A DNA stretch of 64,000 nucleotides, taken from NCBI RefSeq assembly GCF_900130075.1, contig NZ_LT671418.1, forward strand, positions 1,860,001 to 1,924,000, in the 5' to 3' direction. Position numbers and translations under genes: made by a program. Under the pieces are notes generated by a model, which saw only the letters and a program-made list of their open reading frames with translations, had not been told where the DNA came from and ran no database searches. This stretch comes from Herminiimonas arsenitoxidans. Its GTDB lineage: Bacteria > Pseudomonadota > Gammaproteobacteria > Burkholderiales > Burkholderiaceae_D. Each line of letters opens with the position of its first letter. Position 1 is the stretch's first letter. Of the stretch, positions 1 through 64,000 are shown one piece after another.

Positions 1-841
1 GCACGAATTTGGTATTGAATATATTCAAACCCTTGTTTTCCATCGCGCCCATATTGAAGTCGCCTACCGCGACAATCATGAAGCGATCCAGATCCAGCTC
101 CAGGCCGTAACGTTCTTCGTCCCAGTGGATACTGTTTACCAGTGAATCCATCGCGTGCTGAGTCTTGTCCAGATTGCCTTCCTCGACCCAGACCTGTAGC
201 AATGCTTCACGCCCCGACTTGAGTTTTTCGGTCTGCTCCTGGCACACCAATTGACCGGCTACCAGTGCAAACAGATAAGACGGTTTCTTGAACGGGTCTT
301 CCCACAAGGCATAGTGACGGCCGTCACCCAAGTCGCCTTGCTCAATCAGGTTGCCGTTCGACAGCAAGACCGGATATTTCTTTTTATCCCCACGCAGCAT
401 GACGGTGTACTGCGCCATCACGTCAGGACGATCGGGGAAATAGGTAATTTTGCGGAAACCTTCCGCTTCGCATTGCGTGAAGAAATTGCCGTTGGAGACG
501 TACAAACCCATCAGCGAGGTATTTTTATCCGGGCGGATCAGGGTTTCTATCTCCAGCGTGATCTTTTCCGCCGTAGTCGGGATGCGTAGCAGACCATCCA
601 CCAGCTTGTAATCGCGCTTGCTCAGATTTTTACCGTTCAAGCGAATTTGCACCAGTTCCAACTCTTCGCCATGCAGCACTATTGCCTTCTCTGCACTGGC
701 GGCATTGCGCTCCAACGTCATGCGCGTCGCGACTCTGGTGTTCGACGGATCAAGGTCGAAACCCATCTCAACAGTACGAACCCAATAGCTAGGCGGAGTG
801 TAATCTTTGCGATAAATCGCGGGGGAAGTGTCGGTGCGCAT
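1..841 (-). CDS. pepN: Aminopeptidase N, N-terminal 280 residues (cut by window edge)
   Basis: This is the 5' part of an M1-family (gluzincin) zinc aminopeptidase that releases N-terminal amino acids from peptides in the cytoplasm. It reads from an ATG at 841 to the window edge. The E. coli-type PepN hallmarks are present: QCEAEGFRKIT near residue 120, PDRPDV shortly after, and the substrate-anchoring GAMEN motif at residues 265-269, followed by KGLNIFN. The catalytic HExxH would follow just outside the window. No good ribosome binding site precedes the ATG, so the start rests on similarity to the start of E. coli PepN. The upstream region is shared with the divergent lipoprotein gene. Confidence 0.95.
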   Translation of the reverse strand, partial: MRTDTSPAIYRKDYTPPSYWVRTVEMGFDLDPSNTRVATRMTLERNAASAEKAIVLHGEELELVQIRLNGKNLSKRDYKLVDGLLRIPTTAEKITLEIETLIRPDKNTSLMGLYVSNGNFFTQCEAEGFRKITYFPDRPDVMAQYTVMLRGDKKKYPVLLSNGNLIEQGDLGDGRHYALWEDPFKKPSYLFALVAGQLVCQEQTEKLKSGREALLQVWVEEGNLDKTQHAMDSLVNSIHWDEERYGLELDLDRFMIVAVGDFNMGAMENKGLNIFNTKFV

Positions 842-1004
842 AGGGATAGATATAGGTGGGAGTAAAGCAAAATACCATTTTACCAATCATGGGAATGAAA
901 ATGGAATCTGCTTGTCTGACCGTTGATATGCGGCAAAAACAAGCCCGCCGTATACATAGTCTTATCAACAACAAATGCTGTTTGCTTCGAACGAGAATTG
1001 CCGA

Positions 1005-1019
1005 GTTACAAAATGTAAC
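1005..1019. promoter_or_regulatory. Perfect inverted repeat GTTACA-N3-TGTAAC, possible operator
   Basis: A perfect 6-base palindrome with a 3-base spacer lies about 55 bases upstream of the lipoprotein start and between the divergent pepN and lipoprotein genes. It looks like a dimeric repressor or response-regulator site. I cannot name the regulator. Confidence 0.4.
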
Positions 1020-1073
1020 GGCTCTTTTTGCCATTACCGCTATGCTATACACATCTGCCTAAGGAGAATAAAA

Positions 1074-1688
1074 ATGAAACGCTGGTTATTGATGTGGGTG
1101 GCGTTATCTAGCCTATTGTTAAGCGGCTGCGCGTCGGTCATCCGCACCGATGTGATCGCCTTTCATGATTGGCCTGCCGACCTGCAGAACAAAACATATG
1201 TCTTCGATCACAAGGTTGATCAAAATAATCTTGAAGAAAAGAGTTATGAAAATCTGGTTCGCACCGAGTTGACGCGTCTTGGCTTTGTCGAAGCAGCAGC
1301 TCCGAACGCCCCCAACCTCAAGGTTGCGCTCAAGTACAAGGTCGATACACGTGACGTGAGAACCGTACAGCCATACGTCGTCGATCCATATTGGTACGGC
1401 CCGTATTATGGTCCGGGATGGCGTTATGGCCCTTACTACGATCCGTTCTGGTATCCAGGTCCGATTACGCAATATCGTGACGTTCAATACCAGGTATTCG
1501 ATCGCCAGCTCAACATCCTGATTACTCGCTTTAAGGATGGTAAAAAACTATACGACGTCACAGTACACAGCAGTGGTGGCAATGGCTCTCTGGCTTTCGC
1601 CATGCCTTATTTGGTACGCGCAGCATTCACTGACTTCCCTGGGAAAAATGGTGTGCCGCGTCGCATAGACCTGGAAATCAAGGAATAA
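1074..1688 (+). CDS. DUF4136-type outer-membrane lipoprotein
   Basis: A predicted 204-residue lipoprotein of the DUF4136 type, function unknown. The start is the ATG at 1074, preceded by a strong AAGGAG at 1061; longer in-frame starts upstream lack this and would bury the signal. Residues 1-18 form a signal peptide ending in a lipobox (LLSG) with the lipidated Cys at 19. The middle of the protein (about 115-145) is very rich in Tyr, Trp, Pro and Gly, which is common in this family. The C-terminal half has the alternating beta pattern of DUF4136. It appears to be a single-gene transcript closed by a strong terminator. Confidence 0.85.
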   Translation: MKRWLLMWVALSSLLLSGCASVIRTDVIAFHDWPADLQNKTYVFDHKVDQNNLEEKSYENLVRTELTRLGFVEAAAPNAPNLKVALKYKVDTRDVRTVQPYVVDPYWYGPYYGPGWRYGPYYDPFWYPGPITQYRDVQYQVFDRQLNILITRFKDGKKLYDVTVHSSGGNGSLAFAMPYLVRAAFTDFPGKNGVPRRIDLEIKE

Positions 1689-1705
1689 AGCAGCAACTGC
1701 ATATA

Positions 1706-1742
1706 GAAATGGCGACTTAATATATAAGTCGCCATTTTTTAT
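1706..1742 (+). terminator. Rho-independent terminator after the lipoprotein gene
   Basis: A perfect stem (GGCGACTTA / TAAGTCGCC) with a short AT-rich loop is followed by six T residues, 18 bases after the lipoprotein stop codon. Confidence 0.9.
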
Positions 1743-1791
1743 TCTCTCAACGTCCCGTCCGCTTGTCGTAGCGCAAACGCTGTCCAAATAA

Positions 1792-1956
1792 TCAGGGTGT
1801 GTAATACGCCAACGAGCCGAATGTAAGCGCCACCACCATCAGCACGCCAAATCCCAGCAAAATAAGAAGTCGGCCAAATTTTGGCGTACCGTCCGCATCG
1901 GACTGCGGCTCTTCCTGATGTTGCGTCGGATTGTTTTCTGGATCTAACTCTTGCAT
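1792..1956 (-). CDS. Small single-pass membrane protein (54 aa)
   Basis: A 54-residue protein starting at the ATG at 1956, with AAGGAT at good distance upstream. Residues 1-28 are polar and acidic (many Glu, Asp, Gln and Pro). Residues 31-52 form one hydrophobic helix. It begins 11 bases after the stop of the quinone oxidoreductase gene and is almost certainly co-transcribed with it. I do not recognise a family. Small membrane proteins of this layout are often annotated only as hypothetical. The coding call rests on the ribosome binding site, the operon position and the clear membrane helix. Confidence 0.7.
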   Translation of the reverse strand: MQELDPENNPTQHQEEPQSDADGTPKFGRLLILLGFGVLMVVALTFGSLAYYTP

Positions 1957-1966
1957 TGCAAAATCC

Positions 1967-2941
1967 TTAAGGAAGCAAAATTGAGGAGCCGGTGGTTTTC
2001 CGTGCTTCCAGATCACGATGCGCTTGCGCAGCATCCTTCAGTGCATAACGCTGATTAATACCGATTTTGATCTTGCCGCTTTCCACCATCCCAAACAATT
2101 CAGCCGCCATCATTTCCAGATCATCGCGCTTGGCAATATAGTTGAACAGCGAAGGTCGGGTCACAAACAGCGAACCTCGCGACGCCAATTCATTCAGGCT
2201 GAACGGCGGGACCGGCCCGGATGCACCACCGAAACTCACCATCATCCCCAACGGCGACAAACAATCCAGTGAACCGATGAAAGTATCGTTACCGATCGAA
2301 TCATAAACAACAGGTACACCTTTACCGCCTGTGATTTCCTTCACCCGTTCGACAAAGTTTTCCTTGTTGTAATTGATCGTGTGTACGCAGCCATGTGCCT
2401 TCGCCAGCTCAGCCTTCTCATCCGAACCCACGGTACCTATCATCGTCACGCCCAAAGCACGCGCCCACTGACACGCAATCAAACCAACGCCGCCTGCTGC
2501 TGCATGGAACAAAATGGTTTCACCACCCTGTAGACGGAAAGTACGACGGAATAAATATTGCACCGTCAAACCTTGCAACATCATCGCAGCGGCCGTCTCA
2601 AAGCTGATCGCTTCCGGCAATTTGACAAGAATATCTGCAGGTAACACGCGCGCTTCTGCATACGCACCAGGCGGACGTCCGGCATACGCGACGCGATCAC
2701 CCGGCTTGACGTGCGTGACGCCCGCACCAACCGCTTCCACCACGCCCGCACCTTCCATCCCCAATCCCGCTGGCAAAGGCTGCGGATACGACCCCATGCG
2801 GAAATACACGTCGATGTAATTCAAACCACAAGCATGCTGCCGAATCAAAGCTTCGCCGGGACCGGGTGCGGCAACATCGACATCAACGTATTCCATTACT
2901 TCCGGGCCGCCGGTCTTGAAGATCTTGATTGCTTTGGTCAT
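1967..2941 (-). CDS. qor: NADPH:quinone oxidoreductase, zinc-free MDR family
   Basis: A 324-residue medium-chain dehydrogenase/reductase of the quinone reductase class, expected to reduce quinones with NADPH in the cytoplasm. The N-terminal GroES-like domain carries GLNYIDVYFR (about 39-48) and GMEGAGVVEAVG (about 61-72). The nucleotide fold has AAAGGVG at 147-153, the usual Qor motif. The zinc-ligand cysteines of alcohol dehydrogenases are absent, as expected for this branch. It is followed closely by the 54-residue membrane protein. An SDR gene lies upstream in the same direction, 35 bases away. Confidence 0.92.
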   Translation of the reverse strand: MTKAIKIFKTGGPEVMEYVDVDVAAPGPGEALIRQHACGLNYIDVYFRMGSYPQPLPAGLGMEGAGVVEAVGAGVTHVKPGDRVAYAGRPPGAYAEARVLPADILVKLPEAISFETAAAMMLQGLTVQYLFRRTFRLQGGETILFHAAAGGVGLIACQWARALGVTMIGTVGSDEKAELAKAHGCVHTINYNKENFVERVKEITGGKGVPVVYDSIGNDTFIGSLDCLSPLGMMVSFGGASGPVPPFSLNELASRGSLFVTRPSLFNYIAKRDDLEMMAAELFGMVESGKIKIGINQRYALKDAAQAHRDLEARKTTGSSILLP

Positions 2942-2976
2942 GAGTAACTCGCTTAATTTAGTAATAAGTTATTGAA

Positions 2977-3756
2977 TCAAAACGTTCCCGGATAACCACC
3001 ACCATCGAGCAAAATATTTTGCCCGTTGATGTAACCCGCATGTTCGCTGCATAGAAATGCGCAGGTCGCACCAAACTCTTGCCGCGTACCGAAGCGTTTG
3101 GCCGGATTAGCCGAGCGACGTGCCGCACTGACTTCTTCTACTGTACGACCGCTGGCTTCTGCAGCAGCAGAGAAGATAGCCGCCAATCTGTCGGTCTCGA
3201 AAGGACCAGGCAATAAATTATTGATCGTCACATTGCGTGCAACCGTCCTGCGCGCCAGGCCGGCGACAAAACCGGTCAAACCAGAACGTGCGCCATTGGA
3301 CAAACCCAGACTATCTATCGGTGCCTTCACTGCACTCGACGTAATGTTGATGATGCGTCCGAAACCACGCGCCATCATGCCATCCACCGTTGCCTTGATC
3401 AGTTCTATCGGCGTCAGCATGTTTGCGTCGAGCGCCGCGATCCAGTCATCACGACTCCAATCGCGAAAATCACCAGTCGGCGGGCCTGCTGCATTCGTCA
3501 CCAGAATATCCGGTTGCGGACAAACCGCCAGCACCTGCGCGCGTCCTTCGGCAGTCGTGATATCGCAGGCGACGATGGTAATCATGCTGCTGGAAACCGC
3601 ACGGATTTCAGTCGCAGTGGCTTGCAAAACTTCCAGATTACGCGCCACCAGAGTGACATTTACACCTTCTGCCGCCAAAGCCTCAGCACAACCACGCCCC
3701 AAGCCCCGACTCGCACCGCAGACCAATGCGGATTTTCCTCGTATGCCTAAATCCAT
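2977..3756 (-). CDS. Atypical short-chain dehydrogenase/reductase
   Basis: A 259-residue Rossmann-fold protein of the SDR superfamily, close in layout to 3-oxoacyl-ACP reductases. It has the cofactor motif GASRGLG at 14-20, NAAG at 88-91 and NITSS at about 137-141. The catalytic YxxxK signature is not there: the matching position reads LSNGAR (152-157), placing Ser153 and Arg157 where Tyr and Lys are expected. A known SDR subgroup shares this SN-x-x-R pattern, so it is probably a real family trait, not decay. The reaction is unknown. The gene sits 9 bases from the end of the upstream EamA exporter gene. Confidence 0.85.
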   Translation of the reverse strand: MDLGIRGKSALVCGASRGLGRGCAEALAAEGVNVTLVARNLEVLQATATEIRAVSSSMITIVACDITTAEGRAQVLAVCPQPDILVTNAAGPPTGDFRDWSRDDWIAALDANMLTPIELIKATVDGMMARGFGRIINITSSAVKAPIDSLGLSNGARSGLTGFVAGLARRTVARNVTINNLLPGPFETDRLAAIFSAAAEASGRTVEEVSAARRSANPAKRFGTRQEFGATCAFLCSEHAGYINGQNILLDGGGYPGTF

Positions 3757-3765
3757 CGCTGATTC

Positions 3766-4677
3766 CTACGCTCGTTTTTTAGATAAGACATAAATACCGC
3801 ATAACACCAAAGCAGTACCCGCCAGTTGTATGCCGGTAATCGGCTCGTCCAGTATCAGTGCCGCCAAAAACAGAATGGACACCGGACCTATCATGCCGGC
3901 TTGTGACGCCGTTGCTGCACCTATGCGATCGACTGCGATCATCGTCAGGAACACCGGCATCACTGTACAGAAAAATCCATTAATCATGGACAAGCCGTAT
4001 ACCGCCATCGGCTGTATCAAAGTCGAGGCCGGACGCAGGATAAAGAATTGCGCAATGCAAGCCACGCTGGACACGCACATCGCATACGCCACCAGACGCA
4101 ATGCGCCGACACGCTTGACCAGTTCACCCGAACCCAGCAAATAGATAGCGTACGCAATCGCGCTGCCCAAGACCAGCAAACTCCCAAGCACCACATTGGA
4201 ACCGCCAATACGAACGTCGTGCACAAACACCAGCACCGTCCCGAGATAAGAAATACCCAGCGCCGCCCATTCCAGCCCGGTAATTCTTCGCTTCATGACA
4301 AAGATAGAGATCAGCAACACAAAGGATGGCGTCAAAAACAGAATCAGGCGCTCCAGCCCGACCGAGATATATTGCAACGCGAGGAAATCGAGAAAACTGG
4401 AGAGGTAATAACCGAGCAAACCCAATACGGCGATCTTGCCTTTTTCACTGCGCGTCAGCGGCACCGCTGTGCGTCCCTTCCAGATGCCTATGACGATAAA
4501 AAACGGGAGAGAAAATATCATGCGAAAAGCAATCAGTGTCACCGCATCCACGCCGTAGCGGTAAATCAGTTTGGCAACGATTGCTTTGGTCGAAAACAGA
4601 ATCGCGCCCAAGAGCGCGATCATCAGACCGATGAGGAAATGTTTACGTTCGGAAGGAATAGAAGTGAAATCGGCCAT
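3766..4677 (-). CDS. EamA/DMT-family membrane transporter
   Basis: A 303-residue inner-membrane protein with about ten hydrophobic helices arranged as two EamA repeats, the drug/metabolite transporter layout. The first repeat includes a stretch near residues 20-60 with Lys and Arg between helices. The second repeat ends in LAGTALVLCGIYVLSKK at the C-terminus. These carriers usually export metabolites or amino acids; the substrate cannot be read from sequence. The SDR gene follows 9 bases later, so the two are likely co-transcribed. Confidence 0.88.
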   Translation of the reverse strand: MADFTSIPSERKHFLIGLMIALLGAILFSTKAIVAKLIYRYGVDAVTLIAFRMIFSLPFFIVIGIWKGRTAVPLTRSEKGKIAVLGLLGYYLSSFLDFLALQYISVGLERLILFLTPSFVLLISIFVMKRRITGLEWAALGISYLGTVLVFVHDVRIGGSNVVLGSLLVLGSAIAYAIYLLGSGELVKRVGALRLVAYAMCVSSVACIAQFFILRPASTLIQPMAVYGLSMINGFFCTVMPVFLTMIAVDRIGAATASQAGMIGPVSILFLAALILDEPITGIQLAGTALVLCGIYVLSKKRA

Positions 4678-4792
4678 GCCATGATTGTAAAGGCTAAGCG
4701 GATTACAGGTTGGGCGCTGCTAAATTCAGCGTTTCGATTCGCACGTCCGCACGAACCGACTGACGAATATTTAAATTCGATTAAAGAATTGC

Positions 4793-5431
4793 TTAGAACA
4801 AATGTCCGAGCTTGGCAGCTTTGGTAGTCAGATAACGCTCATTGAATGGATTGCGTGTAATTACCAGCGGCACGCGCTCCACCACTTTGACGCCAAGTTG
4901 CTCCATCGCCGTGATCTTGCGTGGATTATTCGTCATCAAGCGCAGCGTCGAAATCTTCAGATGCTGCAACATAGGCTTACACAGTTTGTAATTGCGTTGA
5001 TCCGGCTTGAAGCCCAAGGCTTCATTTGCCTCAACTGTATCCGCGCCGGCATCCTGCAATTGATAAGCACGGATTTTATTGACGAGGCCGATGCCACGTC
5101 CTTCCTGGCGCAGATAAAACAAGGCACCTCGTCCTTCTTCTGCGATTTTCTGCAAGGCAGCTTCCAGCTGTGGGCCGCAATCACAACGCAGGCTGAACAA
5201 GCCATCTCCAGTCAGGCATTCAGAATGAATGCGTGACAAGACAGGCTCGCCGTCGGAAACATCTCCCAGCGTGATCGCAACATGTTCTTTGCCCGTGGCA
5301 GGCTCAACAAATGCGTGCAGGCGAAAAGTCGCCCACGGCGTCGGCAATTCGCACGACGCAGCGTAATCCAGTTCAACTTCAGAAGAAACTGCCGCTTCAA
5401 CTGCGGCACTAGGGGTAAGACTTGTATTCAT
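4793..5431 (-). CDS. ribA: GTP cyclohydrolase II
   Basis: A 212-residue enzyme that opens GTP to 2,5-diamino-6-ribosylamino-pyrimidinone phosphate, the first step of riboflavin synthesis. The zinc ligands are visible as C72, C83 and C85 in [27 protein letters not shown] at 108-116 supplies catalytic residues, and TVEAN and NNPRK are typical of the family. It is stand-alone, with no RibB domain. I chose the ATG at 5431; an in-frame TTG five codons upstream is possible but has no better ribosome binding site. No FMN riboswitch is visible upstream. Confidence 0.95.
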
Positions 5432-5456
5432 GAGTAAGGGATTCAATCAACCAGCA

Positions 5457-5493
5457 AATGCAGACAATACCGACCATCGGCATTGTCTGCATT
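5457..5493. repeat. Long inverted repeat between azoR and ribA
   Basis: Two 17-base arms pair with one mismatch around a 3-base loop, in the gap downstream of azoR and upstream of ribA. It may end azoR transcription, though there is no T run, or form a processing structure. Confidence 0.6.
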
Positions 5494-5516
5494 AAATGCT
5501 CAGAAGACGAAGGATA

Positions 5517-6131
5517 TCAGGCTGCGAGCAATTCGTTTATTGCATCGCTGGTTTTGGCTTGCGCTTTTTGCACGCCTTCCGCACCCATTGCGATTCCTTC
5601 GCTCTGAATAAAGGTCACATCGGTCAGACCAATAAAGCCTAACACCGCACGCAAATAGGTGCTGGTGAAGTCCATTACCTTGGCTGGACCTTCACTGTAG
5701 ACGCCACCGCTGGCGGTAAAAATATAGACTTTTTTACCTGTCAGCAGGCCAACCGGGCCTTTTTCAGTGTATTTGAAGGTGACGCCAGCGCGGGCAACGT
5801 GATCGATCCAGGCTTTCAGACCGGATGTAATAGAGAAATTGTACATGGGCGCTCCAATGACGATCACGTCTGCATCAAACAGCTCTTGCACCAGGGTTTC
5901 TGACAATTTGGCGATTTGCGCCTGTTCTGCGCTACGGTTTTCTGCTGGCGTGAAGAATGCGCCTAGTGTTTGGCCGTCTATATGTGGCAAAGGCTGAGCC
6001 GCCACGTCGCGCTCAACAACGATCGCATTTGGTTCTTTGGCTTTCCATTTGCTGATGAATTCGGCTGTAGCCTTGCGTGAGATCGAATCGCCGTTACGTA
6101 CGCTGCTGTTGATATTCAGAATCTTGGTCAT
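5517..6131 (-). CDS. azoR: FMN-dependent NADH:quinone oxidoreductase / azoreductase
   Basis: A 204-residue flavodoxin-fold enzyme of the AzoR family, which reduces quinones and azo bonds with NADH and FMN in the cytoplasm. The N-terminal ILNINSSVR and the later GAPMYNFSITSGLKAWIDH form the FMN pocket. TASGGVYSEGP and a C-terminal helix complete the fold. The chosen start (ATG at 6131) gives the normal family length; extending upstream adds 33 residues with no similarity. It is transcribed divergently from a LysR-type regulator, which probably controls it. Confidence 0.93.
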   Translation of the reverse strand: MTKILNINSSVRNGDSISRKATAEFISKWKAKEPNAIVVERDVAAQPLPHIDGQTLGAFFTPAENRSAEQAQIAKLSETLVQELFDADVIVIGAPMYNFSITSGLKAWIDHVARAGVTFKYTEKGPVGLLTGKKVYIFTASGGVYSEGPAKVMDFTSTYLRAVLGFIGLTDVTFIQSEGIAMGAEGVQKAQAKTSDAINELLAA

Positions 6132-6284
6132 GATAAAACTCGCTTTCTTGTCAGGTTGAGTCGTCGGCGCGTCTATCAACGTGCTTTTCGACATAATTTT
6201 TGCTAAATCGGAACTACTGATTTGTTGCACTCATCGTAGGACAGGATTAGCATCAAGAAAACCCACATTGTTTAGCTAATTAGA

Positions 6285-6299
6285 ATCGATATTTTCGAT
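6285..6299. promoter_or_regulatory. LysR-type box ATCGA-N5-TCGAT
   Basis: A perfect palindrome of the T-N11-A kind ends one base before the LysR gene start, in the divergent azoR/lysR gap. It fits an autoregulatory operator for a LysR-type regulator. Confidence 0.5.
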
Positions 6300-7202
6300 A
6301 TGAGAGAACCCGGCCTACCCACACTGGACCAATTGCGTGTCTTCGTCGCCGTGATCGACTGCGGCAGCTTTTCCCGCGCCGCGCGCGAATTGCACCGCAC
6401 CCAATCTGTTGTCAGTTACACCATAGCCAATCTGGAAGCACAGTTGAATGTCGCGCTGTTTGACCGTAGTAAGCGCAAACCAACATTGACCGAGGCAGGT
6501 AAAGCGCTACTGGCCGACGCGCGTACGGTGGGGATGAAAGTCGATGCGATGCGGGCGCGGGCCAAGACGCTAGCGCAAGGCTTGGAGGCGGAAGTGTCGT
6601 TAGTGGTCGACGTAATGTTTCCGAATTGCCGGCTGGTCGCGGCATTAAAGGCATTTCAGCAAGAGTTCCCAACAGTGGGATTACGTCTGCGCATAGAGGC
6701 ACTTGGTGCGGTCATGCATTTGGTTACCGAACGCGTCTGCCAGATCGGCATCGCCGGACCCATGCTGGATTTTGCTGACACCTTCCACCATCAGCAATTG
6801 GGCCATATCACGATGATTCCGGTCGCCGCGCCTACGCATCCGCTAGCGCAAATGGAAGGCGTCATCCCGACAGAGGTCGCGCGCGATCACATCCAGTTGG
6901 TATTAACCGATCGTAGTCAATTGACTGCAGGACAGAATTTTGGCGTGATTGCCTTACGCGATTGGCGGCTCGGCGACCTTGGTGCCAAACACATGTTGCT
7001 GTTAAACGGTTTGGGCTGGGGCTCGATGCCGGAAGAAATGATTAAAGCGGATCTGGATAGCGGACGACTAGTTCATCTCAAGTTCGCGCACATGATCAGC
7101 GGGCAATATACCTTGCACATGATCAATCGCGTGGATGAAGCGCCAGGTGTGGCTGGGCGTTGGCTGATGCAGTATTTACTGGATCAACCCTCTGAGGACT
7201 GA
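6300..7202 (+). CDS. LysR-family transcriptional regulator
   Basis: A 300-residue LysR-type regulator. The N-terminal winged helix-turn-helix (about 8-66) includes LRVFVAVIDCGSFSRAA and the recognition-helix region with FDRSKRKPTLTEAGKALL. The rest is a periplasmic-binding-protein-like effector domain with a VDVMFPN stretch near 100. It is divergent from azoR with a LysR-type palindrome at its start, so azoR is its likely target and quinone-like or aromatic compounds its likely signal. That link is inferred from position. Confidence 0.92.
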   Translation: MREPGLPTLDQLRVFVAVIDCGSFSRAARELHRTQSVVSYTIANLEAQLNVALFDRSKRKPTLTEAGKALLADARTVGMKVDAMRARAKTLAQGLEAEVSLVVDVMFPNCRLVAALKAFQQEFPTVGLRLRIEALGAVMHLVTERVCQIGIAGPMLDFADTFHHQQLGHITMIPVAAPTHPLAQMEGVIPTEVARDHIQLVLTDRSQLTAGQNFGVIALRDWRLGDLGAKHMLLLNGLGWGSMPEEMIKADLDSGRLVHLKFAHMISGQYTLHMINRVDEAPGVAGRWLMQYLLDQPSED

Positions 7203-7213
7203 TTTACTTTGAG

Positions 7214-7242
7214 CGCCGTATTTGCATCGAGCAAATACGGCG
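7214..7242. terminator. Hairpin between convergent lysR and yjgR
   Basis: A perfect 12-base stem (CGCCGTATTTGC and its complement) around a 5-base loop lies between two convergent genes. The T run after it is poor, so termination may be weak or shared by both strands. Confidence 0.65.
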
Positions 7243-7254
7243 AGCTATATCTCT

Positions 7255-8745
7255 TTACTTGCCCTTGAAAATCGAGCCCAGCACGCCACGAATAATCGCC
7301 CGTCCAGCACTCGATCCCATCGTGCGTACCGCAGATTTCACCATGGTCGTCGCAATACTATCGCCACGACCGCTCTTGCTGAACAAACCACCCAAGGCAT
7401 CGGAAAGCATTCCTCCACTTCCCGCTTCAGCTCCTTTGGTCGCTGCAGTTCCTTGTGGCGCATTCTCCGCAACCCGTCCCTTGATCAACTCATAGGCAGA
7501 CTCCCTGTCCACCGACTTTTCATAAACGCCTGCGACCACCGAAGAAGCAATCAATGCCGACCGCTCCGCATCGGTAATCGGTCCAATCTGCGATGCTGGT
7601 GGCAAAACATAACCGCGCTCGACGATAGTTGGACGTCCTTTTTCATCGAGGAAAGAAACCAGTGCTTCGCCCACTCCCAGTTCTGTAATCACTTGCACGA
7701 TATCCAGCGCAGGATTCGGACGGAAGGTTTGTGCCGCCGCTTGCACTGCTTTTTGATCGCGCGGTGTATAGGCGCGCAAGGCGTGCTGCACGCGGTTGCC
7801 GAGCTGACCGAGCACGGTATCGGGAATATCCAATGGATTCTGCGTCACAAAATAAACACCTACGCCTTTAGAGCGTATTAGACGTACTACTTGTTCGATT
7901 TTTTGCAGCAAAGGCTTGGGCGCTTCGCTGAACAGCAAATGCGCTTCGTCAAAAAAGAACACCAGCTTCGGCTTGTCGAGATCACCCACTTCCGGCAAAT
8001 GCTCGAATAACTCGGACAGCATCCACAACAGGAAGGTGGAGTACAGCAAAGGCGCATTCATCAACTTATCTGCAGCAAGAATATTCACCACGCCCTTGCC
8101 TTTAGCATCGGTTTGCAGCAAATCTTCGATATTGAGCATAGGCTCGCCAAAGAATTTATCGCCACCTTGCTCATCAACACCGATCAAGCCACGTTGAATC
8201 GCACCTATGCTGGCGCTGGAGATATTGCCGTATTCAGTCTGGAAACTCGACGCGTTGTCGCCGACGTATTGCAGCATCGCGCGCAAATCCTTGGTATCGA
8301 GCAATAACATGCCTTGATCGTCGGCAATCTTGAACACCAGTTGCAGCACGCCTTGCTGGGTATCGTTCAAATTCAACATACGCGCCAGCAATAACGGACC
8401 AAGATCAGAAATCGTCGCACGCACCGGATGACCTTTTTCGCCATAGACATCCCAGAACGTGACCGGTACACCTGCCCATACCGGCTCCGCCAATTCCAGC
8501 ATCGCAAAGCGTTCCTTGACCTTGCCGACGGAGGCACCAGCCTTGGCGATACCAGACAAGTCGCCTTTGACGTCGGCCATGAAAACCGGCACGCCTATAT
8601 CGGACAAAGCCTGTGCCAAAGTCTGCAAGGTCACGGTTTTACCCGTGCCGGTTGCGCCCGTAATACAACCATGCCGATTGGCAAGCTCAGGCAGCAAACT
8701 TAATTCATGGTCTTTGTTTTTAGCAATCAGCAGAGGATTTGGCAT
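7255..8745 (-). CDS. yjgR: HerA/YjgR-type ATPase (DUF853)
   Basis: A 496-residue P-loop ATPase of the DUF853/YjgR family, distantly related to HerA/FtsK DNA translocases. Its exact job is unknown. Walker A is GATGTGKT at 30-37. The Walker B strand [13 protein letters not shown] lies near residue 270, and a further [13 protein letters not shown] segment resembles the sensor region of HerA. The C-terminus is Gly/Ser/Ala-rich with a small hydrophobic end. The ATG at 8745 is preferred over a TTG eleven codons upstream. Divergent from yebC. Confidence 0.88.
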
Positions 8746-8835
8746 GTTCTTGTCCAAAGTAGGAGAGGTTTGCAGCAAAAGCGATATGGTAAAATCCGCG
8801 CTTCATTATAGCTAACTCATCGGGAAAGATTCGTC

Positions 8836-9561
8836 ATGGCAGGACATAGTAAATGGGCCAATATTCAGCATCGTAAGGGCCGTCAAGACGAAAGACGAGG
8901 CAAAATCTGGACCCGCCTGATCAAAGAGATCACCGTGGCAGCACGTATGGGTGGCGGCGACGTCGCAGCTAACCCGCGTTTGCGCCTGGCAGTCGACAAG
9001 GCAGCCGATGCCAATATGCCGAAAGACAATGTCACGCGCGCGATCCAACGCGGCAGCGGCGGTCTGGAAGGCGTCAATTACGAAGAAATCCGTTACGAAG
9101 GCTACGGCATCAACGGCGCAGCCATACTGGTCGACTGCATGACCGACAATCGGGTACGCACAGTGGCTGAAGTACGTCACGCGTTCTCCAAGTTCGGCGG
9201 CAATATGGGTACCGAAGGCTCGGTCGCGTTCATGTTCAAGCATTGCGGCCAGTTTTTCTTTGCACCCGGTACTGATGAAGACAAATTGATGGAAGCAGCG
9301 CTGGAAGCTGGCGCTGATGATGTCACTACTGATGAAGAAGGCGGTATCGAAGTTATTTGCCCACCGCATGATTTTTCCGCAGTCAAAGATAAACTGGCTG
9401 CAGCCGGCTTCAAGGCTGAACTGGCAGAAGTCGTGATGAAACCGGCGACCGAAACCGTGTTCCAGGGCGACGACGCGATCAAGATGCAGAAATTGCTCGA
9501 TGCACTGGAAAATCTCGACGACGTACAAGAGATTTATACCAACGCAGTGATCGAAGAGTAA
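8836..9561 (+). CDS. yebC: YebC/PmpR family protein
   Basis: A 241-residue member of the widespread YebC family, described as a transcription regulator and, in more recent work, as a translation factor easing ribosome stalling. It opens with [15 protein letters not shown], nearly identical to other YebC proteins, and has the three-domain acidic layout with [18 protein letters not shown] and MTDNRNRT-like segments. Length matches the family norm. A likely -10 element (TAAAAT at 8790-8795) lies upstream. Confidence 0.95.
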
Positions 9562-9695
9562 TCCACAGTTTTTAAAAACGGGTTGGCTCCGTTTTAAATG
9601 ACGATACGAAATCAGTCGAAGCGCAGCAAGACACCAAGATAACCAGCTACATCACACACATGTTGATGCGGCAATTTTAAAAAGTAATGAACCAC

Positions 9696-10967
9696 ATGAA
9701 AATTCTGGTAGTCGGCTCAGGCGGCCGCGAACACGCTCTGGCTTGGAAACTGGCACAATCCGAACGGATTCAAACCATCTATGTCGCACCTGGTAACGGT
9801 GGCACTGCGCTGGACGACAGACTGAAAAACATTGCGATTACCGATCCGCAAGAATTGGCTCAATTCGCTCAGCAGGAAAATATCGCGCTGACCGTGGTCG
9901 GCCCGGAAACACCGCTGGCCGCTGGCATCGTGAATATCTTCCGTAACCAAGGCTTGAAGATTTTTGGCCCAACCAAGGAAGCTGCGCAACTCGAAAGCTC
10001 CAAGGATTTCGCTAAATCGTTCATGCAACGCCATGCGATCCCGACCGCGGAATACCAAACCTTCTCCGAAGTAAATGCAGCACACGACTACATCAACCTG
10101 AAAGGCGCACCTATCGTCATCAAGGCTGATGGCTTGGCTGCCGGCAAAGGCGTAGTGGTTGCGATGTCGCTGGATGAAGCGCATCACGCAGTCGACATGA
10201 TGCTGTCCGATAACAAGCTCGGCGATGCCGGCGCACGTGTCGTGATTGAAGAATTCCTCGCCGGCGAAGAAGCCAGCTTTATCGTCATGGTCGATGGCAA
10301 AAACATTTTGGCGCTGGCCACCAGCCAGGATCACAAACGCCTGCTCGATCACGACGAAGGTCCGAACACCGGCGGCATGGGCGCGTATTCACCTGCTCCT
10401 ATCGTCACGCCAGCGCTGCATGCACGCGTCATGCGCGAAATCATTCAACCAACCGTGCAAGGCATGGCCAAGGATGGCATTCCATTCTCGGGCTTCCTGT
10501 ATGCAGGTTTGATGATCGACGACAAAGGTAATCCCAAGACTTTGGAATTCAACTGCCGCATGGGCGATCCAGAAACACAACCGATCATGGCGCGTTTGAA
10601 AACCGACTTGGTCGGCGTAATGGAACACGCAGTCAACGGCACCTTGGATACGATAGAACTGGAATGGGATCGTCGTACCGCATTGGGCGTAGTGTTGGCA
10701 GCTGCCGGATATCCTGATGCACCGCGCAAAGGCGACGTCATCACCGGCATTCCTGCAGAAACTGCAGATAGCGTCACCTTCCACGCTGGCACTGCATTGA
10801 ATAACGATCAGCTGACCACCACTGGTGGCCGCGTCTTGTGCGTAGTCGGCCTCGGCGATAGCGTCAAAGTCGCGCAAAAGAAAGCCTACGACACTATCGA
10901 CAGCATCCATTTTGACGGCGCACAATTCCGCCGCGACATCGGCTGGCGCGCACTGAAACGCTCTTAA
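9696..10967 (+). CDS. purD: Phosphoribosylamine-glycine ligase (GAR synthetase)
   Basis: A 423-residue ATP-grasp enzyme that joins glycine to phosphoribosylamine in purine synthesis. The N-terminal MKILVVGSGGREHALAW is diagnostic. GPTKEAAQLESSKDFAK and the glycine-rich KADGLAAGKGVVVA form the ATP-grasp lid, and FNCRMGDPETQ is the metal/ATP site. I chose the ATG at 9696 because family members begin with MKILVVG; an ATG three codons upstream (9687) is also possible. It stands alone between yebC and hemF. Confidence 0.95.
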   Translation: MKILVVGSGGREHALAWKLAQSERIQTIYVAPGNGGTALDDRLKNIAITDPQELAQFAQQENIALTVVGPETPLAAGIVNIFRNQGLKIFGPTKEAAQLESSKDFAKSFMQRHAIPTAEYQTFSEVNAAHDYINLKGAPIVIKADGLAAGKGVVVAMSLDEAHHAVDMMLSDNKLGDAGARVVIEEFLAGEEASFIVMVDGKNILALATSQDHKRLLDHDEGPNTGGMGAYSPAPIVTPALHARVMREIIQPTVQGMAKDGIPFSGFLYAGLMIDDKGNPKTLEFNCRMGDPETQPIMARLKTDLVGVMEHAVNGTLDTIELEWDRRTALGVVLAAAGYPDAPRKGDVITGIPAETADSVTFHAGTALNNDQLTTTGGRVLCVVGLGDSVKVAQKKAYDTIDSIHFDGAQFRRDIGWRALKRS

Positions 10968-10986
10968 ATACAAAGTGATGTCGTGT

Positions 10987-11014
10987 GCTTATTCCCGTTT
11001 GTACGGGAATAAGC
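10987..11014 (+). terminator. Hairpin after purD
   Basis: A perfect 11-base stem (GCTTATTCCCG and its complement) with a 6-base loop begins 20 bases after the purD stop. The downstream sequence has only a weak T content. Confidence 0.6.
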
Positions 11015-11033
11015 GCTCTTCATTCATTAATAA

Positions 11034-12011
<978 letters not shown>

Positions 12012-12683
12012 ATGAAGACCAGCGAAAAAGCCGTCACGCGTTGCGTGGCCATACTCGGCGGCAGTTTCGATCCGGTACATAACGGCCATGTTGCCCTGGC
12101 GAATTATTTTGTCGAATTGCTGAAACCGGACGAATTACGCATCATTCCCGCCGGAAATCCATGGCAAAAGCATGGTTTACAGGCTTCCGGCAAAGATAGA
12201 GTAGCGATGGTGCGTAGTGCGTTCAGCACACAAAAGACCGCCGTCAGCATCGATCAGCAAGAAATCCTGCGTGACAGCGCAACTTATACCATCGACACCT
12301 TGCGCGCGGTCCGGGAAGAGTTGGGACCGCATGTTTCCATCATTTTCCTGATGGGAGCTGACCAGTTACAGCATCTGAATACATGGCAGGAATGGCAACA
12401 CATGTTTGACTATGCGCATATATGTGCCGCCTCGCGCCCTGGTTTTGCGATGGATGCAGCGCATGTACCAGCTGACGTGACGCAAGAGTTCACACGGCGC
12501 GCAGCATCAATGGAACAAATACGCAGTACCGCGCAAGGCTTGGCTTATCTTGCGCCGAATTTGGCAGTCGATATTTCTGCCACTGAAATCCGCGCAGCGC
12601 TGCAACGCGGAAAACACCCGATTTCGCTAGTGCCTCCCGGGGTGCTAGACTATATTGAACAACATCACCTATATAAAAGCTAA
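12012..12683 (+). CDS. nadD: Nicotinate-nucleotide adenylyltransferase
   Basis: A 223-residue nucleotidyltransferase that makes deamido-NAD from NaMN and ATP. The catalytic signature GGSFDPVHNGH lies at 16-26, and the ISATEIR motif near the C-terminus binds ATP. The ATG abuts the hemF stop codon and the stop overlaps the rsfS start by one base, so translation is probably coupled. The nadD-rsfS-rlmH order is conserved in proteobacteria. Confidence 0.95.
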   Translation: MKTSEKAVTRCVAILGGSFDPVHNGHVALANYFVELLKPDELRIIPAGNPWQKHGLQASGKDRVAMVRSAFSTQKTAVSIDQQEILRDSATYTIDTLRAVREELGPHVSIIFLMGADQLQHLNTWQEWQHMFDYAHICAASRPGFAMDAAHVPADVTQEFTRRAASMEQIRSTAQGLAYLAPNLAVDISATEIRAALQRGKHPISLVPPGVLDYIEQHHLYKS

Positions 12684-13345
12684 TGGACATCAAAAAACTG
12701 CAAGCCCTGGTAATCGACGCACTCGAAGACGTCAAAGCACAGGATATCAAGGTGTTCGATACCGTACATCTGACCAGCCTGTTTGACCGTATCGCCGTTG
12801 CATCTGGTACCTCCAACCGCCAAACCAAGGCGCTGGCAGCATCCGTGCGCGACAAGGTCAAAGAAAACGGCGGCACCGTCCTCAGCGTCGAAGGTGAAGA
12901 CACCGGCGAATGGGTACTGGTCGATCTGGGCGACATGATCGTCCACATCATGCAACCGGCTATTCGCGCTTACTATCGTCTGGAAGAAATCTGGGGCGAG
13001 AAAGAAGTCAAATTCGGCGCAGCGAAACGCCTGTCGACACGCATCACACCAGACGATGATGCACCGAAAAAAGCAACTGGTCGTCATTTGAGCGCAAGCC
13101 AAACCACGCTGGACGACGACGAACCGAAGAAACCTGCGCGCAAAACAGCCGCAAGCAAAACCACGGCCACCAAAACAGCTGCGAAAAAAGCACCTGCCAA
13201 GAAAGCCGTAGGCAAAACCATCAAGGTTAAAGCGACTAAAACTGCAGAAGCCTACAAAAAGGCAGCACCCAAGAAAGCGCCTGCCAAAAAAGTAGCCAGC
13301 AAGACGCGTGCACCGGCGAAGCCAAAAGCCAAGCCTGCCGAGTAA
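12683..13345 (+). CDS. rsfS: Ribosomal silencing factor RsfS with long Lys/Ala-rich tail
   Basis: Residues 1-113 form the RsfS (DUF143/Iojap) domain, which binds ribosomal protein L14 (uL14) and blocks subunit joining under starvation. SGTSNRQ, GEWVLVDLGDMIVHIM and YYRLEEIW are typical. The family is normally about 105-130 residues, but here a further 107 residues follow: an acidic linker with two DDDxPKK elements, then a Lys/Ala/Pro-rich, histone H1-like tail (about 139-220) built of AAKKAPAKKA-type repeats. The tail should bind nucleic acid non-specifically. The start overlaps the nadD stop by one base. Confidence 0.93.
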   Translation: MDIKKLQALVIDALEDVKAQDIKVFDTVHLTSLFDRIAVASGTSNRQTKALAASVRDKVKENGGTVLSVEGEDTGEWVLVDLGDMIVHIMQPAIRAYYRLEEIWGEKEVKFGAAKRLSTRITPDDDAPKKATGRHLSASQTTLDDDEPKKPARKTAASKTTATKTAAKKAPAKKAVGKTIKVKATKTAEAYKKAAPKKAPAKKVASKTRAPAKPKAKPAE

Positions 13346-13357
13346 TCGGACGCGCCC

Positions 13358-13828
13358 ATGCAGCTCGTCATCGCTGCGGTTGGTCACAAGATGCCCGCCT
13401 GGATAGAAAGCGGGTTCGGCGAATATGCGAAACGCATGCCGCCCGACTGCCGCATTCTCCTGAAGGAAATCAAACCAGTCGAACGGTCCGGCAGCAAAAC
13501 TGCCGAGACTGCGATGGCGCTGGAACGCGCGAAGATAGAGGCTGCCATCCCCAAAGGCGCGCGCATCATCGCGCTGGATGAGCACGGCAAGGATCTCACC
13601 TCCGTGCAACTGGCACAGCAACTGACGCAATGGCAGCAGGATGGTGGCGATGTTGCCTTCATCATCGGCGGCGCAGACGGTCTGGATGCCGATTTCAAGA
13701 AAAAAGCAGATATGCTGATACGCGTATCCAGTCTGACCCTGCCACACGGCATGGTGCGCGTACTATTGGCCGAACAACTCTATCGCGCCTGGTCCATCAC
13801 GCAGAACCATCCTTATCATCGGGTGTAA
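13358..13828 (+). CDS. rlmH: 23S rRNA pseudouridine-1915 N3-methyltransferase
   Basis: A 156-residue SPOUT-fold methyltransferase that modifies pseudouridine 1915 in helix 69 of 23S rRNA. The knot region [10 protein letters not shown] (about 107-116) and the C-terminal [20 protein letters not shown] are diagnostic, and the length is exactly typical. It lies 12 bases after rsfS, the usual neighbour. Confidence 0.96.
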
Positions 13829-13835
13829 CGACCTT

Positions 13836-14456
13836 ATGAAACCTCTTCCGCAAAAAATCTATCTCGCCTCCAAAAGCCCGCGCCGACGCGAGCTATTAAG
13901 GCAAATAGGTATCGAATTCGAATTACTTTTACTCCGCGATCAAACCCCGCGCGGGCCGGAAGTCAGTGAAATCGTCCTGCCTAACGAACGTGCAGAAGAT
14001 TACGTCGCACGCGTGACGCTGGAAAAAGCCGCTTTCGCGCAAAAAACCATGTGGTGGCGCAAGCTACCTGCGCGACCAATACTTGCGGCCGATACGACCG
14101 TGGTACTCGACGGTCATATATTAGGCAAACCAGCCGACGAAGCAGAAGCCATCGCCATGTTGCGCTCACTATCAGGTCGCACGCATCAAGTCCTCACTCA
14201 TATCGCCGTTCTGCACGACGATAAAATTTATCAAATGACGCAACGCTCCGATGTCGCTTTCACCGCGCTATCGGATCACACCATTCGTGCCTACTGCGCC
14301 ACATCTGAACCGTATGACAAAGCAGGCGGTTATGGCATACAAGGCCAGGCCGCACTCTTCATTCAAGACATCGCGGGCAGTTATTCAGGCATCATGGGGC
14401 TGCCGCTATTTGAAACCGGAAAATTATTGGAACAGGCTGGGATGCGTATTCTATGA
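13836..14456 (+). CDS. maf: Maf-family nucleotide pyrophosphatase
   Basis: A 206-residue Maf/YhdE-type enzyme, which hydrolyses non-canonical or pyrimidine NTPs to the monophosphate and may limit septation or mutation. SKSPRRRELL near the N-terminus and ADTTVVLDG and KPADEAEA in the middle are family signatures, as is YDKAGGYGIQG near the C-terminus. A short insertion (about 66-80, MWWRKLPARP) precedes the catalytic ADT. It begins 7 bases after rlmH, and its end overlaps rng by 4 bases. Confidence 0.93.
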   Translation: MKPLPQKIYLASKSPRRRELLRQIGIEFELLLLRDQTPRGPEVSEIVLPNERAEDYVARVTLEKAAFAQKTMWWRKLPARPILAADTTVVLDGHILGKPADEAEAIAMLRSLSGRTHQVLTHIAVLHDDKIYQMTQRSDVAFTALSDHTIRAYCATSEPYDKAGGYGIQGQAALFIQDIAGSYSGIMGLPLFETGKLLEQAGMRIL

Positions 14457-15916
14457 GTGAAGATATTCTCGTCAACGTCACACCGCAAGAAACCCGCGTC
14501 GCACTCGTATTGCAAGGTGCCGTGCAGGAATTGCATATCGAACGCACGCTGTCGCGCGGCATGGCTGGCAATATTTATCTAGGCAAAGTCGTACGCGTCT
14601 TGCCTGGTATGCAATCGGCCTTCATCGACATCGGCCTGGAGCGCGCAGCCTTCCTGCACGTCGCCGATATCTGGGATGCGCGTTCGCACGAAGGGCCGCC
14701 GACCACGCCGACACCAATTGAACGCATGCTGTTCGACGGCCAGGCAGTGACCGTACAAGTCATCAAGGATCCGATCGGCACCAAAGGTGCGCGACTGTCG
14801 ACACAGATTTCCATTGCCGGACGCATGCTGGTGTATCTGCCGCAAGAATCGCATATCGGCATTTCGCAACGTATAGAAAACGAAGCCGAACGCGAGCTCT
14901 TGCGCGAAAAAGTGCAAAAGCTGATGCAGCCAGAAGAAAAAGGCGGCTTCATCATACGCACCATGGCCGAAGATGCATCGGATAGCGATTTACAAGCCGA
15001 CGTCGAATATCTGCGCAAGACCTGGGCCAATATCACTCAGCTTGCGAAGACCAAACCGGCACCAAGCTTGCTCTATCAGGATCTTGATCTGGCGCAACGT
15101 GTGATGCGCGATTTCGTCAATGACGAAACCGCCAGCATCCAGGTTGACTCGCGTGAAAATTATCTCAAATTGCAACAGTTCGGCGAGTTGTATACGCCTT
15201 CCGTTCTGACCAAACTGGCGCACTATCCGGGCGAACGCCCACTGTTTGATTTGTACGGTGTGGAAGAAGAAATTCAGCGCGCACTGGGCCGACGTGTCGA
15301 TTTGAAATCAGGCGGCTATCTGATCGTCGATCAAACCGAAGCGATGACAACTATCGACGTCAACACCGGTAGCTTCGTCAATGGCCGCAACTTTGACGAC
15401 ACGATATTCAAAACCAATCTGGAAGCATCGCACGCCATCGCACGCCAATTACGTTTGCGTAATTTGGGTGGCATCATGATTCTTGATTTCATCGACATGG
15501 AAAACACTGAGCATAGAAGTGCGGTGTTGAGCGAACTGAACAAGGCACTGTCGCGTGATCGCACCAAGGTTTCCGTTTCAGGATTTTCTGCTCTCGGTTT
15601 GGTAGAAATGACGCGCAAACGTACGCGCGAATCGCTAGCGCACATTCTGTGCGAGCCCTGCCCTGCTTGCAGCGGCAAAGGCCAAGTCAAAACAGCACGC
15701 ACGATTTGTTATGAAATCCTGCGTGAATTGACGCGTGAAGCGAAGCAGTTCAACCCACGCGAATTCCGTATATTGGCATCGCAAGTCGTGATTGATATGT
15801 TCCTCGAAGAAGAGTCACAACATCTGGCGATGCTGGGCGACTTCCTCGGCAAGCCAATTTCACTGCAAGTGGAAACGGTCTACCACCAGGAACAGTACGA
15901 CGTTATCCTGATGTAA
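14453..15916 (+). CDS. rng: Ribonuclease G
   Basis: A 487-residue endoribonuclease of the RNase E/G family, acting in 16S rRNA 5' maturation and mRNA turnover. The S1 domain lies near residues 35-125 (GKVVRVLPGMQSAFIDIG). The metal-binding catalytic region contains TTIDVNTGSF and ILDFIDM. The cysteine pair in CEPCPACSGKG (about 400-410) matches the zinc-link region. It has no RNase E-type degradosome scaffold. It ends the hemF-to-rng run and is followed by a strong bidirectional terminator. Confidence 0.96.
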   Translation: MSEDILVNVTPQETRVALVLQGAVQELHIERTLSRGMAGNIYLGKVVRVLPGMQSAFIDIGLERAAFLHVADIWDARSHEGPPTTPTPIERMLFDGQAVTVQVIKDPIGTKGARLSTQISIAGRMLVYLPQESHIGISQRIENEAERELLREKVQKLMQPEEKGGFIIRTMAEDASDSDLQADVEYLRKTWANITQLAKTKPAPSLLYQDLDLAQRVMRDFVNDETASIQVDSRENYLKLQQFGELYTPSVLTKLAHYPGERPLFDLYGVEEEIQRALGRRVDLKSGGYLIVDQTEAMTTIDVNTGSFVNGRNFDDTIFKTNLEASHAIARQLRLRNLGGIMILDFIDMENTEHRSAVLSELNKALSRDRTKVSVSGFSALGLVEMTRKRTRESLAHILCEPCPACSGKGQVKTARTICYEILRELTREAKQFNPREFRILASQVVIDMFLEEESQHLAMLGDFLGKPISLQVETVYHQEQYDVILM

Positions 15917-15937
15917 GTTGCTTTAGCTTGCGACCAT

Positions 15938-15975
15938 AAAAAACGGAGTCATGTTCACACATGACTCCGTTTTTA
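15938..15975. terminator. Bidirectional terminator between rng and a glycosyltransferase gene
   Basis: A perfect stem (CGGAGTCATG / CATGACTCCG) around a 6-base loop is flanked by A5 and T5, so it works on both strands for the two convergent genes. Confidence 0.93.
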
Positions 15976-15993
15976 TTTGTACCAGCGAATACC

Positions 15994-16752
15994 TTATTCT
16001 TTCCAGTAATCGGCAATCCACGGCGCCTTGCGGACAAAACGCAGAGCGCGATTGCGTCGTCCTTCCAGCGCATCCGGCGGATTCACTTCACCGTGGAAGA
16101 TCACGATCTTGGTATCAGCCGGCACAAACGGCTCACGCCAGTAGTTGGTCGGCCAGACTGGAATGCAGTGGTATTTATAACTGCAGCACCACGATGCCGG
16201 CCAGTAGCTGAGCTTGCCCTGCTTGTGCAAGACATCAGACAAGAATGCTTGCTCATTACGGAAGGCTTTGCGCGCTTCGGCGCCTGTCGTACGGAATTCC
16301 TGCAAAACGTCTGCATGCGCACCCAGCTTGAAGCGATAAACAGATGAGTTACCCGTCACACGCCAAGGCCGCTTCCAGTCATGGATGATCAGGAATTCAC
16401 CCGGTTGTTCAAAGAAGGCATCGATCTTGTCGGTAATCACAACATCGACATCGAGAAACAGCGCCGTACCCGTTAAACCATGCAGATCAGCTTCAAAGGT
16501 CGTCAGCTTTTTCCAGCCGCGCTCAGGCAAGCCATCTGGCAATTTCAGATCAGGAATAGGAAAACATTCAACTTCGGAACGAATCCCGCTGCCATCATCG
16601 GTCAGGCAGACAAAACGGAAGTCCCCGCTCAAATTGCGGCGTACCATCGCGTACAGGCGATTGACGTATTCCGGGCCGTATTTGGTGCCCCATTTCATGC
16701 ACAGGATGACGCGGTCTGCCGCTTTACTTCCTACATTGACGTTTTCTGTCAT
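15994..16752 (-). CDS. Putative glycosyltransferase
   Basis: A 252-residue protein with the look of a GT-A fold glycosyltransferase. An N-terminal strand (VILCMKWGTKY) is followed by FRFVCLTDD, and FLDVDVVI (about 97-104) supplies a DxD metal/sugar-nucleotide motif. Several Trp/Cys-rich segments follow near 170-200. I cannot assign a family with certainty; it resembles unclassified transferases found near LPS genes. It starts with ATG at 16752. Neighbours include a GT2 enzyme, msbA and an O-antigen ligase, which supports a role in surface polysaccharide. Confidence 0.72.
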   Translation of the reverse strand: MTENVNVGSKAADRVILCMKWGTKYGPEYVNRLYAMVRRNLSGDFRFVCLTDDGSGIRSEVECFPIPDLKLPDGLPERGWKKLTTFEADLHGLTGTALFLDVDVVITDKIDAFFEQPGEFLIIHDWKRPWRVTGNSSVYRFKLGAHADVLQEFRTTGAEARKAFRNEQAFLSDVLHKQGKLSYWPASWCCSYKYHCIPVWPTNYWREPFVPADTKIVIFHGEVNPPDALEGRRNRALRFVRKAPWIADYWKE

Positions 16753-17113
16753 TCATTTTCTCCAGCGCACAGCGCGTGATACAGATTTCATTTACAAAAA
16801 AATCGAGTCGCTACGCATACATCGAAACACAGAAGTTACGACATATAATGCCGTACGAATCCGATCGGAACGCAAACCGACAAGATTTGACGCCTGAAAG
16901 ATAGGGCCGTCGCAGCAAAATATGCAATTACCGGCATCTTAAAGTGATTCAATGCCGCTTTCCAGCGATAGATCAAAGATCGATGATTTTTCAGCGTTCT
17001 CTGAGAATTACATGGCACTACCAGCAATAAATGCACCAGAACTCATACAATCTGCTCATACACTCTGATTTACCGCTTGTACGGTACTCATTCAATTAAG
17101 ACTAGTGCAGACC
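16753..17113. other. Intergenic gap between divergent glycosyltransferase genes
   Basis: About 360 bases separate the two divergent start codons. I see no coding signal, RNA gene or convincing promoter pair in it. It is somewhat A/T-rich, as expected for a region holding two promoters. Confidence 0.5.
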
Positions 17114-17995
17114 ATGTGCCCCACTCATTCCGAAACAAATACCACTGTTGCCGATGTCACCGTCATCGTCGTCACCTATAACAGCGCGCATTGCATGGCG
17201 GGGCTGGGACAGACGCTGTCGGCATTGCCGCATGTCGTCATAGTCGATAACGACAGCAACGACGACACTATCGCGCAAGTAGCAATCGAGATGCCGAATG
17301 CCCAGGTATTGCGCAATGACCGCAATCTCGGTTTCGGTGCCGCCAACAATCGCGCACTGGAGCAAACGCAGACACGCTATGCATTACTGCTCAATCCGGA
17401 TTGCCTGCCTACGCCCGATTTTTTACAAAATCTGCTGGCAACTGCAGATGCATATCCGGAAGCCGCCATCATCGCACCGCATTTGATACGTCGCGGCGGT
17501 GATGTCGAAGTCAGCTATCGCTGGCCAGTAACGCATTGGACCTCAAACGGCCCTGCAGCAGATGGACCTTGCTGCGTCGGTTTCGTCTGTGGCGCAGTCA
17601 TGTTGTTGAATATGGAAGTCATGCGCGACATCGGCTTTTTTGACGAAACCTTCTTCCTGTATTACGAAGATGAAGACTTGTGCCAACGTGTCTTCATGCA
17701 AAACAAGGAAATCATCGTTGCGCCCAATGTCGCAGTCACGCACCTATCGCGCGGCTCAGTCAAGGGAGCGCACCCATGGCGCGCTGAATTCGGCCGCGGC
17801 TACCATCATGCACAATCAAAATTGATTTTTACCGGCAAGCATTTCGGCCCCGAGCATGTTGCTGCATTGCGCTGGAAGACGATGGGCTTGGCAATACTCA
17901 CTTTGTTGCCAAGATTGTTGCTGCCATTCCCACGCTATTTATCTCGCCTGATTGGCCGTATCTGCGGCTTGTTTACATACAAGGCTAAGCAGTAA
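17114..17995 (+). CDS. Family 2 glycosyltransferase
   Basis: A 293-residue GT2 transferase of the rhamnosyltransferase-like type. It opens with VTVIVVTYNSA, then VVIVDNDSNDDT (nucleotide-sugar site), NLGFGAANNRAL and the acceptor-loop LLNPDC. YYEDEDLCQRV near residue 180 carries the catalytic-base motif. The C-terminus is basic and hydrophobic, suggesting membrane association. I chose the ATG at 17114; a GTG three codons earlier is also in frame. It probably adds a sugar to LPS or another surface glycan, judging from the adjacent msbA and ligase genes. Confidence 0.88.
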   Translation: MCPTHSETNTTVADVTVIVVTYNSAHCMAGLGQTLSALPHVVIVDNDSNDDTIAQVAIEMPNAQVLRNDRNLGFGAANNRALEQTQTRYALLLNPDCLPTPDFLQNLLATADAYPEAAIIAPHLIRRGGDVEVSYRWPVTHWTSNGPAADGPCCVGFVCGAVMLLNMEVMRDIGFFDETFFLYYEDEDLCQRVFMQNKEIIVAPNVAVTHLSRGSVKGAHPWRAEFGRGYHHAQSKLIFTGKHFGPEHVAALRWKTMGLAILTLLPRLLLPFPRYLSRLIGRICGLFTYKAKQ

Positions 17996-18001
17996 GGCTA
18001 G

Positions 18002-18029
18002 ATGTGGATCAGCTCATGCTGATCCACAT
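18002..18029. terminator. Hairpin between convergent GT2 gene and msbA
   Basis: A perfect 12-base stem (ATGTGGATCAGC and its complement) with a 4-base loop fills the 36-base gap between convergent genes. No T run follows on either strand, so it may act as a weak terminator. Confidence 0.6.
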
Positions 18030-18031
18030 GT

Positions 18032-19768
18032 TCAAAATGCGTCTTTGGCAAATTGCAAATGGTAGAGATTCGCGTACACGCCATTTTTTTCCAGCAATTC
18101 TTGATGCGAACCCAATTCGACTACCTGACCTTCGGCCAATACGGCGATACGGTCTGCGCGCTCAATCGTTGACAGACGATGTGCAATCACCAAAGTGGTA
18201 CGGCCCTTCATCAATTCATCCAGTGCTGCTTGCACTGCACGCTCTGATTCAGAATCCAGCGCAGATGTCGCTTCATCCAGAATCAAGATAGGCGCATCCT
18301 TGTAAATCGCACGCGCAATCGCCAGACGCTGACGCTGACCACCAGACAAGCGCGATCCGTTATCGCCTATCATGGTTTCCAGACCTCCCGGCAAGCCAGC
18401 AATCACTTCATCCAGATGCGCTGCAGTGGCGGCCGCCAAAATACGCGCCCGATCTGGTGTTTCATCGCCATAGGAAATATTTGCAGCTATCGTGTCGTCG
18501 AATAAAACCACATGTTGGCTGACCATCGCGATTTGCTTACGCAAACTGGTCAAGGCAATGTCTTCTACCGATACACCATCCAATTGAAGCTCGCCCGCCG
18601 TCGCGGCATAAAATCCTGGCACCAAATTAACTAATGTCGATTTACCGCCACCGGACATACCAACAAACGCAATCGTCTCGCCTGGCATGATGCTCAGATT
18701 GATATTTGTCAGTGCCAATGTTTGATGACCTGGATACGAGAAACCGAGATTTACAAAATCAAGTCGACCAGCTGCGCGTTGCGTCAGGTCACGTCCCGAA
18801 GTACGTTCAGGTTTGGCATCTATCAAGTGAAATACCGCTTCAGCCGCGGTCAAACCGCGCTGTAGAGGGCCGTTTACTTCTGCAACACTCTTCAACGGTG
18901 CCAACAACATCAGCATCGCTGTGATGAAGGAAACAAAACCGCCGACGGTAGTCTGATTATTACCGGACTGGATCAACGCAATCACGATCACAACTGCAAC
19001 CGCAGTGGATGCCATGATTTGGGTCACTGGTGTGGTCAATGCCAGGGCACTCGCCATCCGCATCGTGTAGCCGCGAAGTTTATCGGCACGCTCCTCGAAT
19101 CGCTTGCTTTCGTACTGTTGGCCACCAAAAATCTTGATGACCTGATTGGCACGCGTTGTTTCTTCTATGACTTGCGTCATCTCGCCATTGACCATCTGGT
19201 AATCACGCGTCAATCGGCGTAGTCGCCGACCACTTGCCCGTACCACGATGGCAATCAAGGGTAACAAAATCAGCGTAATCAGGGTCAAGCGCCAGTTCAG
19301 CCAAAATAGGAAAGACAGCAGAACCACGACTGTCAGTGAATCGCGAATAATAGAGCTATAGACCTTGGTGATCATTTCAACGATTTGCTGCACTTCAAAC
19401 ATCATCGAGTTGATGACCCGACCAACTGAATGCGTCGCATAGAATCCCAGCGGTACGTCCAGCATGCGTTCAAACATTTGCTTGCGCAATACGGTAAGCA
19501 AACGCGACGAGACCCAGGTCATCATATAAGTCGTGGTGAATGTAGAGATGCCGCGCAAGACAAAAATACCGACGATAGCGAATGGCACCAGCCACAACGA
19601 GAATGTCGGTTTGCCGCCAAAGCCCTTATCTAGCAGGACCCGCAGCACGGCCGGGAGCATAGGTTCGGTCAGCGCCGTCATGATCATGCCGACAAATGCA
19701 ATCGCCAGACGCTTCTTGTACGGCCCCAGCATGCCGTACAGGCGTTTTAAATGAGGAGAAATTGTCAT
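18032..19768 (-). CDS. msbA: Lipid A/LPS-core flippase (ABC transporter)
   Basis: A 578-residue half-transporter with six membrane helices (about 20-320) fused to an ABC ATPase. It flips lipid A-core across the inner membrane. Walker A is GMSGGGKST, the signature is LSGGQRQRLAIARA, and the Walker B strand reads ILILDEATSALD. Length and order match MsbA. It directly follows the O-antigen ligase gene (the ligase stop and the msbA start share a base), so the two are translated in tandem. Related multidrug ABC exporters are the alternative, but the LPS context favours MsbA. Confidence 0.93.
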   Translation of the reverse strand: MTISPHLKRLYGMLGPYKKRLAIAFVGMIMTALTEPMLPAVLRVLLDKGFGGKPTFSLWLVPFAIVGIFVLRGISTFTTTYMMTWVSSRLLTVLRKQMFERMLDVPLGFYATHSVGRVINSMMFEVQQIVEMITKVYSSIIRDSLTVVVLLSFLFWLNWRLTLITLILLPLIAIVVRASGRRLRRLTRDYQMVNGEMTQVIEETTRANQVIKIFGGQQYESKRFEERADKLRGYTMRMASALALTTPVTQIMASTAVAVVIVIALIQSGNNQTTVGGFVSFITAMLMLLAPLKSVAEVNGPLQRGLTAAEAVFHLIDAKPERTSGRDLTQRAAGRLDFVNLGFSYPGHQTLALTNINLSIMPGETIAFVGMSGGGKSTLVNLVPGFYAATAGELQLDGVSVEDIALTSLRKQIAMVSQHVVLFDDTIAANISYGDETPDRARILAAATAAHLDEVIAGLPGGLETMIGDNGSRLSGGQRQRLAIARAIYKDAPILILDEATSALDSESERAVQAALDELMKGRTTLVIAHRLSTIERADRIAVLAEGQVVELGSHQELLEKNGVYANLYHLQFAKDAF

Positions 19769-21009
19769 CAGCTCATATCTCCATAATGATTGTCATGCTT
19801 ACGATATGCATGCCGGTTGATACCGGCCAGCGGAATCGCCAGCAACACCATGAATGCAATGCCAAACAAGGCATCACGCAAAATAGCATTGACCAGACCG
19901 CCAAACATGATGGCCACACCGATGGTGAATAAACGCACACCGTTTTCGCCACCGATTCTGACTGCCACTATCAGTTGCGTCAGCCATATCCATAACAGTG
20001 CAGCTACCCCGATTACACCGATCTCGGCGGTGTACAACAGATAATCGTTATGCGGCGTTGCCATGCTTTCGCTCTCCAAGCCTTTTGCTTTTTCCGGATA
20101 CTTGACGGCCCAAGTGCCAATGCCACTGCCAACTATCGGATGCTCCTCGATAATCTCGCTTGTAAGGCGATACATCTCCAGACGTATACCATCAGCGCTG
20201 ACCTTGCCGCCATCAACAAACGCCTTGATGTCATGCGCCGTACCGACCAAACGCTCGCGAAAACCGCTTGCGGTTTGCCATGCGACACCGATCACGGCGA
20301 CAGTACCAATCAATAGCAATACGCTGCGCCATGAAAATGTCATATAGCGCAACACCACCAAGGCACAACCAAAAACGAAGATCAAACTACCGGTGCGAGT
20401 TTTTGCCAGAAACAACAAGGCAGCAGCGATATACAGAAAAGCCACGATACGCAGCAACTTGTGATCACGCTTCGCACAAATTTCATTCAGCATCCAGCCA
20501 CCAGCGATACCCAACAAGATGCCCAGCAAGATGGATTTATTGCCAGCGTAATCAATGTAATTCTGGAACAAGGTCCAGTTCGGCAGCAATTGCAAACGAC
20601 TCAGATAAAACAAGGTCGCCGCCAACACTGCGCCAGCGAAGAAAACATTCAGTGCACGTTGTTGCCAGCGCCCTGCTCCCACGCTGATGAACACGAGTAG
20701 AAACAGGTAAATCTGGTAATGCATGAATGCCTTCCAGAATCCGACTGGTCTATCCAGAAATAATCCAGCACCGCAAGTCACTACCAGCAAACCCATCACT
20801 GGCAAAAACATCGGGCTATCCTTGATTGCCTGCCATCTATCTCCGTAATGTCCGCCCAGCAGCAATGCCACCAGGAACAGGACGATACCGGTATAACCAA
20901 TCCCTATCGGAAAGAACAAAGTTATGGGCAATAGCGAGAGGATGAATTGCGCTTTCGTTTCGTTTGAATTGAACAAATTCATACGGTCAGTCATAGGCGA
21001 TCTGTACAT
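19768..21009 (-). CDS. waaL: O-antigen ligase / polymerase family membrane protein
   Basis: A 413-residue inner-membrane protein with about eleven helices and one large periplasmic loop (about 245-320), the Wzy_C/O-antigen ligase layout. The loop contains EEHPIVGSGIGTW and TPHNDYLLYTAEIG, matching the conserved His-containing motif of ligases. It joins O-antigen or similar glycan to lipid A-core in the periplasm. The start at 21009 has GGAA at suitable distance and overlaps the end of dnaE by 23 bases; an ATG at 20994 is an alternative. Ligase and polymerase cannot be separated by sequence alone. Confidence 0.82.
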   Translation of the reverse strand: MYRSPMTDRMNLFNSNETKAQFILSLLPITLFFPIGIGYTGIVLFLVALLLGGHYGDRWQAIKDSPMFLPVMGLLVVTCGAGLFLDRPVGFWKAFMHYQIYLFLLVFISVGAGRWQQRALNVFFAGAVLAATLFYLSRLQLLPNWTLFQNYIDYAGNKSILLGILLGIAGGWMLNEICAKRDHKLLRIVAFLYIAAALLFLAKTRTGSLIFVFGCALVVLRYMTFSWRSVLLLIGTVAVIGVAWQTASGFRERLVGTAHDIKAFVDGGKVSADGIRLEMYRLTSEIIEEHPIVGSGIGTWAVKYPEKAKGLESESMATPHNDYLLYTAEIGVIGVAALLWIWLTQLIVAVRIGGENGVRLFTIGVAIMFGGLVNAILRDALFGIAFMVLLAIPLAGINRHAYRKHDNHYGDMS

Positions 21010-24000
21010 TTTTTTCCGAATATAAATCGATTAGTTTTTGTTTTATGTTGTCGTCCGGATTGATGCGCCATTGCTCCGCAAAACATAGTTCCGACATACC
21101 TTTTGGATTTTGATACTGGATGACCACCGGACTACCGTCTGCACGCGCAGCCGATCGCAAGGTCGCCATCAGTACACTAACGTCTACCGATGCCTGCAAA
21201 GACAGGCGTACGCATTTTGCATACTGTATGCGCACAGCGGCAATATCCATCACCTTCTCTGCCGTAATACGCAAACCGCCGGAGAAGCGATCTTCCGAGA
21301 CTTTGCCAGATACCGCGAGAAATTCATCTTCCTTGAACAAATTACGGTTGGCGTCGTACACCTCGTTGTAGACCGTCACATCCACCGTCGCGCTCCCATC
21401 GTCCAAAGTAACAATCACGATACGGCCGCGCTGTGTCATCTGCGTGCGCAAACCGGAAATCACACCGGCAATCGTGCGTGGCTCGCGTGAAGGTTCCAGG
21501 CTACTCAACTTCGCACGTGCAAAGCGACGCGCTTCTTCTGCGTAGGCATTGAATAAATGACCGGACAGATAAAAGCCGAGTGCAGCTTTTTCTTCAGTCA
21601 GTTTTTGCTTGTCGCTCCATGGCGACACTTTCACGTATTCCGGTGGTGTTTCCAGATCGCTGTCATCGCCGCCAAACAGGCTGACCTGATTTGCCGCAGC
21701 TTCAGCTTGCTCGGCACATTCCATCGCGAAAGCGACGGACGCCAACAAGATCGCACGATCAACATTGAAGCAATCGAAAGCACCAGCACGTATCAGCGAA
21801 TCGATAGTGCGACGATTGATCTGACGCTTGTCGACACGTTTACAAAAATCGAACAAGTCGACAAATGGTTTTTCCTTGCGTGCTTCTACTACTGCATCAA
21901 TCGCGCCCTTGCCTGAACCTTTGACTGCGCCCAAACCATAACGTATCTGTGTTGCCTTCTTGCCTGGCACGCCAACCGGTATGAAACGGTAATCTGATTG
22001 ATTAATATCCGGCGGCAACAAGGTCAGACCGCAAATATCAATCGCATCTTCGACCAGGATCTTGATCTTGTCGGTGTCATCCATCGCCAGCGACAAGTTG
22101 GCTGCCATGAACGCGGCCGGGTGATGTGCTTTTAAATATGCAGTGTGATACGACAACAAGGCGTAAGCAGCAGCATGCGATTTATTAAAACCGTAGCCGG
22201 CAAACTTTTCCATCAAGTCGAAGATCTCATCGGCTTTTTCAGCGGACAAATCATTCTTCGCTGCACCAGCACGGAACAACTCGCGATGCTGCGCCATCTC
22301 TTCGGCTTTTTTCTTACCCATCGCACGGCGCAGCAAATCCGCACCGCCCAGCGAGTAACCACCGATGACCTGCGCCATCTGCATAACCTGTTCCTGATAC
22401 ACCATGATGCCGTAGGTTTCGGACAGAATGGCTTCGGTACGCGGATCAGGATATTCAAAACGTTCGCCGTGCTTGCGTCGGCAGAAATCCGGAATCAGAT
22501 CCATAGGACCCGGACGGTACAACGCCACCAACGCAATAATGTCTTCGAAACGATCGGGACGCGCATCCTTCAGCATGCCTTGCATGCCGCGACTTTCCAG
22601 CTGGAAGACAGCGACGGTTTTCGCCTTGGTCAGCAATTCATACGACGGTCTATCGTTGAGCGGTAACTTCTCCAACGCAAAATCGGCCAGCGCCGGATCG
22701 AGGTCCTTGATATAACGCACTGCACGATCAAGAATCGTCAGCGTGGTCAAACCCAAAAAGTCGAACTTCACCAGACCGACGGCTTCGACGTCATCTTTAT
22801 CGTATTGCGATACCACGCCGGCGTCACCGCCCTGCGTGTAGAGCGGACAGAAGTCAGTCAGCTTGCCCGGTGCGATCAACACGCCACCAGCATGCATACC
22901 GATGTTACGAGCGATGCCTTCAACTTTTTGCGCCAGCTCCAGCAGCTGCTTCACTTCTTCTTCATTCTCAAGGCGTTCCGCCAGCAACGGCTCTTCCTTG
23001 ATCGCATCAGAGATCGTGACCAGCTTGCCCGGCTTGAATGGAATCAGCTTGGAAATACCATCACAGAAGTTGTAGCCAAAATCCAGCACACGACCAACGT
23101 CACGCACAGCACCTTTAGCCGCCATCGTACCGAAGGTCGCAATCTGCGATACCGCATCCTTGCCGTATTGATCCTTCACGTACTGAATGACGCGATCGCG
23201 CCCTTCCTGACAAAAATCGATATCGAAATCGGGCATCGAAACCCGCTCAGGATTCAAGAAGCGCTCGAACAGCAAGTTGTACTGCAACGGATCCAGATCG
23301 GTAATCAATAACGAATACGCCACCAGCGAGCCGGCACCCGAACCACGGCCCGGACCAACCGGCACGCCGTTATTTTTCGCCCATTTGATAAAGTCGGCCA
23401 CGATCAGGAAGTAACCGGGGAAACCCATGTGGATAATCGTATCGGTCTCAAACTTCAGACGCGCCTGATAACGCTCACGGTTTTTTTCACGCGCAGCCGG
23501 ATCCGGATAAAGATGTTCCAGACGTTGATCCAGCCCGCGCTGCGCTTCCTTGACCAGGAACTCATCAATCGATGAACCATCCGGCGTCGGGAAATTCGGC
23601 AGCTTAGGCTTGCCCAGTTCCAGCACCAGATTGCAACGCTTGGCGATCTCGACCGAGTTCTGCAAAGCATGCGGCATATCGGCGAACAGCTCCGCCATTT
23701 CCGCCTGCGTCTTGAATCGTTGCTGAATATTAAAGCGCTTGATACGGCGTGGATTGGCGAGAATTTCGCCTTCGGAAATACAGGTACGCGCTTCATGCGC
23801 GGTAAATTCATCCTGCCCCAAAAATTGCACAGGATGCGTCGCCACCAAAGGCAAATTCAATTTTGCTGCCAGCACCGATGCCTGGCGCACGTGGGCATCC
23901 ATATTCGGCTGCTCGGCACGTTGTACTTCTATATAAAAATGTCCGGGGAAAACTTCAGCCCAACGACGCGCGCAACGTTCTGCACCAGCCAGATTGCCGT

Positions 24001-24448
24001 TATCAATTGCCATGCCGACATCGCCAAAATGCGCGCCGGACAAAACAATCAAACCATTTGGGCCGCCCTCGGAGGCGAGTTGCTCTAGCCATTCCGGACG
24101 AATCTCGGCACGACCACGATGCAAATTGGTCAACCATGCTTTCGACAACAATTCGCACAATTGCAGGTAACCGGTCTTGTTCTTGACCAACAGCAACAAA
24201 CGCGATGGCTTGTCGCGGTCGTTATCATTCGTGATCCAGACATCGCAACCGATGATGGGCTTGATGCCGTTGGAACGGGCTTCTTTATAAAATTTGACCA
24301 TCCCGAACAGATTGGCCAGATCGGTAATGGCCAGCGCGGGCTGCATATCGGCAGCCGCTGCCTGGATCACATCATCGATGCGAATCAGGCCATCGACAAT
24401 CGAATATTCGGAATGGAGGCGGAGATGAGTAAATTGCGGAGAAATCAT
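20987..24448 (-). CDS. dnaE: DNA polymerase III alpha subunit
   Basis: The 1153-residue replicative polymerase subunit. The N-terminal PHP domain begins FTHLRLHSEYSIVDG (about 5-19). The catalytic palm has VGPGRGSGAGSLVAY and PDFDIDFCQEGRD near residues 390-435. Later come the helix-hairpin-helix region and an OB fold (about 990-1070, TIAGVISGLRTQMTQRGRI), then a C-terminal tau-binding region. Length fits DnaE1 of proteobacteria. The end overlaps the O-antigen ligase gene, an unusual partner for a replication gene. Confidence 0.97.
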   Translation of the reverse strand: MISPQFTHLRLHSEYSIVDGLIRIDDVIQAAAADMQPALAITDLANLFGMVKFYKEARSNGIKPIIGCDVWITNDNDRDKPSRLLLLVKNKTGYLQLCELLSKAWLTNLHRGRAEIRPEWLEQLASEGGPNGLIVLSGAHFGDVGMAIDNGNLAGAERCARRWAEVFPGHFYIEVQRAEQPNMDAHVRQASVLAAKLNLPLVATHPVQFLGQDEFTAHEARTCISEGEILANPRRIKRFNIQQRFKTQAEMAELFADMPHALQNSVEIAKRCNLVLELGKPKLPNFPTPDGSSIDEFLVKEAQRGLDQRLEHLYPDPAAREKNRERYQARLKFETDTIIHMGFPGYFLIVADFIKWAKNNGVPVGPGRGSGAGSLVAYSLLITDLDPLQYNLLFERFLNPERVSMPDFDIDFCQEGRDRVIQYVKDQYGKDAVSQIATFGTMAAKGAVRDVGRVLDFGYNFCDGISKLIPFKPGKLVTISDAIKEEPLLAERLENEEEVKQLLELAQKVEGIARNIGMHAGGVLIAPGKLTDFCPLYTQGGDAGVVSQYDKDDVEAVGLVKFDFLGLTTLTILDRAVRYIKDLDPALADFALEKLPLNDRPSYELLTKAKTVAVFQLESRGMQGMLKDARPDRFEDIIALVALYRPGPMDLIPDFCRRKHGERFEYPDPRTEAILSETYGIMVYQEQVMQMAQVIGGYSLGGADLLRRAMGKKKAEEMAQHRELFRAGAAKNDLSAEKADEIFDLMEKFAGYGFNKSHAAAYALLSYHTAYLKAHHPAAFMAANLSLAMDDTDKIKILVEDAIDICGLTLLPPDINQSDYRFIPVGVPGKKATQIRYGLGAVKGSGKGAIDAVVEARKEKPFVDLFDFCKRVDKRQINRRTIDSLIRAGAFDCFNVDRAILLASVAFAMECAEQAEAAANQVSLFGGDDSDLETPPEYVKVSPWSDKQKLTEEKAALGFYLSGHLFNAYAEEARRFARAKLSSLEPSREPRTIAGVISGLRTQMTQRGRIVIVTLDDGSATVDVTVYNEVYDANRNLFKEDEFLAVSGKVSEDRFSGGLRITAEKVMDIAAVRIQYAKCVRLSLQASVDVSVLMATLRSAARADGSPVVIQYQNPKGMSELCFAEQWRINPDDNIKQKLIDLYSEKNVQIAYD

Positions 24449-24650
24449 GGCCGTATTCTACCGCGACCACCCCTTCGATCAGACATTTCAGCATTCCTAA
24501 ACGTGAAGTTTATAATGTCGACTTATTCCTGCCTTGCCACTTCCTGCCGTTGACGATTGCACATCGTCAGACATGGCACAGCATGCAAGGCATCAGTCAC
24601 AAAATATTGCTCAAATCACAAGGGCAATCACCTTCAAGAAACACGCAAGC

Positions 24651-25490
24651 ATGCAAGCTACATCGTCATTCGTTAATATCGCCGCCTACAAATTCATCAG
24701 TTTTGATGACACAGCGGAGAAGCGCCCTGAATTTCTCGCCAAATGCGATGAACTGTCGCTAAAAGGCACCATCCTGCTCAGCCCGGAAGGCATTAATCTG
24801 TTTTTGGCTGGTACGCGTGAAAATATCGACCGCTTCCTCACTTGGCTACGTGCCGATGCGCGCTTCACCGATCTGGAAGTGAAAGAAAGTTTTTCCGACG
24901 ACCAACCGTTCAAATACATGCTGGTCAAGCTTAAACGTGAAATCATCACGATGAAGCATCCATTGATCAAGCCGGAAGAAGGCCGTGCTCCTGCAGTCGA
25001 ACCACTGACGCTCAAGCGCTGGCTGGATCAAGGCCATGACGATGACGGCAAGCCTGTGGTCATGATGGATACACGCAACGCGTTTGAAGTCGACGTTGGT
25101 ACTTTCGACAACACCATCGATTACCGCATCGACAAATTCAGCGAATTCCCTGATATCGTTGCGCAGCACAAAGACGAGTTGGCGGATAAAACCATCGTCA
25201 CCTTCTGCACTGGCGGCATCCGCTGCGAGAAGGCTGCTATCCATATGAAGAACGTCGGCTTCGGCAGCGTCTATCAACTCGATGGCGGCATCCTCAAATA
25301 TTTTGAAGATGTGGGTGGCGATCATTACACTGGCGACTGTTTTGTATTTGATCACCGCACCGCCTTGAATCCACGCCTGGAACCTAGCCTGCCGACAACA
25401 TGTACGGCTTGCAACGCGACCGTATCACCGCGCGAACAACTGGCACCGGAGTTTGTTGATGGCAGCTCGTGTCCGCATTGCGCAAAATAA
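24651..25490 (+). CDS. trhO: tRNA uridine-34 5-hydroxylase (rhodanese-like)
   Basis: A 279-residue TrhO/YceA protein, which makes 5-hydroxyuridine at tRNA position 34 using oxygen. The N-terminal acylphosphatase-like part contains [19 protein letters not shown]. The rhodanese domain has [11 protein letters not shown] and the active-site loop [11 protein letters not shown] with Cys186. The C-terminal tail has two CxxC pairs (CTAC, CPHC), probably binding zinc. The ATG at 24651 gives the normal start; the open frame upstream has no similarity. Confidence 0.92.
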
Positions 25491-25550
25491 TTTTCAGGAA
25501 CGTATGGGCAGTCGCTCATACGATCACGCTGTTTAACTTACTGTGTTTAA

Positions 25551-26399
<849 letters not shown>

Positions 26400-26417
26400 A
26401 AATATTCCTGCATGATG

Positions 26418-26455
26418 AAAAAAGCGCGGCATCTTTATCGATGTCGCGCTTTTTT
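26418..26455. terminator. Bidirectional terminator between kdsA and the pirin gene
   Basis: AAAAAAGCGCGGCATC pairs with GATGTCGCGCTTTTTT through one G-T pair, around a short loop, between convergent genes. Confidence 0.9.
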
Positions 26456-26472
26456 ATTGCAGGCAAACCGGT

Positions 26473-27171
26473 TTAGACCAAATCAAACACCAGCACTTCG
26501 GCTTCCTTGCCATCGCTGATTTCCAGCGTTGCCACATCAGCGACCTTCAAGGCATCGCCAGTTTTCAAGGCCACGCCATTCACAGTCACTGAGCCGCGTG
26601 CAACATGCACAAACGCGCGTCGCCCTGCTGCCAACGTCAAACTGGCTGCCTCTGCACCATCAAACAAACCCGCATACAACTTGGCATCCTGATGTATCAG
26701 TACTGAACCGTCAGCACCGTCAGAACTAGCGATCAGACGCAAACGCCCGCGTTTTTCTTCCGGCGCGAAATGCTTCTCTTCATAGCTGGGCGGAATGCCA
26801 TTCACATTCGGCTGGATCCAGATTTGCAGGAAATGCGTGGTCTGATCTTTCGCATGATTGAATTCCGAATGGCGTACACCGCTACCAGCACTCATGCGCT
26901 GCACATCACCCGGACGAATCACACTGCCGGTGCCCATGCTGTCTTTGTGCGCCAGCTCGCCTTCCAGCACATAGCTGATGATTTCCATATCGCGATGACC
27001 GTGAGTGCCGAAGCCGCCGCCAGCATTGACGCGATCTTCATTGATCACACGCAGTGGGCCGAAACCCATATGTTTTTCGTCGTAATAATCAGCGAAAGAG
27101 AAGGTATGGTGCGAATCCAGCCAACCGTGATTTGCGTGGCCCCGGTCTTCACTTTTGCGAATTTCAAGCAT
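26473..27171 (-). CDS. Pirin-family protein (YhhW/quercetinase-like bicupin)
   Basis: A 232-residue pirin/YhhW-type bicupin. The N-terminal cupin has the metal-ligand pattern GTHGHRDME (about 61-69) and VRHSEFNH about 40 residues later, which together give the His/Glu ligands. The usual YhhW opening (LEIRKSEDRGHANHGWLDSHHTFSFADYY) is present. YhhW-like proteins can cleave quercetin; the physiological substrate is unknown. The start at 27171 is supported by AAAGGA. It is divergent from a LysR regulator that probably controls it. Confidence 0.9.
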   Translation of the reverse strand: MLEIRKSEDRGHANHGWLDSHHTFSFADYYDEKHMGFGPLRVINEDRVNAGGGFGTHGHRDMEIISYVLEGELAHKDSMGTGSVIRPGDVQRMSAGSGVRHSEFNHAKDQTTHFLQIWIQPNVNGIPPSYEEKHFAPEEKRGRLRLIASSDGADGSVLIHQDAKLYAGLFDGAEAASLTLAAGRRAFVHVARGSVTVNGVALKTGDALKVADVATLEISDGKEAEVLVFDLV

Positions 27172-27278
27172 GATGTTTTCCTTTCGGTGAGTTTTATTGT
27201 ATGACTTAAGTTTTAACCTATGAGTGTCACTATAGACGTTCAAAAGGCATTAAATAAGGGCATAATTCAGGACAAGTC

Positions 27279-27295
27279 ATTCAATTATTTTGAAT
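27279..27295. promoter_or_regulatory. LysR-type box ATTCAA-N5-TTGAAT
   Basis: A perfect palindrome with a T-N11-A core lies 14 bases before the LysR gene start, in the gap shared with the divergent pirin gene. It is the expected operator position. Confidence 0.5.
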
Positions 27296-27309
27296 AATAG
27301 AAAATACTG

Positions 27310-28227
27310 ATGAATCTGACGCTGGAAGCCATACGCATACTCGACACCATAGACCGCAAAGGCAGCTTTGCCGCGGCTGCGGTGGCGCTCGACCGCGTGC
27401 CGTCGGCCCTGACCTATAGCGTGCGCAAGCTGGAAGAAGATCTCGACGTGTTGCTGTTCGACCGCCGTGGCCATCGTGCCAAGCTGACCGCGGCCGGGCA
27501 AGAATTATTAACGGAGGGGCGCCACCTGCTGCGTGCCGCCGATGAACTTGAGCAAAGGGTCAAGCGCACGGCCAGTGGCTGGGAAGTCGAATTGCGCATT
27601 GTGCTCGACAGCATAATCCCTTTTGAAAAAATGCTGCCGCTGATACGCGCGTTCGATGCCGAAGGTTCGGGTACGCAATTGCGTTTTTCAACCGAGGTAT
27701 TGTCCGGTGTGTGGGAAACCCTGACCAGCGGCGCGGCCGACCTTGCTATTGGCGTTTCATCCGACGGCCCGGAAATCGTGCGCGGTAGCGGCGACTTCCG
27801 CGTGCGTCCTTTGGGCGAAGTGGACTGGGTCTTTGCCGTAGCACCAGGTCATCCGCTGGCGACCATGCCGGATCCGCTGCCAGCGCAACTGGTACAACAG
27901 TATCGCGCCGTCGTCGCCGGTGATAGCGGGCGCTTCCTGCCCAGCGTCAGCGCCGGCTTGCTCACTGGTCAGGCCACACTGACAGTTCCGGATATCCATG
28001 AAAAACTGAAAACGCAGTTAGCCGGACTTGGCTGCGGCCACCTGCCACGCAAATGGGCGGCGCCTTATCTCGCTTCCGGCGAACTGATAGAAAAACAAAC
28101 GATAGAAATCAAACCCACAGGATTACCGCAATACGCATGGCGCACTTCATCGCGCGGCAAATGCCTGAAGTGGTTCCTCAACAAACTGGCAGACCCCGAT
28201 GTACAACGCGCACTGCTGGCGGAGTAA
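27310..28227 (+). CDS. LysR-family transcriptional regulator
   Basis: A 305-residue LysR-type regulator. The DNA-binding domain (about 1-60) has TIDRKGSFAAAAVALDRVPSALTYSVRKLE and LLFDRRGHRAKLTAAG. The effector domain follows with LRIVLDSIIPFEKMLPL near 96. It is divergent from the pirin gene with a palindrome in the shared region, so that gene is the likely target. It ends 3 bases before gluQ, so it may be co-transcribed with it. Confidence 0.92.
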   Translation: MNLTLEAIRILDTIDRKGSFAAAAVALDRVPSALTYSVRKLEEDLDVLLFDRRGHRAKLTAAGQELLTEGRHLLRAADELEQRVKRTASGWEVELRIVLDSIIPFEKMLPLIRAFDAEGSGTQLRFSTEVLSGVWETLTSGAADLAIGVSSDGPEIVRGSGDFRVRPLGEVDWVFAVAPGHPLATMPDPLPAQLVQQYRAVVAGDSGRFLPSVSAGLLTGQATLTVPDIHEKLKTQLAGLGCGHLPRKWAAPYLASGELIEKQTIEIKPTGLPQYAWRTSSRGKCLKWFLNKLADPDVQRALLAE

Positions 28228-28230
28228 GGC

Positions 28231-29121
28231 ATGACGAACAACGTAAATAAATATATAGGACGCTTTGCGCCATCCCCCAGCGGTCCTCTGCATGCAGGCT
28301 CGCTGGTCGCAGCCATGGCCAGCTATCTGGATGCCCAAGCACATCACGGTCAGTGGCTGGTACGCATAGAAGACATAGATGAAACCCGCACCGTCGCCGA
28401 CGCCACCACTGCGATCATGGATGCACTCGCCGTCTTCGGCATGCAGCATGATGGTGTAGTCGTAGTGCAAAGCGAGCGCAAGAATTTGTATCAGGCTGCG
28501 TTTGAACGTTTGCGCGGTCTGGTTTATCCATGTGGCTGCACACGCCGCGAGATTGCCGATTCGCGTCTGGGTGTCGCCGCCGATGGAGCTGCAATTTATC
28601 CGGGTACTTGCCGCCACGGCGTCGCACCCGGTAAAACTGCCCGCACCTGGCGCCTGCGCGTACCTGATGTAAATGAAGTAAACGAAACCATCATCTTCGA
28701 TGATCGCTGGCTGGGGCCGTTGACTCAGCATCTGGCAACGGAAGTTGGAGACTTTATCTTAAAACGTGCGGATGGTTTCTGGGCGTATCAAATCGCCGTC
28801 GTAGTTGATGATGCAGAACAAGGCGTCACGCATATCGTGCGTGGTACCGACTTACTGGAATCAACCGGACGACAAATCTATCTGCAACGCATGCTCGGCT
28901 TACCGACTCCGTCGTATATGCATGTACCAGTAGTCTTGAATGAGCTGGGCGAGAAACTATCGAAGCAAACTGGCGCACAGGCGCTCGATCTGAATAACCC
29001 ATTAAGTGAGTTAATACGTGCTGCACATTTTCTTGAATTGAAAATAGATCACGTGCAATCGATAACGGAATTTTGGCAACATGCTATCGCTGCATGGGCG
29101 CAACGATACATCGCGCAATAA
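28231..29121 (+). CDS. gluQ: Glutamyl-Q tRNA(Asp) synthetase
   Basis: A 296-residue truncated glutamyl-tRNA synthetase paralogue that attaches glutamate to queuosine 34 of tRNA-Asp. FAPSPSGPLHAGSLVAA near residues 12-28 is the HIGH-type region, and KLSKQTGA near 245 is the KMSKS-type loop. The zinc site is seen as CGCTRREI plus a later CRHG. There is no anticodon-binding domain, as expected for GluQ. It directly follows the LysR gene. Confidence 0.94.
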   Translation: MTNNVNKYIGRFAPSPSGPLHAGSLVAAMASYLDAQAHHGQWLVRIEDIDETRTVADATTAIMDALAVFGMQHDGVVVVQSERKNLYQAAFERLRGLVYPCGCTRREIADSRLGVAADGAAIYPGTCRHGVAPGKTARTWRLRVPDVNEVNETIIFDDRWLGPLTQHLATEVGDFILKRADGFWAYQIAVVVDDAEQGVTHIVRGTDLLESTGRQIYLQRMLGLPTPSYMHVPVVLNELGEKLSKQTGAQALDLNNPLSELIRAAHFLELKIDHVQSITEFWQHAIAAWAQRYIAQ

Positions 29122-29149
29122 AAAAGGGCACAGTCATGTGCCCTTTTTA
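29119..29149. terminator. Bidirectional terminator between gluQ and rhlE
   Basis: AAAAAGGGCACA pairs with TGTGCCCTTTTT around a 4-base loop, between convergent genes; A and T runs flank the stem. Confidence 0.92.
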
Positions 29150-29165
29150 AATGAAGAATGAAATC

Positions 29166-30695
29166 TTAGCGCTTAGGCATCCCACCCAACAACGCCGCCA
29201 TCTTATGCTTAGGCGGTTTGGCAGGTGTTTTCTCAACCGGCTTGGCTTCGCTAATCGTAGATGGTGTCGGTTCGTAAGGCTTGGTAAAGAAAGGATCTAT
29301 CTTTTCCTTACGCGGTGCAGCATACGCGCTACGGCTGCTTGGATCACGACTAGCCGACGAATCACGGCTACTCGATTCACGACGCTCCGAACGTTCCGGC
29401 GTACGACCACGTGATTCCGACTCATCGCGACGTGCACCACGCTCTTGCGGCTTACGCTCGCTAGTACGTGCAGCTGGCGGTACAAATCCCGCCAGTTGTG
29501 CCGGTACGAATGTGTGCTTGATCATCTTTTCGATATCAACTAGCAAGCGTGCATCCTTGTCTGAATACAAGGAAATCGCATCACCGGAAGCACCGGCACG
29601 ACCGGTACGACCGATGCGATGTACGTAATCTTCCGCGTTGTATGGCAAGTCGTAGTTGATCACGCAAGGCAGTTCCGCAATATCGAGTCCACGCGCTGCA
29701 ACATCAGTTGCAACCAGCACTTCGATCGCACCGTTCTTGAATTGCTCCAAGGCTTGCATACGTTCCGATTGCGATTTGTCGCCGTGAATTGCGGAAGCTT
29801 TGACGCCTTCACTTTCCAGATGACGCGCAAGACGTGATGCACCGATTTTGGTATTCGAGAAAACGATAACCTGTTTCAGTTCGCGTTGGCGAATGATGTA
29901 GGACACTGCTGCGGCCTTTGCATCTTCATCAATTTTGTAAATGATCTGCGTCACGTTTTCTGCTGTCGCATTGCTGCGTGCAACTTCGATCGTGACTGGA
30001 TCTTTCAGGAAAGTCGCAGCCAGTTTCTTGATCTCTGGCGAGAAGGTCGCGGAGAACATCAGGTTCTGGCGCTTCTTCGGCAGCAAGTTAATGATGCGTT
30101 GCAGGTCAGGCAAAAAGCCCATGTCCAGCATGCGATCCGCTTCATCCATGACGAGGATTTGCGTTTGCGACAGATTGATTGTTTTTTGCTGTACGTGATC
30201 GAGCAGACGACCCGGCGTTGCAATCACGATTTCCACACCGTTGCGCAAGGCAGCGGTTTGCGGTGCCATATCCATGCCGCCGAATACCACCAGCGAACGC
30301 AATGGCGTGTGACGGCAATAAGCTTTCACGTTAGCTGCAACCTGATCGGCCAGTTCGCGCGTCGGTGCCAATATCAATGCACGCACAGGATGACGTGCCG
30401 GCGAAGCACTGGTGTTGGCATGCGCCATCAGCAACTGGATGATAGGCAGCGAAAAACCCGCCGTTTTACCGGTACCGGTTTGTGCCGCGCCCATCAAGTC
30501 GATGCCGCGCAATACGATAGGAATTGCCTCAGCCTGAATCGGCGTCGGATGCACATAACCCTGATCATTCAAGGCGCGCAGGATTTCCGGCGCGAGGCCC
30601 AGGTCTTCGAAACGAATGGCCGGATGCGCATCGGCCGCATTGAGCACAACATTTGATGGAGTTGCTGACTGGATTACAGGCTGACTATCAGACAT
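29166..30695 (-). CDS. rhlE: DEAD-box RNA helicase, RhlE type
   Basis: A 509-residue ATP-dependent RNA helicase. The core (about 25-395) has the Q motif PTPIQ, motif I AQTGTGKT, PTRELA, TPGRLLD, DEAD in VMDEADRMLDMG, SAT in MFSATFSPE, and HRIGRTGRAG. The C-terminal 130 residues are Arg/Ser/Glu-rich and low-complexity (many SxxR and ER pairs), ending in a Lys/Pro-rich tail for RNA contact. The ATG at 30695 is preferred; an ATG twelve codons upstream is also open. A perfect -10 box sits about 215 bases upstream, implying a long leader. Confidence 0.9.
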   Translation of the reverse strand: MSDSQPVIQSATPSNVVLNAADAHPAIRFEDLGLAPEILRALNDQGYVHPTPIQAEAIPIVLRGIDLMGAAQTGTGKTAGFSLPIIQLLMAHANTSASPARHPVRALILAPTRELADQVAANVKAYCRHTPLRSLVVFGGMDMAPQTAALRNGVEIVIATPGRLLDHVQQKTINLSQTQILVMDEADRMLDMGFLPDLQRIINLLPKKRQNLMFSATFSPEIKKLAATFLKDPVTIEVARSNATAENVTQIIYKIDEDAKAAAVSYIIRQRELKQVIVFSNTKIGASRLARHLESEGVKASAIHGDKSQSERMQALEQFKNGAIEVLVATDVAARGLDIAELPCVINYDLPYNAEDYVHRIGRTGRAGASGDAISLYSDKDARLLVDIEKMIKHTFVPAQLAGFVPPAARTSERKPQERGARRDESESRGRTPERSERRESSSRDSSASRDPSSRSAYAAPRKEKIDPFFTKPYEPTPSTISEAKPVEKTPAKPPKHKMAALLGGMPKR

Positions 30696-30907
30696 GATTT
30701 TTAGCAGGTCTTGCCTCTTATAAGGCGACATGATCGATGTCGATGTGGATCAAAAAACCGCACAACGAATCCGAAAAAGACCTGGCTCTTTCGATAAATT
30801 TGAATTATTTCTGTGGTGATGAAACGAGGTGCATGTGCGGACGCAGGCCGCTATTGAAAATCGGGACCATCTCGACCGCCATCACTACCCTCGACAGGAC
30901 AGTGTGC

Positions 30908-30913
30908 ATTATA
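30908..30913 (-). promoter_or_regulatory. Perfect -10 box (TATAAT) of the presumed rhlE promoter
   Basis: On the minus strand the sequence reads TATAAT, placing a start site near 30901 and a leader of about 200 bases before rhlE. No good -35 box is present at normal spacing. Confidence 0.4.
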
Positions 30914-30971
30914 CGCCGGACGGGAATATATCGTGATTTATCAACATGTTGGATGCAAAACTGTAAATAAA

Positions 30972-30993
30972 GCCGGTAAATTACTTTACCGGC
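30972..30993 (-). terminator. Terminator of the chemoreceptor gene
   Basis: GCCGGTAAA pairs perfectly with TTTACCGGC around TTAC. On the minus strand it is followed by a T-rich stretch, and it lies about 95 bases past the chemoreceptor stop. Confidence 0.75.
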
Positions 30994-31088
30994 CACTCAC
31001 AGATGAGTCACGAGAAAGCTGACCCGGAAGAAATTACCACCGGGAAATTTTATACATGTAAGGCAATACTTGCTAAATCAGCACCTTA

Positions 31089-32768
31089 TCAAGCCGATAT
31101 TCTCAATGCGGCATTGTTCGCTGATAAGGATTTATGCGCACCATGTTGCACTTGCAAGGACTGTTGTGGCGAGTGGAACGGTGCCACTCTGGCTTCGCTA
31201 CGTCCCGTTCTAAAGACGGAAATGGACTGCGCCAAATGCACGGTCTGCTCTTCCAGACTGGCTGCTGCGGCCGCAGCCTCTTCCACCAGTGCGGCATTTT
31301 GTTGCGTCACTTCATCCATTTGAGAAATCGCCAAATTGACTTGATCGATCCCGCTACTTTGTTCGCGGCTAGCCACCGTGATCTCGTTCATGATGCCGGT
31401 CACGCGTTGCACCGAGCTGACGATATCGTCCATCGTCGCCATGGCATCACTGACCAGACGATTGCCGGCATCGACTTTTTCAACCGACGCATCGATCAAG
31501 GTTTTGATTTCTTTCGCTGCACTGGCCGAACGTTGCGCCAGACTGCGTACTTCTGAGGCGACAACAGCAAATCCCTTGCCTTGCTCACCTGCACGTGCAG
31601 CTTCGACTGCTGCATTCAGCGCGAGAATATTCGTCTGAAATGCAATGCCATCAATCAGGCTGATGATGTCGACTATCTTTCTGGCCGATGTACTGATTTC
31701 ATCCATGGTGGCGCCCACTTTTTCCACGACTGTGCCGCCTTTGCCAGCCACTTCCGATGCTGATTGCACCAACTGATTGGCTTGATTCGCATTGTCCGCA
31801 TTCTGTTTTACAGTGGCAGCGAGCTGCTCCATGCTGGAAGCAGTTTCTTCCAGACTGGAAGCCTGCGATTCAGTACGGCCCGATAGATCCATATTGCCAG
31901 CAGCAATTTCTCGCGTGGCTACCGTGATGGAATCAACGTTGCTGCGTATATCCCCCATTACCGAACGCAAATTCACGTTCATCTGCTGCAAGGCTTGCTG
32001 CAACTGTCCCATATCATCATGACGATTCACCTTGAAATCGAAAGTCAAATCGCCACCGGCAATGATGCGCGTCTCGTCTATCAACATCCGTAAAGGACGC
32101 ACGATGGATGCGTGCAGTCCGGCCCACAACAACAAGGCGACACAGATGCCGCCTATCGTTGCACCGCCATACCAGTAAGTCCATGCAGCATTTTCTGCTG
32201 CAGTCGATGCAGAAAAACCCAGCGCCGCAATCAGCGCAATGATCGTACTCATGCCCAACGCAATTTTTACGCTTAAACCGATGTCCTTTAATGCCGCCAA
32301 TTTGCTAAACAAACCTGTAGACACCACTGCGCCACGCTTGATTGCCAAACCCTGGGCTTGATCAGCTTTAAAGCGTGCATAAATAGCAGTCGCGCCCTCG
32401 ACCTGCTCACGACTCGGCTTGCTGCGCACCGACATATAGGCAACGATTTGATTCTCTTCGCGCACTGGAGTGACGTTCGCATTCACCCAGTAATGCTCGC
32501 CATTCTTGCGGCGGTTTTTAACCAAACCCGTCCACGGCAATCCTTGCTTGAGCGTCTGCCACATATCGCCGAACGCTTCTTCCGGCATGTCGGGATGGCG
32601 TATGAGATTGTGCGGCTTGCCGATCAACTCATCTTCCTGGAAACCGCTTGCTTCTATAAACGCGGGATTCACATAAGTGATCCGGCCTTTGGTATCTGTC
32701 TTCGACACCAAAGACATCCCGTCTTTTAAAAAGTATTCAGTATTTGTGACGGGTAAATTGGTGCGCAT
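31089..32768 (-). CDS. Aer-like methyl-accepting chemotaxis protein with PAS domain
   Basis: A 559-residue energy-taxis type receptor. An N-terminal PAS domain (about 10-115; [36 protein letters not shown]) probably binds FAD and senses redox. A hydrophobic pair near 168-215 anchors it without a large periplasmic domain, followed by HAMP (about 215-270). The signalling domain has the conserved hairpin tip with [22 protein letters not shown]. It signals to CheA/CheW. The C-terminal tail lacks an obvious NWETF methylation-enzyme tether. Single-gene unit with its own terminator. Confidence 0.93.
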
Positions 32769-32929
32769 CTAAAAATCTCCAGCTTTGGGATGAAATGAGC
32801 GAATCGATAGGAAGGCAAACCAAGTACGCATGCCCTTATCGAAAGGAGCGTATGGGTAATACGCTGAACCCAATATATTCCCGTAGGGAAATTTTTTATT
32901 GCGCTAGATCAAATTTAGGCGAGATAGAT

Positions 32930-32965
32930 AGAAAAAAGGTTACGCATAAACGTAACCTTTTTTCT
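32930..32965. terminator. Bidirectional terminator downstream of the UbiB-like gene
   Basis: A perfect 15-base stem, AGAAAAAAGGTTACG with its complement around CATAAA, lies between the UbiB-like gene end and the chemoreceptor start. It serves the UbiB-like gene on the minus strand. Confidence 0.9.
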
Positions 32966-33008
32966 GCATCCTCTTCTATACGTGACATGCATCACACAGC
33001 AATCTACA

Positions 33009-34673
33009 TCAGCGCCGACGGCGAAAGGTCCAGAATAAAGTGATCAGCCCCGCGACTGCTGCCAGCAATCCCAACCAAGCAAATGCCGGCATGCCCATCC
33101 AGCGCGGACCGTACTGCAATAGCACTGGTCCCAGCGCCAGCAAAACCGCAGCAGTAACAATTGCAATCGCCAAACGTGTCGCCGCTCGCTCCAGCGAAGT
33201 ACCAAGGCGATCCAGATTCGCAATTTTTATATTCGCCATGAAGTGCCCATGCTTCAGGCGCAACATGACCAAGCGCAAAAGTTGTGGCAAATCCAGAGCC
33301 GCCGTTTGTACATCGACCAAAGCAGCTAGTGCTTCTCGCCGTATGGTGCGAGGCGAGTAACGACGCAACAAAGCGCGCTTCACCATCGGACCCGCGATTT
33401 GCACGATATTGAATTGCGGATCCAAGCGTTGCAGCACGCCATCTGCAGTCGCAAACGCCTTGACCAGCAAGGCTAGATCAGGCGGCACCGCCACGCGACT
33501 CTGCTTGGCCATCTCCATGAAATCATTCAAAGCCTGCTTCAATGACAATGGCGCACTGGCAGTACGCGTGACAAATTCTTGCACAGCCTGTTCTGCTCTC
33601 AGCCAATTGAAATCTGTCGGCCCTGACCAATCCATCAGCAGGTTAATCAAGCCATCAGGCCGACCGGATACGATGGAACGGAACAACACCAACAATTGAT
33701 CCCGTCGCAAATCCGACAAGCGCCCCACCATACCGAAATCAATAAAGCCAACCCGATTCTCGGCCAGTACGATCAAATTACCGGGATGCGGATCGGCATG
33801 GAACAAGCCGTCATGCAACACCATTTTCAAAAATGCGCGTGCACCACGCTCAGCTAACAAGGAGCGATCCAATCCTTGCGCACGCAAGCCGCTGTCATCC
33901 GTGGGTGCTATTCCGTCGACATACGATTGCACCAACAAGCGCTCGCTCGACCATGCGGAATAAATATACGGAATCTCGATCTCTGGATGCTGTTCGAAAT
34001 TACGCGCCACCTGCTCACAGGATTGCGCTTCGCGCCTGAAATCTAATTCATCCTGCATCGCCAACGTCAGATGACGCACGATATCGCGCGGCTTGTAATA
34101 CGGTGCCAACTTGCGCTCTTCAACAATATTCGCGAGTTGCGCCAGCAAGCGTAAATCGGCCTCGACCGTGCGACGAAGTCCAGGACGTTGCACCTTCACC
34201 ACCACATCCTGCCCGCCATGCAAGCGTGCGCGATAAACTTGCGCCATCGACGCTGAAGCAAGCGGTTCTGTATCAAAAGATGCAAACACATCTTCAATAG
34301 GCCCGGCCAGATCGGCAACTACCTGTTCGCGCATATCAGACCAAGGCATGCTTGCTACGCGACTATGCAAGCGCTCGAACTCTTCTATCCACTCCGTCGG
34401 CAATAAATCGCCGCGCGTCGCCAGTATCTGCCCGAGTTTAATGAAGGTCGGCCCCAGAGCCTCTATCGCCATGCGCATACGCTGCGGCGCGGATTGTCCT
34501 TCTGCCGCAGTGTCCGGCGGCGTATTGGTAGAACTATGGGATGTTTTATCGTTGAAGAGATCGCCCAAGCCGAGGCGCATGAAGACATCCTGCACACCAA
34601 AACGAGCCAGCACAGAAATAATCTGCCGCAAACGTTCGCGATCCCGTATCGCCGCCAATGTCATGTCTAACAT
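33009..34673 (-). CDS. UbiB/AarF (ABC1) family atypical kinase
   Basis: A 554-residue protein of the ABC1/ADCK/UbiB family, linked to quinone biosynthesis or lipid handling. The family-specific KxGQ motif reads KLGQ at 79-82. The Ala-rich nucleotide loop ASMAQVYRA is at about 142-150, and ADPHPGN and IDFGMVGRL carry the metal/ATP residues. Two C-terminal helices (about 500-550) anchor it in the membrane. UbiB proper usually sits beside ubiE/ubiJ; this stand-alone gene is probably a paralogue, so I give no symbol. Confidence 0.87.
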   Translation of the reverse strand: MLDMTLAAIRDRERLRQIISVLARFGVQDVFMRLGLGDLFNDKTSHSSTNTPPDTAAEGQSAPQRMRMAIEALGPTFIKLGQILATRGDLLPTEWIEEFERLHSRVASMPWSDMREQVVADLAGPIEDVFASFDTEPLASASMAQVYRARLHGGQDVVVKVQRPGLRRTVEADLRLLAQLANIVEERKLAPYYKPRDIVRHLTLAMQDELDFRREAQSCEQVARNFEQHPEIEIPYIYSAWSSERLLVQSYVDGIAPTDDSGLRAQGLDRSLLAERGARAFLKMVLHDGLFHADPHPGNLIVLAENRVGFIDFGMVGRLSDLRRDQLLVLFRSIVSGRPDGLINLLMDWSGPTDFNWLRAEQAVQEFVTRTASAPLSLKQALNDFMEMAKQSRVAVPPDLALLVKAFATADGVLQRLDPQFNIVQIAGPMVKRALLRRYSPRTIRREALAALVDVQTAALDLPQLLRLVMLRLKHGHFMANIKIANLDRLGTSLERAATRLAIAIVTAAVLLALGPVLLQYGPRWMGMPAFAWLGLLAAVAGLITLFWTFRRRR

Positions 34674-34787
34674 CTACCTCGCTCCTTGGTTGTACGTGCT
34701 ATCCAATTCGTCGTGCGGCCCCGCAGAGGTACTTCGAGCGAAGCACCGTTTCCATATAATCCACAATACCGGCTGATGGCGCAAGCT

Positions 34788-34808
34788 ATTGCCTAAGTTT
34801 TAGGCAAT
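34788..34808. repeat. Perfect hairpin ATTGCCTAA-GTT-TTAGGCAAT
   Basis: A 9-base perfect stem with a 3-base loop sits at the outer edge of the decayed tRNA/terminator repeat. It may be a second terminator or an end feature of the former element. Confidence 0.55.
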
Positions 34809-34810
34809 AA

Positions 34811-34847
34811 AAAAGGGATTACGAATAATCGTAACCCCTTGTTTTTA
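34811..34847 (-). terminator. Decayed terminator copy downstream of cobN
   Basis: Its sequence matches the terminator after tRNA-Ile2 (42636-42670) except for a stem mismatch and a one-base difference in the spacer. On the minus strand the T run remains, so it may still end the cobN operon. Confidence 0.75.
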
Positions 34848-34888
34848 TAGTGGATCTCCCGTGAGTCGAACGCGGCACCAACGGATTA
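34848..34888 (-). pseudogene. tRNA-Ile2 3' fragment (att-like direct repeat)
   Basis: Forty-one bases match the 3' half of the tRNA at 42677-42755, from the anticodon loop to the CCA end, with four mismatches and in the same orientation. The acceptor end is altered (ACTA instead of ACCA, plus two changes in the stem strand). The 5' half is absent, so it cannot be a working tRNA. It begins 7 bases after the cobN stop. Together with the terminator copy it forms a direct repeat of roughly 80 bases. Confidence 0.88.
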
Positions 34889-34895
34889 GGAAATT

Positions 34896-37800
34896 TCAGT
34901 TTAAATTCTTACCTCTGGCTGCAGAATTGCTCTGACGCCAATAGCCGAATCCGATCAAGCCGACAGCCAACATCAGCAGTAATAATGCCCCTATCGTTTT
35001 TTGTTCAGAAGTCATAGAACGGAGCGATTGCATTTCAAACCCTGATACCACCTGTTCTGCTGACTTCGCTTTAGCCGGCTCAACTTTGGAAGGTGCTGCT
35101 TCGGCCTGTACGCTTTTGTGCGGCACAGCGGCCTCCACTGCATTTGCCCCTGCCACTGCTTCTGCACTGCCCGCAGGCATTTGTTTAGCGCCAACATCGG
35201 GAGCCTGCTTCAGTGTGGCGCTACTGCATGAGTCGCTATTACAAGCAACGCCTGCAGTAGCGATGACCTGTGCATTAATGCGCGTCAAATTGTTGCGAAC
35301 CTCAGCTGTAGGTTTCCAGTAGCCACGTTCGATCACGGTTAACATGCGATCCGTGATTGCTTGATACGCCTTTAAATTGCCACTCTCGGTAAAACGGCGA
35401 CGCACATCCAGGCCATGTCGATCTGCGATATACGTATCGTACATACGCTGCCATTTACTTGCGTCTACCGCTTCTGGCACCGTTACTTGCCATGCCCAAA
35501 GATAATCAACCACACGATTAATGAAGCGCGCACCGGAATAACCCTCCTGCAACATGCGGTCTGCCCAGCGCGGATTGAGATAACGCGTCTGTAATTCCTG
35601 CCCCATATATTTCTGCAAGCTGGTGTGATGCGGATTACGCGGGTTGGACAAATCACTCACCATCACCTCAGGTGTCTTGCCATCGACGCTGCGAATTGCC
35701 AGTGCAGTGCCGCCCAGGTATTGGAAGAAATCATCGTTATCGAGCGTCGCGTATAGATTGCTAGACCGACTGTGCAATGCAATTTTGCTACCCGATAAAG
35801 CCTGCTTGAATAAGGTTCTGCGCAACTTCGGGTCCAGTTCCGCTTCGGCCACATCAGCATCGCCGCCCCAGTAACCCTGGCCAAACGGGTGGCTCATACG
35901 ATTGATAAAGACATCGGCGACCTGTTGTTCGTTCTGCCAGACGTTAGCCAACGGAATCAATTTTTCTATATTGGTACCGTATGCACCGGAAGGTAATCCG
36001 AAAATACGGACCGTCGCCAAACGTTCCGCCTCCGTCGCCGACAAACCCTGACGCTGCAAATCAGATGTCATCTTGCGTGTGTGTTCCTGCAAGGGATTAT
36101 CAGTATCGTCCTGCTTCTGTGCCAGCTGCGCAGCGTCATCCAGCAATTTCAATAAGTTACCAAACAAATCCCTGAATAAGCCGGATGAAATCATCGTCAC
36201 GTCAACGCGAGGCCGACCCAATGCGCGACGTGATATCGCTTCCACACCTACCACCCGCCCTCGCTCATCCCAGGTTGGCTTGATGCCGAGTAGCGCCAGC
36301 ACTTGTGCTTCCATGATGCCTTCATGGCGCAAGGTTTCTACACCCCACAAATTGATCGCCAATTTATCCGGATACACACCATGGCGTGTGCGGTAATCTT
36401 CTATCAGTTTTTTTGCCAGCATCGTCCCTTGCTCATAGGTAGTGCGACTAGGGATACGCGCCGGGTCCAGCCCATAGAAATTACGGCCAGTCGGTAATGC
36501 ATCCGGGTTACGCACCAGATCAGCACTCGGCCCGGGAGAGATGTAGTGACCATCCAGCGCGAGCATTAAATTATCCAGCTCCATGTCAGCGCTGCGCACG
36601 ATGTCATCTTCCATTTTTTGTATGCGTGCTGCCCGTTGCTGCGTATCGATACTCTTGTCCAGCCCGATGGCGGCTTTGGCAGTGGCATGACGGAATTCCG
36701 CATCGGGTGCCACACCAAAGGTATGCAAGCCAAACGGCGCGAGCTTATCTGCGGTATCGTCCAGATATTCTTCCAGCGCTTCCAGATCTGCTTCTGTCTT
36801 GAGTGTCTTGCGCTGCATATCTTTTAGCACGCCGCTTTTTAATGCGACCCGATTCAATGCAATCAAATGGTTACGCGCCAGCAGCGGACTCTTTTGATTC
36901 GCCACGCGATAGTCATTCAGCAAAGACAAGAGTTCACGCAGGTCCGGATTAAGTCCGGCCACATCGAATGGTGGCGTCATGTGATCAATAATGGTGGCCA
37001 TACCGCGTCGCTTGGCCTGCAAGCCTTCGCCTACGTCATCCATCACATACGGATAAATATTCGGCACCGCGCCTATCAGCGCTTCCGTCGGATCGGCCGC
37101 GGAAAGACCAGCTTCCTTGCCAGTTAACCACTCGTGGGTACCGTGCGTTCCTATATGCATCACCGCATTCGCGCGATAGCCATGCTGCAACCACAAATAG
37201 AATGCGATGTACTCATGACTCGGCGGCAGCGACACATCGTCATGCAGCTTCTCCAGATTCTGCTCCCACGCGCGCCCCGGTTGCGGTGCCATCAGCAGAT
37301 GGCCATAGCGTCGCGCCGGGAAAACAAATTGATCACGTCCATTTGCATCGCGCCATAAGGTCGATGCTTTTTGCGGAGCGCCCCACGCTTTTTCAATCGA
37401 ACTTTTTAACTCCGCAGGAAACTGTTCGTACCATTTCATGTAATCCGACAAGGGCACTAGCAATGCCTGTCCGCTGGTCGCGAGCTGCGCTAGGCCGGCA
37501 CGATAATCCTTGCTACCTTTACTCGGATAATTGCCCCACTTCTGGATATCGTCTTGCAAGGCTTGCTTGTCGGCAGGCAGATGCGAGCTCGCATCGCTGG
37601 TGCGATAGCCATCCTTGTTCAAACGCTGCACGATTTGCCATAAGCTTTCTGGCAGTACATTCAAATAGGACGCGCCTATTGTTTCCGAACCATGTGGGTA
37701 GTTGTAATACAGCATGGCGATACGCTTGTTCGAATTTGCACTCTTGCGCAAGGCCAGCCAGGCATCGACCCGCTCGGCCAGACGATCTATCCGTTCCGCT

Positions 37801-38834
37801 ATCGGTTGCTCTTCGATGTAAGCCAGTTCGGTTTGCACATCGGTAATCCGTTCACGACTGGCAACCACGGTCGGTTGTATCAGGCCAGCCAGTTCGGCAC
37901 CGGCCAGCTGCCACGAACGCTCGGTGATGTTCAAACCGGTTTTCGACTCTTTCCATTGCTCTGCGGATTGCTGACTCAGAGTGATCGCATTGATTGCCGG
38001 CACCCCGATCTTGTCGAGCATGCCGCTGGTGGCAGCGGTACCGCCTACTTTCATACCCAGTGCGACGATCAATTCAACGCGCGATTTACCAGCGTCATTC
38101 AAAAAGTATTGCAGCGGTACTTCATACGGATAACCGAATACCGGCATGACGTTGTAACCGGATTTTTCCAGACGCGCGACGATCGCAGCCAAAGGCAAGG
38201 TTTGGCCTGCGACCAGACTCGCACGGAAAAACATCACGCCTACCCACGGTGCACCTGGACGATAATGCGTGTACTTTTTTGCGTACTGCTCAAAATCGGA
38301 ATAGGTACGGTCTGCGGCAACGTCATATAAACCGATCTCCGGCATAGGCTGGACCGGCGCTTCTGTCACACTGACGCCTAACTGGGTACGCAATACATAA
38401 CGCAGCATGTTCGTCATATTCTCTATGCCGCCGGCGCGATAGTACTTCTGTACCGTTTTCTCTTCGCGCAATCCCAGCTCGCGCAGTTCATCATCCACAC
38501 CGGAACCCACTGCAATGACGGTACGCTTGTTACGTTGCAAGGTATCGAGTTCGGGCAGAATTCTTTGTACCAGCTGACGTCCAACCACACTAATCACGGC
38601 AACGTCGGCCTTCGCCAGCGCAACCCTGTCTTTTTGACTCATGCTGTTGGCAGCGATGATACGAACCTTGATATCCTGATCTTTCAAGGTCGTTTGCAAA
38701 GAGCGCATGGCCAGTACTGCAGGACGCGACTCGACATCGCCGAGCAGCAATACCAATTCACGCGACACAGCTTGCGCACTAGCCATCAGACCCAAAGCGA
38801 ACAACAAGCACGCACAATATTTATTCCGGAACAT
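34896..38834 (-). CDS. Periplasmic, membrane-anchored CobN/BchH-like chelatase
   Basis: A 1312-residue protein of the cobaltochelatase CobN / magnesium chelatase H family. The start at 38834 has GGAAAGG upstream and gives a clear signal peptide (MFRNKYCACLLFALG... ASAQA). The family signature HIGTHGTHEWLTGK lies at about 560-573, and the tetrapyrrole-binding body extends to about 1200. A Pro/Ala/Lys/Glu-rich linker follows, then one helix (about 1279-1299) and a short basic cytoplasmic tail. Normal CobN is cytosolic and needs the CobST ATPase; this one faces the periplasm, where there is no ATP. It overlaps the DUF2149 gene by 14 bases. The closest precedent I know is HmuS, a haem-demetallating CobN-like protein of Bacteroidetes. 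Substrate here is inferred to be a corrinoid or cobalt, from the B12 riboswitch. Confidence 0.9.
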   Translation of the reverse strand: MFRNKYCACLLFALGLMASAQAVSRELVLLLGDVESRPAVLAMRSLQTTLKDQDIKVRIIAANSMSQKDRVALAKADVAVISVVGRQLVQRILPELDTLQRNKRTVIAVGSGVDDELRELGLREEKTVQKYYRAGGIENMTNMLRYVLRTQLGVSVTEAPVQPMPEIGLYDVAADRTYSDFEQYAKKYTHYRPGAPWVGVMFFRASLVAGQTLPLAAIVARLEKSGYNVMPVFGYPYEVPLQYFLNDAGKSRVELIVALGMKVGGTAATSGMLDKIGVPAINAITLSQQSAEQWKESKTGLNITERSWQLAGAELAGLIQPTVVASRERITDVQTELAYIEEQPIAERIDRLAERVDAWLALRKSANSNKRIAMLYYNYPHGSETIGASYLNVLPESLWQIVQRLNKDGYRTSDASSHLPADKQALQDDIQKWGNYPSKGSKDYRAGLAQLATSGQALLVPLSDYMKWYEQFPAELKSSIEKAWGAPQKASTLWRDANGRDQFVFPARRYGHLLMAPQPGRAWEQNLEKLHDDVSLPPSHEYIAFYLWLQHGYRANAVMHIGTHGTHEWLTGKEAGLSAADPTEALIGAVPNIYPYVMDDVGEGLQAKRRGMATIIDHMTPPFDVAGLNPDLRELLSLLNDYRVANQKSPLLARNHLIALNRVALKSGVLKDMQRKTLKTEADLEALEEYLDDTADKLAPFGLHTFGVAPDAEFRHATAKAAIGLDKSIDTQQRAARIQKMEDDIVRSADMELDNLMLALDGHYISPGPSADLVRNPDALPTGRNFYGLDPARIPSRTTYEQGTMLAKKLIEDYRTRHGVYPDKLAINLWGVETLRHEGIMEAQVLALLGIKPTWDERGRVVGVEAISRRALGRPRVDVTMISSGLFRDLFGNLLKLLDDAAQLAQKQDDTDNPLQEHTRKMTSDLQRQGLSATEAERLATVRIFGLPSGAYGTNIEKLIPLANVWQNEQQVADVFINRMSHPFGQGYWGGDADVAEAELDPKLRRTLFKQALSGSKIALHSRSSNLYATLDNDDFFQYLGGTALAIRSVDGKTPEVMVSDLSNPRNPHHTSLQKYMGQELQTRYLNPRWADRMLQEGYSGARFINRVVDYLWAWQVTVPEAVDASKWQRMYDTYIADRHGLDVRRRFTESGNLKAYQAITDRMLTVIERGYWKPTAEVRNNLTRINAQVIATAGVACNSDSCSSATLKQAPDVGAKQMPAGSAEAVAGANAVEAAVPHKSVQAEAAPSKVEPAKAKSAEQVVSGFEMQSLRSMTSEQKTIGALLLLMLAVGLIGFGYWRQSNSAARGKNLN

Positions 38835-39159
38835 ACACAACCTTTCCATCTGGCAGCTGGTAAGCAGTGCCCAGGCGTTTGCCTTCGCCGGACAAGGGTT
38901 TATCGCTAACACGGCTGACTTTGATCTCAGCACCTTTTTTAGTCATGACTTCTACTTTTCCGTCAGCAGTTTTCTTGGCTATCGTGACCTCTGAGTTCGG
39001 GTCCAGCAGATCAAGCATGTTCCATGCAGAAAACAGCGCCAGCATCATCGCAACGATAAAGACGATGCTCGCATCAAACAAATTGGCGACGCCGGCGAGA
39101 GGATCATCCGTTCCTTCACTCAAATGCCGGCTATACCGATGTCGATTTAAATAGCGCAT
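38821..39159 (-). CDS. DUF2149 protein, possible ExbD-like partner
   Basis: A 112-residue DUF2149 protein with one membrane helix (about 30-50), a short N-terminal cytoplasmic part and a periplasmic domain of about 60 residues ending in LPDGKVVYVPE. The start at 39159 has GGAGG upstream and lies one base after the ExbB-like stop; a longer frame to 39249 would overlap that gene heavily. Asp29 sits at the entry of the helix in NLFDASIVF, the same place as the proton-carrying Asp of ExbD/TolR (PFIDVMLVL-type). I infer it pairs with the proton channel. DUF2149 is repeatedly found with CobN-like proteins. Confidence 0.82.
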   Translation of the reverse strand: MRYLNRHRYSRHLSEGTDDPLAGVANLFDASIVFIVAMMLALFSAWNMLDLLDPNSEVTIAKKTADGKVEVMTKKGAEIKVSRVSDKPLSGEGKRLGTAYQLPDGKVVYVPE

Positions 39160-39160
39160 C

Positions 39161-39760
39161 TCAGCCCTCCACAACAGCCGTGAGTTTTTGCGACTCGCTA
39201 TGCCGTGCCAGCAAGGTTTCGGCAGCATAGGCGATCTCGGTCGAATCACTGCGCAACCAATGCTCCCGCACCAACGCTATGCCATACGCGACCACACTGC
39301 ACGCCAGACCAACCACAGTCGCGGTAAAAGCTGTCGTCATACTTGCCGCCATATTCGGCAGATCGCCTTGTGCCAAACCGGCCAGTGCGATCCCCATCGG
39401 AATCAGGGTACCCATCAAGCCCAGCGCAGGCCCGACACGCACGACAAAGCGCACCGCATCAAGTCGGCGCATGCCGATTGCATCGGCACGCTGCACGATG
39501 CGCTCCAGACGCGCATCCAGCACTGACGGCATATCTGTTGCAGCGATGGCAGCGGCCATTTCTGCTTCTGCAAAAACCAGCAGACTGCGTACGCCGCGCC
39601 TGCGCTCAAACCATTCGCGTGTAAACCCGCCCAAGTACATCAGAAGGTAAAGAACCAATACAGCTATCGCTGCCAACACCGGTAAATGTAATAAGGTCGA
39701 GATCGAATACAAGAATGTCTCGACCAGTTGCACCGCTGTATTGATGTCTAAAGTTGGCAT
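39161..39760 (-). CDS. MotA/TolQ/ExbB-family proton channel
   Basis: A 199-residue inner-membrane protein of the MotA/TolQ/ExbB family. Helix 1 lies near 25-45, a cytoplasmic domain near 50-100, and helices 2 and 3 near 108-130 and 140-165. RVGPALGLMGTLIPMGIAL and MTTAFTATVVGLACSVVAYGI are the conserved helix-2 and helix-3 signatures (GLxGT, Thr-lined pore). It should use the proton gradient to drive a partner. Neither a standard ExbD nor TonB is beside it; the DUF2149 protein follows by one base. Confidence 0.9.
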   Translation of the reverse strand: MPTLDINTAVQLVETFLYSISTLLHLPVLAAIAVLVLYLLMYLGGFTREWFERRRGVRSLLVFAEAEMAAAIAATDMPSVLDARLERIVQRADAIGMRRLDAVRFVVRVGPALGLMGTLIPMGIALAGLAQGDLPNMAASMTTAFTATVVGLACSVVAYGIALVREHWLRSDSTEIAYAAETLLARHSESQKLTAVVEG

Positions 39761-39796
39761 GACGATTTCCCTGAGTGTCAGTACAAAATAATGAAG

Positions 39797-39837
39797 GCCG
39801 ATATCTGTGCGTGAAAAAATCTCACACAGATATCGGC
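39797..39837 (-). repeat. Strong intra-operon hairpin between receptor and ExbB-like gene
   Basis: A perfect 13-base stem (GCCGATATCTGTG / CACAGATATCGGC) with a 15-base loop fills most of the 119-base gap between the TonB receptor and the proton channel gene. There is no T run, so it probably stabilises or processes the receptor message rather than ending it. Confidence 0.7.
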
Positions 39838-39879
39838 ACGATGAGCGATGGAATGACTAACGCTCAACAGTGATGCATT

Positions 39880-42075
39880 TTAAAAAGAGGAACGTACTAT
39901 TAACTGCGCAGTACGCGGCTCACCCAATAGCCAACGTGTATTACCCGATCCAGACAAGGCATAGTCGCGATTGGCGATGTTTTTCACCGCGAAGGTGATG
40001 CTCAGATTGCGCGAGTAGTTGTACAGCAGCGAGGTATCCATCACTGTGTATGCGGGCAAGCTCAAAGTATTTGCCGTATTGGCTTGCCGCTCACCGACAT
40101 AACGTGCACCGAAACCGGCCTGCCATTTCGGCAAAAAGCGATACGCAGTCCAGATATTGGCCATGCGTTCCGGCACGCCGGTCGGCGTATTGCCAGTGCG
40201 TGAAACCGTGGTGCCACCCACATCTTCTGAGAAATTGTCATAGCGTGCACGCAGCAAGGCAGCATTCGCATCTATCGTCCAGCCACGTACAGGCTCAGCA
40301 GCGAATGCAAATTCAAGACCGGTTGAAGATTGCTGTCCGATCTGTAGTGTCACTACCGAATTGTTTGGATCACGTGTCAGCAAATTGCGTTTCTCTATCC
40401 TGTACATGGCCACCGTCCATTCACCGCGTATCGCAGCGAGACTCCCTTTGGCACCGACTTCCAACTGGCGTCCTTTAGTGAGGTCAAATGTCGTGCCACC
40501 ACTAGGCAGTGACAATTGACCACTGAGTGGATCAGTACCTGTACCGTATTGGCCGTATAGTGAAATTGCATTCGATGGCGACCAGATTGCACCGAGACGA
40601 CCGGTCAGCGGCGAATATTTCTTTTGCAGACTCGTACTTGTACGCAAATCCGTACTATCCAGCGTCATATGCTCGCTGCGCAAACCGGCCACCAGCTTCC
40701 AGTTGGTGGCAATATCCAACACGTTTTCGGCGAAGAGCGCTTTGGTCTCCAACTCGGAATAGCGCCCGGGAACGGTAGGCGTAGAACTAACGAACACGCC
40801 ATTATCAAAATTAAACGGATTAGGAATATTGGCGGGATTTGTTGAAGTACCGTTATTCGTGTGCAGCAGAGTTGTACGGTACCAATCGAAACCAGCAACA
40901 AAGCGGTTTTTGAGGTCTGCGATATGACCGTCTACTGTCACATCAAAACGATTACCGGTCTGTTCCTGATCGTGCAGGATTTCCAGATAGCTGCTACGGG
41001 TAAGGCTGCCATTCGGGTTGATGGCATACGACTCGGTATTTTTCCAGTGGCGCTTGCTGGTCAGATAATAGGTTTCATTGCGCAATGAAATGTTATCTGC
41101 GAGTTGGTAATCAACTTTGGCGCGCCATACTTTATCGTTGTAATTGACGACGGCATCATTGACATTGAAACTGGTGCGACGCAGGCGGTCATCGAGCCGG
41201 CCATTAATCAGCGGCGTACCATAATATGTCGCGTCATCGTTGTGACCGGCATCCAGCAAGAAAGTAACCTTCAAATCCTTGTTAGGTCGCACAGTGACAG
41301 CGGCCGAGATATTTTGTCGGTCATACGCCATGTCGCGACGATAGCCGTCGCTTTTATCTGTATCGATGTAGAGCGAGTAAGCCACGACATCGTTGATCGG
41401 TCCGCGCAGCCCGACACCAAGCTGGTATGAACCATAAGAACCAACACCTACCATAGCCTCCCGCTCGGTGCGGTCAAAGACAGGTTTCTTGGTGACATAG
41501 TTGACTGCAGCACCGATGGCGCCATCGCCGTACAGCACCGATGCCGGACCACGCAGGACGTCGACCGATTCCAGCGGCCAGGTAGAGAATGGATAAGTCA
41601 CTGTGCCTGATGCCACCACCAAACGCGTGCCATCCACCAGTTGTGCAACCGAGTTATGCCCGGAAAAACCGCGTGCTGACAAACTAGTGCCGCCATTACC
41701 TGGCGATGGCGATTGCGTCACACCCGGCATGCGTATCGCTACATCTTGCGCACGCGTCAGATTGCGTTCGCTGATGGCAGCGGCATCCAGACTACTGACG
41801 CTGGCCGGAATATCACGCGGAGCCAGTCCCAGGCGCGACGCCGTAGCATTGGGCACATCCAGTTTCAAAGTGCTGTCACTAACGCTATTAACAGTCACTG
41901 CTGGCAGTTCAACATCAGTTTGTGCAAATGCCGGCAGGCTGCCCATGCACACACCCAAAGTGGTGATACGTACGTAAGCAGAAATAGAGTAATGCGTGGA
42001 AAGGGAGTGATGCAGCGCGACTGTGTTGTTACGCGCGCGCTTCGCCATTGCTGCAAGGCGATAGGGAGATTGCAT
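39880..42075 (-). CDS. TonB-dependent outer-membrane receptor under B12 riboswitch
   Basis: A 731-residue outer-membrane receptor. A long signal region ends near GSLPAFAQ. A TonB-box-like DVELPAVTV opens the mature protein. The plug domain has IPASVSSLDAAAI, QDVAIRMPGVT, ARGFSGHNSVAQLVDGTR and VDVLRGPASVLYGDGAIGAAVNYV. The rest is a 22-strand barrel ending in a terminal Phe (LIVRSSF). In style it is close to siderophore-type receptors, but the cobalamin riboswitch in its leader points to a corrinoid or cobalt complex. First gene of the operon; the leader is about 410 bases. Confidence 0.92.
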   Translation of the reverse strand: MQSPYRLAAMAKRARNNTVALHHSLSTHYSISAYVRITTLGVCMGSLPAFAQTDVELPAVTVNSVSDSTLKLDVPNATASRLGLAPRDIPASVSSLDAAAISERNLTRAQDVAIRMPGVTQSPSPGNGGTSLSARGFSGHNSVAQLVDGTRLVVASGTVTYPFSTWPLESVDVLRGPASVLYGDGAIGAAVNYVTKKPVFDRTEREAMVGVGSYGSYQLGVGLRGPINDVVAYSLYIDTDKSDGYRRDMAYDRQNISAAVTVRPNKDLKVTFLLDAGHNDDATYYGTPLINGRLDDRLRRTSFNVNDAVVNYNDKVWRAKVDYQLADNISLRNETYYLTSKRHWKNTESYAINPNGSLTRSSYLEILHDQEQTGNRFDVTVDGHIADLKNRFVAGFDWYRTTLLHTNNGTSTNPANIPNPFNFDNGVFVSSTPTVPGRYSELETKALFAENVLDIATNWKLVAGLRSEHMTLDSTDLRTSTSLQKKYSPLTGRLGAIWSPSNAISLYGQYGTGTDPLSGQLSLPSGGTTFDLTKGRQLEVGAKGSLAAIRGEWTVAMYRIEKRNLLTRDPNNSVVTLQIGQQSSTGLEFAFAAEPVRGWTIDANAALLRARYDNFSEDVGGTTVSRTGNTPTGVPERMANIWTAYRFLPKWQAGFGARYVGERQANTANTLSLPAYTVMDTSLLYNYSRNLSITFAVKNIANRDYALSGSGNTRWLLGEPRTAQLIVRSSF

Positions 42076-42213
42076 GATAGTTGGAATCCGTCAAAAGGCT
42101 CTCGGCTTGCTTCCCCGCAAGTCGAAATCTAAAGAAGTATTCGAAGAATAGAAACGAAAAATGCGCAGTACGTCATGACGCTGTTAAGCGCGTATCAACG
42201 ACAAAACATGTTC

Positions 42214-42232
42214 GCGAACCCATCCCGTTCGC
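42214..42232 (-). promoter_or_regulatory. Expression-platform hairpin of the cobalamin riboswitch
   Basis: GCGAAC pairs with GTTCGC around GGGATGG, just 3' of the riboswitch aptamer. It is a candidate switching or attenuating hairpin. Confidence 0.5.
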
Positions 42233-42239
42233 ACACTTC

Positions 42240-42482
42240 CACCTGATTTGGCCGGTATCCGGGCTAACAAGCATGACCACTTCACCTTCCCATGCCAAAC
42301 TCAGCACAGTGGTATTGAAGCGGTCTGCAAAAAGACATGATGCCTATCATGTTTTTTGCGCTTGCTTACCGTTGCGGGGGCAGCACACATTGCATCACTC
42401 GCCTTTGCAATTGCAAACGACGATCAGAACGATATTGTGTTTCCCGTTTAACTGCGGACAAGAACTTATCCGCTGGCACCAA
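42240..42482 (-). promoter_or_regulatory. Cobalamin riboswitch
   Basis: On the minus strand the leader shows the conserved AdoCbl aptamer blocks in order: GGTGCC near 42480, AACGGGAA near 42445, CTGCCCCCGCAACGGTAAGC near 42381-42364, CCACTG near 42310, TGGGAAGG near 42288, and the B12 box AGCCCGGATACCGGC at 42265-42251. The match to the RF00174 consensus is clear. It should switch the receptor-ExbB-DUF2149-CobN operon off when cobalamin is plentiful. Confidence 0.95.
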
Positions 42483-42491
42483 AACCCGCGA

Positions 42492-42520
42492 ATTGTATGT
42501 TGCTATTGGTGATGTAGCAA
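42492..42520 (-). promoter_or_regulatory. Sigma-70 promoter of the B12-regulated operon
   Basis: TTGCTA (-35) and TACAAT (-10) are separated by exactly 17 bases on the minus strand. The predicted start near 42485 lies directly before the riboswitch aptamer. Confidence 0.8.
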
Positions 42521-42609
42521 ATTTTTGTGCCGAAAACCCCAGAAATACTGAGGTTTGTCGCAAGTTGATAACAGCTTAAGCCCAGAGTTTTAACGACACG
42601 CCGAAGCAA

Positions 42610-42629
42610 GAGCGCAAAAAATCGCGCTC
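42610..42629. repeat. Small hairpin GAGCGC / GCGCTC
   Basis: A 6-base stem around an A-rich loop between the tRNA terminator and the operon promoter; possibly a secondary terminator. Confidence 0.4.
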
Positions 42630-42635
42630 AAAATG

Positions 42636-42670
42636 AAAAAAAGGGGTTACGAATAATCGTAACCCCTTCT
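42636..42670 (-). terminator. Terminator after tRNA-Ile2
   Basis: A perfect 12-base stem (AAGGGGTTACGA and its complement) with an ATAA loop and a T-rich tail on the minus strand lies 8 bases past the tRNA 3' end. It is duplicated in decayed form at 34811-34847. Confidence 0.92.
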
Positions 42671-42676
42671 TATTTG

Positions 42677-42755
<79 letters not shown>

Positions 42756-42772
42756 AGTAACCTGTTTAGAAT

Positions 42773-45277
<2,505 letters not shown>

Positions 45278-45438
45278 TGGATCAACTACCAAGGTTATGC
45301 TCTTGAAGCGCGGTTAAGCTTGCGCTCGACGAGCCGATTTGCGCATTCAACTCTGGCTTACGCCCGCGCAAGTTTATTGATTTTCTTTTCGATTACTTTA
45401 TTACCTATAACTCTAAGACCTTGAATCGAAAGCCTTTA

Positions 45439-45447
45439 ATTATAACA
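45439..45447 (-). promoter_or_regulatory. Extended -10 promoter upstream of rpoD
   Basis: The minus strand reads TGT-TATAAT, a perfect -10 box with the extended TGn element, about 160 bases before the rpoD start and after dnaG. It would give rpoD its own start inside the rpsU-dnaG-rpoD block. Confidence 0.6.
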
Positions 45448-45483
45448 TATAGGGGAGCATTCCTCCTCTACACAAGAGCAAAA

Positions 45484-47283
45484 TTAGCCTCTTTGCATGA
45501 TTTCTGCCTGCGCCTGACGGCGCAATTGCTCTTGCTGCAAGGTCAAATCACGATAGCGCGCCTGCGCTTGCTCGCCATTTAAACCTGCCAGCACAAGTTG
45601 CTCAAGCTCATCCTTCAAGACCTTCATTTTGGTCTGACGAATCGCGCCAGCCAACTCCACGCGCGCAACCGCTACATCCGACTCTGGCTCAGCCGCAATC
45701 TCGGCGATCAAGGGATCAAAATCCGAACCGGTAGAACGCAATAACTCTGCCAGAATCGCAAAATTAGCCTGTGCGCCCATGTCACGACTCATCGTGACCA
45801 ATTGCTCCAGCATTTCCGCATGGTCTGGCGCAAAATGCGCGGTCATATCCAATGCAGATTGATCCAGCTCGGCCGCCAATATCGGATGCGCTACCAGCAA
45901 GCGCATGATCTGGCGTTCCAAGCCAAGCGGCGCCGTCCGCTTGCTGCGCGGTGGTGCAGCGCGTACACGGGAAATCGGTTGCACCAATTCGAACAGGGCC
46001 TCGATTTCTGCCGGCGTACTTTCCGTTACTTGCGCCAGACTGCGCACGATTTGCAAACGCAATGATGAAGGTGGCAATGCCTGCAGCAAAGGCTTGGCAT
46101 CGAACTGCGCGCGCGCCCTGCCTTCCGGCGTGCCGAGATCATTATCGCCAACTGCTTCTTTCAGCAAAAATTGCGACAGCGGCATGGCATCCTGCACCTG
46201 TTTTTCGAATGCGTCGGTGCCTAGCTCACGGATAAAACTGTCCGGATCATGCTCGCTAGGCAGGAACAAAAACTTGATGACTTTGTTGTCACTGGCGTGC
46301 GGCAAACTGGCTTCCAGCGCGCGACGTGCGGCACGACGTCCCGCTTTGTCGCCATCGAAACTGAAAATAACTTGATCAGTCTGACGTAGTAATTTTTGTA
46401 CATGTATCGGTGTGCACGCGGTACCCAGCGTTGCTACCACCTGCGGGAAGCCGAGCTGTGCCAGCGCGACTACATCCATATAACCTTCTGTTACCAAGGC
46501 GTAACCAGCTTCGCGGATTGCCTGACGTGCTTCAAACAAGCCATACAGCTCGCTACCCTTTTGAAATAAGGGCGTTTCAGGCGAATTCAAGTATTTGGGC
46601 TCGCCGTTATCCATGACACGACCGCCAAAACCAATCACTTGGCCTTTGGAATTACGGATAGGGAACATGATGCGATCGCGGAATCGGTCATAGCGCTTGC
46701 GATTCGCGCCTTCCTCTTCCGCCTTGTCGATCACCAGTCCAGACTCGACCAACGCGTCCAATTCATAATCAGGGAAAACAGCGCGCAAACCATCCCAGCC
46801 GTCAGGCGCATAACCCATGCCATAGCGTGCTGCGATTTCGCCAGTCAAACCACGGCCGATCAAATAATTTTTTGCCCGTTCAGCATGGCGCAATTGCTGG
46901 CGATAAAAATCACAGGCACGCGTCATCGCCTCTGACAGCGCAAGACTTTTTGCCTGATGCTCGGCACGCTGCGCCGGCGGCAAACGGTCTTCCGCCTCTG
47001 GCACAACCATGCCCACGTTTTGCGCCAAATCCTTCACCGCCTCAACGAAACCCATCCCCGAATACTCGATCAGAAAACCGATCGCCGTGCCATGCGCACC
47101 GCAGCCAAAGCAGTGATAAAACTGCTTAGTCGGACTGACGGTAAAACTGGGAGATTTTTCGTTATGGAAGGGACACAGTCCCATGAAGTTCGCGCCGCCT
47201 TTTTTCAGCTGCACGTACTTACCCACCACGTCGACAATATCGACGCGGTTGAGGAGATCCTGGATAAACGACTGTGGTATCAC
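45484..47283 (-). CDS. dnaG: DNA primase
   Basis: A 599-residue primase that makes RNA primers for replication. The N-terminal zinc-binding domain has CPFHNEKSPSFTVSPTKQFYHCFGCG (ligands C-x2-H and C-x2-C). The TOPRIM core follows with VTEGYMDVVALAQLG and FDGDKAG near 260-315. The C-terminal 150 residues are the DnaB-interaction domain. It lies between yqeY and rpoD in the classic macromolecular synthesis order. Confidence 0.97.
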   Translation of the reverse strand: MIPQSFIQDLLNRVDIVDVVGKYVQLKKGGANFMGLCPFHNEKSPSFTVSPTKQFYHCFGCGAHGTAIGFLIEYSGMGFVEAVKDLAQNVGMVVPEAEDRLPPAQRAEHQAKSLALSEAMTRACDFYRQQLRHAERAKNYLIGRGLTGEIAARYGMGYAPDGWDGLRAVFPDYELDALVESGLVIDKAEEEGANRKRYDRFRDRIMFPIRNSKGQVIGFGGRVMDNGEPKYLNSPETPLFQKGSELYGLFEARQAIREAGYALVTEGYMDVVALAQLGFPQVVATLGTACTPIHVQKLLRQTDQVIFSFDGDKAGRRAARRALEASLPHASDNKVIKFLFLPSEHDPDSFIRELGTDAFEKQVQDAMPLSQFLLKEAVGDNDLGTPEGRARAQFDAKPLLQALPPSSLRLQIVRSLAQVTESTPAEIEALFELVQPISRVRAAPPRSKRTAPLGLERQIMRLLVAHPILAAELDQSALDMTAHFAPDHAEMLEQLVTMSRDMGAQANFAILAELLRSTGSDFDPLIAEIAAEPESDVAVARVELAGAIRQTKMKVLKDELEQLVLAGLNGEQAQARYRDLTLQQEQLRRQAQAEIMQRG

Positions 47284-47308
47284 GTCGGCAGCGGTATGCT
47301 GAAGACGA

Positions 47309-47758
47309 TCAGGCTTTGGTCAGCGCGGCTTTTACCAAACCGGACACGGCTGTCATGTCGGCGCGGCCAGCGAGTTTCGCTTTCAAAATTGCCATGACCT
47401 TGCCCATATCTTGCGGACCGGCGGCACCGGATGCAGTGACGGCAGCAGCAACTTCGCCCTGCACTTCTGCATCGGACAATGCGCTAGGCATATAAGTAAC
47501 CAGAACAGCCAGCTCAGCTTCTTCGATATCAACCAGATCCTGACGACCGCCAGCCTGGAATTGCGAAATCGAATCCTTGCGCTGCTTGATCATTTTTTCA
47601 ATGATGGCGAGTACCTGGGTATCGTTCAGCTCGATGCGTTCGTCGACTTCTTTTTGCTTGATGGAAGCAGTAATCAGGCGAATCGTGCCCAACTTGCCCG
47701 CTTCTTTCGCGCGCATCGCCGCTTTCATATCTTCTGTGATCTGTTCTTTCAGGCTCAT
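47309..47758 (-). CDS. yqeY: YqeY/GatB-related protein
   Basis: A 149-residue GatB/YqeY-domain protein resembling the tRNA-binding tail of GatB; function unproven. MRAKEAGKLGTIRLI, KQRKDSISQFQAGGRQDL and LVTYMPSALSDAEV are family segments. The ATG at 47758 has GGAG five bases upstream; a GTG two codons earlier would sit on top of it. It stands between rpsU and dnaG, its usual site. Confidence 0.93.
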   Translation of the reverse strand: MSLKEQITEDMKAAMRAKEAGKLGTIRLITASIKQKEVDERIELNDTQVLAIIEKMIKQRKDSISQFQAGGRQDLVDIEEAELAVLVTYMPSALSDAEVQGEVAAAVTASGAAGPQDMGKVMAILKAKLAGRADMTAVSGLVKAALTKA

Positions 47759-47803
47759 ACGCACTCCGATATCTGATTAATCAAGCGATCATTAAAAACG
47801 CCA

Positions 47804-47836
47804 AAACCCGCTGCGGACCAACACCGGAGCGGGTTT
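47804..47836 (-). terminator. Partial terminator after rpsU
   Basis: AAACCCGCT pairs with AGCGGGTTT around a 15-base loop, with a modest T tail on the minus strand, between rpsU and yqeY. It probably attenuates read-through so that rpsU is made in excess. Confidence 0.75.
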
Positions 47837-47887
47837 GCAACTAATTCCTCAAACCGCACGCACATAGCGCGCGCAGCTCTCAAGAAA

Positions 47888-48100
47888 TTAGTACAGCTTT
47901 TTAGGCAATTGCTGGCTGCGGATACGCTTGTAATGGCGTTTCACAGCTGCAGCGAGCTTGCGCTTGCGTTCAGCAGTTGGCTTCTCGTAAAACTCGCGCG
48001 CACGCAAATCGGTCAGCAAACCAGTTTTTTCAATGGTGCGCTTGAAGCGACGCATAGCGACTTCGAACGGCTCGTTTTCTTTAAGGCGGATAGTGGTCAT
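47888..48100 (-). CDS. rpsU: 30S ribosomal protein S21
   Basis: A 70-residue bS21 protein needed for translation start on many mRNAs. [21 protein letters not shown] and the Arg/Lys-rich C-terminus ([18 protein letters not shown]) are diagnostic. It is first in the rpsU-yqeY-dnaG-rpoD block. Confidence 0.97.
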
Positions 48101-48135
48101 TTAAATGTAAACCAATGTTGGGTAGTGAGTCGAAG

Positions 48136-48144
48136 AGTATAGCA
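48136..48144 (-). promoter_or_regulatory. Extended -10 promoter of rpsU operon
   Basis: The minus strand reads TGC-TATACT, an extended -10 box about 35 bases before the rpsU start, with no strong -35. Confidence 0.55.
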
Positions 48145-48244
48145 GCCTTGCGCGACAAATGGAAGGCTCTTTATTCGACCATATTGAAGTTGAGGAGGAA
48201 ATGCGACAACACCGGCCTATATTCCCCCTCAAACAAAAAAAGAA

Positions 48245-48682
48245 TTAATGACCGTAAAGTTTCATGCTCAGCTCGGTATCCCAATAAGCTGCCTCGATTT
48301 TATGCCCGTCCAGATCGCGCACAAAACAACCGTAATATGGGTCGCCATAGAGTGGGCGCGGACCAGGCGGGCCATCGCAGCTTGCTCCGGCAGCCAACGC
48401 AGCATCATAAAACGCGTGCACCTGCTCTTTATTAGCAGCGCCAAATCCCATGTGAAAGCCGTTACCGAGGCTGGCAGGCTTGCCATCGTGCGGCGTCTGC
48501 ACCCAGAACTCCGGATATAGGCGCCCATAAGCTACCGCGCCGGGATGTTCCATGATGACCTTGATATTCAGAGCCGGCAAAACGGCGTCGTAAAAAGCTC
48601 GGGCCTTATCAAACTGATTCGTCCCGATAGAAACATGGGAAATAATGCTTGGATTTTCATTGCTCGCTTGTTCACTGTCCAT
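48245..48682 (-). CDS. VOC-superfamily (glyoxalase-like) protein
   Basis: A 145-residue vicinal-oxygen-chelate fold protein with two beta-alpha-beta-beta-beta modules. It begins ISHVSIGTNQFDKARAFYDAVLP (about 14-36) and ends VRDLDGHKIEAAYW, the metal-ligand strand. The His near the start and the Glu near the end fit metal binding. Substrate unknown; members detoxify methylglyoxal or fosfomycin or open aromatic rings. AAAGGAG precedes the ATG. Confidence 0.88.
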   Translation of the reverse strand: MDSEQASNENPSIISHVSIGTNQFDKARAFYDAVLPALNIKVIMEHPGAVAYGRLYPEFWVQTPHDGKPASLGNGFHMGFGAANKEQVHAFYDAALAAGASCDGPPGPRPLYGDPYYGCFVRDLDGHKIEAAYWDTELSMKLYGH

Positions 48683-48772
48683 TTAATCGCTCCTTTAAGG
48701 AAAAATAAAACAGCAATGATCATAACTTGCACTACTGACAAGACATGTCAGTAGTCTTGCTCACATTTCCAA

Positions 48773-49969
48773 TTAAACCGATTGTCCCGCCGCCACACCG
48801 GATGCCCAAGCCCACTGGAAGTTATAGCCGCCCAGCCAGCCGGTCACATCCACCGATTCGCCGATGAAGTGCAAACCCGGCACCTTGCTTGCCATCATGG
48901 TCTGCTGCGACAACTCGCGTGTATCGATGCCGCCCAGCGTCACTTCTGCCTTGCGGTAGCCTTCTGAACCATTCGGGATAATGCTCCACTGGTTTAACGA
49001 CGCGCCCAGCTTGCGCAATTGCTTGTCTTGCATATCCGCCACGCGTGCATCGGCCTTGAAGTCATTCACAGCCAGCCATTCATCCGCAAGGCGCGACGGT
49101 AGCCATTGCGCCAATTGATTGCCTAAATTCTTCTTGCTGGTCGATTTGCCTTCTATCAAGGCTTCGGCAATATCTGTTTCCGGCACCAGATTGATTGTTA
49201 ATGGCGTACCCGGCTGCCAGAAACTGGATATTTGCAGAATCGCCGGACCGGACAAGCCGCGGTGCGTGAACAGCAAGTCTTCTTTAAAATAACCGCGTGT
49301 TTTCTTGCTGCCGGTTTCCACCTCGACCGGCAAGGCGATGCCGGACAAAGGTACAAATGGCTGCCAGGCGTTCGCATCGAAAGTCAGCGGCACCAGCGCC
49401 GGACGCGGCTCGACCATTTTCAAATCGAATTGCTTGGCGATGCGATAAGCGAAATCGGTCGCACCTATCTTGGGAATCGACAAACCGCCAGTGGCTATCA
49501 CCAGGCTATTAGCGAGAATATCGCCGGTATCGGTTTCTATGCGGAACTGCTCGCCGTTTTTAGCAATAGACACCACCGTGCAAGGCATGCGCCACGCGAC
49601 ATTGCCAAGCGCGCACTCCGCCTTCAGCATGCTGATGATGTCTTCTGCCGAGTTATCGCAAAACAACTGGCCTTTATGCTTCTCGTGATACGCGATGCGA
49701 TAACGCTTCATCAAGGCGAGAAAATCCTGCGGCGTATAGCGCGACAAGGCGCTTTTGCAGAAATGAGGATTTTGCGAAAGGAAGTTTTGCGGCGTGGTAT
49801 CGATGTTGGTGAAATTACAGCGGCCACCACCGGAGATGCGGATTTTTTCGGCAAGCTTGGCGGCGTGATCGATCAGCACCACGCTTTTGCCGCGTTGGCC
49901 TGCTACTGCAGCGCACATCATGCCCGCTGCGCCCGCGCCGATTACGGCAACATCAAACTGTTTAGTCAT
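48773..49969 (-). CDS. YhiN/HI0933-family flavoprotein
   Basis: A 398-residue FAD-dependent protein of the HI0933/YhiN group. VIGAGAAGMMCA near residue 10 is the dinucleotide fold, RISGGGRCNFTN (about 45-56) is the family fingerprint, and VATGGLSIPKIGATDFAYRIA follows near 155. The C-terminal FIGESVDVTGWLGGYNFQWAWASG completes the FAD site. The reaction is not established for most members; related BaiN acts on bile acids. Confidence 0.9.
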   Translation of the reverse strand: MTKQFDVAVIGAGAAGMMCAAVAGQRGKSVVLIDHAAKLAEKIRISGGGRCNFTNIDTTPQNFLSQNPHFCKSALSRYTPQDFLALMKRYRIAYHEKHKGQLFCDNSAEDIISMLKAECALGNVAWRMPCTVVSIAKNGEQFRIETDTGDILANSLVIATGGLSIPKIGATDFAYRIAKQFDLKMVEPRPALVPLTFDANAWQPFVPLSGIALPVEVETGSKKTRGYFKEDLLFTHRGLSGPAILQISSFWQPGTPLTINLVPETDIAEALIEGKSTSKKNLGNQLAQWLPSRLADEWLAVNDFKADARVADMQDKQLRKLGASLNQWSIIPNGSEGYRKAEVTLGGIDTRELSQQTMMASKVPGLHFIGESVDVTGWLGGYNFQWAWASGVAAGQSV

Positions 49970-50041
49970 GGCTTGCTACAAATTTAAATAAGCCGTGATT
50001 GTAAGCGCAGCCGCTTCAGGCGACGCGCTTGTTTTCAGTTC

Positions 50042-50818
50042 CTATGCTGTCAGATGTGCAAGAACAGTCTCACGCAAGGTCTTGGCGGCTGGCTGTGTAG
50101 CACAACGCACGACATCGCCAATGACAATAATGGCAGGACTGCCTATGGATGATTTTGCCAAAGCGTCTGGCAACTCAGACAAAGTCGTAATCAGTTGCGC
50201 TTGCGCTGTACCGGTTGCAGACTGGATCACTGCGACTGGCGTATCGCCTGCTTTACCGCCATCCAGTAATGACGCCTGAATTTCCCTGCAACGCGCCACG
50301 CCCATATAGATCACCAGAGTCAAATTCAACTTGGCCAGCGTGGCCCAATCGGGATTCGATTCTGCGTTCTTACCGTGACCGGTAATGAAAATCGCACCCT
50401 GACTCCAATCCCTGTGTGTGAGCGGCACGCCGATGGAAGCCGGTGCCGCCAAGCCACTGCTGATGCCGTTGATCACTTCGACCGCAATGCCTGCTGCTTG
50501 CAAGTGATCACGTTCTTCACCACCACGACCAAAGATAAAGGGATCGCCGCCCTTCAGACGCACCACACATAGACCGGCTTGCGCTTCGGACAACATCAAA
50601 CGTTCTATGAATTCCTGCGGCGTTTGTGCGCAACCGCCGCGCTTACCTACCTGAATGACGCGCACTGTTGCAGGCGCATGTTCCAGCACCGCCGGATTGA
50701 CCAGATCATCAATCAGAATGACATCGGCGCATGCAATTGCCTTGACGGCCTTGATGGTCAGCAACTCTGGATCGCCGGGGCCCGCACCTACCAAAAAAAC
50801 CTTACCGAACGACTCCAT
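50042..50818 (-). CDS. cobA: Uroporphyrinogen-III C-methyltransferase
   Basis: A 258-residue SAM-dependent enzyme that methylates uroporphyrinogen III at C2 and C7 to precorrin-2, the precursor of sirohaem. VGAGPGDPELLT (about 10-21) and RLKGGDPFIFGRGGEE are the two signatures. It lacks the CysG dehydrogenase/ferrochelatase part. Position at the end of the nitrate operon shows its job: sirohaem for NirB. The ATG at 50818 has AAGG upstream and overlaps ybiB by 17 bases. Confidence 0.93.
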   Translation of the reverse strand: MESFGKVFLVGAGPGDPELLTIKAVKAIACADVILIDDLVNPAVLEHAPATVRVIQVGKRGGCAQTPQEFIERLMLSEAQAGLCVVRLKGGDPFIFGRGGEERDHLQAAGIAVEVINGISSGLAAPASIGVPLTHRDWSQGAIFITGHGKNAESNPDWATLAKLNLTLVIYMGVARCREIQASLLDGGKAGDTPVAVIQSATGTAQAQLITTLSELPDALAKSSIGSPAIIVIGDVVRCATQPAAKTLRETVLAHLTA

Positions 50819-51797
50819 GATCTGCACCTTGTTTGCTCTTTAGACTCTTAGAGATAAGCAAACAATGTTCCACCTGTTCCGCTATCGAAACCGGAACCGG
50901 TACATCACCGCGCAGCGCGGCTGCTATCCATTTAGCCGTCGTCACGGCATCGCGCTCCGCAGGCAACGGTGGCATTTCATCGACCGGCTCCTGCTTTTGC
51001 ACCAGAATCGTGCATTCGTTATCGTGTATCCAATTGATTTGTTGCGCACGTTTCGCATTGGCAACTGTTTCGCCTTCAGTACCGCGCATCAAAAACACAT
51101 CGCCGCGCTCTGCTGGTGCCGCTGTTGTGAAATACGAAGTCAGCATCGATAAATATTCCGGATGCGTGTATGAGGTCAAACGCAATGCAGGTGCAGAAAA
51201 CGGCTGCATGATCTTAACCAGCGTATGCGTGGAATTGCGTACGCCGAGGATGCGGCGCATCGCCAGCAAACGGAACATGCGTGGTGCCAGATCTTCAATC
51301 GGCATCAGCACTGGTGCACGACTCGCAAATTGTTCTGCAGCTTGTTGTGCATCGTGCGCGAACGGATAACCCAGCTCTTTCAAAATTTCTGCTGTCGTCA
51401 CGCGCCCCGGATCTGTCGTCACGCCATGTATGAAAACCGGTGCACCTTCACGCGCCAGCAACAAGGCCAGCAAAGGCGTCAGATTCGGCATCTGGCGCGA
51501 GCCGTTATAGCTGGGGATCACGATAGGCGCGTATTCGCCATCAGGCGCGTGCAATTGATCAAAGGATGCTTCAGCTGCATCGATGAAACCGGCGACCTCG
51601 TCCACCGATTCACCCTTGATGCGCATGGCCAGCATGATGCCGCCCATCTCCAGATCGGAGACGCGACCATCCAGCATCGCTGCATACAGTTGATTGGCAT
51701 CTTCACGCGACAGGCTGCGTGCGCCTTTGACGCCACGCCCGATTTCCTTGATGAAACGGGCCGTGGCAAATGGTTCAGTGTTGGTTAATTTTTGCAT
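50802..51797 (-). CDS. ybiB: YbiB (TrpD2-type) protein
   Basis: A 331-residue homologue of anthranilate phosphoribosyltransferase of the YbiB/TrpD2 class, which in E. coli binds nucleic acids instead of making tryptophan intermediates. The helical N-terminal domain (LSREDANQLYAAMLDG) and the later VFIHGVTTDPGRVTTAEIL segment are typical, while the TrpD PRPP motif is altered. It lies between nasA and cobA in the nitrate operon; its role there is not known. Confidence 0.9.
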   Translation of the reverse strand: MQKLTNTEPFATARFIKEIGRGVKGARSLSREDANQLYAAMLDGRVSDLEMGGIMLAMRIKGESVDEVAGFIDAAEASFDQLHAPDGEYAPIVIPSYNGSRQMPNLTPLLALLLAREGAPVFIHGVTTDPGRVTTAEILKELGYPFAHDAQQAAEQFASRAPVLMPIEDLAPRMFRLLAMRRILGVRNSTHTLVKIMQPFSAPALRLTSYTHPEYLSMLTSYFTTAAPAERGDVFLMRGTEGETVANAKRAQQINWIHDNECTILVQKQEPVDEMPPLPAERDAVTTAKWIAAALRGDVPVPVSIAEQVEHCLLISKSLKSKQGADHGVVR

Positions 51798-51844
51798 CCG
51801 AAGAGGGTACTACGAAGGCTGCTTCTGCGAAAGCGCAGCAAACA

Positions 51845-54706
51845 TCAAGCAGCTTCTGGCGTTGAGGCTCGTTGATTGAGGACGATTTTTTTCAATTCCG
51901 GTACACAGGAACCGCAGTTGGTACCGCATTTCAATTTTTGTTGTAGTGCAGTCAAGGCGACATCTGGTGCATCCGACATGCCCAGAAGCGCATCGTGGAT
52001 TTCGGTTTCCGATACATTGAAGCAATTGCAGACTATGCGACCACGCGCCTTGAAGTTCTGCGGCGCCTTGGTCGATGGCATCAGTAACAAACGGCCTAGC
52101 GTTGCCACCGATTGCTCACCTTCCAGATAATCCTTCAACCAGCGCTCGGCAGAAATATCGCCAGCTAGAGCAACCGCCTGCAACTTGCCATCGTTCACCA
52201 GTATGTGACGCGAGTTACCGCGCTTGCTGTCGTCATAGCGCAATACTTGCGTCCCCACGATGCCGAACTTGGTTTCGATCTCTGCCATCAATTCAGCGCT
52301 GGCTGCGTAATCGTCTGCCGCGCGGAACAGCACACCTACTTTATCGCGACCGAACAATGTGCACGATGCGTAAGCGAACTGACGCATTATGGGACGCAAT
52401 GCGGATTGCAGATTCAGCACTTGTGCTTCATCCACCCAACCGAAGGCAATGAAACGCCACGGCAATTCCACTTTCAAAATCTTCACCGCCGTATGCTTCA
52501 ATTCCGGTTGCTTGGAATCGGCATCGTAGGCTGGCGATGTCAGCGAATTGACGCCGTGCGTGCCAGCGCCATCGCTGCCGCGACCAGATACATATTCCTC
52601 GCCCCAATGCATGCCAATGAAAGCCTGCCCGGCGCGCATATCATCGCCAACCGCTGCAGGGAAAATCTGCGAACCAAATTTGCTCGTGACATGCACCAGA
52701 TCACCTTGCTGGAACAAGCGTCTATCCATATCGACCTGCGACATCACTATCGCCGGCTCTGCTGCATGCGAAAACAATTGCGCCACCGTACCGCTACGGC
52801 TCATGCCATGCCATTGATCGCGCAAACGCCCAGTGGAAAGATGGAAAGGAAAGCGAGAGTTAATCGGATCACTCACCGGGTGATAAATCGTATTGACGAA
52901 CTTGGCACGGCCGCTTGCAGTTGGGAAGATGCCGTCTTCATACAAACGCTTTTTGCCGCCGCTAGCACCGTCAGGGTAAGGCCATTGCTGCGGCCCCTGC
53001 TCTTCCAACATCTTGTAACTCAAGCCGGTGATATCCAGATCGCGACCGCGTGTCGATTCGCGATGTTCGTTCCAGATTTCTTCCGTGCATTCATAAGGGA
53101 AAAGCGTATCGCGGCTGACCGTGGCAATGCGTTGCACTTTTCCACTGGTCTGAGCTTCCATCGCTGCTTCCAGCTTGCGTGCAAAGCGCATGGCGATTTC
53201 CCAATCGTGCAAGGACTCTGCCAGTTTCGGCAAGACAGATTTGAAACGCGTAATACGACGTTCGGAATTGGTAACCGTGCCTTCCTTCTCGCTCCACGTC
53301 GTCGCCGGCAACAACACGTCTGCATAGTCGCAAGTCGCAGTCGTCTTGTAGGCTTCCTGCACGATCACTAATTCTGCATGCTGCAATGCTTCACGGATCA
53401 TCTTTTGCTCGGGCATCGATTGCGCGGGATTGGTACAGACTACCCACAGAATCTTGATCTCACCGGCACGCACTGCATCGAACATTTCTACCGCGCTCTT
53501 GCCTGGTTTTTCCGGCACATCATCGACGCCCCACAATGCAGCGATTTCGGCACGATGTTGCGGGTTCGCCAGATCACGATGTGCTGACAGTTGATTCGAG
53601 AGGCCGCCCACTTCACGTCCACCCATCGCGTTCGGTTGCCCTGTCAGCGAGAATGGGCCCGCACCCGGTTTGCCGATTTGATGTGTGGCCAGATGCAGGT
53701 TAATCAGCGCTGCATTCTTTGCCGTGCCGGACGATGATTGATTCAAGCCTTGGCAATACAACGACAAGGATGCTTTCGATGCACCAAACCAGCGTGCCGC
53801 CTGCATCAAATCCGCTTCGGTAATGCCGCAAGTATCGATGACAAATTTCGGTGTGTAATCGCGCACTGTGTGCTTCAGTTCGGCGAAGCCTTCCGTATGC
53901 TCAGCTATGAAGTCGGCATCAATCAGGTTTTCCCACAGACAGATATGCAGCATGCCGTTGAACAATGCAACATCGGTGCCGGGAAGAATGGGCAGGAACA
54001 GATCTGCTTCGCGCGCGGTATCGGTACGGCGTGGATCAGCGACGATGACTTTCAGATTCGGATTGGCTTTGCGCGCATCTTCTATGCGCCGATACAGAAT
54101 CGGATGCGCGTAAGCAGTGTTGGAGCCGACGATGAAAATTACTTCAGCGTGATCGATATCTTCGTAGCAAGCCGGTGGTGCATCTGCACCCAAGGTTTGC
54201 TTGTAACCAGCGACGGCGCTGGACATGCACAAACGTGAATTGGTATCGACGTTATTGGTACCGATCAAACCCTTGGCCAGCTTGTTGAAGACGTAATAGT
54301 CTTCCGTCAGCAATTGACCAGACAAATAAAAGCCCACACTGTCTGGCCCGTGATCGCGTATCGTCGCCGCAAATTTGCTGACGATAAAATTCAGCGTGGT
54401 TTCCCACGATGCACGTTCGCGTGCATCGCCACGTGCCAGACGCAACTCCGGATACAGCGCACGTGCCTGCTGTTGCAAGGCCGGACGTGCCGTCAAATGC
54501 AAGGTACTGCCCTTGGTGCACAAACGACCGAAGTTGGCTGGATGATCGGGATCGCCACGCACACCCGTCACCTTCTCGCCATCGCTTTGCACCAGCACAC
54601 CACAGCCCACCCCGCAATAACAGCAGGTGGCTTTGGTTTCGGTCAGCGGCGATTCATTTGCATGCCTCGCCTCTAAACCGGCAGTAGAAGGCATGGGCGC
54701 GTTCAT
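51845..54706 (-). CDS. nasA: Assimilatory nitrate reductase catalytic subunit
   Basis: A 953-residue molybdopterin (bis-MGD) enzyme that reduces nitrate to nitrite in the cytoplasm. The N-terminal [4Fe-4S] ligands are C28, C31, C35 and C63. The molybdopterin domains include QTLGADAPP, FIVGSNTAYAHPI and QPNAMGGREVGGL. The C-terminus carries a fused BFD-like [2Fe-2S] domain (about 885-945, CNCFNVSETEI and CGTNCGSC). No Tat signal, as expected. Its start overlaps the nirD stop by 4 bases. Confidence 0.95.
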   Translation of the reverse strand: MNAPMPSTAGLEARHANESPLTETKATCCYCGVGCGVLVQSDGEKVTGVRGDPDHPANFGRLCTKGSTLHLTARPALQQQARALYPELRLARGDARERASWETTLNFIVSKFAATIRDHGPDSVGFYLSGQLLTEDYYVFNKLAKGLIGTNNVDTNSRLCMSSAVAGYKQTLGADAPPACYEDIDHAEVIFIVGSNTAYAHPILYRRIEDARKANPNLKVIVADPRRTDTAREADLFLPILPGTDVALFNGMLHICLWENLIDADFIAEHTEGFAELKHTVRDYTPKFVIDTCGITEADLMQAARWFGASKASLSLYCQGLNQSSSGTAKNAALINLHLATHQIGKPGAGPFSLTGQPNAMGGREVGGLSNQLSAHRDLANPQHRAEIAALWGVDDVPEKPGKSAVEMFDAVRAGEIKILWVVCTNPAQSMPEQKMIREALQHAELVIVQEAYKTTATCDYADVLLPATTWSEKEGTVTNSERRITRFKSVLPKLAESLHDWEIAMRFARKLEAAMEAQTSGKVQRIATVSRDTLFPYECTEEIWNEHRESTRGRDLDITGLSYKMLEEQGPQQWPYPDGASGGKKRLYEDGIFPTASGRAKFVNTIYHPVSDPINSRFPFHLSTGRLRDQWHGMSRSGTVAQLFSHAAEPAIVMSQVDMDRRLFQQGDLVHVTSKFGSQIFPAAVGDDMRAGQAFIGMHWGEEYVSGRGSDGAGTHGVNSLTSPAYDADSKQPELKHTAVKILKVELPWRFIAFGWVDEAQVLNLQSALRPIMRQFAYASCTLFGRDKVGVLFRAADDYAASAELMAEIETKFGIVGTQVLRYDDSKRGNSRHILVNDGKLQAVALAGDISAERWLKDYLEGEQSVATLGRLLLMPSTKAPQNFKARGRIVCNCFNVSETEIHDALLGMSDAPDVALTALQQKLKCGTNCGSCVPELKKIVLNQRASTPEAA

Positions 54707-55059
54707 GCAGCGGCAGCCTCACTGATCGTGATGACTTTCAATTCCGCAGCATCCAGATAAACCAGCCCAGCTTCTACCTTGACGCTGAATTTTTGCGTGC
54801 ACCCTTCATCCGGTGCAACCGCACAGCCAGAATCCAGTTGGATATTCCAGTTATGCAGTGGACAGGCAACACGCTCGCCGAACACAATACCTTGCGATAG
54901 CGGACCACCTTTGTGCGGACAACGATCCAGCAAGGCAAAGACTTTGTCTTCGCTATTGCGGAAGATCGCAACATTAGGCTGATGATCACGATGCACGACA
55001 CGGGAACCGAGTACCGGAATGTCTGTAACCTTGCAGATGACTTTCCATTCGTTAGACAT
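54703..55059 (-). CDS. nirD: Nitrite reductase small subunit
   Basis: A 118-residue Rieske-fold subunit that partners NirB. Unlike E. coli NirD, this one keeps both Rieske ligand pairs, CPH (in LLDRCPHKGG) and CPLH (in VACPLHNWN), so it may hold a real [2Fe-2S] cluster. It lies between nirB and nasA and overlaps nasA by 4 bases. Confidence 0.94.
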   Translation of the reverse strand: MSNEWKVICKVTDIPVLGSRVVHRDHQPNVAIFRNSEDKVFALLDRCPHKGGPLSQGIVFGERVACPLHNWNIQLDSGCAVAPDEGCTQKFSVKVEAGLVYLDAAELKVITISEAAAA

Positions 55060-55096
55060 GAGTGGCCTTGATAAAAATTATTCTGTTTTTAAATAA

Positions 55097-57538
55097 TCAA
55101 ACCGACAAAGGTTCGAATTGACGCGTATCGACCATTGCTTTTTCCGGTTCGTGCCACGGATCTGGTTCGCCTTCCAGCGAGAACAGCAAGCGTTCATACA
55201 AGGCTTTGCGATTCGCTTCATCCTCGACTACCTTTTGCTTCGCATGCTCCAGACCGACGCGCGCCAGATAATGCACAGTGCGTTCCAGATACCAGCCTTC
55301 TTCGCGATACAGTTGCAGGAAGGCACCGGCGTATTCCAATACTTCTCCATGCGTTTTCAGCTTGACGAAGAACTGCGCAACTTCAGTTTTGATGCCGCCG
55401 TTACCGCCGACATAAATTTCCCAACCTGAATCGACACCGATCACGCCTACGTCCTTGATGCCGGATTCTGCGCAGTTACGCGGACAACCCGAGACGGCCA
55501 GCTTGACCTTGTGCGGCGCATACATGCGAGCGAGTTGACGCTCCAGCTGCTGTCCCATCAAAGTCGAATCCTGCGTACCGAAGCGGCACCATTCAGAACC
55601 TACACAAGTCTTCACCGTGCGCAAACCTTTGGCATAGGCCAGACCGGAAGGCATGCCGAGGTCGTGCCAGACTTCGCGCAAATCTTCTTTCTTCACGCCG
55701 AGCAAATCGATACGCTGACCGCCTGTTACCTTGACGGTTGGGATCTTGAACTTGTCGACCACGTCGGCGATACGGCGCAATTCGGATGAACTGGTTTCGC
55801 CGCCCCACATGCGTGGGATCACGGAGAAGGTGCCGTCTTTTTGAATATTCGCGTGTGCGCGTTCATTGATGTAACGCGATTGCGGATCGTCCTTGGCTTC
55901 ATGCGGCCAGGTCGAGATCAGGTAGTAGTTGATGCCTGGACGGCAGCTGGAGCAACCATTAGGTGTACGCCAGTTCATCCTTGTCATCACGTCAGCAACC
56001 GTCAACAATTTCTCGGCCTTGATCGCATCGCGTACTTCTTGATGTGTATGGTCGGTACAGCCGCACATAGGCTTGGCTTTGTTCGATGCAGAGTAATCGC
56101 CACCGGCTGTCGCCATGATGATTTGTTCAACCAGACCAGTACAGGAGCCGCAAGACGCAGACGCCTTGGTGTGTTTGCGCACGTCTTCTATCGTGAACAA
56201 ACCTTTTTCCTTGATGGCTTTGACGATGGTGCCTTTGCATACGCCATTGCAACCGCAAACTTCAGCGGTATCCGGCATCGCCGCCGCTTTGGAAAAACCT
56301 TCATGACCAACATCGCCTGGACGGCCGATGTTGGCTTCGCCAAACATCAAGGCATCGCGGATTTCGCTAATGTCCTTGCCTTCGCGCAGCAGATTGAAAT
56401 ACCAGCTGCCATCTACCGTATCGCCATACAAACAGGCACCAACCAGCTTGTCGTCTTTCAACACCAGTTTTTTGTACACACCACCGATAGGATCGGATAA
56501 CAGAATTTCTTCCGTGCCTGCGCCGCCCATGAATTCGCCAGCGGAAAACAGATCGATGCCGGTAACTTTCAATTTGGTCGAAGTGACCGAACCTTGATAG
56601 CGACCGATGCCGTAGTTAGCCAGATGATTGGCGCACACTTTGGCCATCTCGAACAATGGTGCAACCAGGCCATAGGCAGTGCCACGATGATTGACGCATT
56701 CGCCGACGGAATAAATACGTGGATCGTAGGTTTGCATCGTGTCGCTGACGACGATGCCGCGGTTGCAATACAAACCTGTGGATTCTGCCAAAGCAGTATT
56801 CGGACGAATACCAACTGCCATCACCACCAGTTGTGCCGGTATCTCCATACCATCGGTGAAACGAATCGCCTGGACATGGCCATCGTCATCACCGATCAGC
56901 GCTTCGGTATTTTTCCCGAGCAGGAAATTCAGGCCGCGATCTTCCAGCGATTTTTGCAGCATCTTGCCTGCCACATTATCAAGCTGACGTTCCATCAAGG
57001 TATCGGACAGATGTACCACTGTGACATCCATGCCGCGCAGTTTCAGACCGTTGGCGGCTTCCAGACCGAGCAAGCCACCACCGATCACGACGGCATGCTT
57101 GTGCACCTTGGCCGCATCTATCATCGCGTTGGTATCTTGAATATCGCGATACGAGATCACGCCCTTCAAATCCTTGCCCGGCACCGGCAACATGAATGGA
57201 TTGGAACCGGTCGCCAGCAACAGTCTGTCATAAGGTGCAATCGTGCCGTCGTCGGCAATCACCAGACGCTGCGCTCTATTGATCTGTACTATTTTTTTAC
57301 CGAGATGCAATGTGATCTCGTTCTCTGCATACCAGTCGACATCGTTGAGCATGATGTCTTGTATTGTTTGTTCGCCGGCCAACACCGGCGACAACAGTAT
57401 GCGGTTGTAATTCGCGTAGGCTTCCGCACCGAACACGGTGATGTCATACACATCGGGGGCGATCTTGCGCAATTCTTCCAAGGTGCGCACACCAGCCATG
57501 CCGTTGCCGACCATGACAAGCTTCATTTTTTCCATCAT
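55097..57538 (-). CDS. nirB: NADH-dependent sirohaem nitrite reductase large subunit
   Basis: An 813-residue enzyme reducing nitrite to ammonium. The FAD/NADH part opens KLVMVGNGMAGVRTLEEL; VVIGGGLLGLEAANGLK is the second nucleotide site. Two BFD-like cysteine domains follow (CGCNGVCKGTIVKAI near 425, and CGCTDHTHQEV near 490). The sirohaem/[4Fe-4S] ligands appear as CVGSEWC and GCPRNCAES near 640-690. AGGAG precedes the first ATG. It needs the sirohaem route that starts with the cobA gene downstream. Confidence 0.96.
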   Translation of the reverse strand: MMEKMKLVMVGNGMAGVRTLEELRKIAPDVYDITVFGAEAYANYNRILLSPVLAGEQTIQDIMLNDVDWYAENEITLHLGKKIVQINRAQRLVIADDGTIAPYDRLLLATGSNPFMLPVPGKDLKGVISYRDIQDTNAMIDAAKVHKHAVVIGGGLLGLEAANGLKLRGMDVTVVHLSDTLMERQLDNVAGKMLQKSLEDRGLNFLLGKNTEALIGDDDGHVQAIRFTDGMEIPAQLVVMAVGIRPNTALAESTGLYCNRGIVVSDTMQTYDPRIYSVGECVNHRGTAYGLVAPLFEMAKVCANHLANYGIGRYQGSVTSTKLKVTGIDLFSAGEFMGGAGTEEILLSDPIGGVYKKLVLKDDKLVGACLYGDTVDGSWYFNLLREGKDISEIRDALMFGEANIGRPGDVGHEGFSKAAAMPDTAEVCGCNGVCKGTIVKAIKEKGLFTIEDVRKHTKASASCGSCTGLVEQIIMATAGGDYSASNKAKPMCGCTDHTHQEVRDAIKAEKLLTVADVMTRMNWRTPNGCSSCRPGINYYLISTWPHEAKDDPQSRYINERAHANIQKDGTFSVIPRMWGGETSSSELRRIADVVDKFKIPTVKVTGGQRIDLLGVKKEDLREVWHDLGMPSGLAYAKGLRTVKTCVGSEWCRFGTQDSTLMGQQLERQLARMYAPHKVKLAVSGCPRNCAESGIKDVGVIGVDSGWEIYVGGNGGIKTEVAQFFVKLKTHGEVLEYAGAFLQLYREEGWYLERTVHYLARVGLEHAKQKVVEDEANRKALYERLLFSLEGEPDPWHEPEKAMVDTRQFEPLSV

Positions 57539-57577
57539 GCTTCTCCTGAATTCTTCCTGGTATTTTTATTGTGCTTG

Positions 57578-58384
57578 TTACGCTGCAACCGGATGCGATT
57601 GGCGGTGATACAAGAACTCCAACACAGCAGTACGGTATTGCGCATACAGCGGATCCTGCGCCAGCATCACGCGCTCACGCGGGCGGGCCAGTTTCACTTC
57701 AAGGATTTCGCCTATGGTGGCGGATGGACCATTGGTCAGCATGACGATGCGATCCGATAGCAAGACCGCTTCATCCACATCGTGCGTGACCATCACCACG
57801 GTGGAACCGGTCGCTGCGACGATCTTCAATAATTCATCCTGCAAATGTGCACGCGTCAATGCATCGAGCGCACCGAAAGGTTCATCCATCAACAATACTT
57901 TCGGCTCCATCGACAAGGCGCGAGCAATGCCGACGCGTTGCTTCATACCGCCGGAAATTTCATTCGGGCGTTTTTGTTCTGCATGCGTCAAGCCGACCAA
58001 GGCCAGCGCAGCCTTGGTACGTGCTTTCAACTGCGCCTTGTTTTCCGTCGCACCGAATACGCGCTCCACTGCCAGATACACGTTTTCATAACAGGTCAAC
58101 CATGGCAGTAACGAATGATTCTGGAACACCACCGCACGTTCTGGCGATGGCCCTGCAATTTCACGATTACCGCATAACAACATGCCGCCAGTCGCTTGCG
58201 TCAAACCGGCAATCAGATTGAGCAGCGTCGATTTGCCGCAACCTGAGTGACCGATCAAGGTCACAAACTCGCCTTTACCCACGGTCAGATTGACATTGGT
58301 CAGCGCGTTGAAAACACCCTTCTTGGTGGTGAAGGACATTTCCGCATGTTGAATATCGATGAACTTGCTGTTGATGCTATCCAT
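57578..58384 (-). CDS. nrtD: Nitrate/nitrite ABC transporter ATPase
   Basis: A 268-residue ABC ATPase of the nitrate/sulfonate/taurine class. Walker A is GHSGCGKST, the signature reads [15 protein letters not shown], and Walker B is [14 protein letters not shown]. It lacks the extra NrtC substrate-binding domain of cyanobacteria. AGGAAA precedes the ATG. Part of the nrtA-nrtB-nrtD import system. Confidence 0.93.
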
Positions 58385-58448
58385 GATGTTTCCTGTATCT
58401 GGTTGTATGGTGCGTTTGCGTATTCGACTGCGTTCTTCAATTATTCGA

Positions 58449-59378
58449 TCAGCTCTTCACATCTTCATAAGTGAAGGCTCTGGCGATACCGACCAATATC
58501 TGTTCAAGTATCAAACCAACGATACCGATCACGACGATGGCGATGATGATGTGCGGCACATTCAAGTTATTCCATTCATCCCACACCCAGAAACCGATAC
58601 CGACGCCGCCAGTCAACATCTCTGCAGCAACGATCACCAGCCATGCCGTACCAATCGCTAGACGCACACCGGTCAACATGTATGGCAACACGGATGGGAA
58701 AAGAATCTTGGTGACGATCTTCCATTCCGACAGCTTCAATACCTTGGCAACGTTCATGTAATCCTGCGGCACGCGTTGCACACCGACTGCGGTATTGATG
58801 ATCATTGGCCAGATTGAACAAATGAAAATCGACCAGATTGCAGCAGGATCAGCTGCTTTGAATACGAGCAAACCTATCGGCAACCAGGCCAATGGAGAAA
58901 CCGGTTTCAACAAGCTGATGATGGGATTGAACATGCCGGACAGGAACTTGAAGCGACCGATCATGAAGCCAAGTGGAATACCGACCAGCGCCGCCATGCC
59001 GAAGCCCAGACCAACACGCTTGAGCGAAGCCAGAATATTCCAGCCTATGCCTTGATCATTAGGGCCGTTGCTGTAAAACGGATCGGAAAACAAGACGCCC
59101 GCAGATTTCAGTGTGACCATGGGCGATGGAATGCCGCTGTTCTTCACTGAAATGATTTCCCATACGAGAACCAGGAAAATCACGCCAAAAATCGGCGGTA
59201 GCACCGTCAGGAAAAAAGGCTTGAACGAAAACGTTTTTGCCTTTGCCTTAGGCGGCTCTACAGCCAAGCTTGCAGCACTACTTTTCACAACAGCCTCCGG
59301 TTTCGTACTGACATCAATTTCCGGCTTTGCCGTTGCGCTGGTAGGCGCGCTTTCTGCGGGACGCATGATTGCACTCAT
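58449..59378 (-). CDS. nrtB: Nitrate/nitrite ABC transporter permease
   Basis: A 309-residue inner-membrane permease. An Ala/Pro/Lys-rich N-terminal tail of about 45 residues precedes six helices. The ATPase-contact loop is seen in [41 protein letters not shown] lies before the ATG, 9 bases past nrtA. Belongs to the NrtB/SsuC group. Confidence 0.94.
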
Positions 59379-59387
59379 GATGACTCC

Positions 59388-60638
59388 TTATGCCTTGATC
59401 TTGAATGACTCTGCGTATGCTTTCGGGTTCTTGCCATCCCACACCACACCATCGATGAGTTTGGAAGAACGCATGACGTTTTTCGGAACAGGTACGTTCG
59501 CTTGCGCTGCTGCTTCCTTGTACAGATCGATACGATTGATCGACTTGGCAGTGCCCAGATAATCCGGTTCGCCTTTTGCCAGACCCCAGCGTTTATGCTG
59601 CGTCATGAACCACATGCCGTCTGACAGATACGGGAAGTTGGTTGTGCCTTCGTTATAGAACTTCATGTAGTTAGGGTCATCCCAGGTTTTACCCAAACCA
59701 TTTTGGTAACGCCCCAGAATGCGCTGATTGATGACGTCTACCGAGGTGTTGACGTAAGACTTGGCAGCAATCACATCGGCCATTTTGTTTTTGTTCGACA
59801 ACGATGCATCAATCCAGCGTCCGGCTTCCAATACTGCAGCAGTCATTGCACGCGCCGTGTTTGGATATTTGGCCACCCATTCGGAAGTGGTGCCCAATAC
59901 TTTTTCCGGGTGATCCTTCCAGATATCTTGCGTCGTCGCAGCAGTGATACCAATGCCGTCAACGATGGCGCGATGGCCCCATGGTTCACCTACGCAGAAA
60001 CCGTCCATATTGCCGACGCGCATATTCGCAACCATTTGTGGTGGCGGCACAGTGATGACTTTGGCGTCCTTCATCGGATTGATGCCGTAGGTTGCCAACC
60101 AGTAGTACAACCACATCGCATGCGTACCGGTTGGGAAGGTTTGTGCAAATGTGTACTCGCGTTTTTCCATTTGCATCAGCTTGGCCAAACCTGGGCCATC
60201 GACTGCACCACCATCAGCCAGTTTTTTGGAAAGCGTAATCGCCTGACCGTTGTTGTTCAGATTCATGAGGACGGCCATGTCTTTCTTGGCGCCGCCTATG
60301 CCTTCGTGCACGCCGTAGACCAAGCCGTACAGCACATGTGCTGCATCCAGTTCACCGTTCACCAGCTTGTCGCGTACGCCAGCCCACGACGCTTCCTTGG
60401 TCGGCACTATCTTGACGCCATATTTTTTGTCGAAGCCCATCACTGAAGCCATGACGACAGAAGCGCAATCGGTCAGCGGAATAAAACCTACTTTGACTTC
60501 TTCTTTTTCCGGCTTATCGGAACCCGCCGCCCAGACACCTTGCGTAGACAAGCCACTGAAGGCAGTTGCCGTAATGGTTGCACCCGCTTTCAAAACTGTG
60601 CGCCGTGTCATATTGATTTTCCTGTCGTTCGTTGTCAT
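59388..60638 (-). CDS. nrtA: Nitrate-binding protein of ABC transporter (Tat-exported)
   Basis: A 416-residue periplasmic nitrate/nitrite-binding protein. The start at 60638 has GAGGAAA upstream; a longer frame would run into the leader terminator. The N-terminus has a twin-arginine signal (MTRRTVLKAG then a hydrophobic stretch ending in GVWAAG). VGFIPLTDCASVVMA and GNMDGFCVGEPWGHRA are NrtA-type binding segments. It is the first structural gene of the nitrate operon. Confidence 0.93.
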   Translation of the reverse strand: MTTNDRKINMTRRTVLKAGATITATAFSGLSTQGVWAAGSDKPEKEEVKVGFIPLTDCASVVMASVMGFDKKYGVKIVPTKEASWAGVRDKLVNGELDAAHVLYGLVYGVHEGIGGAKKDMAVLMNLNNNGQAITLSKKLADGGAVDGPGLAKLMQMEKREYTFAQTFPTGTHAMWLYYWLATYGINPMKDAKVITVPPPQMVANMRVGNMDGFCVGEPWGHRAIVDGIGITAATTQDIWKDHPEKVLGTTSEWVAKYPNTARAMTAAVLEAGRWIDASLSNKNKMADVIAAKSYVNTSVDVINQRILGRYQNGLGKTWDDPNYMKFYNEGTTNFPYLSDGMWFMTQHKRWGLAKGEPDYLGTAKSINRIDLYKEAAAQANVPVPKNVMRSSKLIDGVVWDGKNPKAYAESFKIKA

Positions 60639-60667
60639 GGTTTCCTCGAAGAGCGGTTTTGATAAGC

Positions 60668-60723
60668 ACAAAAAAAAGACGCCCGGGTCGGCACAAGCAG
60701 AGCTCATGCGACACGGACGTCTT
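60668..60723 (-). terminator. Leader terminator of the nitrate operon (ANTAR-controlled)
   Basis: On the minus strand AAGACGTCCG pairs with CGGGCGTCTT (one G-U), extended inward by GTCG/CGAC, and is followed by a run of T. It lies between the hexaloop hairpins and the nrtA start, so it would stop transcription unless antiterminated. Confidence 0.92.
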
Positions 60724-60729
60724 TGTCCT

Positions 60730-60761
60730 GATTATCCTAGCCGTCATTGGCCTGAATAATC
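60730..60761 (-). promoter_or_regulatory. ANTAR antiterminator hairpin 2 (hexaloop AATGAC)
   Basis: GATTAT...GCC pairs with GGC...ATAATC around the six-base loop AATGAC (60743-60748). The A1 and G4 loop bases fit the ANTAR-target rule. Confidence 0.88.
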
Positions 60762-60768
60762 TTGTTCC

Positions 60769-60788
60769 TAGTACCGTCGTTGGTACTA
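60769..60788 (-). promoter_or_regulatory. ANTAR antiterminator hairpin 1 (hexaloop AACGAC)
   Basis: TAGTACC pairs perfectly with GGTACTA around the six-base loop AACGAC (60776-60781), again with A1 and G4. It lies right at the predicted transcript 5' end. Confidence 0.88.
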
Positions 60789-60797
60789 AACACTTTC

Positions 60798-60814
60798 TAG
60801 CAATTGATGTGCCA
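60798..60814 (-). promoter_or_regulatory. Sigma-54 promoter of the nitrate assimilation operon
   Basis: The minus strand reads TGGCAC-N5-TTGCTA, a full match to the -24/-12 sigma-54 consensus. The predicted start (near 60789) is at the foot of the first ANTAR hairpin. Confidence 0.88.
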
Positions 60815-60884
60815 GCGGAAAACTACTGACTTAGCGCTGCTGTCACGCCATCTTTCTCTTATTAACGCTCTCTTTCCGTGCGTC

Positions 60885-60899
60885 GCATCTATTTAGTGC
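60885..60899 (-). promoter_or_regulatory. Possible NtrC binding site
   Basis: The minus strand reads GCAC-N5-AGATGC, matching GCAC-N5-TGGTGC at 8 of 10 positions. It lies about 100 bases upstream of the sigma-54 start site, the usual enhancer distance. Confidence 0.4.
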
Positions 60900-60931
60900 G
60901 GATTCGAGACGACTTCTGGTGCGGCAATGTA

Positions 60932-61576
60932 TTAACCAAGTAAGTCGGCAATATCGAGAACACGTTGCGCCAACTCCGACAGCTTCAAATTCTTGTCCAT
61001 CGCCATGCGACGCAGCTTGGTATAAGCCTCGTCTTCAGAAATCTTATGGCGCTCCATCAACAAACCCTTGGCGCGCTCTATCGTTTTACGTTCAGCCAGT
61101 TTGAGCTTGGTATCCGACAACTCCGTCAGCAATTTTTGCTCGGCATTGAAACGCGCCATGGCTACATCCAATACCGGCTTGATACGTTCAGATTGCAAAC
61201 CAGCAACGATATATGCCGAGACACCTGCCGCCATCGCCGCTTCCATACTGGATGTGGCTTTGTCTTCAGTAAATAAAACAATAGGACGCCGTGCATCGCG
61301 CGTTGCCATCACGACATGCTCCAGCACATCGCGTGCATCAGATTCGGCATCGATGATGATCATGTCCGGCTGCATTTGCGCCACCCGTTCCGGCAAATGC
61401 AAATCTGCCGGAAATGAGGCAATGATGTTGTAACCGGCTTCCAGCAGGCCTATGCGTAATGCACGGGTGCGTTCATGCTGGGCGAGCGCGTGCTCATCCA
61501 GTTCCCCCTCCGGGGCGATAGGATTAACGACAACAATACGTAATGAGCGCAAATCAGGTTGAGAAGTCTTAGTCAT
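60932..61576 (-). CDS. nasT: NasT-type ANTAR antiterminator
   Basis: A 214-residue RNA-binding regulator with an N-terminal receiver-like domain (about 12-135) and a C-terminal ANTAR domain (about 155-212; RKTIERAKGLLMERHKISEDEA). NasT relieves leader termination of nitrate genes. It has no NIT domain, so it is not NasR. Its target, two hexaloop hairpins and a terminator, lies immediately downstream. The usual inhibitor partner NasS is not adjacent. Confidence 0.93.
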   Translation of the reverse strand: MTKTSQPDLRSLRIVVVNPIAPEGELDEHALAQHERTRALRIGLLEAGYNIIASFPADLHLPERVAQMQPDMIIIDAESDARDVLEHVVMATRDARRPIVLFTEDKATSSMEAAMAAGVSAYIVAGLQSERIKPVLDVAMARFNAEQKLLTELSDTKLKLAERKTIERAKGLLMERHKISEDEAYTKLRRMAMDKNLKLSELAQRVLDIADLLG

Positions 61577-61678
61577 TTCGCGTTCTATTAAGTCGTACTA
61601 AATATGATCTTGTCAGAATAAGCTACAATCCATGCAAGAATCACACCATATGTTGCATTTTTCCTGCATCTTTATCCC

Positions 61679-62707
61679 ATGCTTGTTCTCGGTATCGAAT
61701 CCTCCTGTGATGAAACGGGTCTGGCGTTGTATGACACACAACGCGGATTGCTCGCGCACGCTCTCTATTCACAAGTAAAAATGCATGAGGAATACGGCGG
61801 TGTCGTGCCTGAGCTGGCATCACGTGATCATATTAGGCGTGCAATTCCCTTACTTGAACAAGTCTTTGCAGAAAGTGGTGTCGCGCACGATGCAATAGAC
61901 GCTATCGCCTATACGCAAGGTCCAGGTTTGGCCGGCGCATTATTGGTCGGCGCATCTGTCGCTTGTGGCCTGGGTCTGGCCTTAGACAAGCCGATGTTAG
62001 GGATACATCATCTGGAAGGGCATTTGCTGTCACCTTTGCTGGCCAGCGAACCGCCTGAATTTCCCTTCATCGCGCTACTGGTTTCCGGCGGCCATACGCA
62101 ATTGATGCGCGTTGATGGCGTCGGTCAATACACGATGCTGGGTGAAACGCTGGATGATGCGGCCGGTGAAGCATTTGATAAGTCAGCAAAATTGCTGGGC
62201 CTAGGCTATCCCGGTGGGCCTGCGATTTCACGCATGGCTGAATTTGGCGATCCGACTGCTTACAAACTGCCACGCCCTATGCTGCACTCCAAGAATCTGG
62301 ATTTCAGCTTTTCCGGTTTAAAGACTGCTGTGCTGACGGTAGTCAAAAATCAAACCACTAATATCTGCGAGCAAGACAAAGCCAATATCGCACGTGCCTT
62401 CGTCGATGCCATCGTCGAAGTACTGACCGCAAAATGCGTCACCGCACTTAAACATACAGGCTTGAAACGCTTGGTGATCGCAGGTGGCGTAGGTGCCAAT
62501 CAACAACTGCGCGCATCGTTGAATGCAGCAGCTGCCAAAAAGCACTTCAAGGTGTTTTATCCAGAGCTGGAGTTTTGCACCGATAACGGCGCGATGATTG
62601 CATTCGCTGGCGCGATGCGTTTGCAGATTAATCCAGATGCAGCGAAGAAAGACTACGCTTTCAACGTCAAACCACGCTGGCCATTGGATAGCATCAGCAA
62701 GATTTAA
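61679..62707 (+). CDS. tsaD: tRNA N6-threonylcarbamoyladenosine transferase
   Basis: A 342-residue Kae1/TsaD protein that, with TsaB and TsaE, makes t6A at tRNA position 37. [11 protein letters not shown] at 4-14 opens the ASKHA fold. The iron-binding HxxxH is H111/H115 in [16 protein letters not shown] and [12 protein letters not shown] are further signatures. Length is normal. Confidence 0.96.
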
Positions 62708-62708
62708 A

Positions 62709-62732
62709 CGGTATCCCGGACTGGCGATACCG
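62709..62732. terminator. Hairpin between convergent tsaD and plsY
   Basis: CGGTATC pairs with GATACCG around a 10-base loop in the 32-base gap. No T run; a weak terminator at best. Confidence 0.45.
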
Positions 62733-62739
62733 AACTTCA

Positions 62740-63345
62740 CTACTTTTTCTTGCTGCCTAGTCGGCTTTCTTTGCCCGCCAACAGATTACCGATGTTCTTT
62801 GCGTGTCGATAGATCAACAGCACACTCATCGCCAGCACCGCCAGCAAAATCACATCCGGTCCAAACATCAAACCATAATAGAACGGTGCGAAGATAGCCG
62901 CGATCAATGCGGCCAGTGACGAGTAGCGAAATGCATACGCAATCACTACCCATGTAATCAAGGTCGCCAGACCCAGCCAGCCATTCAGCGCGAGCAATAC
63001 ACCCAGCGCAGTCGCGACACCTTTACCGCCGACGAAGCGGAAGAAAATAGGCCACAGATGGCCGAGAAAAACAGCAATCGCGACCAAGGCAACGCCATTC
63101 TCATGCACGCCATAAGCTGGGCCGAATTGTTTGACCAGCCAGACTGCGAGAAAGCCCTTCGCACCGTCGCCAAGCAACGTCAGTATTGCGGCTTTTTTAT
63201 TCCCGCTACGCAGCACATTGGTCGCACCCGGATTCTTGGAGCCGTAACTACGCGGATCGGCCAAACGGAAAAATTTGCTGACAACAACAGCAAAAGAGAT
63301 CGAACCGATCAGATAAGCACCGATGGCAAACAAAACTGTATTCAT
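62740..63345 (-). CDS. plsY: Glycerol-3-phosphate acyltransferase (acyl-phosphate type)
   Basis: A 201-residue inner-membrane enzyme that acylates glycerol-3-phosphate from acyl-phosphate to start phospholipid synthesis. The family motifs [29 protein letters not shown] and the [12 protein letters not shown] loop are clear, on five helices. The ATG at 63345 has AAGG upstream and gives the normal length; a longer frame adds 9 residues. plsY next to tsaD in opposite direction is a common order. Confidence 0.95.
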
Positions 63346-63399
63346 ACCAACCTTTTTAATATTTCCCTGCACATACCGCGCTCATCACGCTCGTCGTGT

Positions 63400-63906
63400 C
63401 TATTCTGCCAATGCGCAATTGACTGCCGTCGCAGACAATTTTTCTACCAGTATATTCGGTGCTATACCGATCAGATAACCGCGCCGCCCGCCATTGATAT
63501 AAATATGATCAAGCGCAAGGATACTCTGCTCGACATAGACCGGCATCACCTTGCGCGTACCGAAAGGCGACGTGCCACCGATCAAAAAACCTGAATGCCG
63601 ATTCGCCACCTCTGGCTTGCACGGCTCTACCGACTTGCAACCGATCTGGCGCGCCAGATTCTTGGTCGAGACCTTGCAGTCGCCATGCATCAGGACGATC
63701 AGTGGCTTGGCCGCTTCGTCCTGCATCACCAGCGTTTTCACGACATGATGCTCATCTACACCCAGTTTTTGCGCAGAAACCGTGGTGCCGCCGTGTTCTT
63801 CATAATCGTAAGGATGTTCGGAAAAAACAATACCGTTACGGCGCAACCACAGTGTCGCGGGCGTTTCGGAAATATGCTCTTTTTTGGCCATGCGTGTTAC
63901 GCTCAT
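63400..63906 (-). CDS. ybaK: YbaK/EbsC-type aminoacyl-tRNA deacylase
   Basis: A 168-residue YbaK-family protein that hydrolyses mischarged Cys-tRNA(Pro) or similar. VVKTLVMQDE, the catalytic Lys region (HGDCKVSTKNLA) and GGTSPFGTRKVMPVYVEQ are typical. A start five codons in (63891) is also possible. Confidence 0.92.
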   Translation of the reverse strand: MSVTRMAKKEHISETPATLWLRRNGIVFSEHPYDYEEHGGTTVSAQKLGVDEHHVVKTLVMQDEAAKPLIVLMHGDCKVSTKNLARQIGCKSVEPCKPEVANRHSGFLIGGTSPFGTRKVMPVYVEQSILALDHIYINGGRRGYLIGIAPNILVEKLSATAVNCALAE

Positions 63907-63927
63907 CTATAAAATTTGGAGCACATT

Positions 63928-64000
63928 ATGCAACAAGAACTCCGCTTTGCAACCTTCAATGTCTGCAATCTCGCATTGCCGGGCATGAAATTCTATGAAG
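63928..64000 (+). CDS. Endonuclease/exonuclease/phosphatase family protein (start only)
   Basis: The first 24 codons before the window edge. GGAG at 63918 precedes an ATG, and LRFATFNVCNLALPG has the TFNVxNL pattern that opens EEP-fold proteins (metal-ligand Asn). Divergent from ybaK. The rest is outside the window. Confidence 0.75.
   Translation, partial: MQQELRFATFNVCNLALPGMKFYE

Follow-up and report, generated by a model that had tools for sequence, protein, structure and literature searches.

The known class I chelatases run on AAA+ ATPases, and CobN of the CobNST cobaltochelatase works in the cytosol, driven with ATP by CobST. A third CobN-related type, BtuS, was predicted to be exported and to salvage metalloporphyrins, not to make cobalamin (Rodionov 2003, as summarized in the citing passage of PMC6460266). 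In B. fragilis NCTC 9343, an hmu-like operon with a cobalamin riboswitch was reported in 2023 and cobalamin metabolism was suggested as its role (relevant section of PMC10100974), and the account of plasmid pSZ77 of T. lovleyi in PMC3403914 describes a cobN cluster from which CobST is absent and calls it cobalamin-related of unknown role. The family treated here is thus already in print, as BtuS and as B12-riboswitch hmu-like operons of Bacteroides. The window (the whole stretch of DNA analyzed, 64,000 nucleotides) contains an operon that we read, with a probability of roughly 0.55, as a BtuS-type corrinoid-handling operon, in which a periplasmic class I chelatase would be powered by a proton-driven MotA-DUF2149 stator; its purpose would most likely be to render scavenged relatives of vitamin B12 usable.

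Operon layout, B12 control and host context

The operon runs on the minus strand (42498-34896) and comprises a cobalamin riboswitch followed by genes for a TonB-dependent receptor, a MotA/ExbB protein, a DUF2149 protein and a CobN homologue (Table 1). The sequence-only reading had proposed a single unit of one riboswitch and four genes with the last three tightly packed, and both points were confirmed: the aptamer exceeded the RF00174 gathering cut-off (31.5 bits), each gene had domain matches, one base separates MotA from DUF2149, and DUF2149 shares 14 bases with the CobN-like gene. The “consensus promoter” of that reading proved weak (9 of 12 matches; 1 site found versus 0.6 expected in shuffles), and its putative −10 hexamer also runs into the aptamer at the 5′ edge, which leaves its role as operon promoter in doubt. 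The 3′ end of a tRNA-Met gene occurs on both sides of the operon.

Table 1. Features of the operon and its flanks (window positions)
Feature	Position	Strand	Evidence
3′ part of tRNA-Met (CAT) gene plus terminator, upstream copy of flanking repeat	42637..42720	-	
Cobalamin riboswitch aptamer, RF00174	42233..42498	-	68.5 bits, E 8.4e-15, full-length, model 1-189
Possible expression-platform hairpin, weak T-run	42213..42233	-	terminator-like site, consensus only
TonB-dependent receptor, siderophore-receptor type, 731 aa	39880..42075	-	TIGR01783, 284.6 bits (cut-off 223.5)
MotA/TolQ/ExbB-type channel subunit, 199 aa	39161..39760	-	PF01618, 40.4 bits (cut-off 22.9)
DUF2149 protein, 112 aa, putative ExbD-like single-helix subunit, invariant Asp	38821..39159	-	105.7 bits
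BtuS-type CobN homologue, 1312 aa, signal peptide, C-terminal anchor	34896..38834 (ATG at 38834)	-	PF02514, 984 bits
Degenerate tRNA 3′ end plus terminator, downstream copy	34809..34891	-	82% and 92% identity, two repeat blocks

Including that of the operon, three RF00174 aptamers were found in the whole 3.78-Mb genome. Co-occurrence with B12 riboswitches, which had been suggested for survey, was complete among named relatives and partial beyond them: among the matches listed, the riboswitch headed the operon in 17/17 named relatives searched, which are close kin and not independent cases, and by matching of places it did so in at least 18 of 48 survey loci, our own included (17 from a search of 63 genomes with stricter filters, and L117 by sequence pattern only), with a B12 link absent from 30/48 (among the matches listed), a point against our reading. 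Related BtuS loci lie within btuB/btuC/btuD/btuF/cobO/cobB/cobQ/cbiB clusters, and these gene neighbors favor a corrinoid substrate.

CobT (PF06213) and CbiC were absent from the whole host genome, where no second CobN was found besides the homologue in the operon, and a B12 salvage cluster with BtuB-, BtuC-, BtuD- and BtuF-like genes lies elsewhere, ∼0.5 Mb from the operon. The earlier statement that the window holds no CobS, CobT, BtuFCD or cobalamin synthesis gene stood for CobT, and genome-wide, but a uroporphyrinogen-III methyltransferase gene is located inside the window (50171-50803); this enzyme carries out a step common to sirohaem and B12. One could suppose that the receptor imports a cobalt chelate from which BtuS strips cobalt for de novo B12 synthesis, a reading that suits B12 control, the position of the T. 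lovleyi operon next to cobalt ECF transporter genes, and the presence of CbiC in 11/35 B12-linked genomes (among the matches listed). We consider it very unlikely given the lack of CbiC and CobT in the host, whose four TP_methylases are two uroporphyrinogen-III methyltransferases and two rRNA-methylase-like genes. CbiC was also missing from the other 24 of the 35 B12-linked genomes (again among the matches listed), which indicates that cobalt for new corrin rings is not the general purpose. Counting against the favored reading, DUF2149 carriers were somewhat more often corrin producers (6/27 versus 27/372; Fisher P = 0.017, ignoring kinship and taking the two counts as drawn from the same 399 genomes).

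The predicted exported CobN homologue

As judged from hydropathy and sequence, BtuS carries a signal peptide and a C-terminal membrane anchor, which supports its predicted status as an exported chelatase. The tree gave the predicted grouping with exported, DUF2149-linked CobN-like proteins: this group (BtuS/HmuS type) separated from the CobN/BchH anchors with a support of 99, and the window protein fell inside a 13-row clade with a support of 100. The tree took 59 of 76 BtuS matches, 12 near relatives or duplicates having been removed by hand and 5 being too short or weak; L117 is labeled “no B12” in it (its riboswitch was found later), as is L082, on a short contig. An ordinary CobN of the synthesis pathway was ruled out, with BtuS scoring below the CobN equivalog cut-off (TIGR02257: 627.9 versus 822.05) in a host without CobT and CbiC. 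In one genome (G765), BtuS occurs alongside a canonical CobN, which speaks against our reading.

Membership in the haem de-chelatases was likewise ruled out, since published HmuS features are absent. The haem ligands Met79 and His254 of HmuS are missing, with Val84 and Met261 of BtuS aligned there, as are the methionine-rich insertion and the motif LSLDHxxEFMGG with His1209, where BtuS has LDNDDFFQYLGG, with Asp at the place of the His. This second active-site motif resembles that of CobN (LDSDDYYQFEGG) and not that of HmuS (LSLDHVYEFMGG). HmuY and HmuT do not occur in the four-gene operon, which therefore does not form a complete hmuYRSTUV set. A related alternative is that BtuS, like HmuS, strips the metal from a metallo-tetrapyrrole and that regulation alone has moved to B12; cobalt porphyrin, degraded corrinoid and haem would be candidate substrates. 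The partner genes are as in hmu operons, the protein lies on the same exported side of the tree, the catalytic His of the superfamily is retained (HIGTHG), and HmuS was the top solved-structure match, with a slim lead over CobN (425.4 versus 421.6 bits). Values this close mean that sequence does not decide the reaction. We nonetheless regard de-chelation as unlikely, given the missing HmuS residues and insertion, and given that the many B12-linked genomes without CbiC could put freed cobalt to no known use. The structures modeled with AlphaFold for DUF2149 and BtuS (both with a mean pLDDT of 54.5) were too poor for fold comparison.

The MotA-DUF2149 pair and exchanged receptors

Three observations are new, two of them on this pair. 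First, the chelatase has MotA-DUF2149 as its constant partner, and it is the receptors that are exchanged: among 47 survey loci with DUF2149, MotA was found in 47, BtuS in 46 and a receptor in 34 (below-cut-off DUF2149 matches in L051, L127, L128 and L130 fell at ExbD genes and were left out of the counts). Second, DUF2149 carries an invariant ExbD-like aspartate, with Asn and Asp at the start of its helix in 71/71 sequences; the Thr in the GTLIP stretch of the MotA-type partner was equally conserved (71/71). A DUF2149-ExbD profile match aligned Asp with Asp at a probability of 62.5% versus 0.9% for the reversed control, over 33 columns only, and no ExbD/TolR (PF02472) match to DUF2149 was found in Pfam even at an E value of 10. 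By this anatomy (the invariant Asp and the MotA-type partner), the motor is probably proton-driven. This anatomy is the support for the earlier proposal of power from the proton gradient.

The operon receptor failed the BtuB model (TIGR01779: 95.6 versus 599.7), and its best solved-structure match was 9rvq. It is 65.6% identical to the receptor of a distant BtuS locus (L121) and gave only partial matches (E values of 0.001 or worse) to receptors of its nearest BtuS relatives; on these comparisons, the receptor is exchanged between close relatives and the trio retained. By profile search, a receptor gene was present in 14/19 named loci, which refuted the notion that Duganella-type operons lack one. 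It overlaps the end of BtuS in 13/19 (L084-L091, L093, L094, L096, L098 and L099) and lies ahead of MotA in L081; in L092 an upstream BtuB-like gene is represented by its end alone, and the L082 contig is short. The same search found no receptor in three loci (L083, L095 and L097), which run riboswitch-MotA-DUF2149-BtuS.

The frequency of receptors in the survey, together with the receptor in our operon, leaves room for a stator that acts on the receptor, the role published for HmuU and HmuV (PMC10100974). MotA-DUF2149 would then power the TonB-dependent receptor, and BtuS would merely bind or move the corrinoid with its metal unchanged. The named loci with a receptor fit this arrangement, but it seems doubtful to us: the trio stays constant through receptor exchange and occurs under a riboswitch in three loci where no receptor was found; separate, classic ExbB-ExbD pairs sit beside MotA-DUF2149 in L131, L039 and L101; and the archaeon M. 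acetivorans, which has no outer membrane, gave matches to PF09919, PF01618 and PF02514 and none to ExbD.

Proposed corrinoid handling and comparison with known systems

Under the favored reading of a stator-powered periplasmic chelatase, B12 shortage would permit expression of the operon, as the riboswitch class implies, and the receptor would deliver a corrinoid, or a related metal complex, to the periplasm. There BtuS, as a CobN-type (class I) enzyme at the periplasmic side of the inner membrane, would work on the metal of the ring, with insertion or exchange of cobalt the most likely reaction, and the MotA-like and DUF2149 proteins would form an ExbB/ExbD-like proton-driven stator replacing the CobST ATPase. 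The treated corrinoid would then pass through a BtuFCD-like importer to salvage enzymes encoded elsewhere in the genome.

The third new observation comes from three other genomes (G121, G236 and G089), in which MotA-DUF2149-BtuS heads an operon of the CobG type (late cobalt insertion) that includes CobO and CobB, at the place expected for CobNST in a largely complete pathway; an ABC exporter pair lies between CobG and CbiD in each, and the stretches read showed no second CobN. This position suggests, without proving, that cobalt is inserted extracytoplasmically with proton drive. An exported corrin would acquire its cobalt in the periplasm and return through a BtuFCD-type importer; in hosts without ring synthesis, such as this one, cobalt would be put into scavenged corrinoids. 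That the trio is such an extracytoplasmic cobaltochelatase is a tentative idea to which we give low odds. If true, drive by a periplasmic, ExbBD-like proton motor would represent a new energy source for tetrapyrrole metal chemistry, could account for CobN-like proteins without CobST, and would assign a partner to the uncharacterized family DUF2149.

Compared with CobNST, window BtuS shares the CobN fold and the active-site Asp pair, whereas CobNST is cytosolic and CobST-driven and the window protein falls under the CobN equivalog cut-offs. The earlier description of a relative of the Hmu set under B12 control is supported: the Bacteroidota hmuYRSTUV operons, as presented in PMC12583661 and PMC10100974, have in common with ours a receptor, an exported, membrane-anchored CobN-like protein, MotA/ExbB and DUF2149, and differ in the HmuY, HmuT and HmuS features listed above and in our RF00174 riboswitch. 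The operon of B. fragilis NCTC 9343, compared by its description in PMC10100974, shares B12-riboswitch hmu-like genes, but has two receptors and belongs to the Bacteroidota. P. aeruginosa PA1922-PA1925, compared by its description in PMC9431628, likewise combines a receptor, a CobN-like protein, a proton-channel protein (annotated ExbD) and DUF2149, but belongs to the Zur regulon and to zinc. The pSZ77 cluster of T. lovleyi (L131) was the best plasmid match (46.6% identical; MotA-DUF2149-CobN) and additionally has DUF2162 and an ExbB-ExbD-TonB set. With the BtuS family, finally, the window CobN homologue shares the same predicted exported type, here under B12 control.

The operon, its flanks and its host

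The operon proposed in the sequence-only reading proved to be real and lies where it had been placed, with a cobalamin aptamer ahead of a receptor gene and the trio of MotA/ExbB-type protein, DUF2149 protein and BtuS, the exported CobN homologue (1312 aa). BtuS matched PF02514 with 984 bits and scored below every listed NCBIfam CobN/BchH equivalog cut-off (TIGR02257: 627.9 versus 822.05). By sequence it has a typical N-terminal signal sequence, and its C-terminus is a hydrophobic helix followed by basic residues; because of these two ends, the body of the protein should lie on the periplasmic side.

Features of the operon and its surroundings in the window
Feature	Position	Strand	Remark
Cobalamin aptamer RF00174	42498-42233	minus	operon head
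TonB-dependent receptor	42075-39880	minus	Pfam
MotA/ExbB-type protein	39760-39161	minus	Pfam
DUF2149 protein	39159-38821	minus	Pfam
CobN homologue (BtuS)	38834-34896	minus	Pfam PF02514
tRNA-Met (CAT) 3' part and terminator, direct repeat copy	42637-42720		upstream of operon
Degenerate copy of the tRNA-Met repeat	34809-34891		directly after BtuS
UbiB/ABC1-kinase-like protein	33009-34673		adjoins operon
Uroporphyrinogen-III C-methyltransferase	50171-50803		TIGR01469

Direct repeats like those of the tRNA-Met 3' end that bracket the operon (two blocks, 82% and 92% identical) are what insertion at a tRNA gene usually leaves behind. The four genes filling the space between them include no integrase, and the base composition is not unusual; the odd receptor would fit a lateral origin. 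The adjoining UbiB/ABC1-kinase-like protein scored 394.9, under the UbiB equivalog cut-off of 487.55. The uroporphyrinogen-III C-methyltransferase (265.2, over its cut-off of 185) catalyzes a step common to sirohaem and B12.

The window occupies 1,860,001-1,924,000 of the host's single 3.78-Mb contig. Across this genome, the window gene was the sole PF02514 match and three RF00174 aptamers were detected. The two outside the window each head receptor genes in one salvage cluster (L006), where threonine-phosphate decarboxylase, CbiB, CobB, CobO, CobS and CobT (the phosphoribosyltransferase) exceeded NCBIfam cut-offs; BtuF-, BtuC- and BtuB-like proteins and a second receptor fell under them, and putative CobU-, BtuD- and CobC-like genes were also named there by sequence. 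CbiC (PF02570), required by both known corrin-ring routes, was absent from the host genome, as was the chelatase subunit CobT, and its four TP_methylases comprised two uroporphyrinogen-III methyltransferases and two rRNA-methylase-like proteins (one under cut-off). Because of the salvage cluster, the missing CbiC and chelatase CobT and the identities of these methylases, the host is taken to be a corrinoid salvager that does not seem to build the ring.

Relatives, riboswitch control and the BtuS tree

Of 369 genomes surveyed in the class, 21 had a DUF2149 match, as did 30 of 399 surveyed in the order (the window's own genome included in each). Fifty-one further DUF2149 places were fetched; four (L051, L127, L128 and L130) were ruled out as ExbD genes, leaving 47 loci. 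A MotA-type gene adjoined DUF2149 in all 47, and a BtuS-type gene lay within the same stretch in 46 (some genes were clipped by contig ends). One locus, L120 (G424:C1:97500-115500), holds a MotA-DUF2149 pair and no BtuS across 18 kb. When named genomes were searched for relatives of the window BtuS, 19 loci at 65-74% identity turned up in Duganella, Rugamonas, Noviherbaspirillum and two Burkholderiales MAGs. A cobalamin aptamer was found by cmscan ahead of the trio in five of six named loci, and one heads the trio operon in 17/17 named genomes searched whole (places matched to contig ranges; L082, on a short contig, and L093 left out). In genome G774 the aptamer lies just beyond the fetched locus, ahead of a salvage operon containing the trio. 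The window system is a real, conserved, B12-controlled BtuS system. At L041, a TPP riboswitch (7547-7677) stands by the receptor adjoining a BtuS-MotA-DUF2149 set; this locus belongs to a group otherwise mostly B12-linked, and its ligand possibly differs.

A tree was built from 59 of 76 BtuS/CobN/BchH hits, with four anchors (by annotation, three CobN and one magnesium chelatase H). DUF2149-linked proteins separated from these anchors with support of 99, and the window protein grouped with the exported, DUF2149-linked forms, as had been predicted for a CobN/HmuS tree. All DUF2149-linked proteins with complete ends have a hydrophobic stretch at both; the C-terminal stretch was found in none of the four anchors, and the Deinococcus anchor shows some N-terminal hydrophobicity. 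The exported side comprises four groups: HmuS; the group of the window protein, with support of 100 and 13 rows that include T. lovleyi; one of 16 rows, 14 of them B12-linked; and one of 24 rows, in most cases with receptors and without cob genes. B12 linkage requires at least six changes on this tree and was therefore gained or lost repeatedly.

Substrate and a possible periplasmic cobalt insertion

BtuS is part of, or adjoins, clusters for the uptake and salvage of corrinoids, with some of cobO, cobB, cobQ, cbiB, btuB, btuC, btuD and btuF nearby, at loci L042, L043, L045-L050, L081 and L092, and likewise at L117, L121, L123-L126 and L129. At L121 a distant BtuS belongs to a long salvage operon under a B12 riboswitch, and the receptor of that operon (1664-3832) is 65.6% identical to the window receptor. 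By our classification, 35 BtuS genomes were B12-linked (the order draw supplied 10, the class draw 8 and the named genomes 17), 11 with CbiC and 24 without; the background in the order was 33/399 genomes. Since CbiC is missing in 24 of the 35, the BtuS system does not require ring synthesis; this favors imported corrinoids over a simple supply of cobalt. Alongside the BtuS operon, Duganella sp. 1411 has a canonical CobN (1254.9 bits for TIGR02257) accompanied by an AAA/VWA protein, and Rugamonas rivuli has a CbiX/CbiG/cobalt transporter cluster; in that lineage the biosynthetic role therefore does not have to fall to BtuS.

In three CbiC-positive genomes of the same class (G121, G236 and G089), a riboswitch operon starts with BtuS-MotA-DUF2149 and continues with CobO-CobB-CobA-CbiD-ABC ATPase-ABC permease-CobG-CbiC-CobI-CobJ-CbiET-TP_methylase (identities mostly by family search in G121, partly so in G236, and by similarity in G089). 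G121 and G236 have a gene for a BluB-type nitroreductase between DUF2149 and CobO; in G089 its counterpart is elsewhere in the cluster, and a BtuB-like receptor gene precedes BtuS within the operon. CobG is a marker of the late-insertion route, which requires a cobaltochelatase between the CobB and CobO steps. G121 and G236 have most of the pathway, with CobQ, CbiB and loop-assembly genes close by, though precorrin-6A reductase was not identified in it; later pathway genes were not in the G089 stretches examined. No second CobN was found in the stretches examined from the three genomes; CobT was absent from G121 and G236, and G089 had one match (52.9 bits) on another contig. The operon's ABC exporter, the nearby BtuC/BtuD-type genes (seen for G121 and G236, not for G089) and the lack of a CobW match in these stretches would fit periplasmic cobalt insertion, a bolder reading based on how the genes are arranged in these three genomes, which represent two families. 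Corrin would be exported by the ABC exporter before insertion, receive cobalt in the periplasm from the MotA-DUF2149-BtuS machinery and then be re-imported.

The MotA-DUF2149 partner and comparison with known systems

Two residues at the start of the single helix, an Asn and an Asp, are the same in all 71 DUF2149 proteins compared. In a profile-profile comparison, this Asp aligned with the Asp of ExbD (33 columns only; probability 62.5%, P = 7e-5; reversed control: 0.9%, P = 0.06). The Thr of a GTxxP stretch, which we take to correspond to ExbB Thr148, is kept in 71/71 MotA-like partners. HmuU/HmuV were termed ExbB/ExbD-like already in 2023, as receptor energizers, in PMC10100974, and MotA-DUF2149 might likewise energize the receptor instead of the chelatase; a receptor gene is indeed present in 34/47 survey stretches and 14/19 named loci. 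Four observations favor the chelatase as partner. Receptors differ among close relatives and the trio is constant: beyond the L121 receptor, those of L081, Duganella and Rugamonas gave the window receptor partial matches only (E of 0.001 or worse). An additional ExbB-ExbD pair occurs besides MotA-DUF2149 in L131 (the T. lovleyi pSZ77 cobN locus), L039 and L101. At L083, L095 and L097 the riboswitch is directly ahead of the trio, and no receptor was found near it. Methanosarcina acetivorans, which has no outer membrane, matches PF09919, PF01618 and PF02514 (as genome presence, gene adjacency unseen), with no match in an ExbD family search. A DUF2162 predicted transporter (10161-10862) lies within the T. 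lovleyi operon. In the Prevotella hmu operon, no Pfam family scored above its cut-off for the hypothetical protein adjoining CobN.

HmuV is said in PMC10100974 to appear diagnostic of haem transport and unused for other ligands; the DUF2149 loci here are evidence against that haem-only reading. Earlier work also covers BtuS as a third type of CobN (Rodionov 2003, as cited in PMC6460266), hmu-like operons under a B12 riboswitch (PMC10100974), pSZ77 cobN without CobST (PMC3403914), PA1922-1925 under Zur control (PMC9431628), M. barkeri BtuS (PMC10846266) and P. gingivalis HmuS, whose activity other Hmu components may influence (PMC13227078). In the accessible text of the open-licence literature searched, no report coupling MotA-DUF2149 to the chelatase was found; the value of the system is the testable claim, proposed here, that a proton motor drives a class I chelatase outside the cytoplasm.

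According to PMC12583661, HmuS hallmarks are Met79, His254, LSLDHxxEFMGG with His1209 and a methionine-rich insertion. The window BtuS has Val at Met79, Met at His254 and LDNDDFFQYLGG at the His1209 motif, and the insertion is absent; a haem de-chelatase by these published features was rejected. The superfamily His of HIGTHG is retained. The HmuS-like DH form occurs in BtuS-type proteins, possible haem or iron forms, of the proteobacterial loci L037, L038, L107, L109, L114, L115, L119 and L139. This motif position therefore differs by lineage, and may reflect metal or ring. The second motif of the window BtuS resembles that of Sinorhizobium CobN (LDSDDYYQFEGG), and among solved structures HmuS (425.4 bits) and CobN (421.6 bits) match the window protein near-equally.
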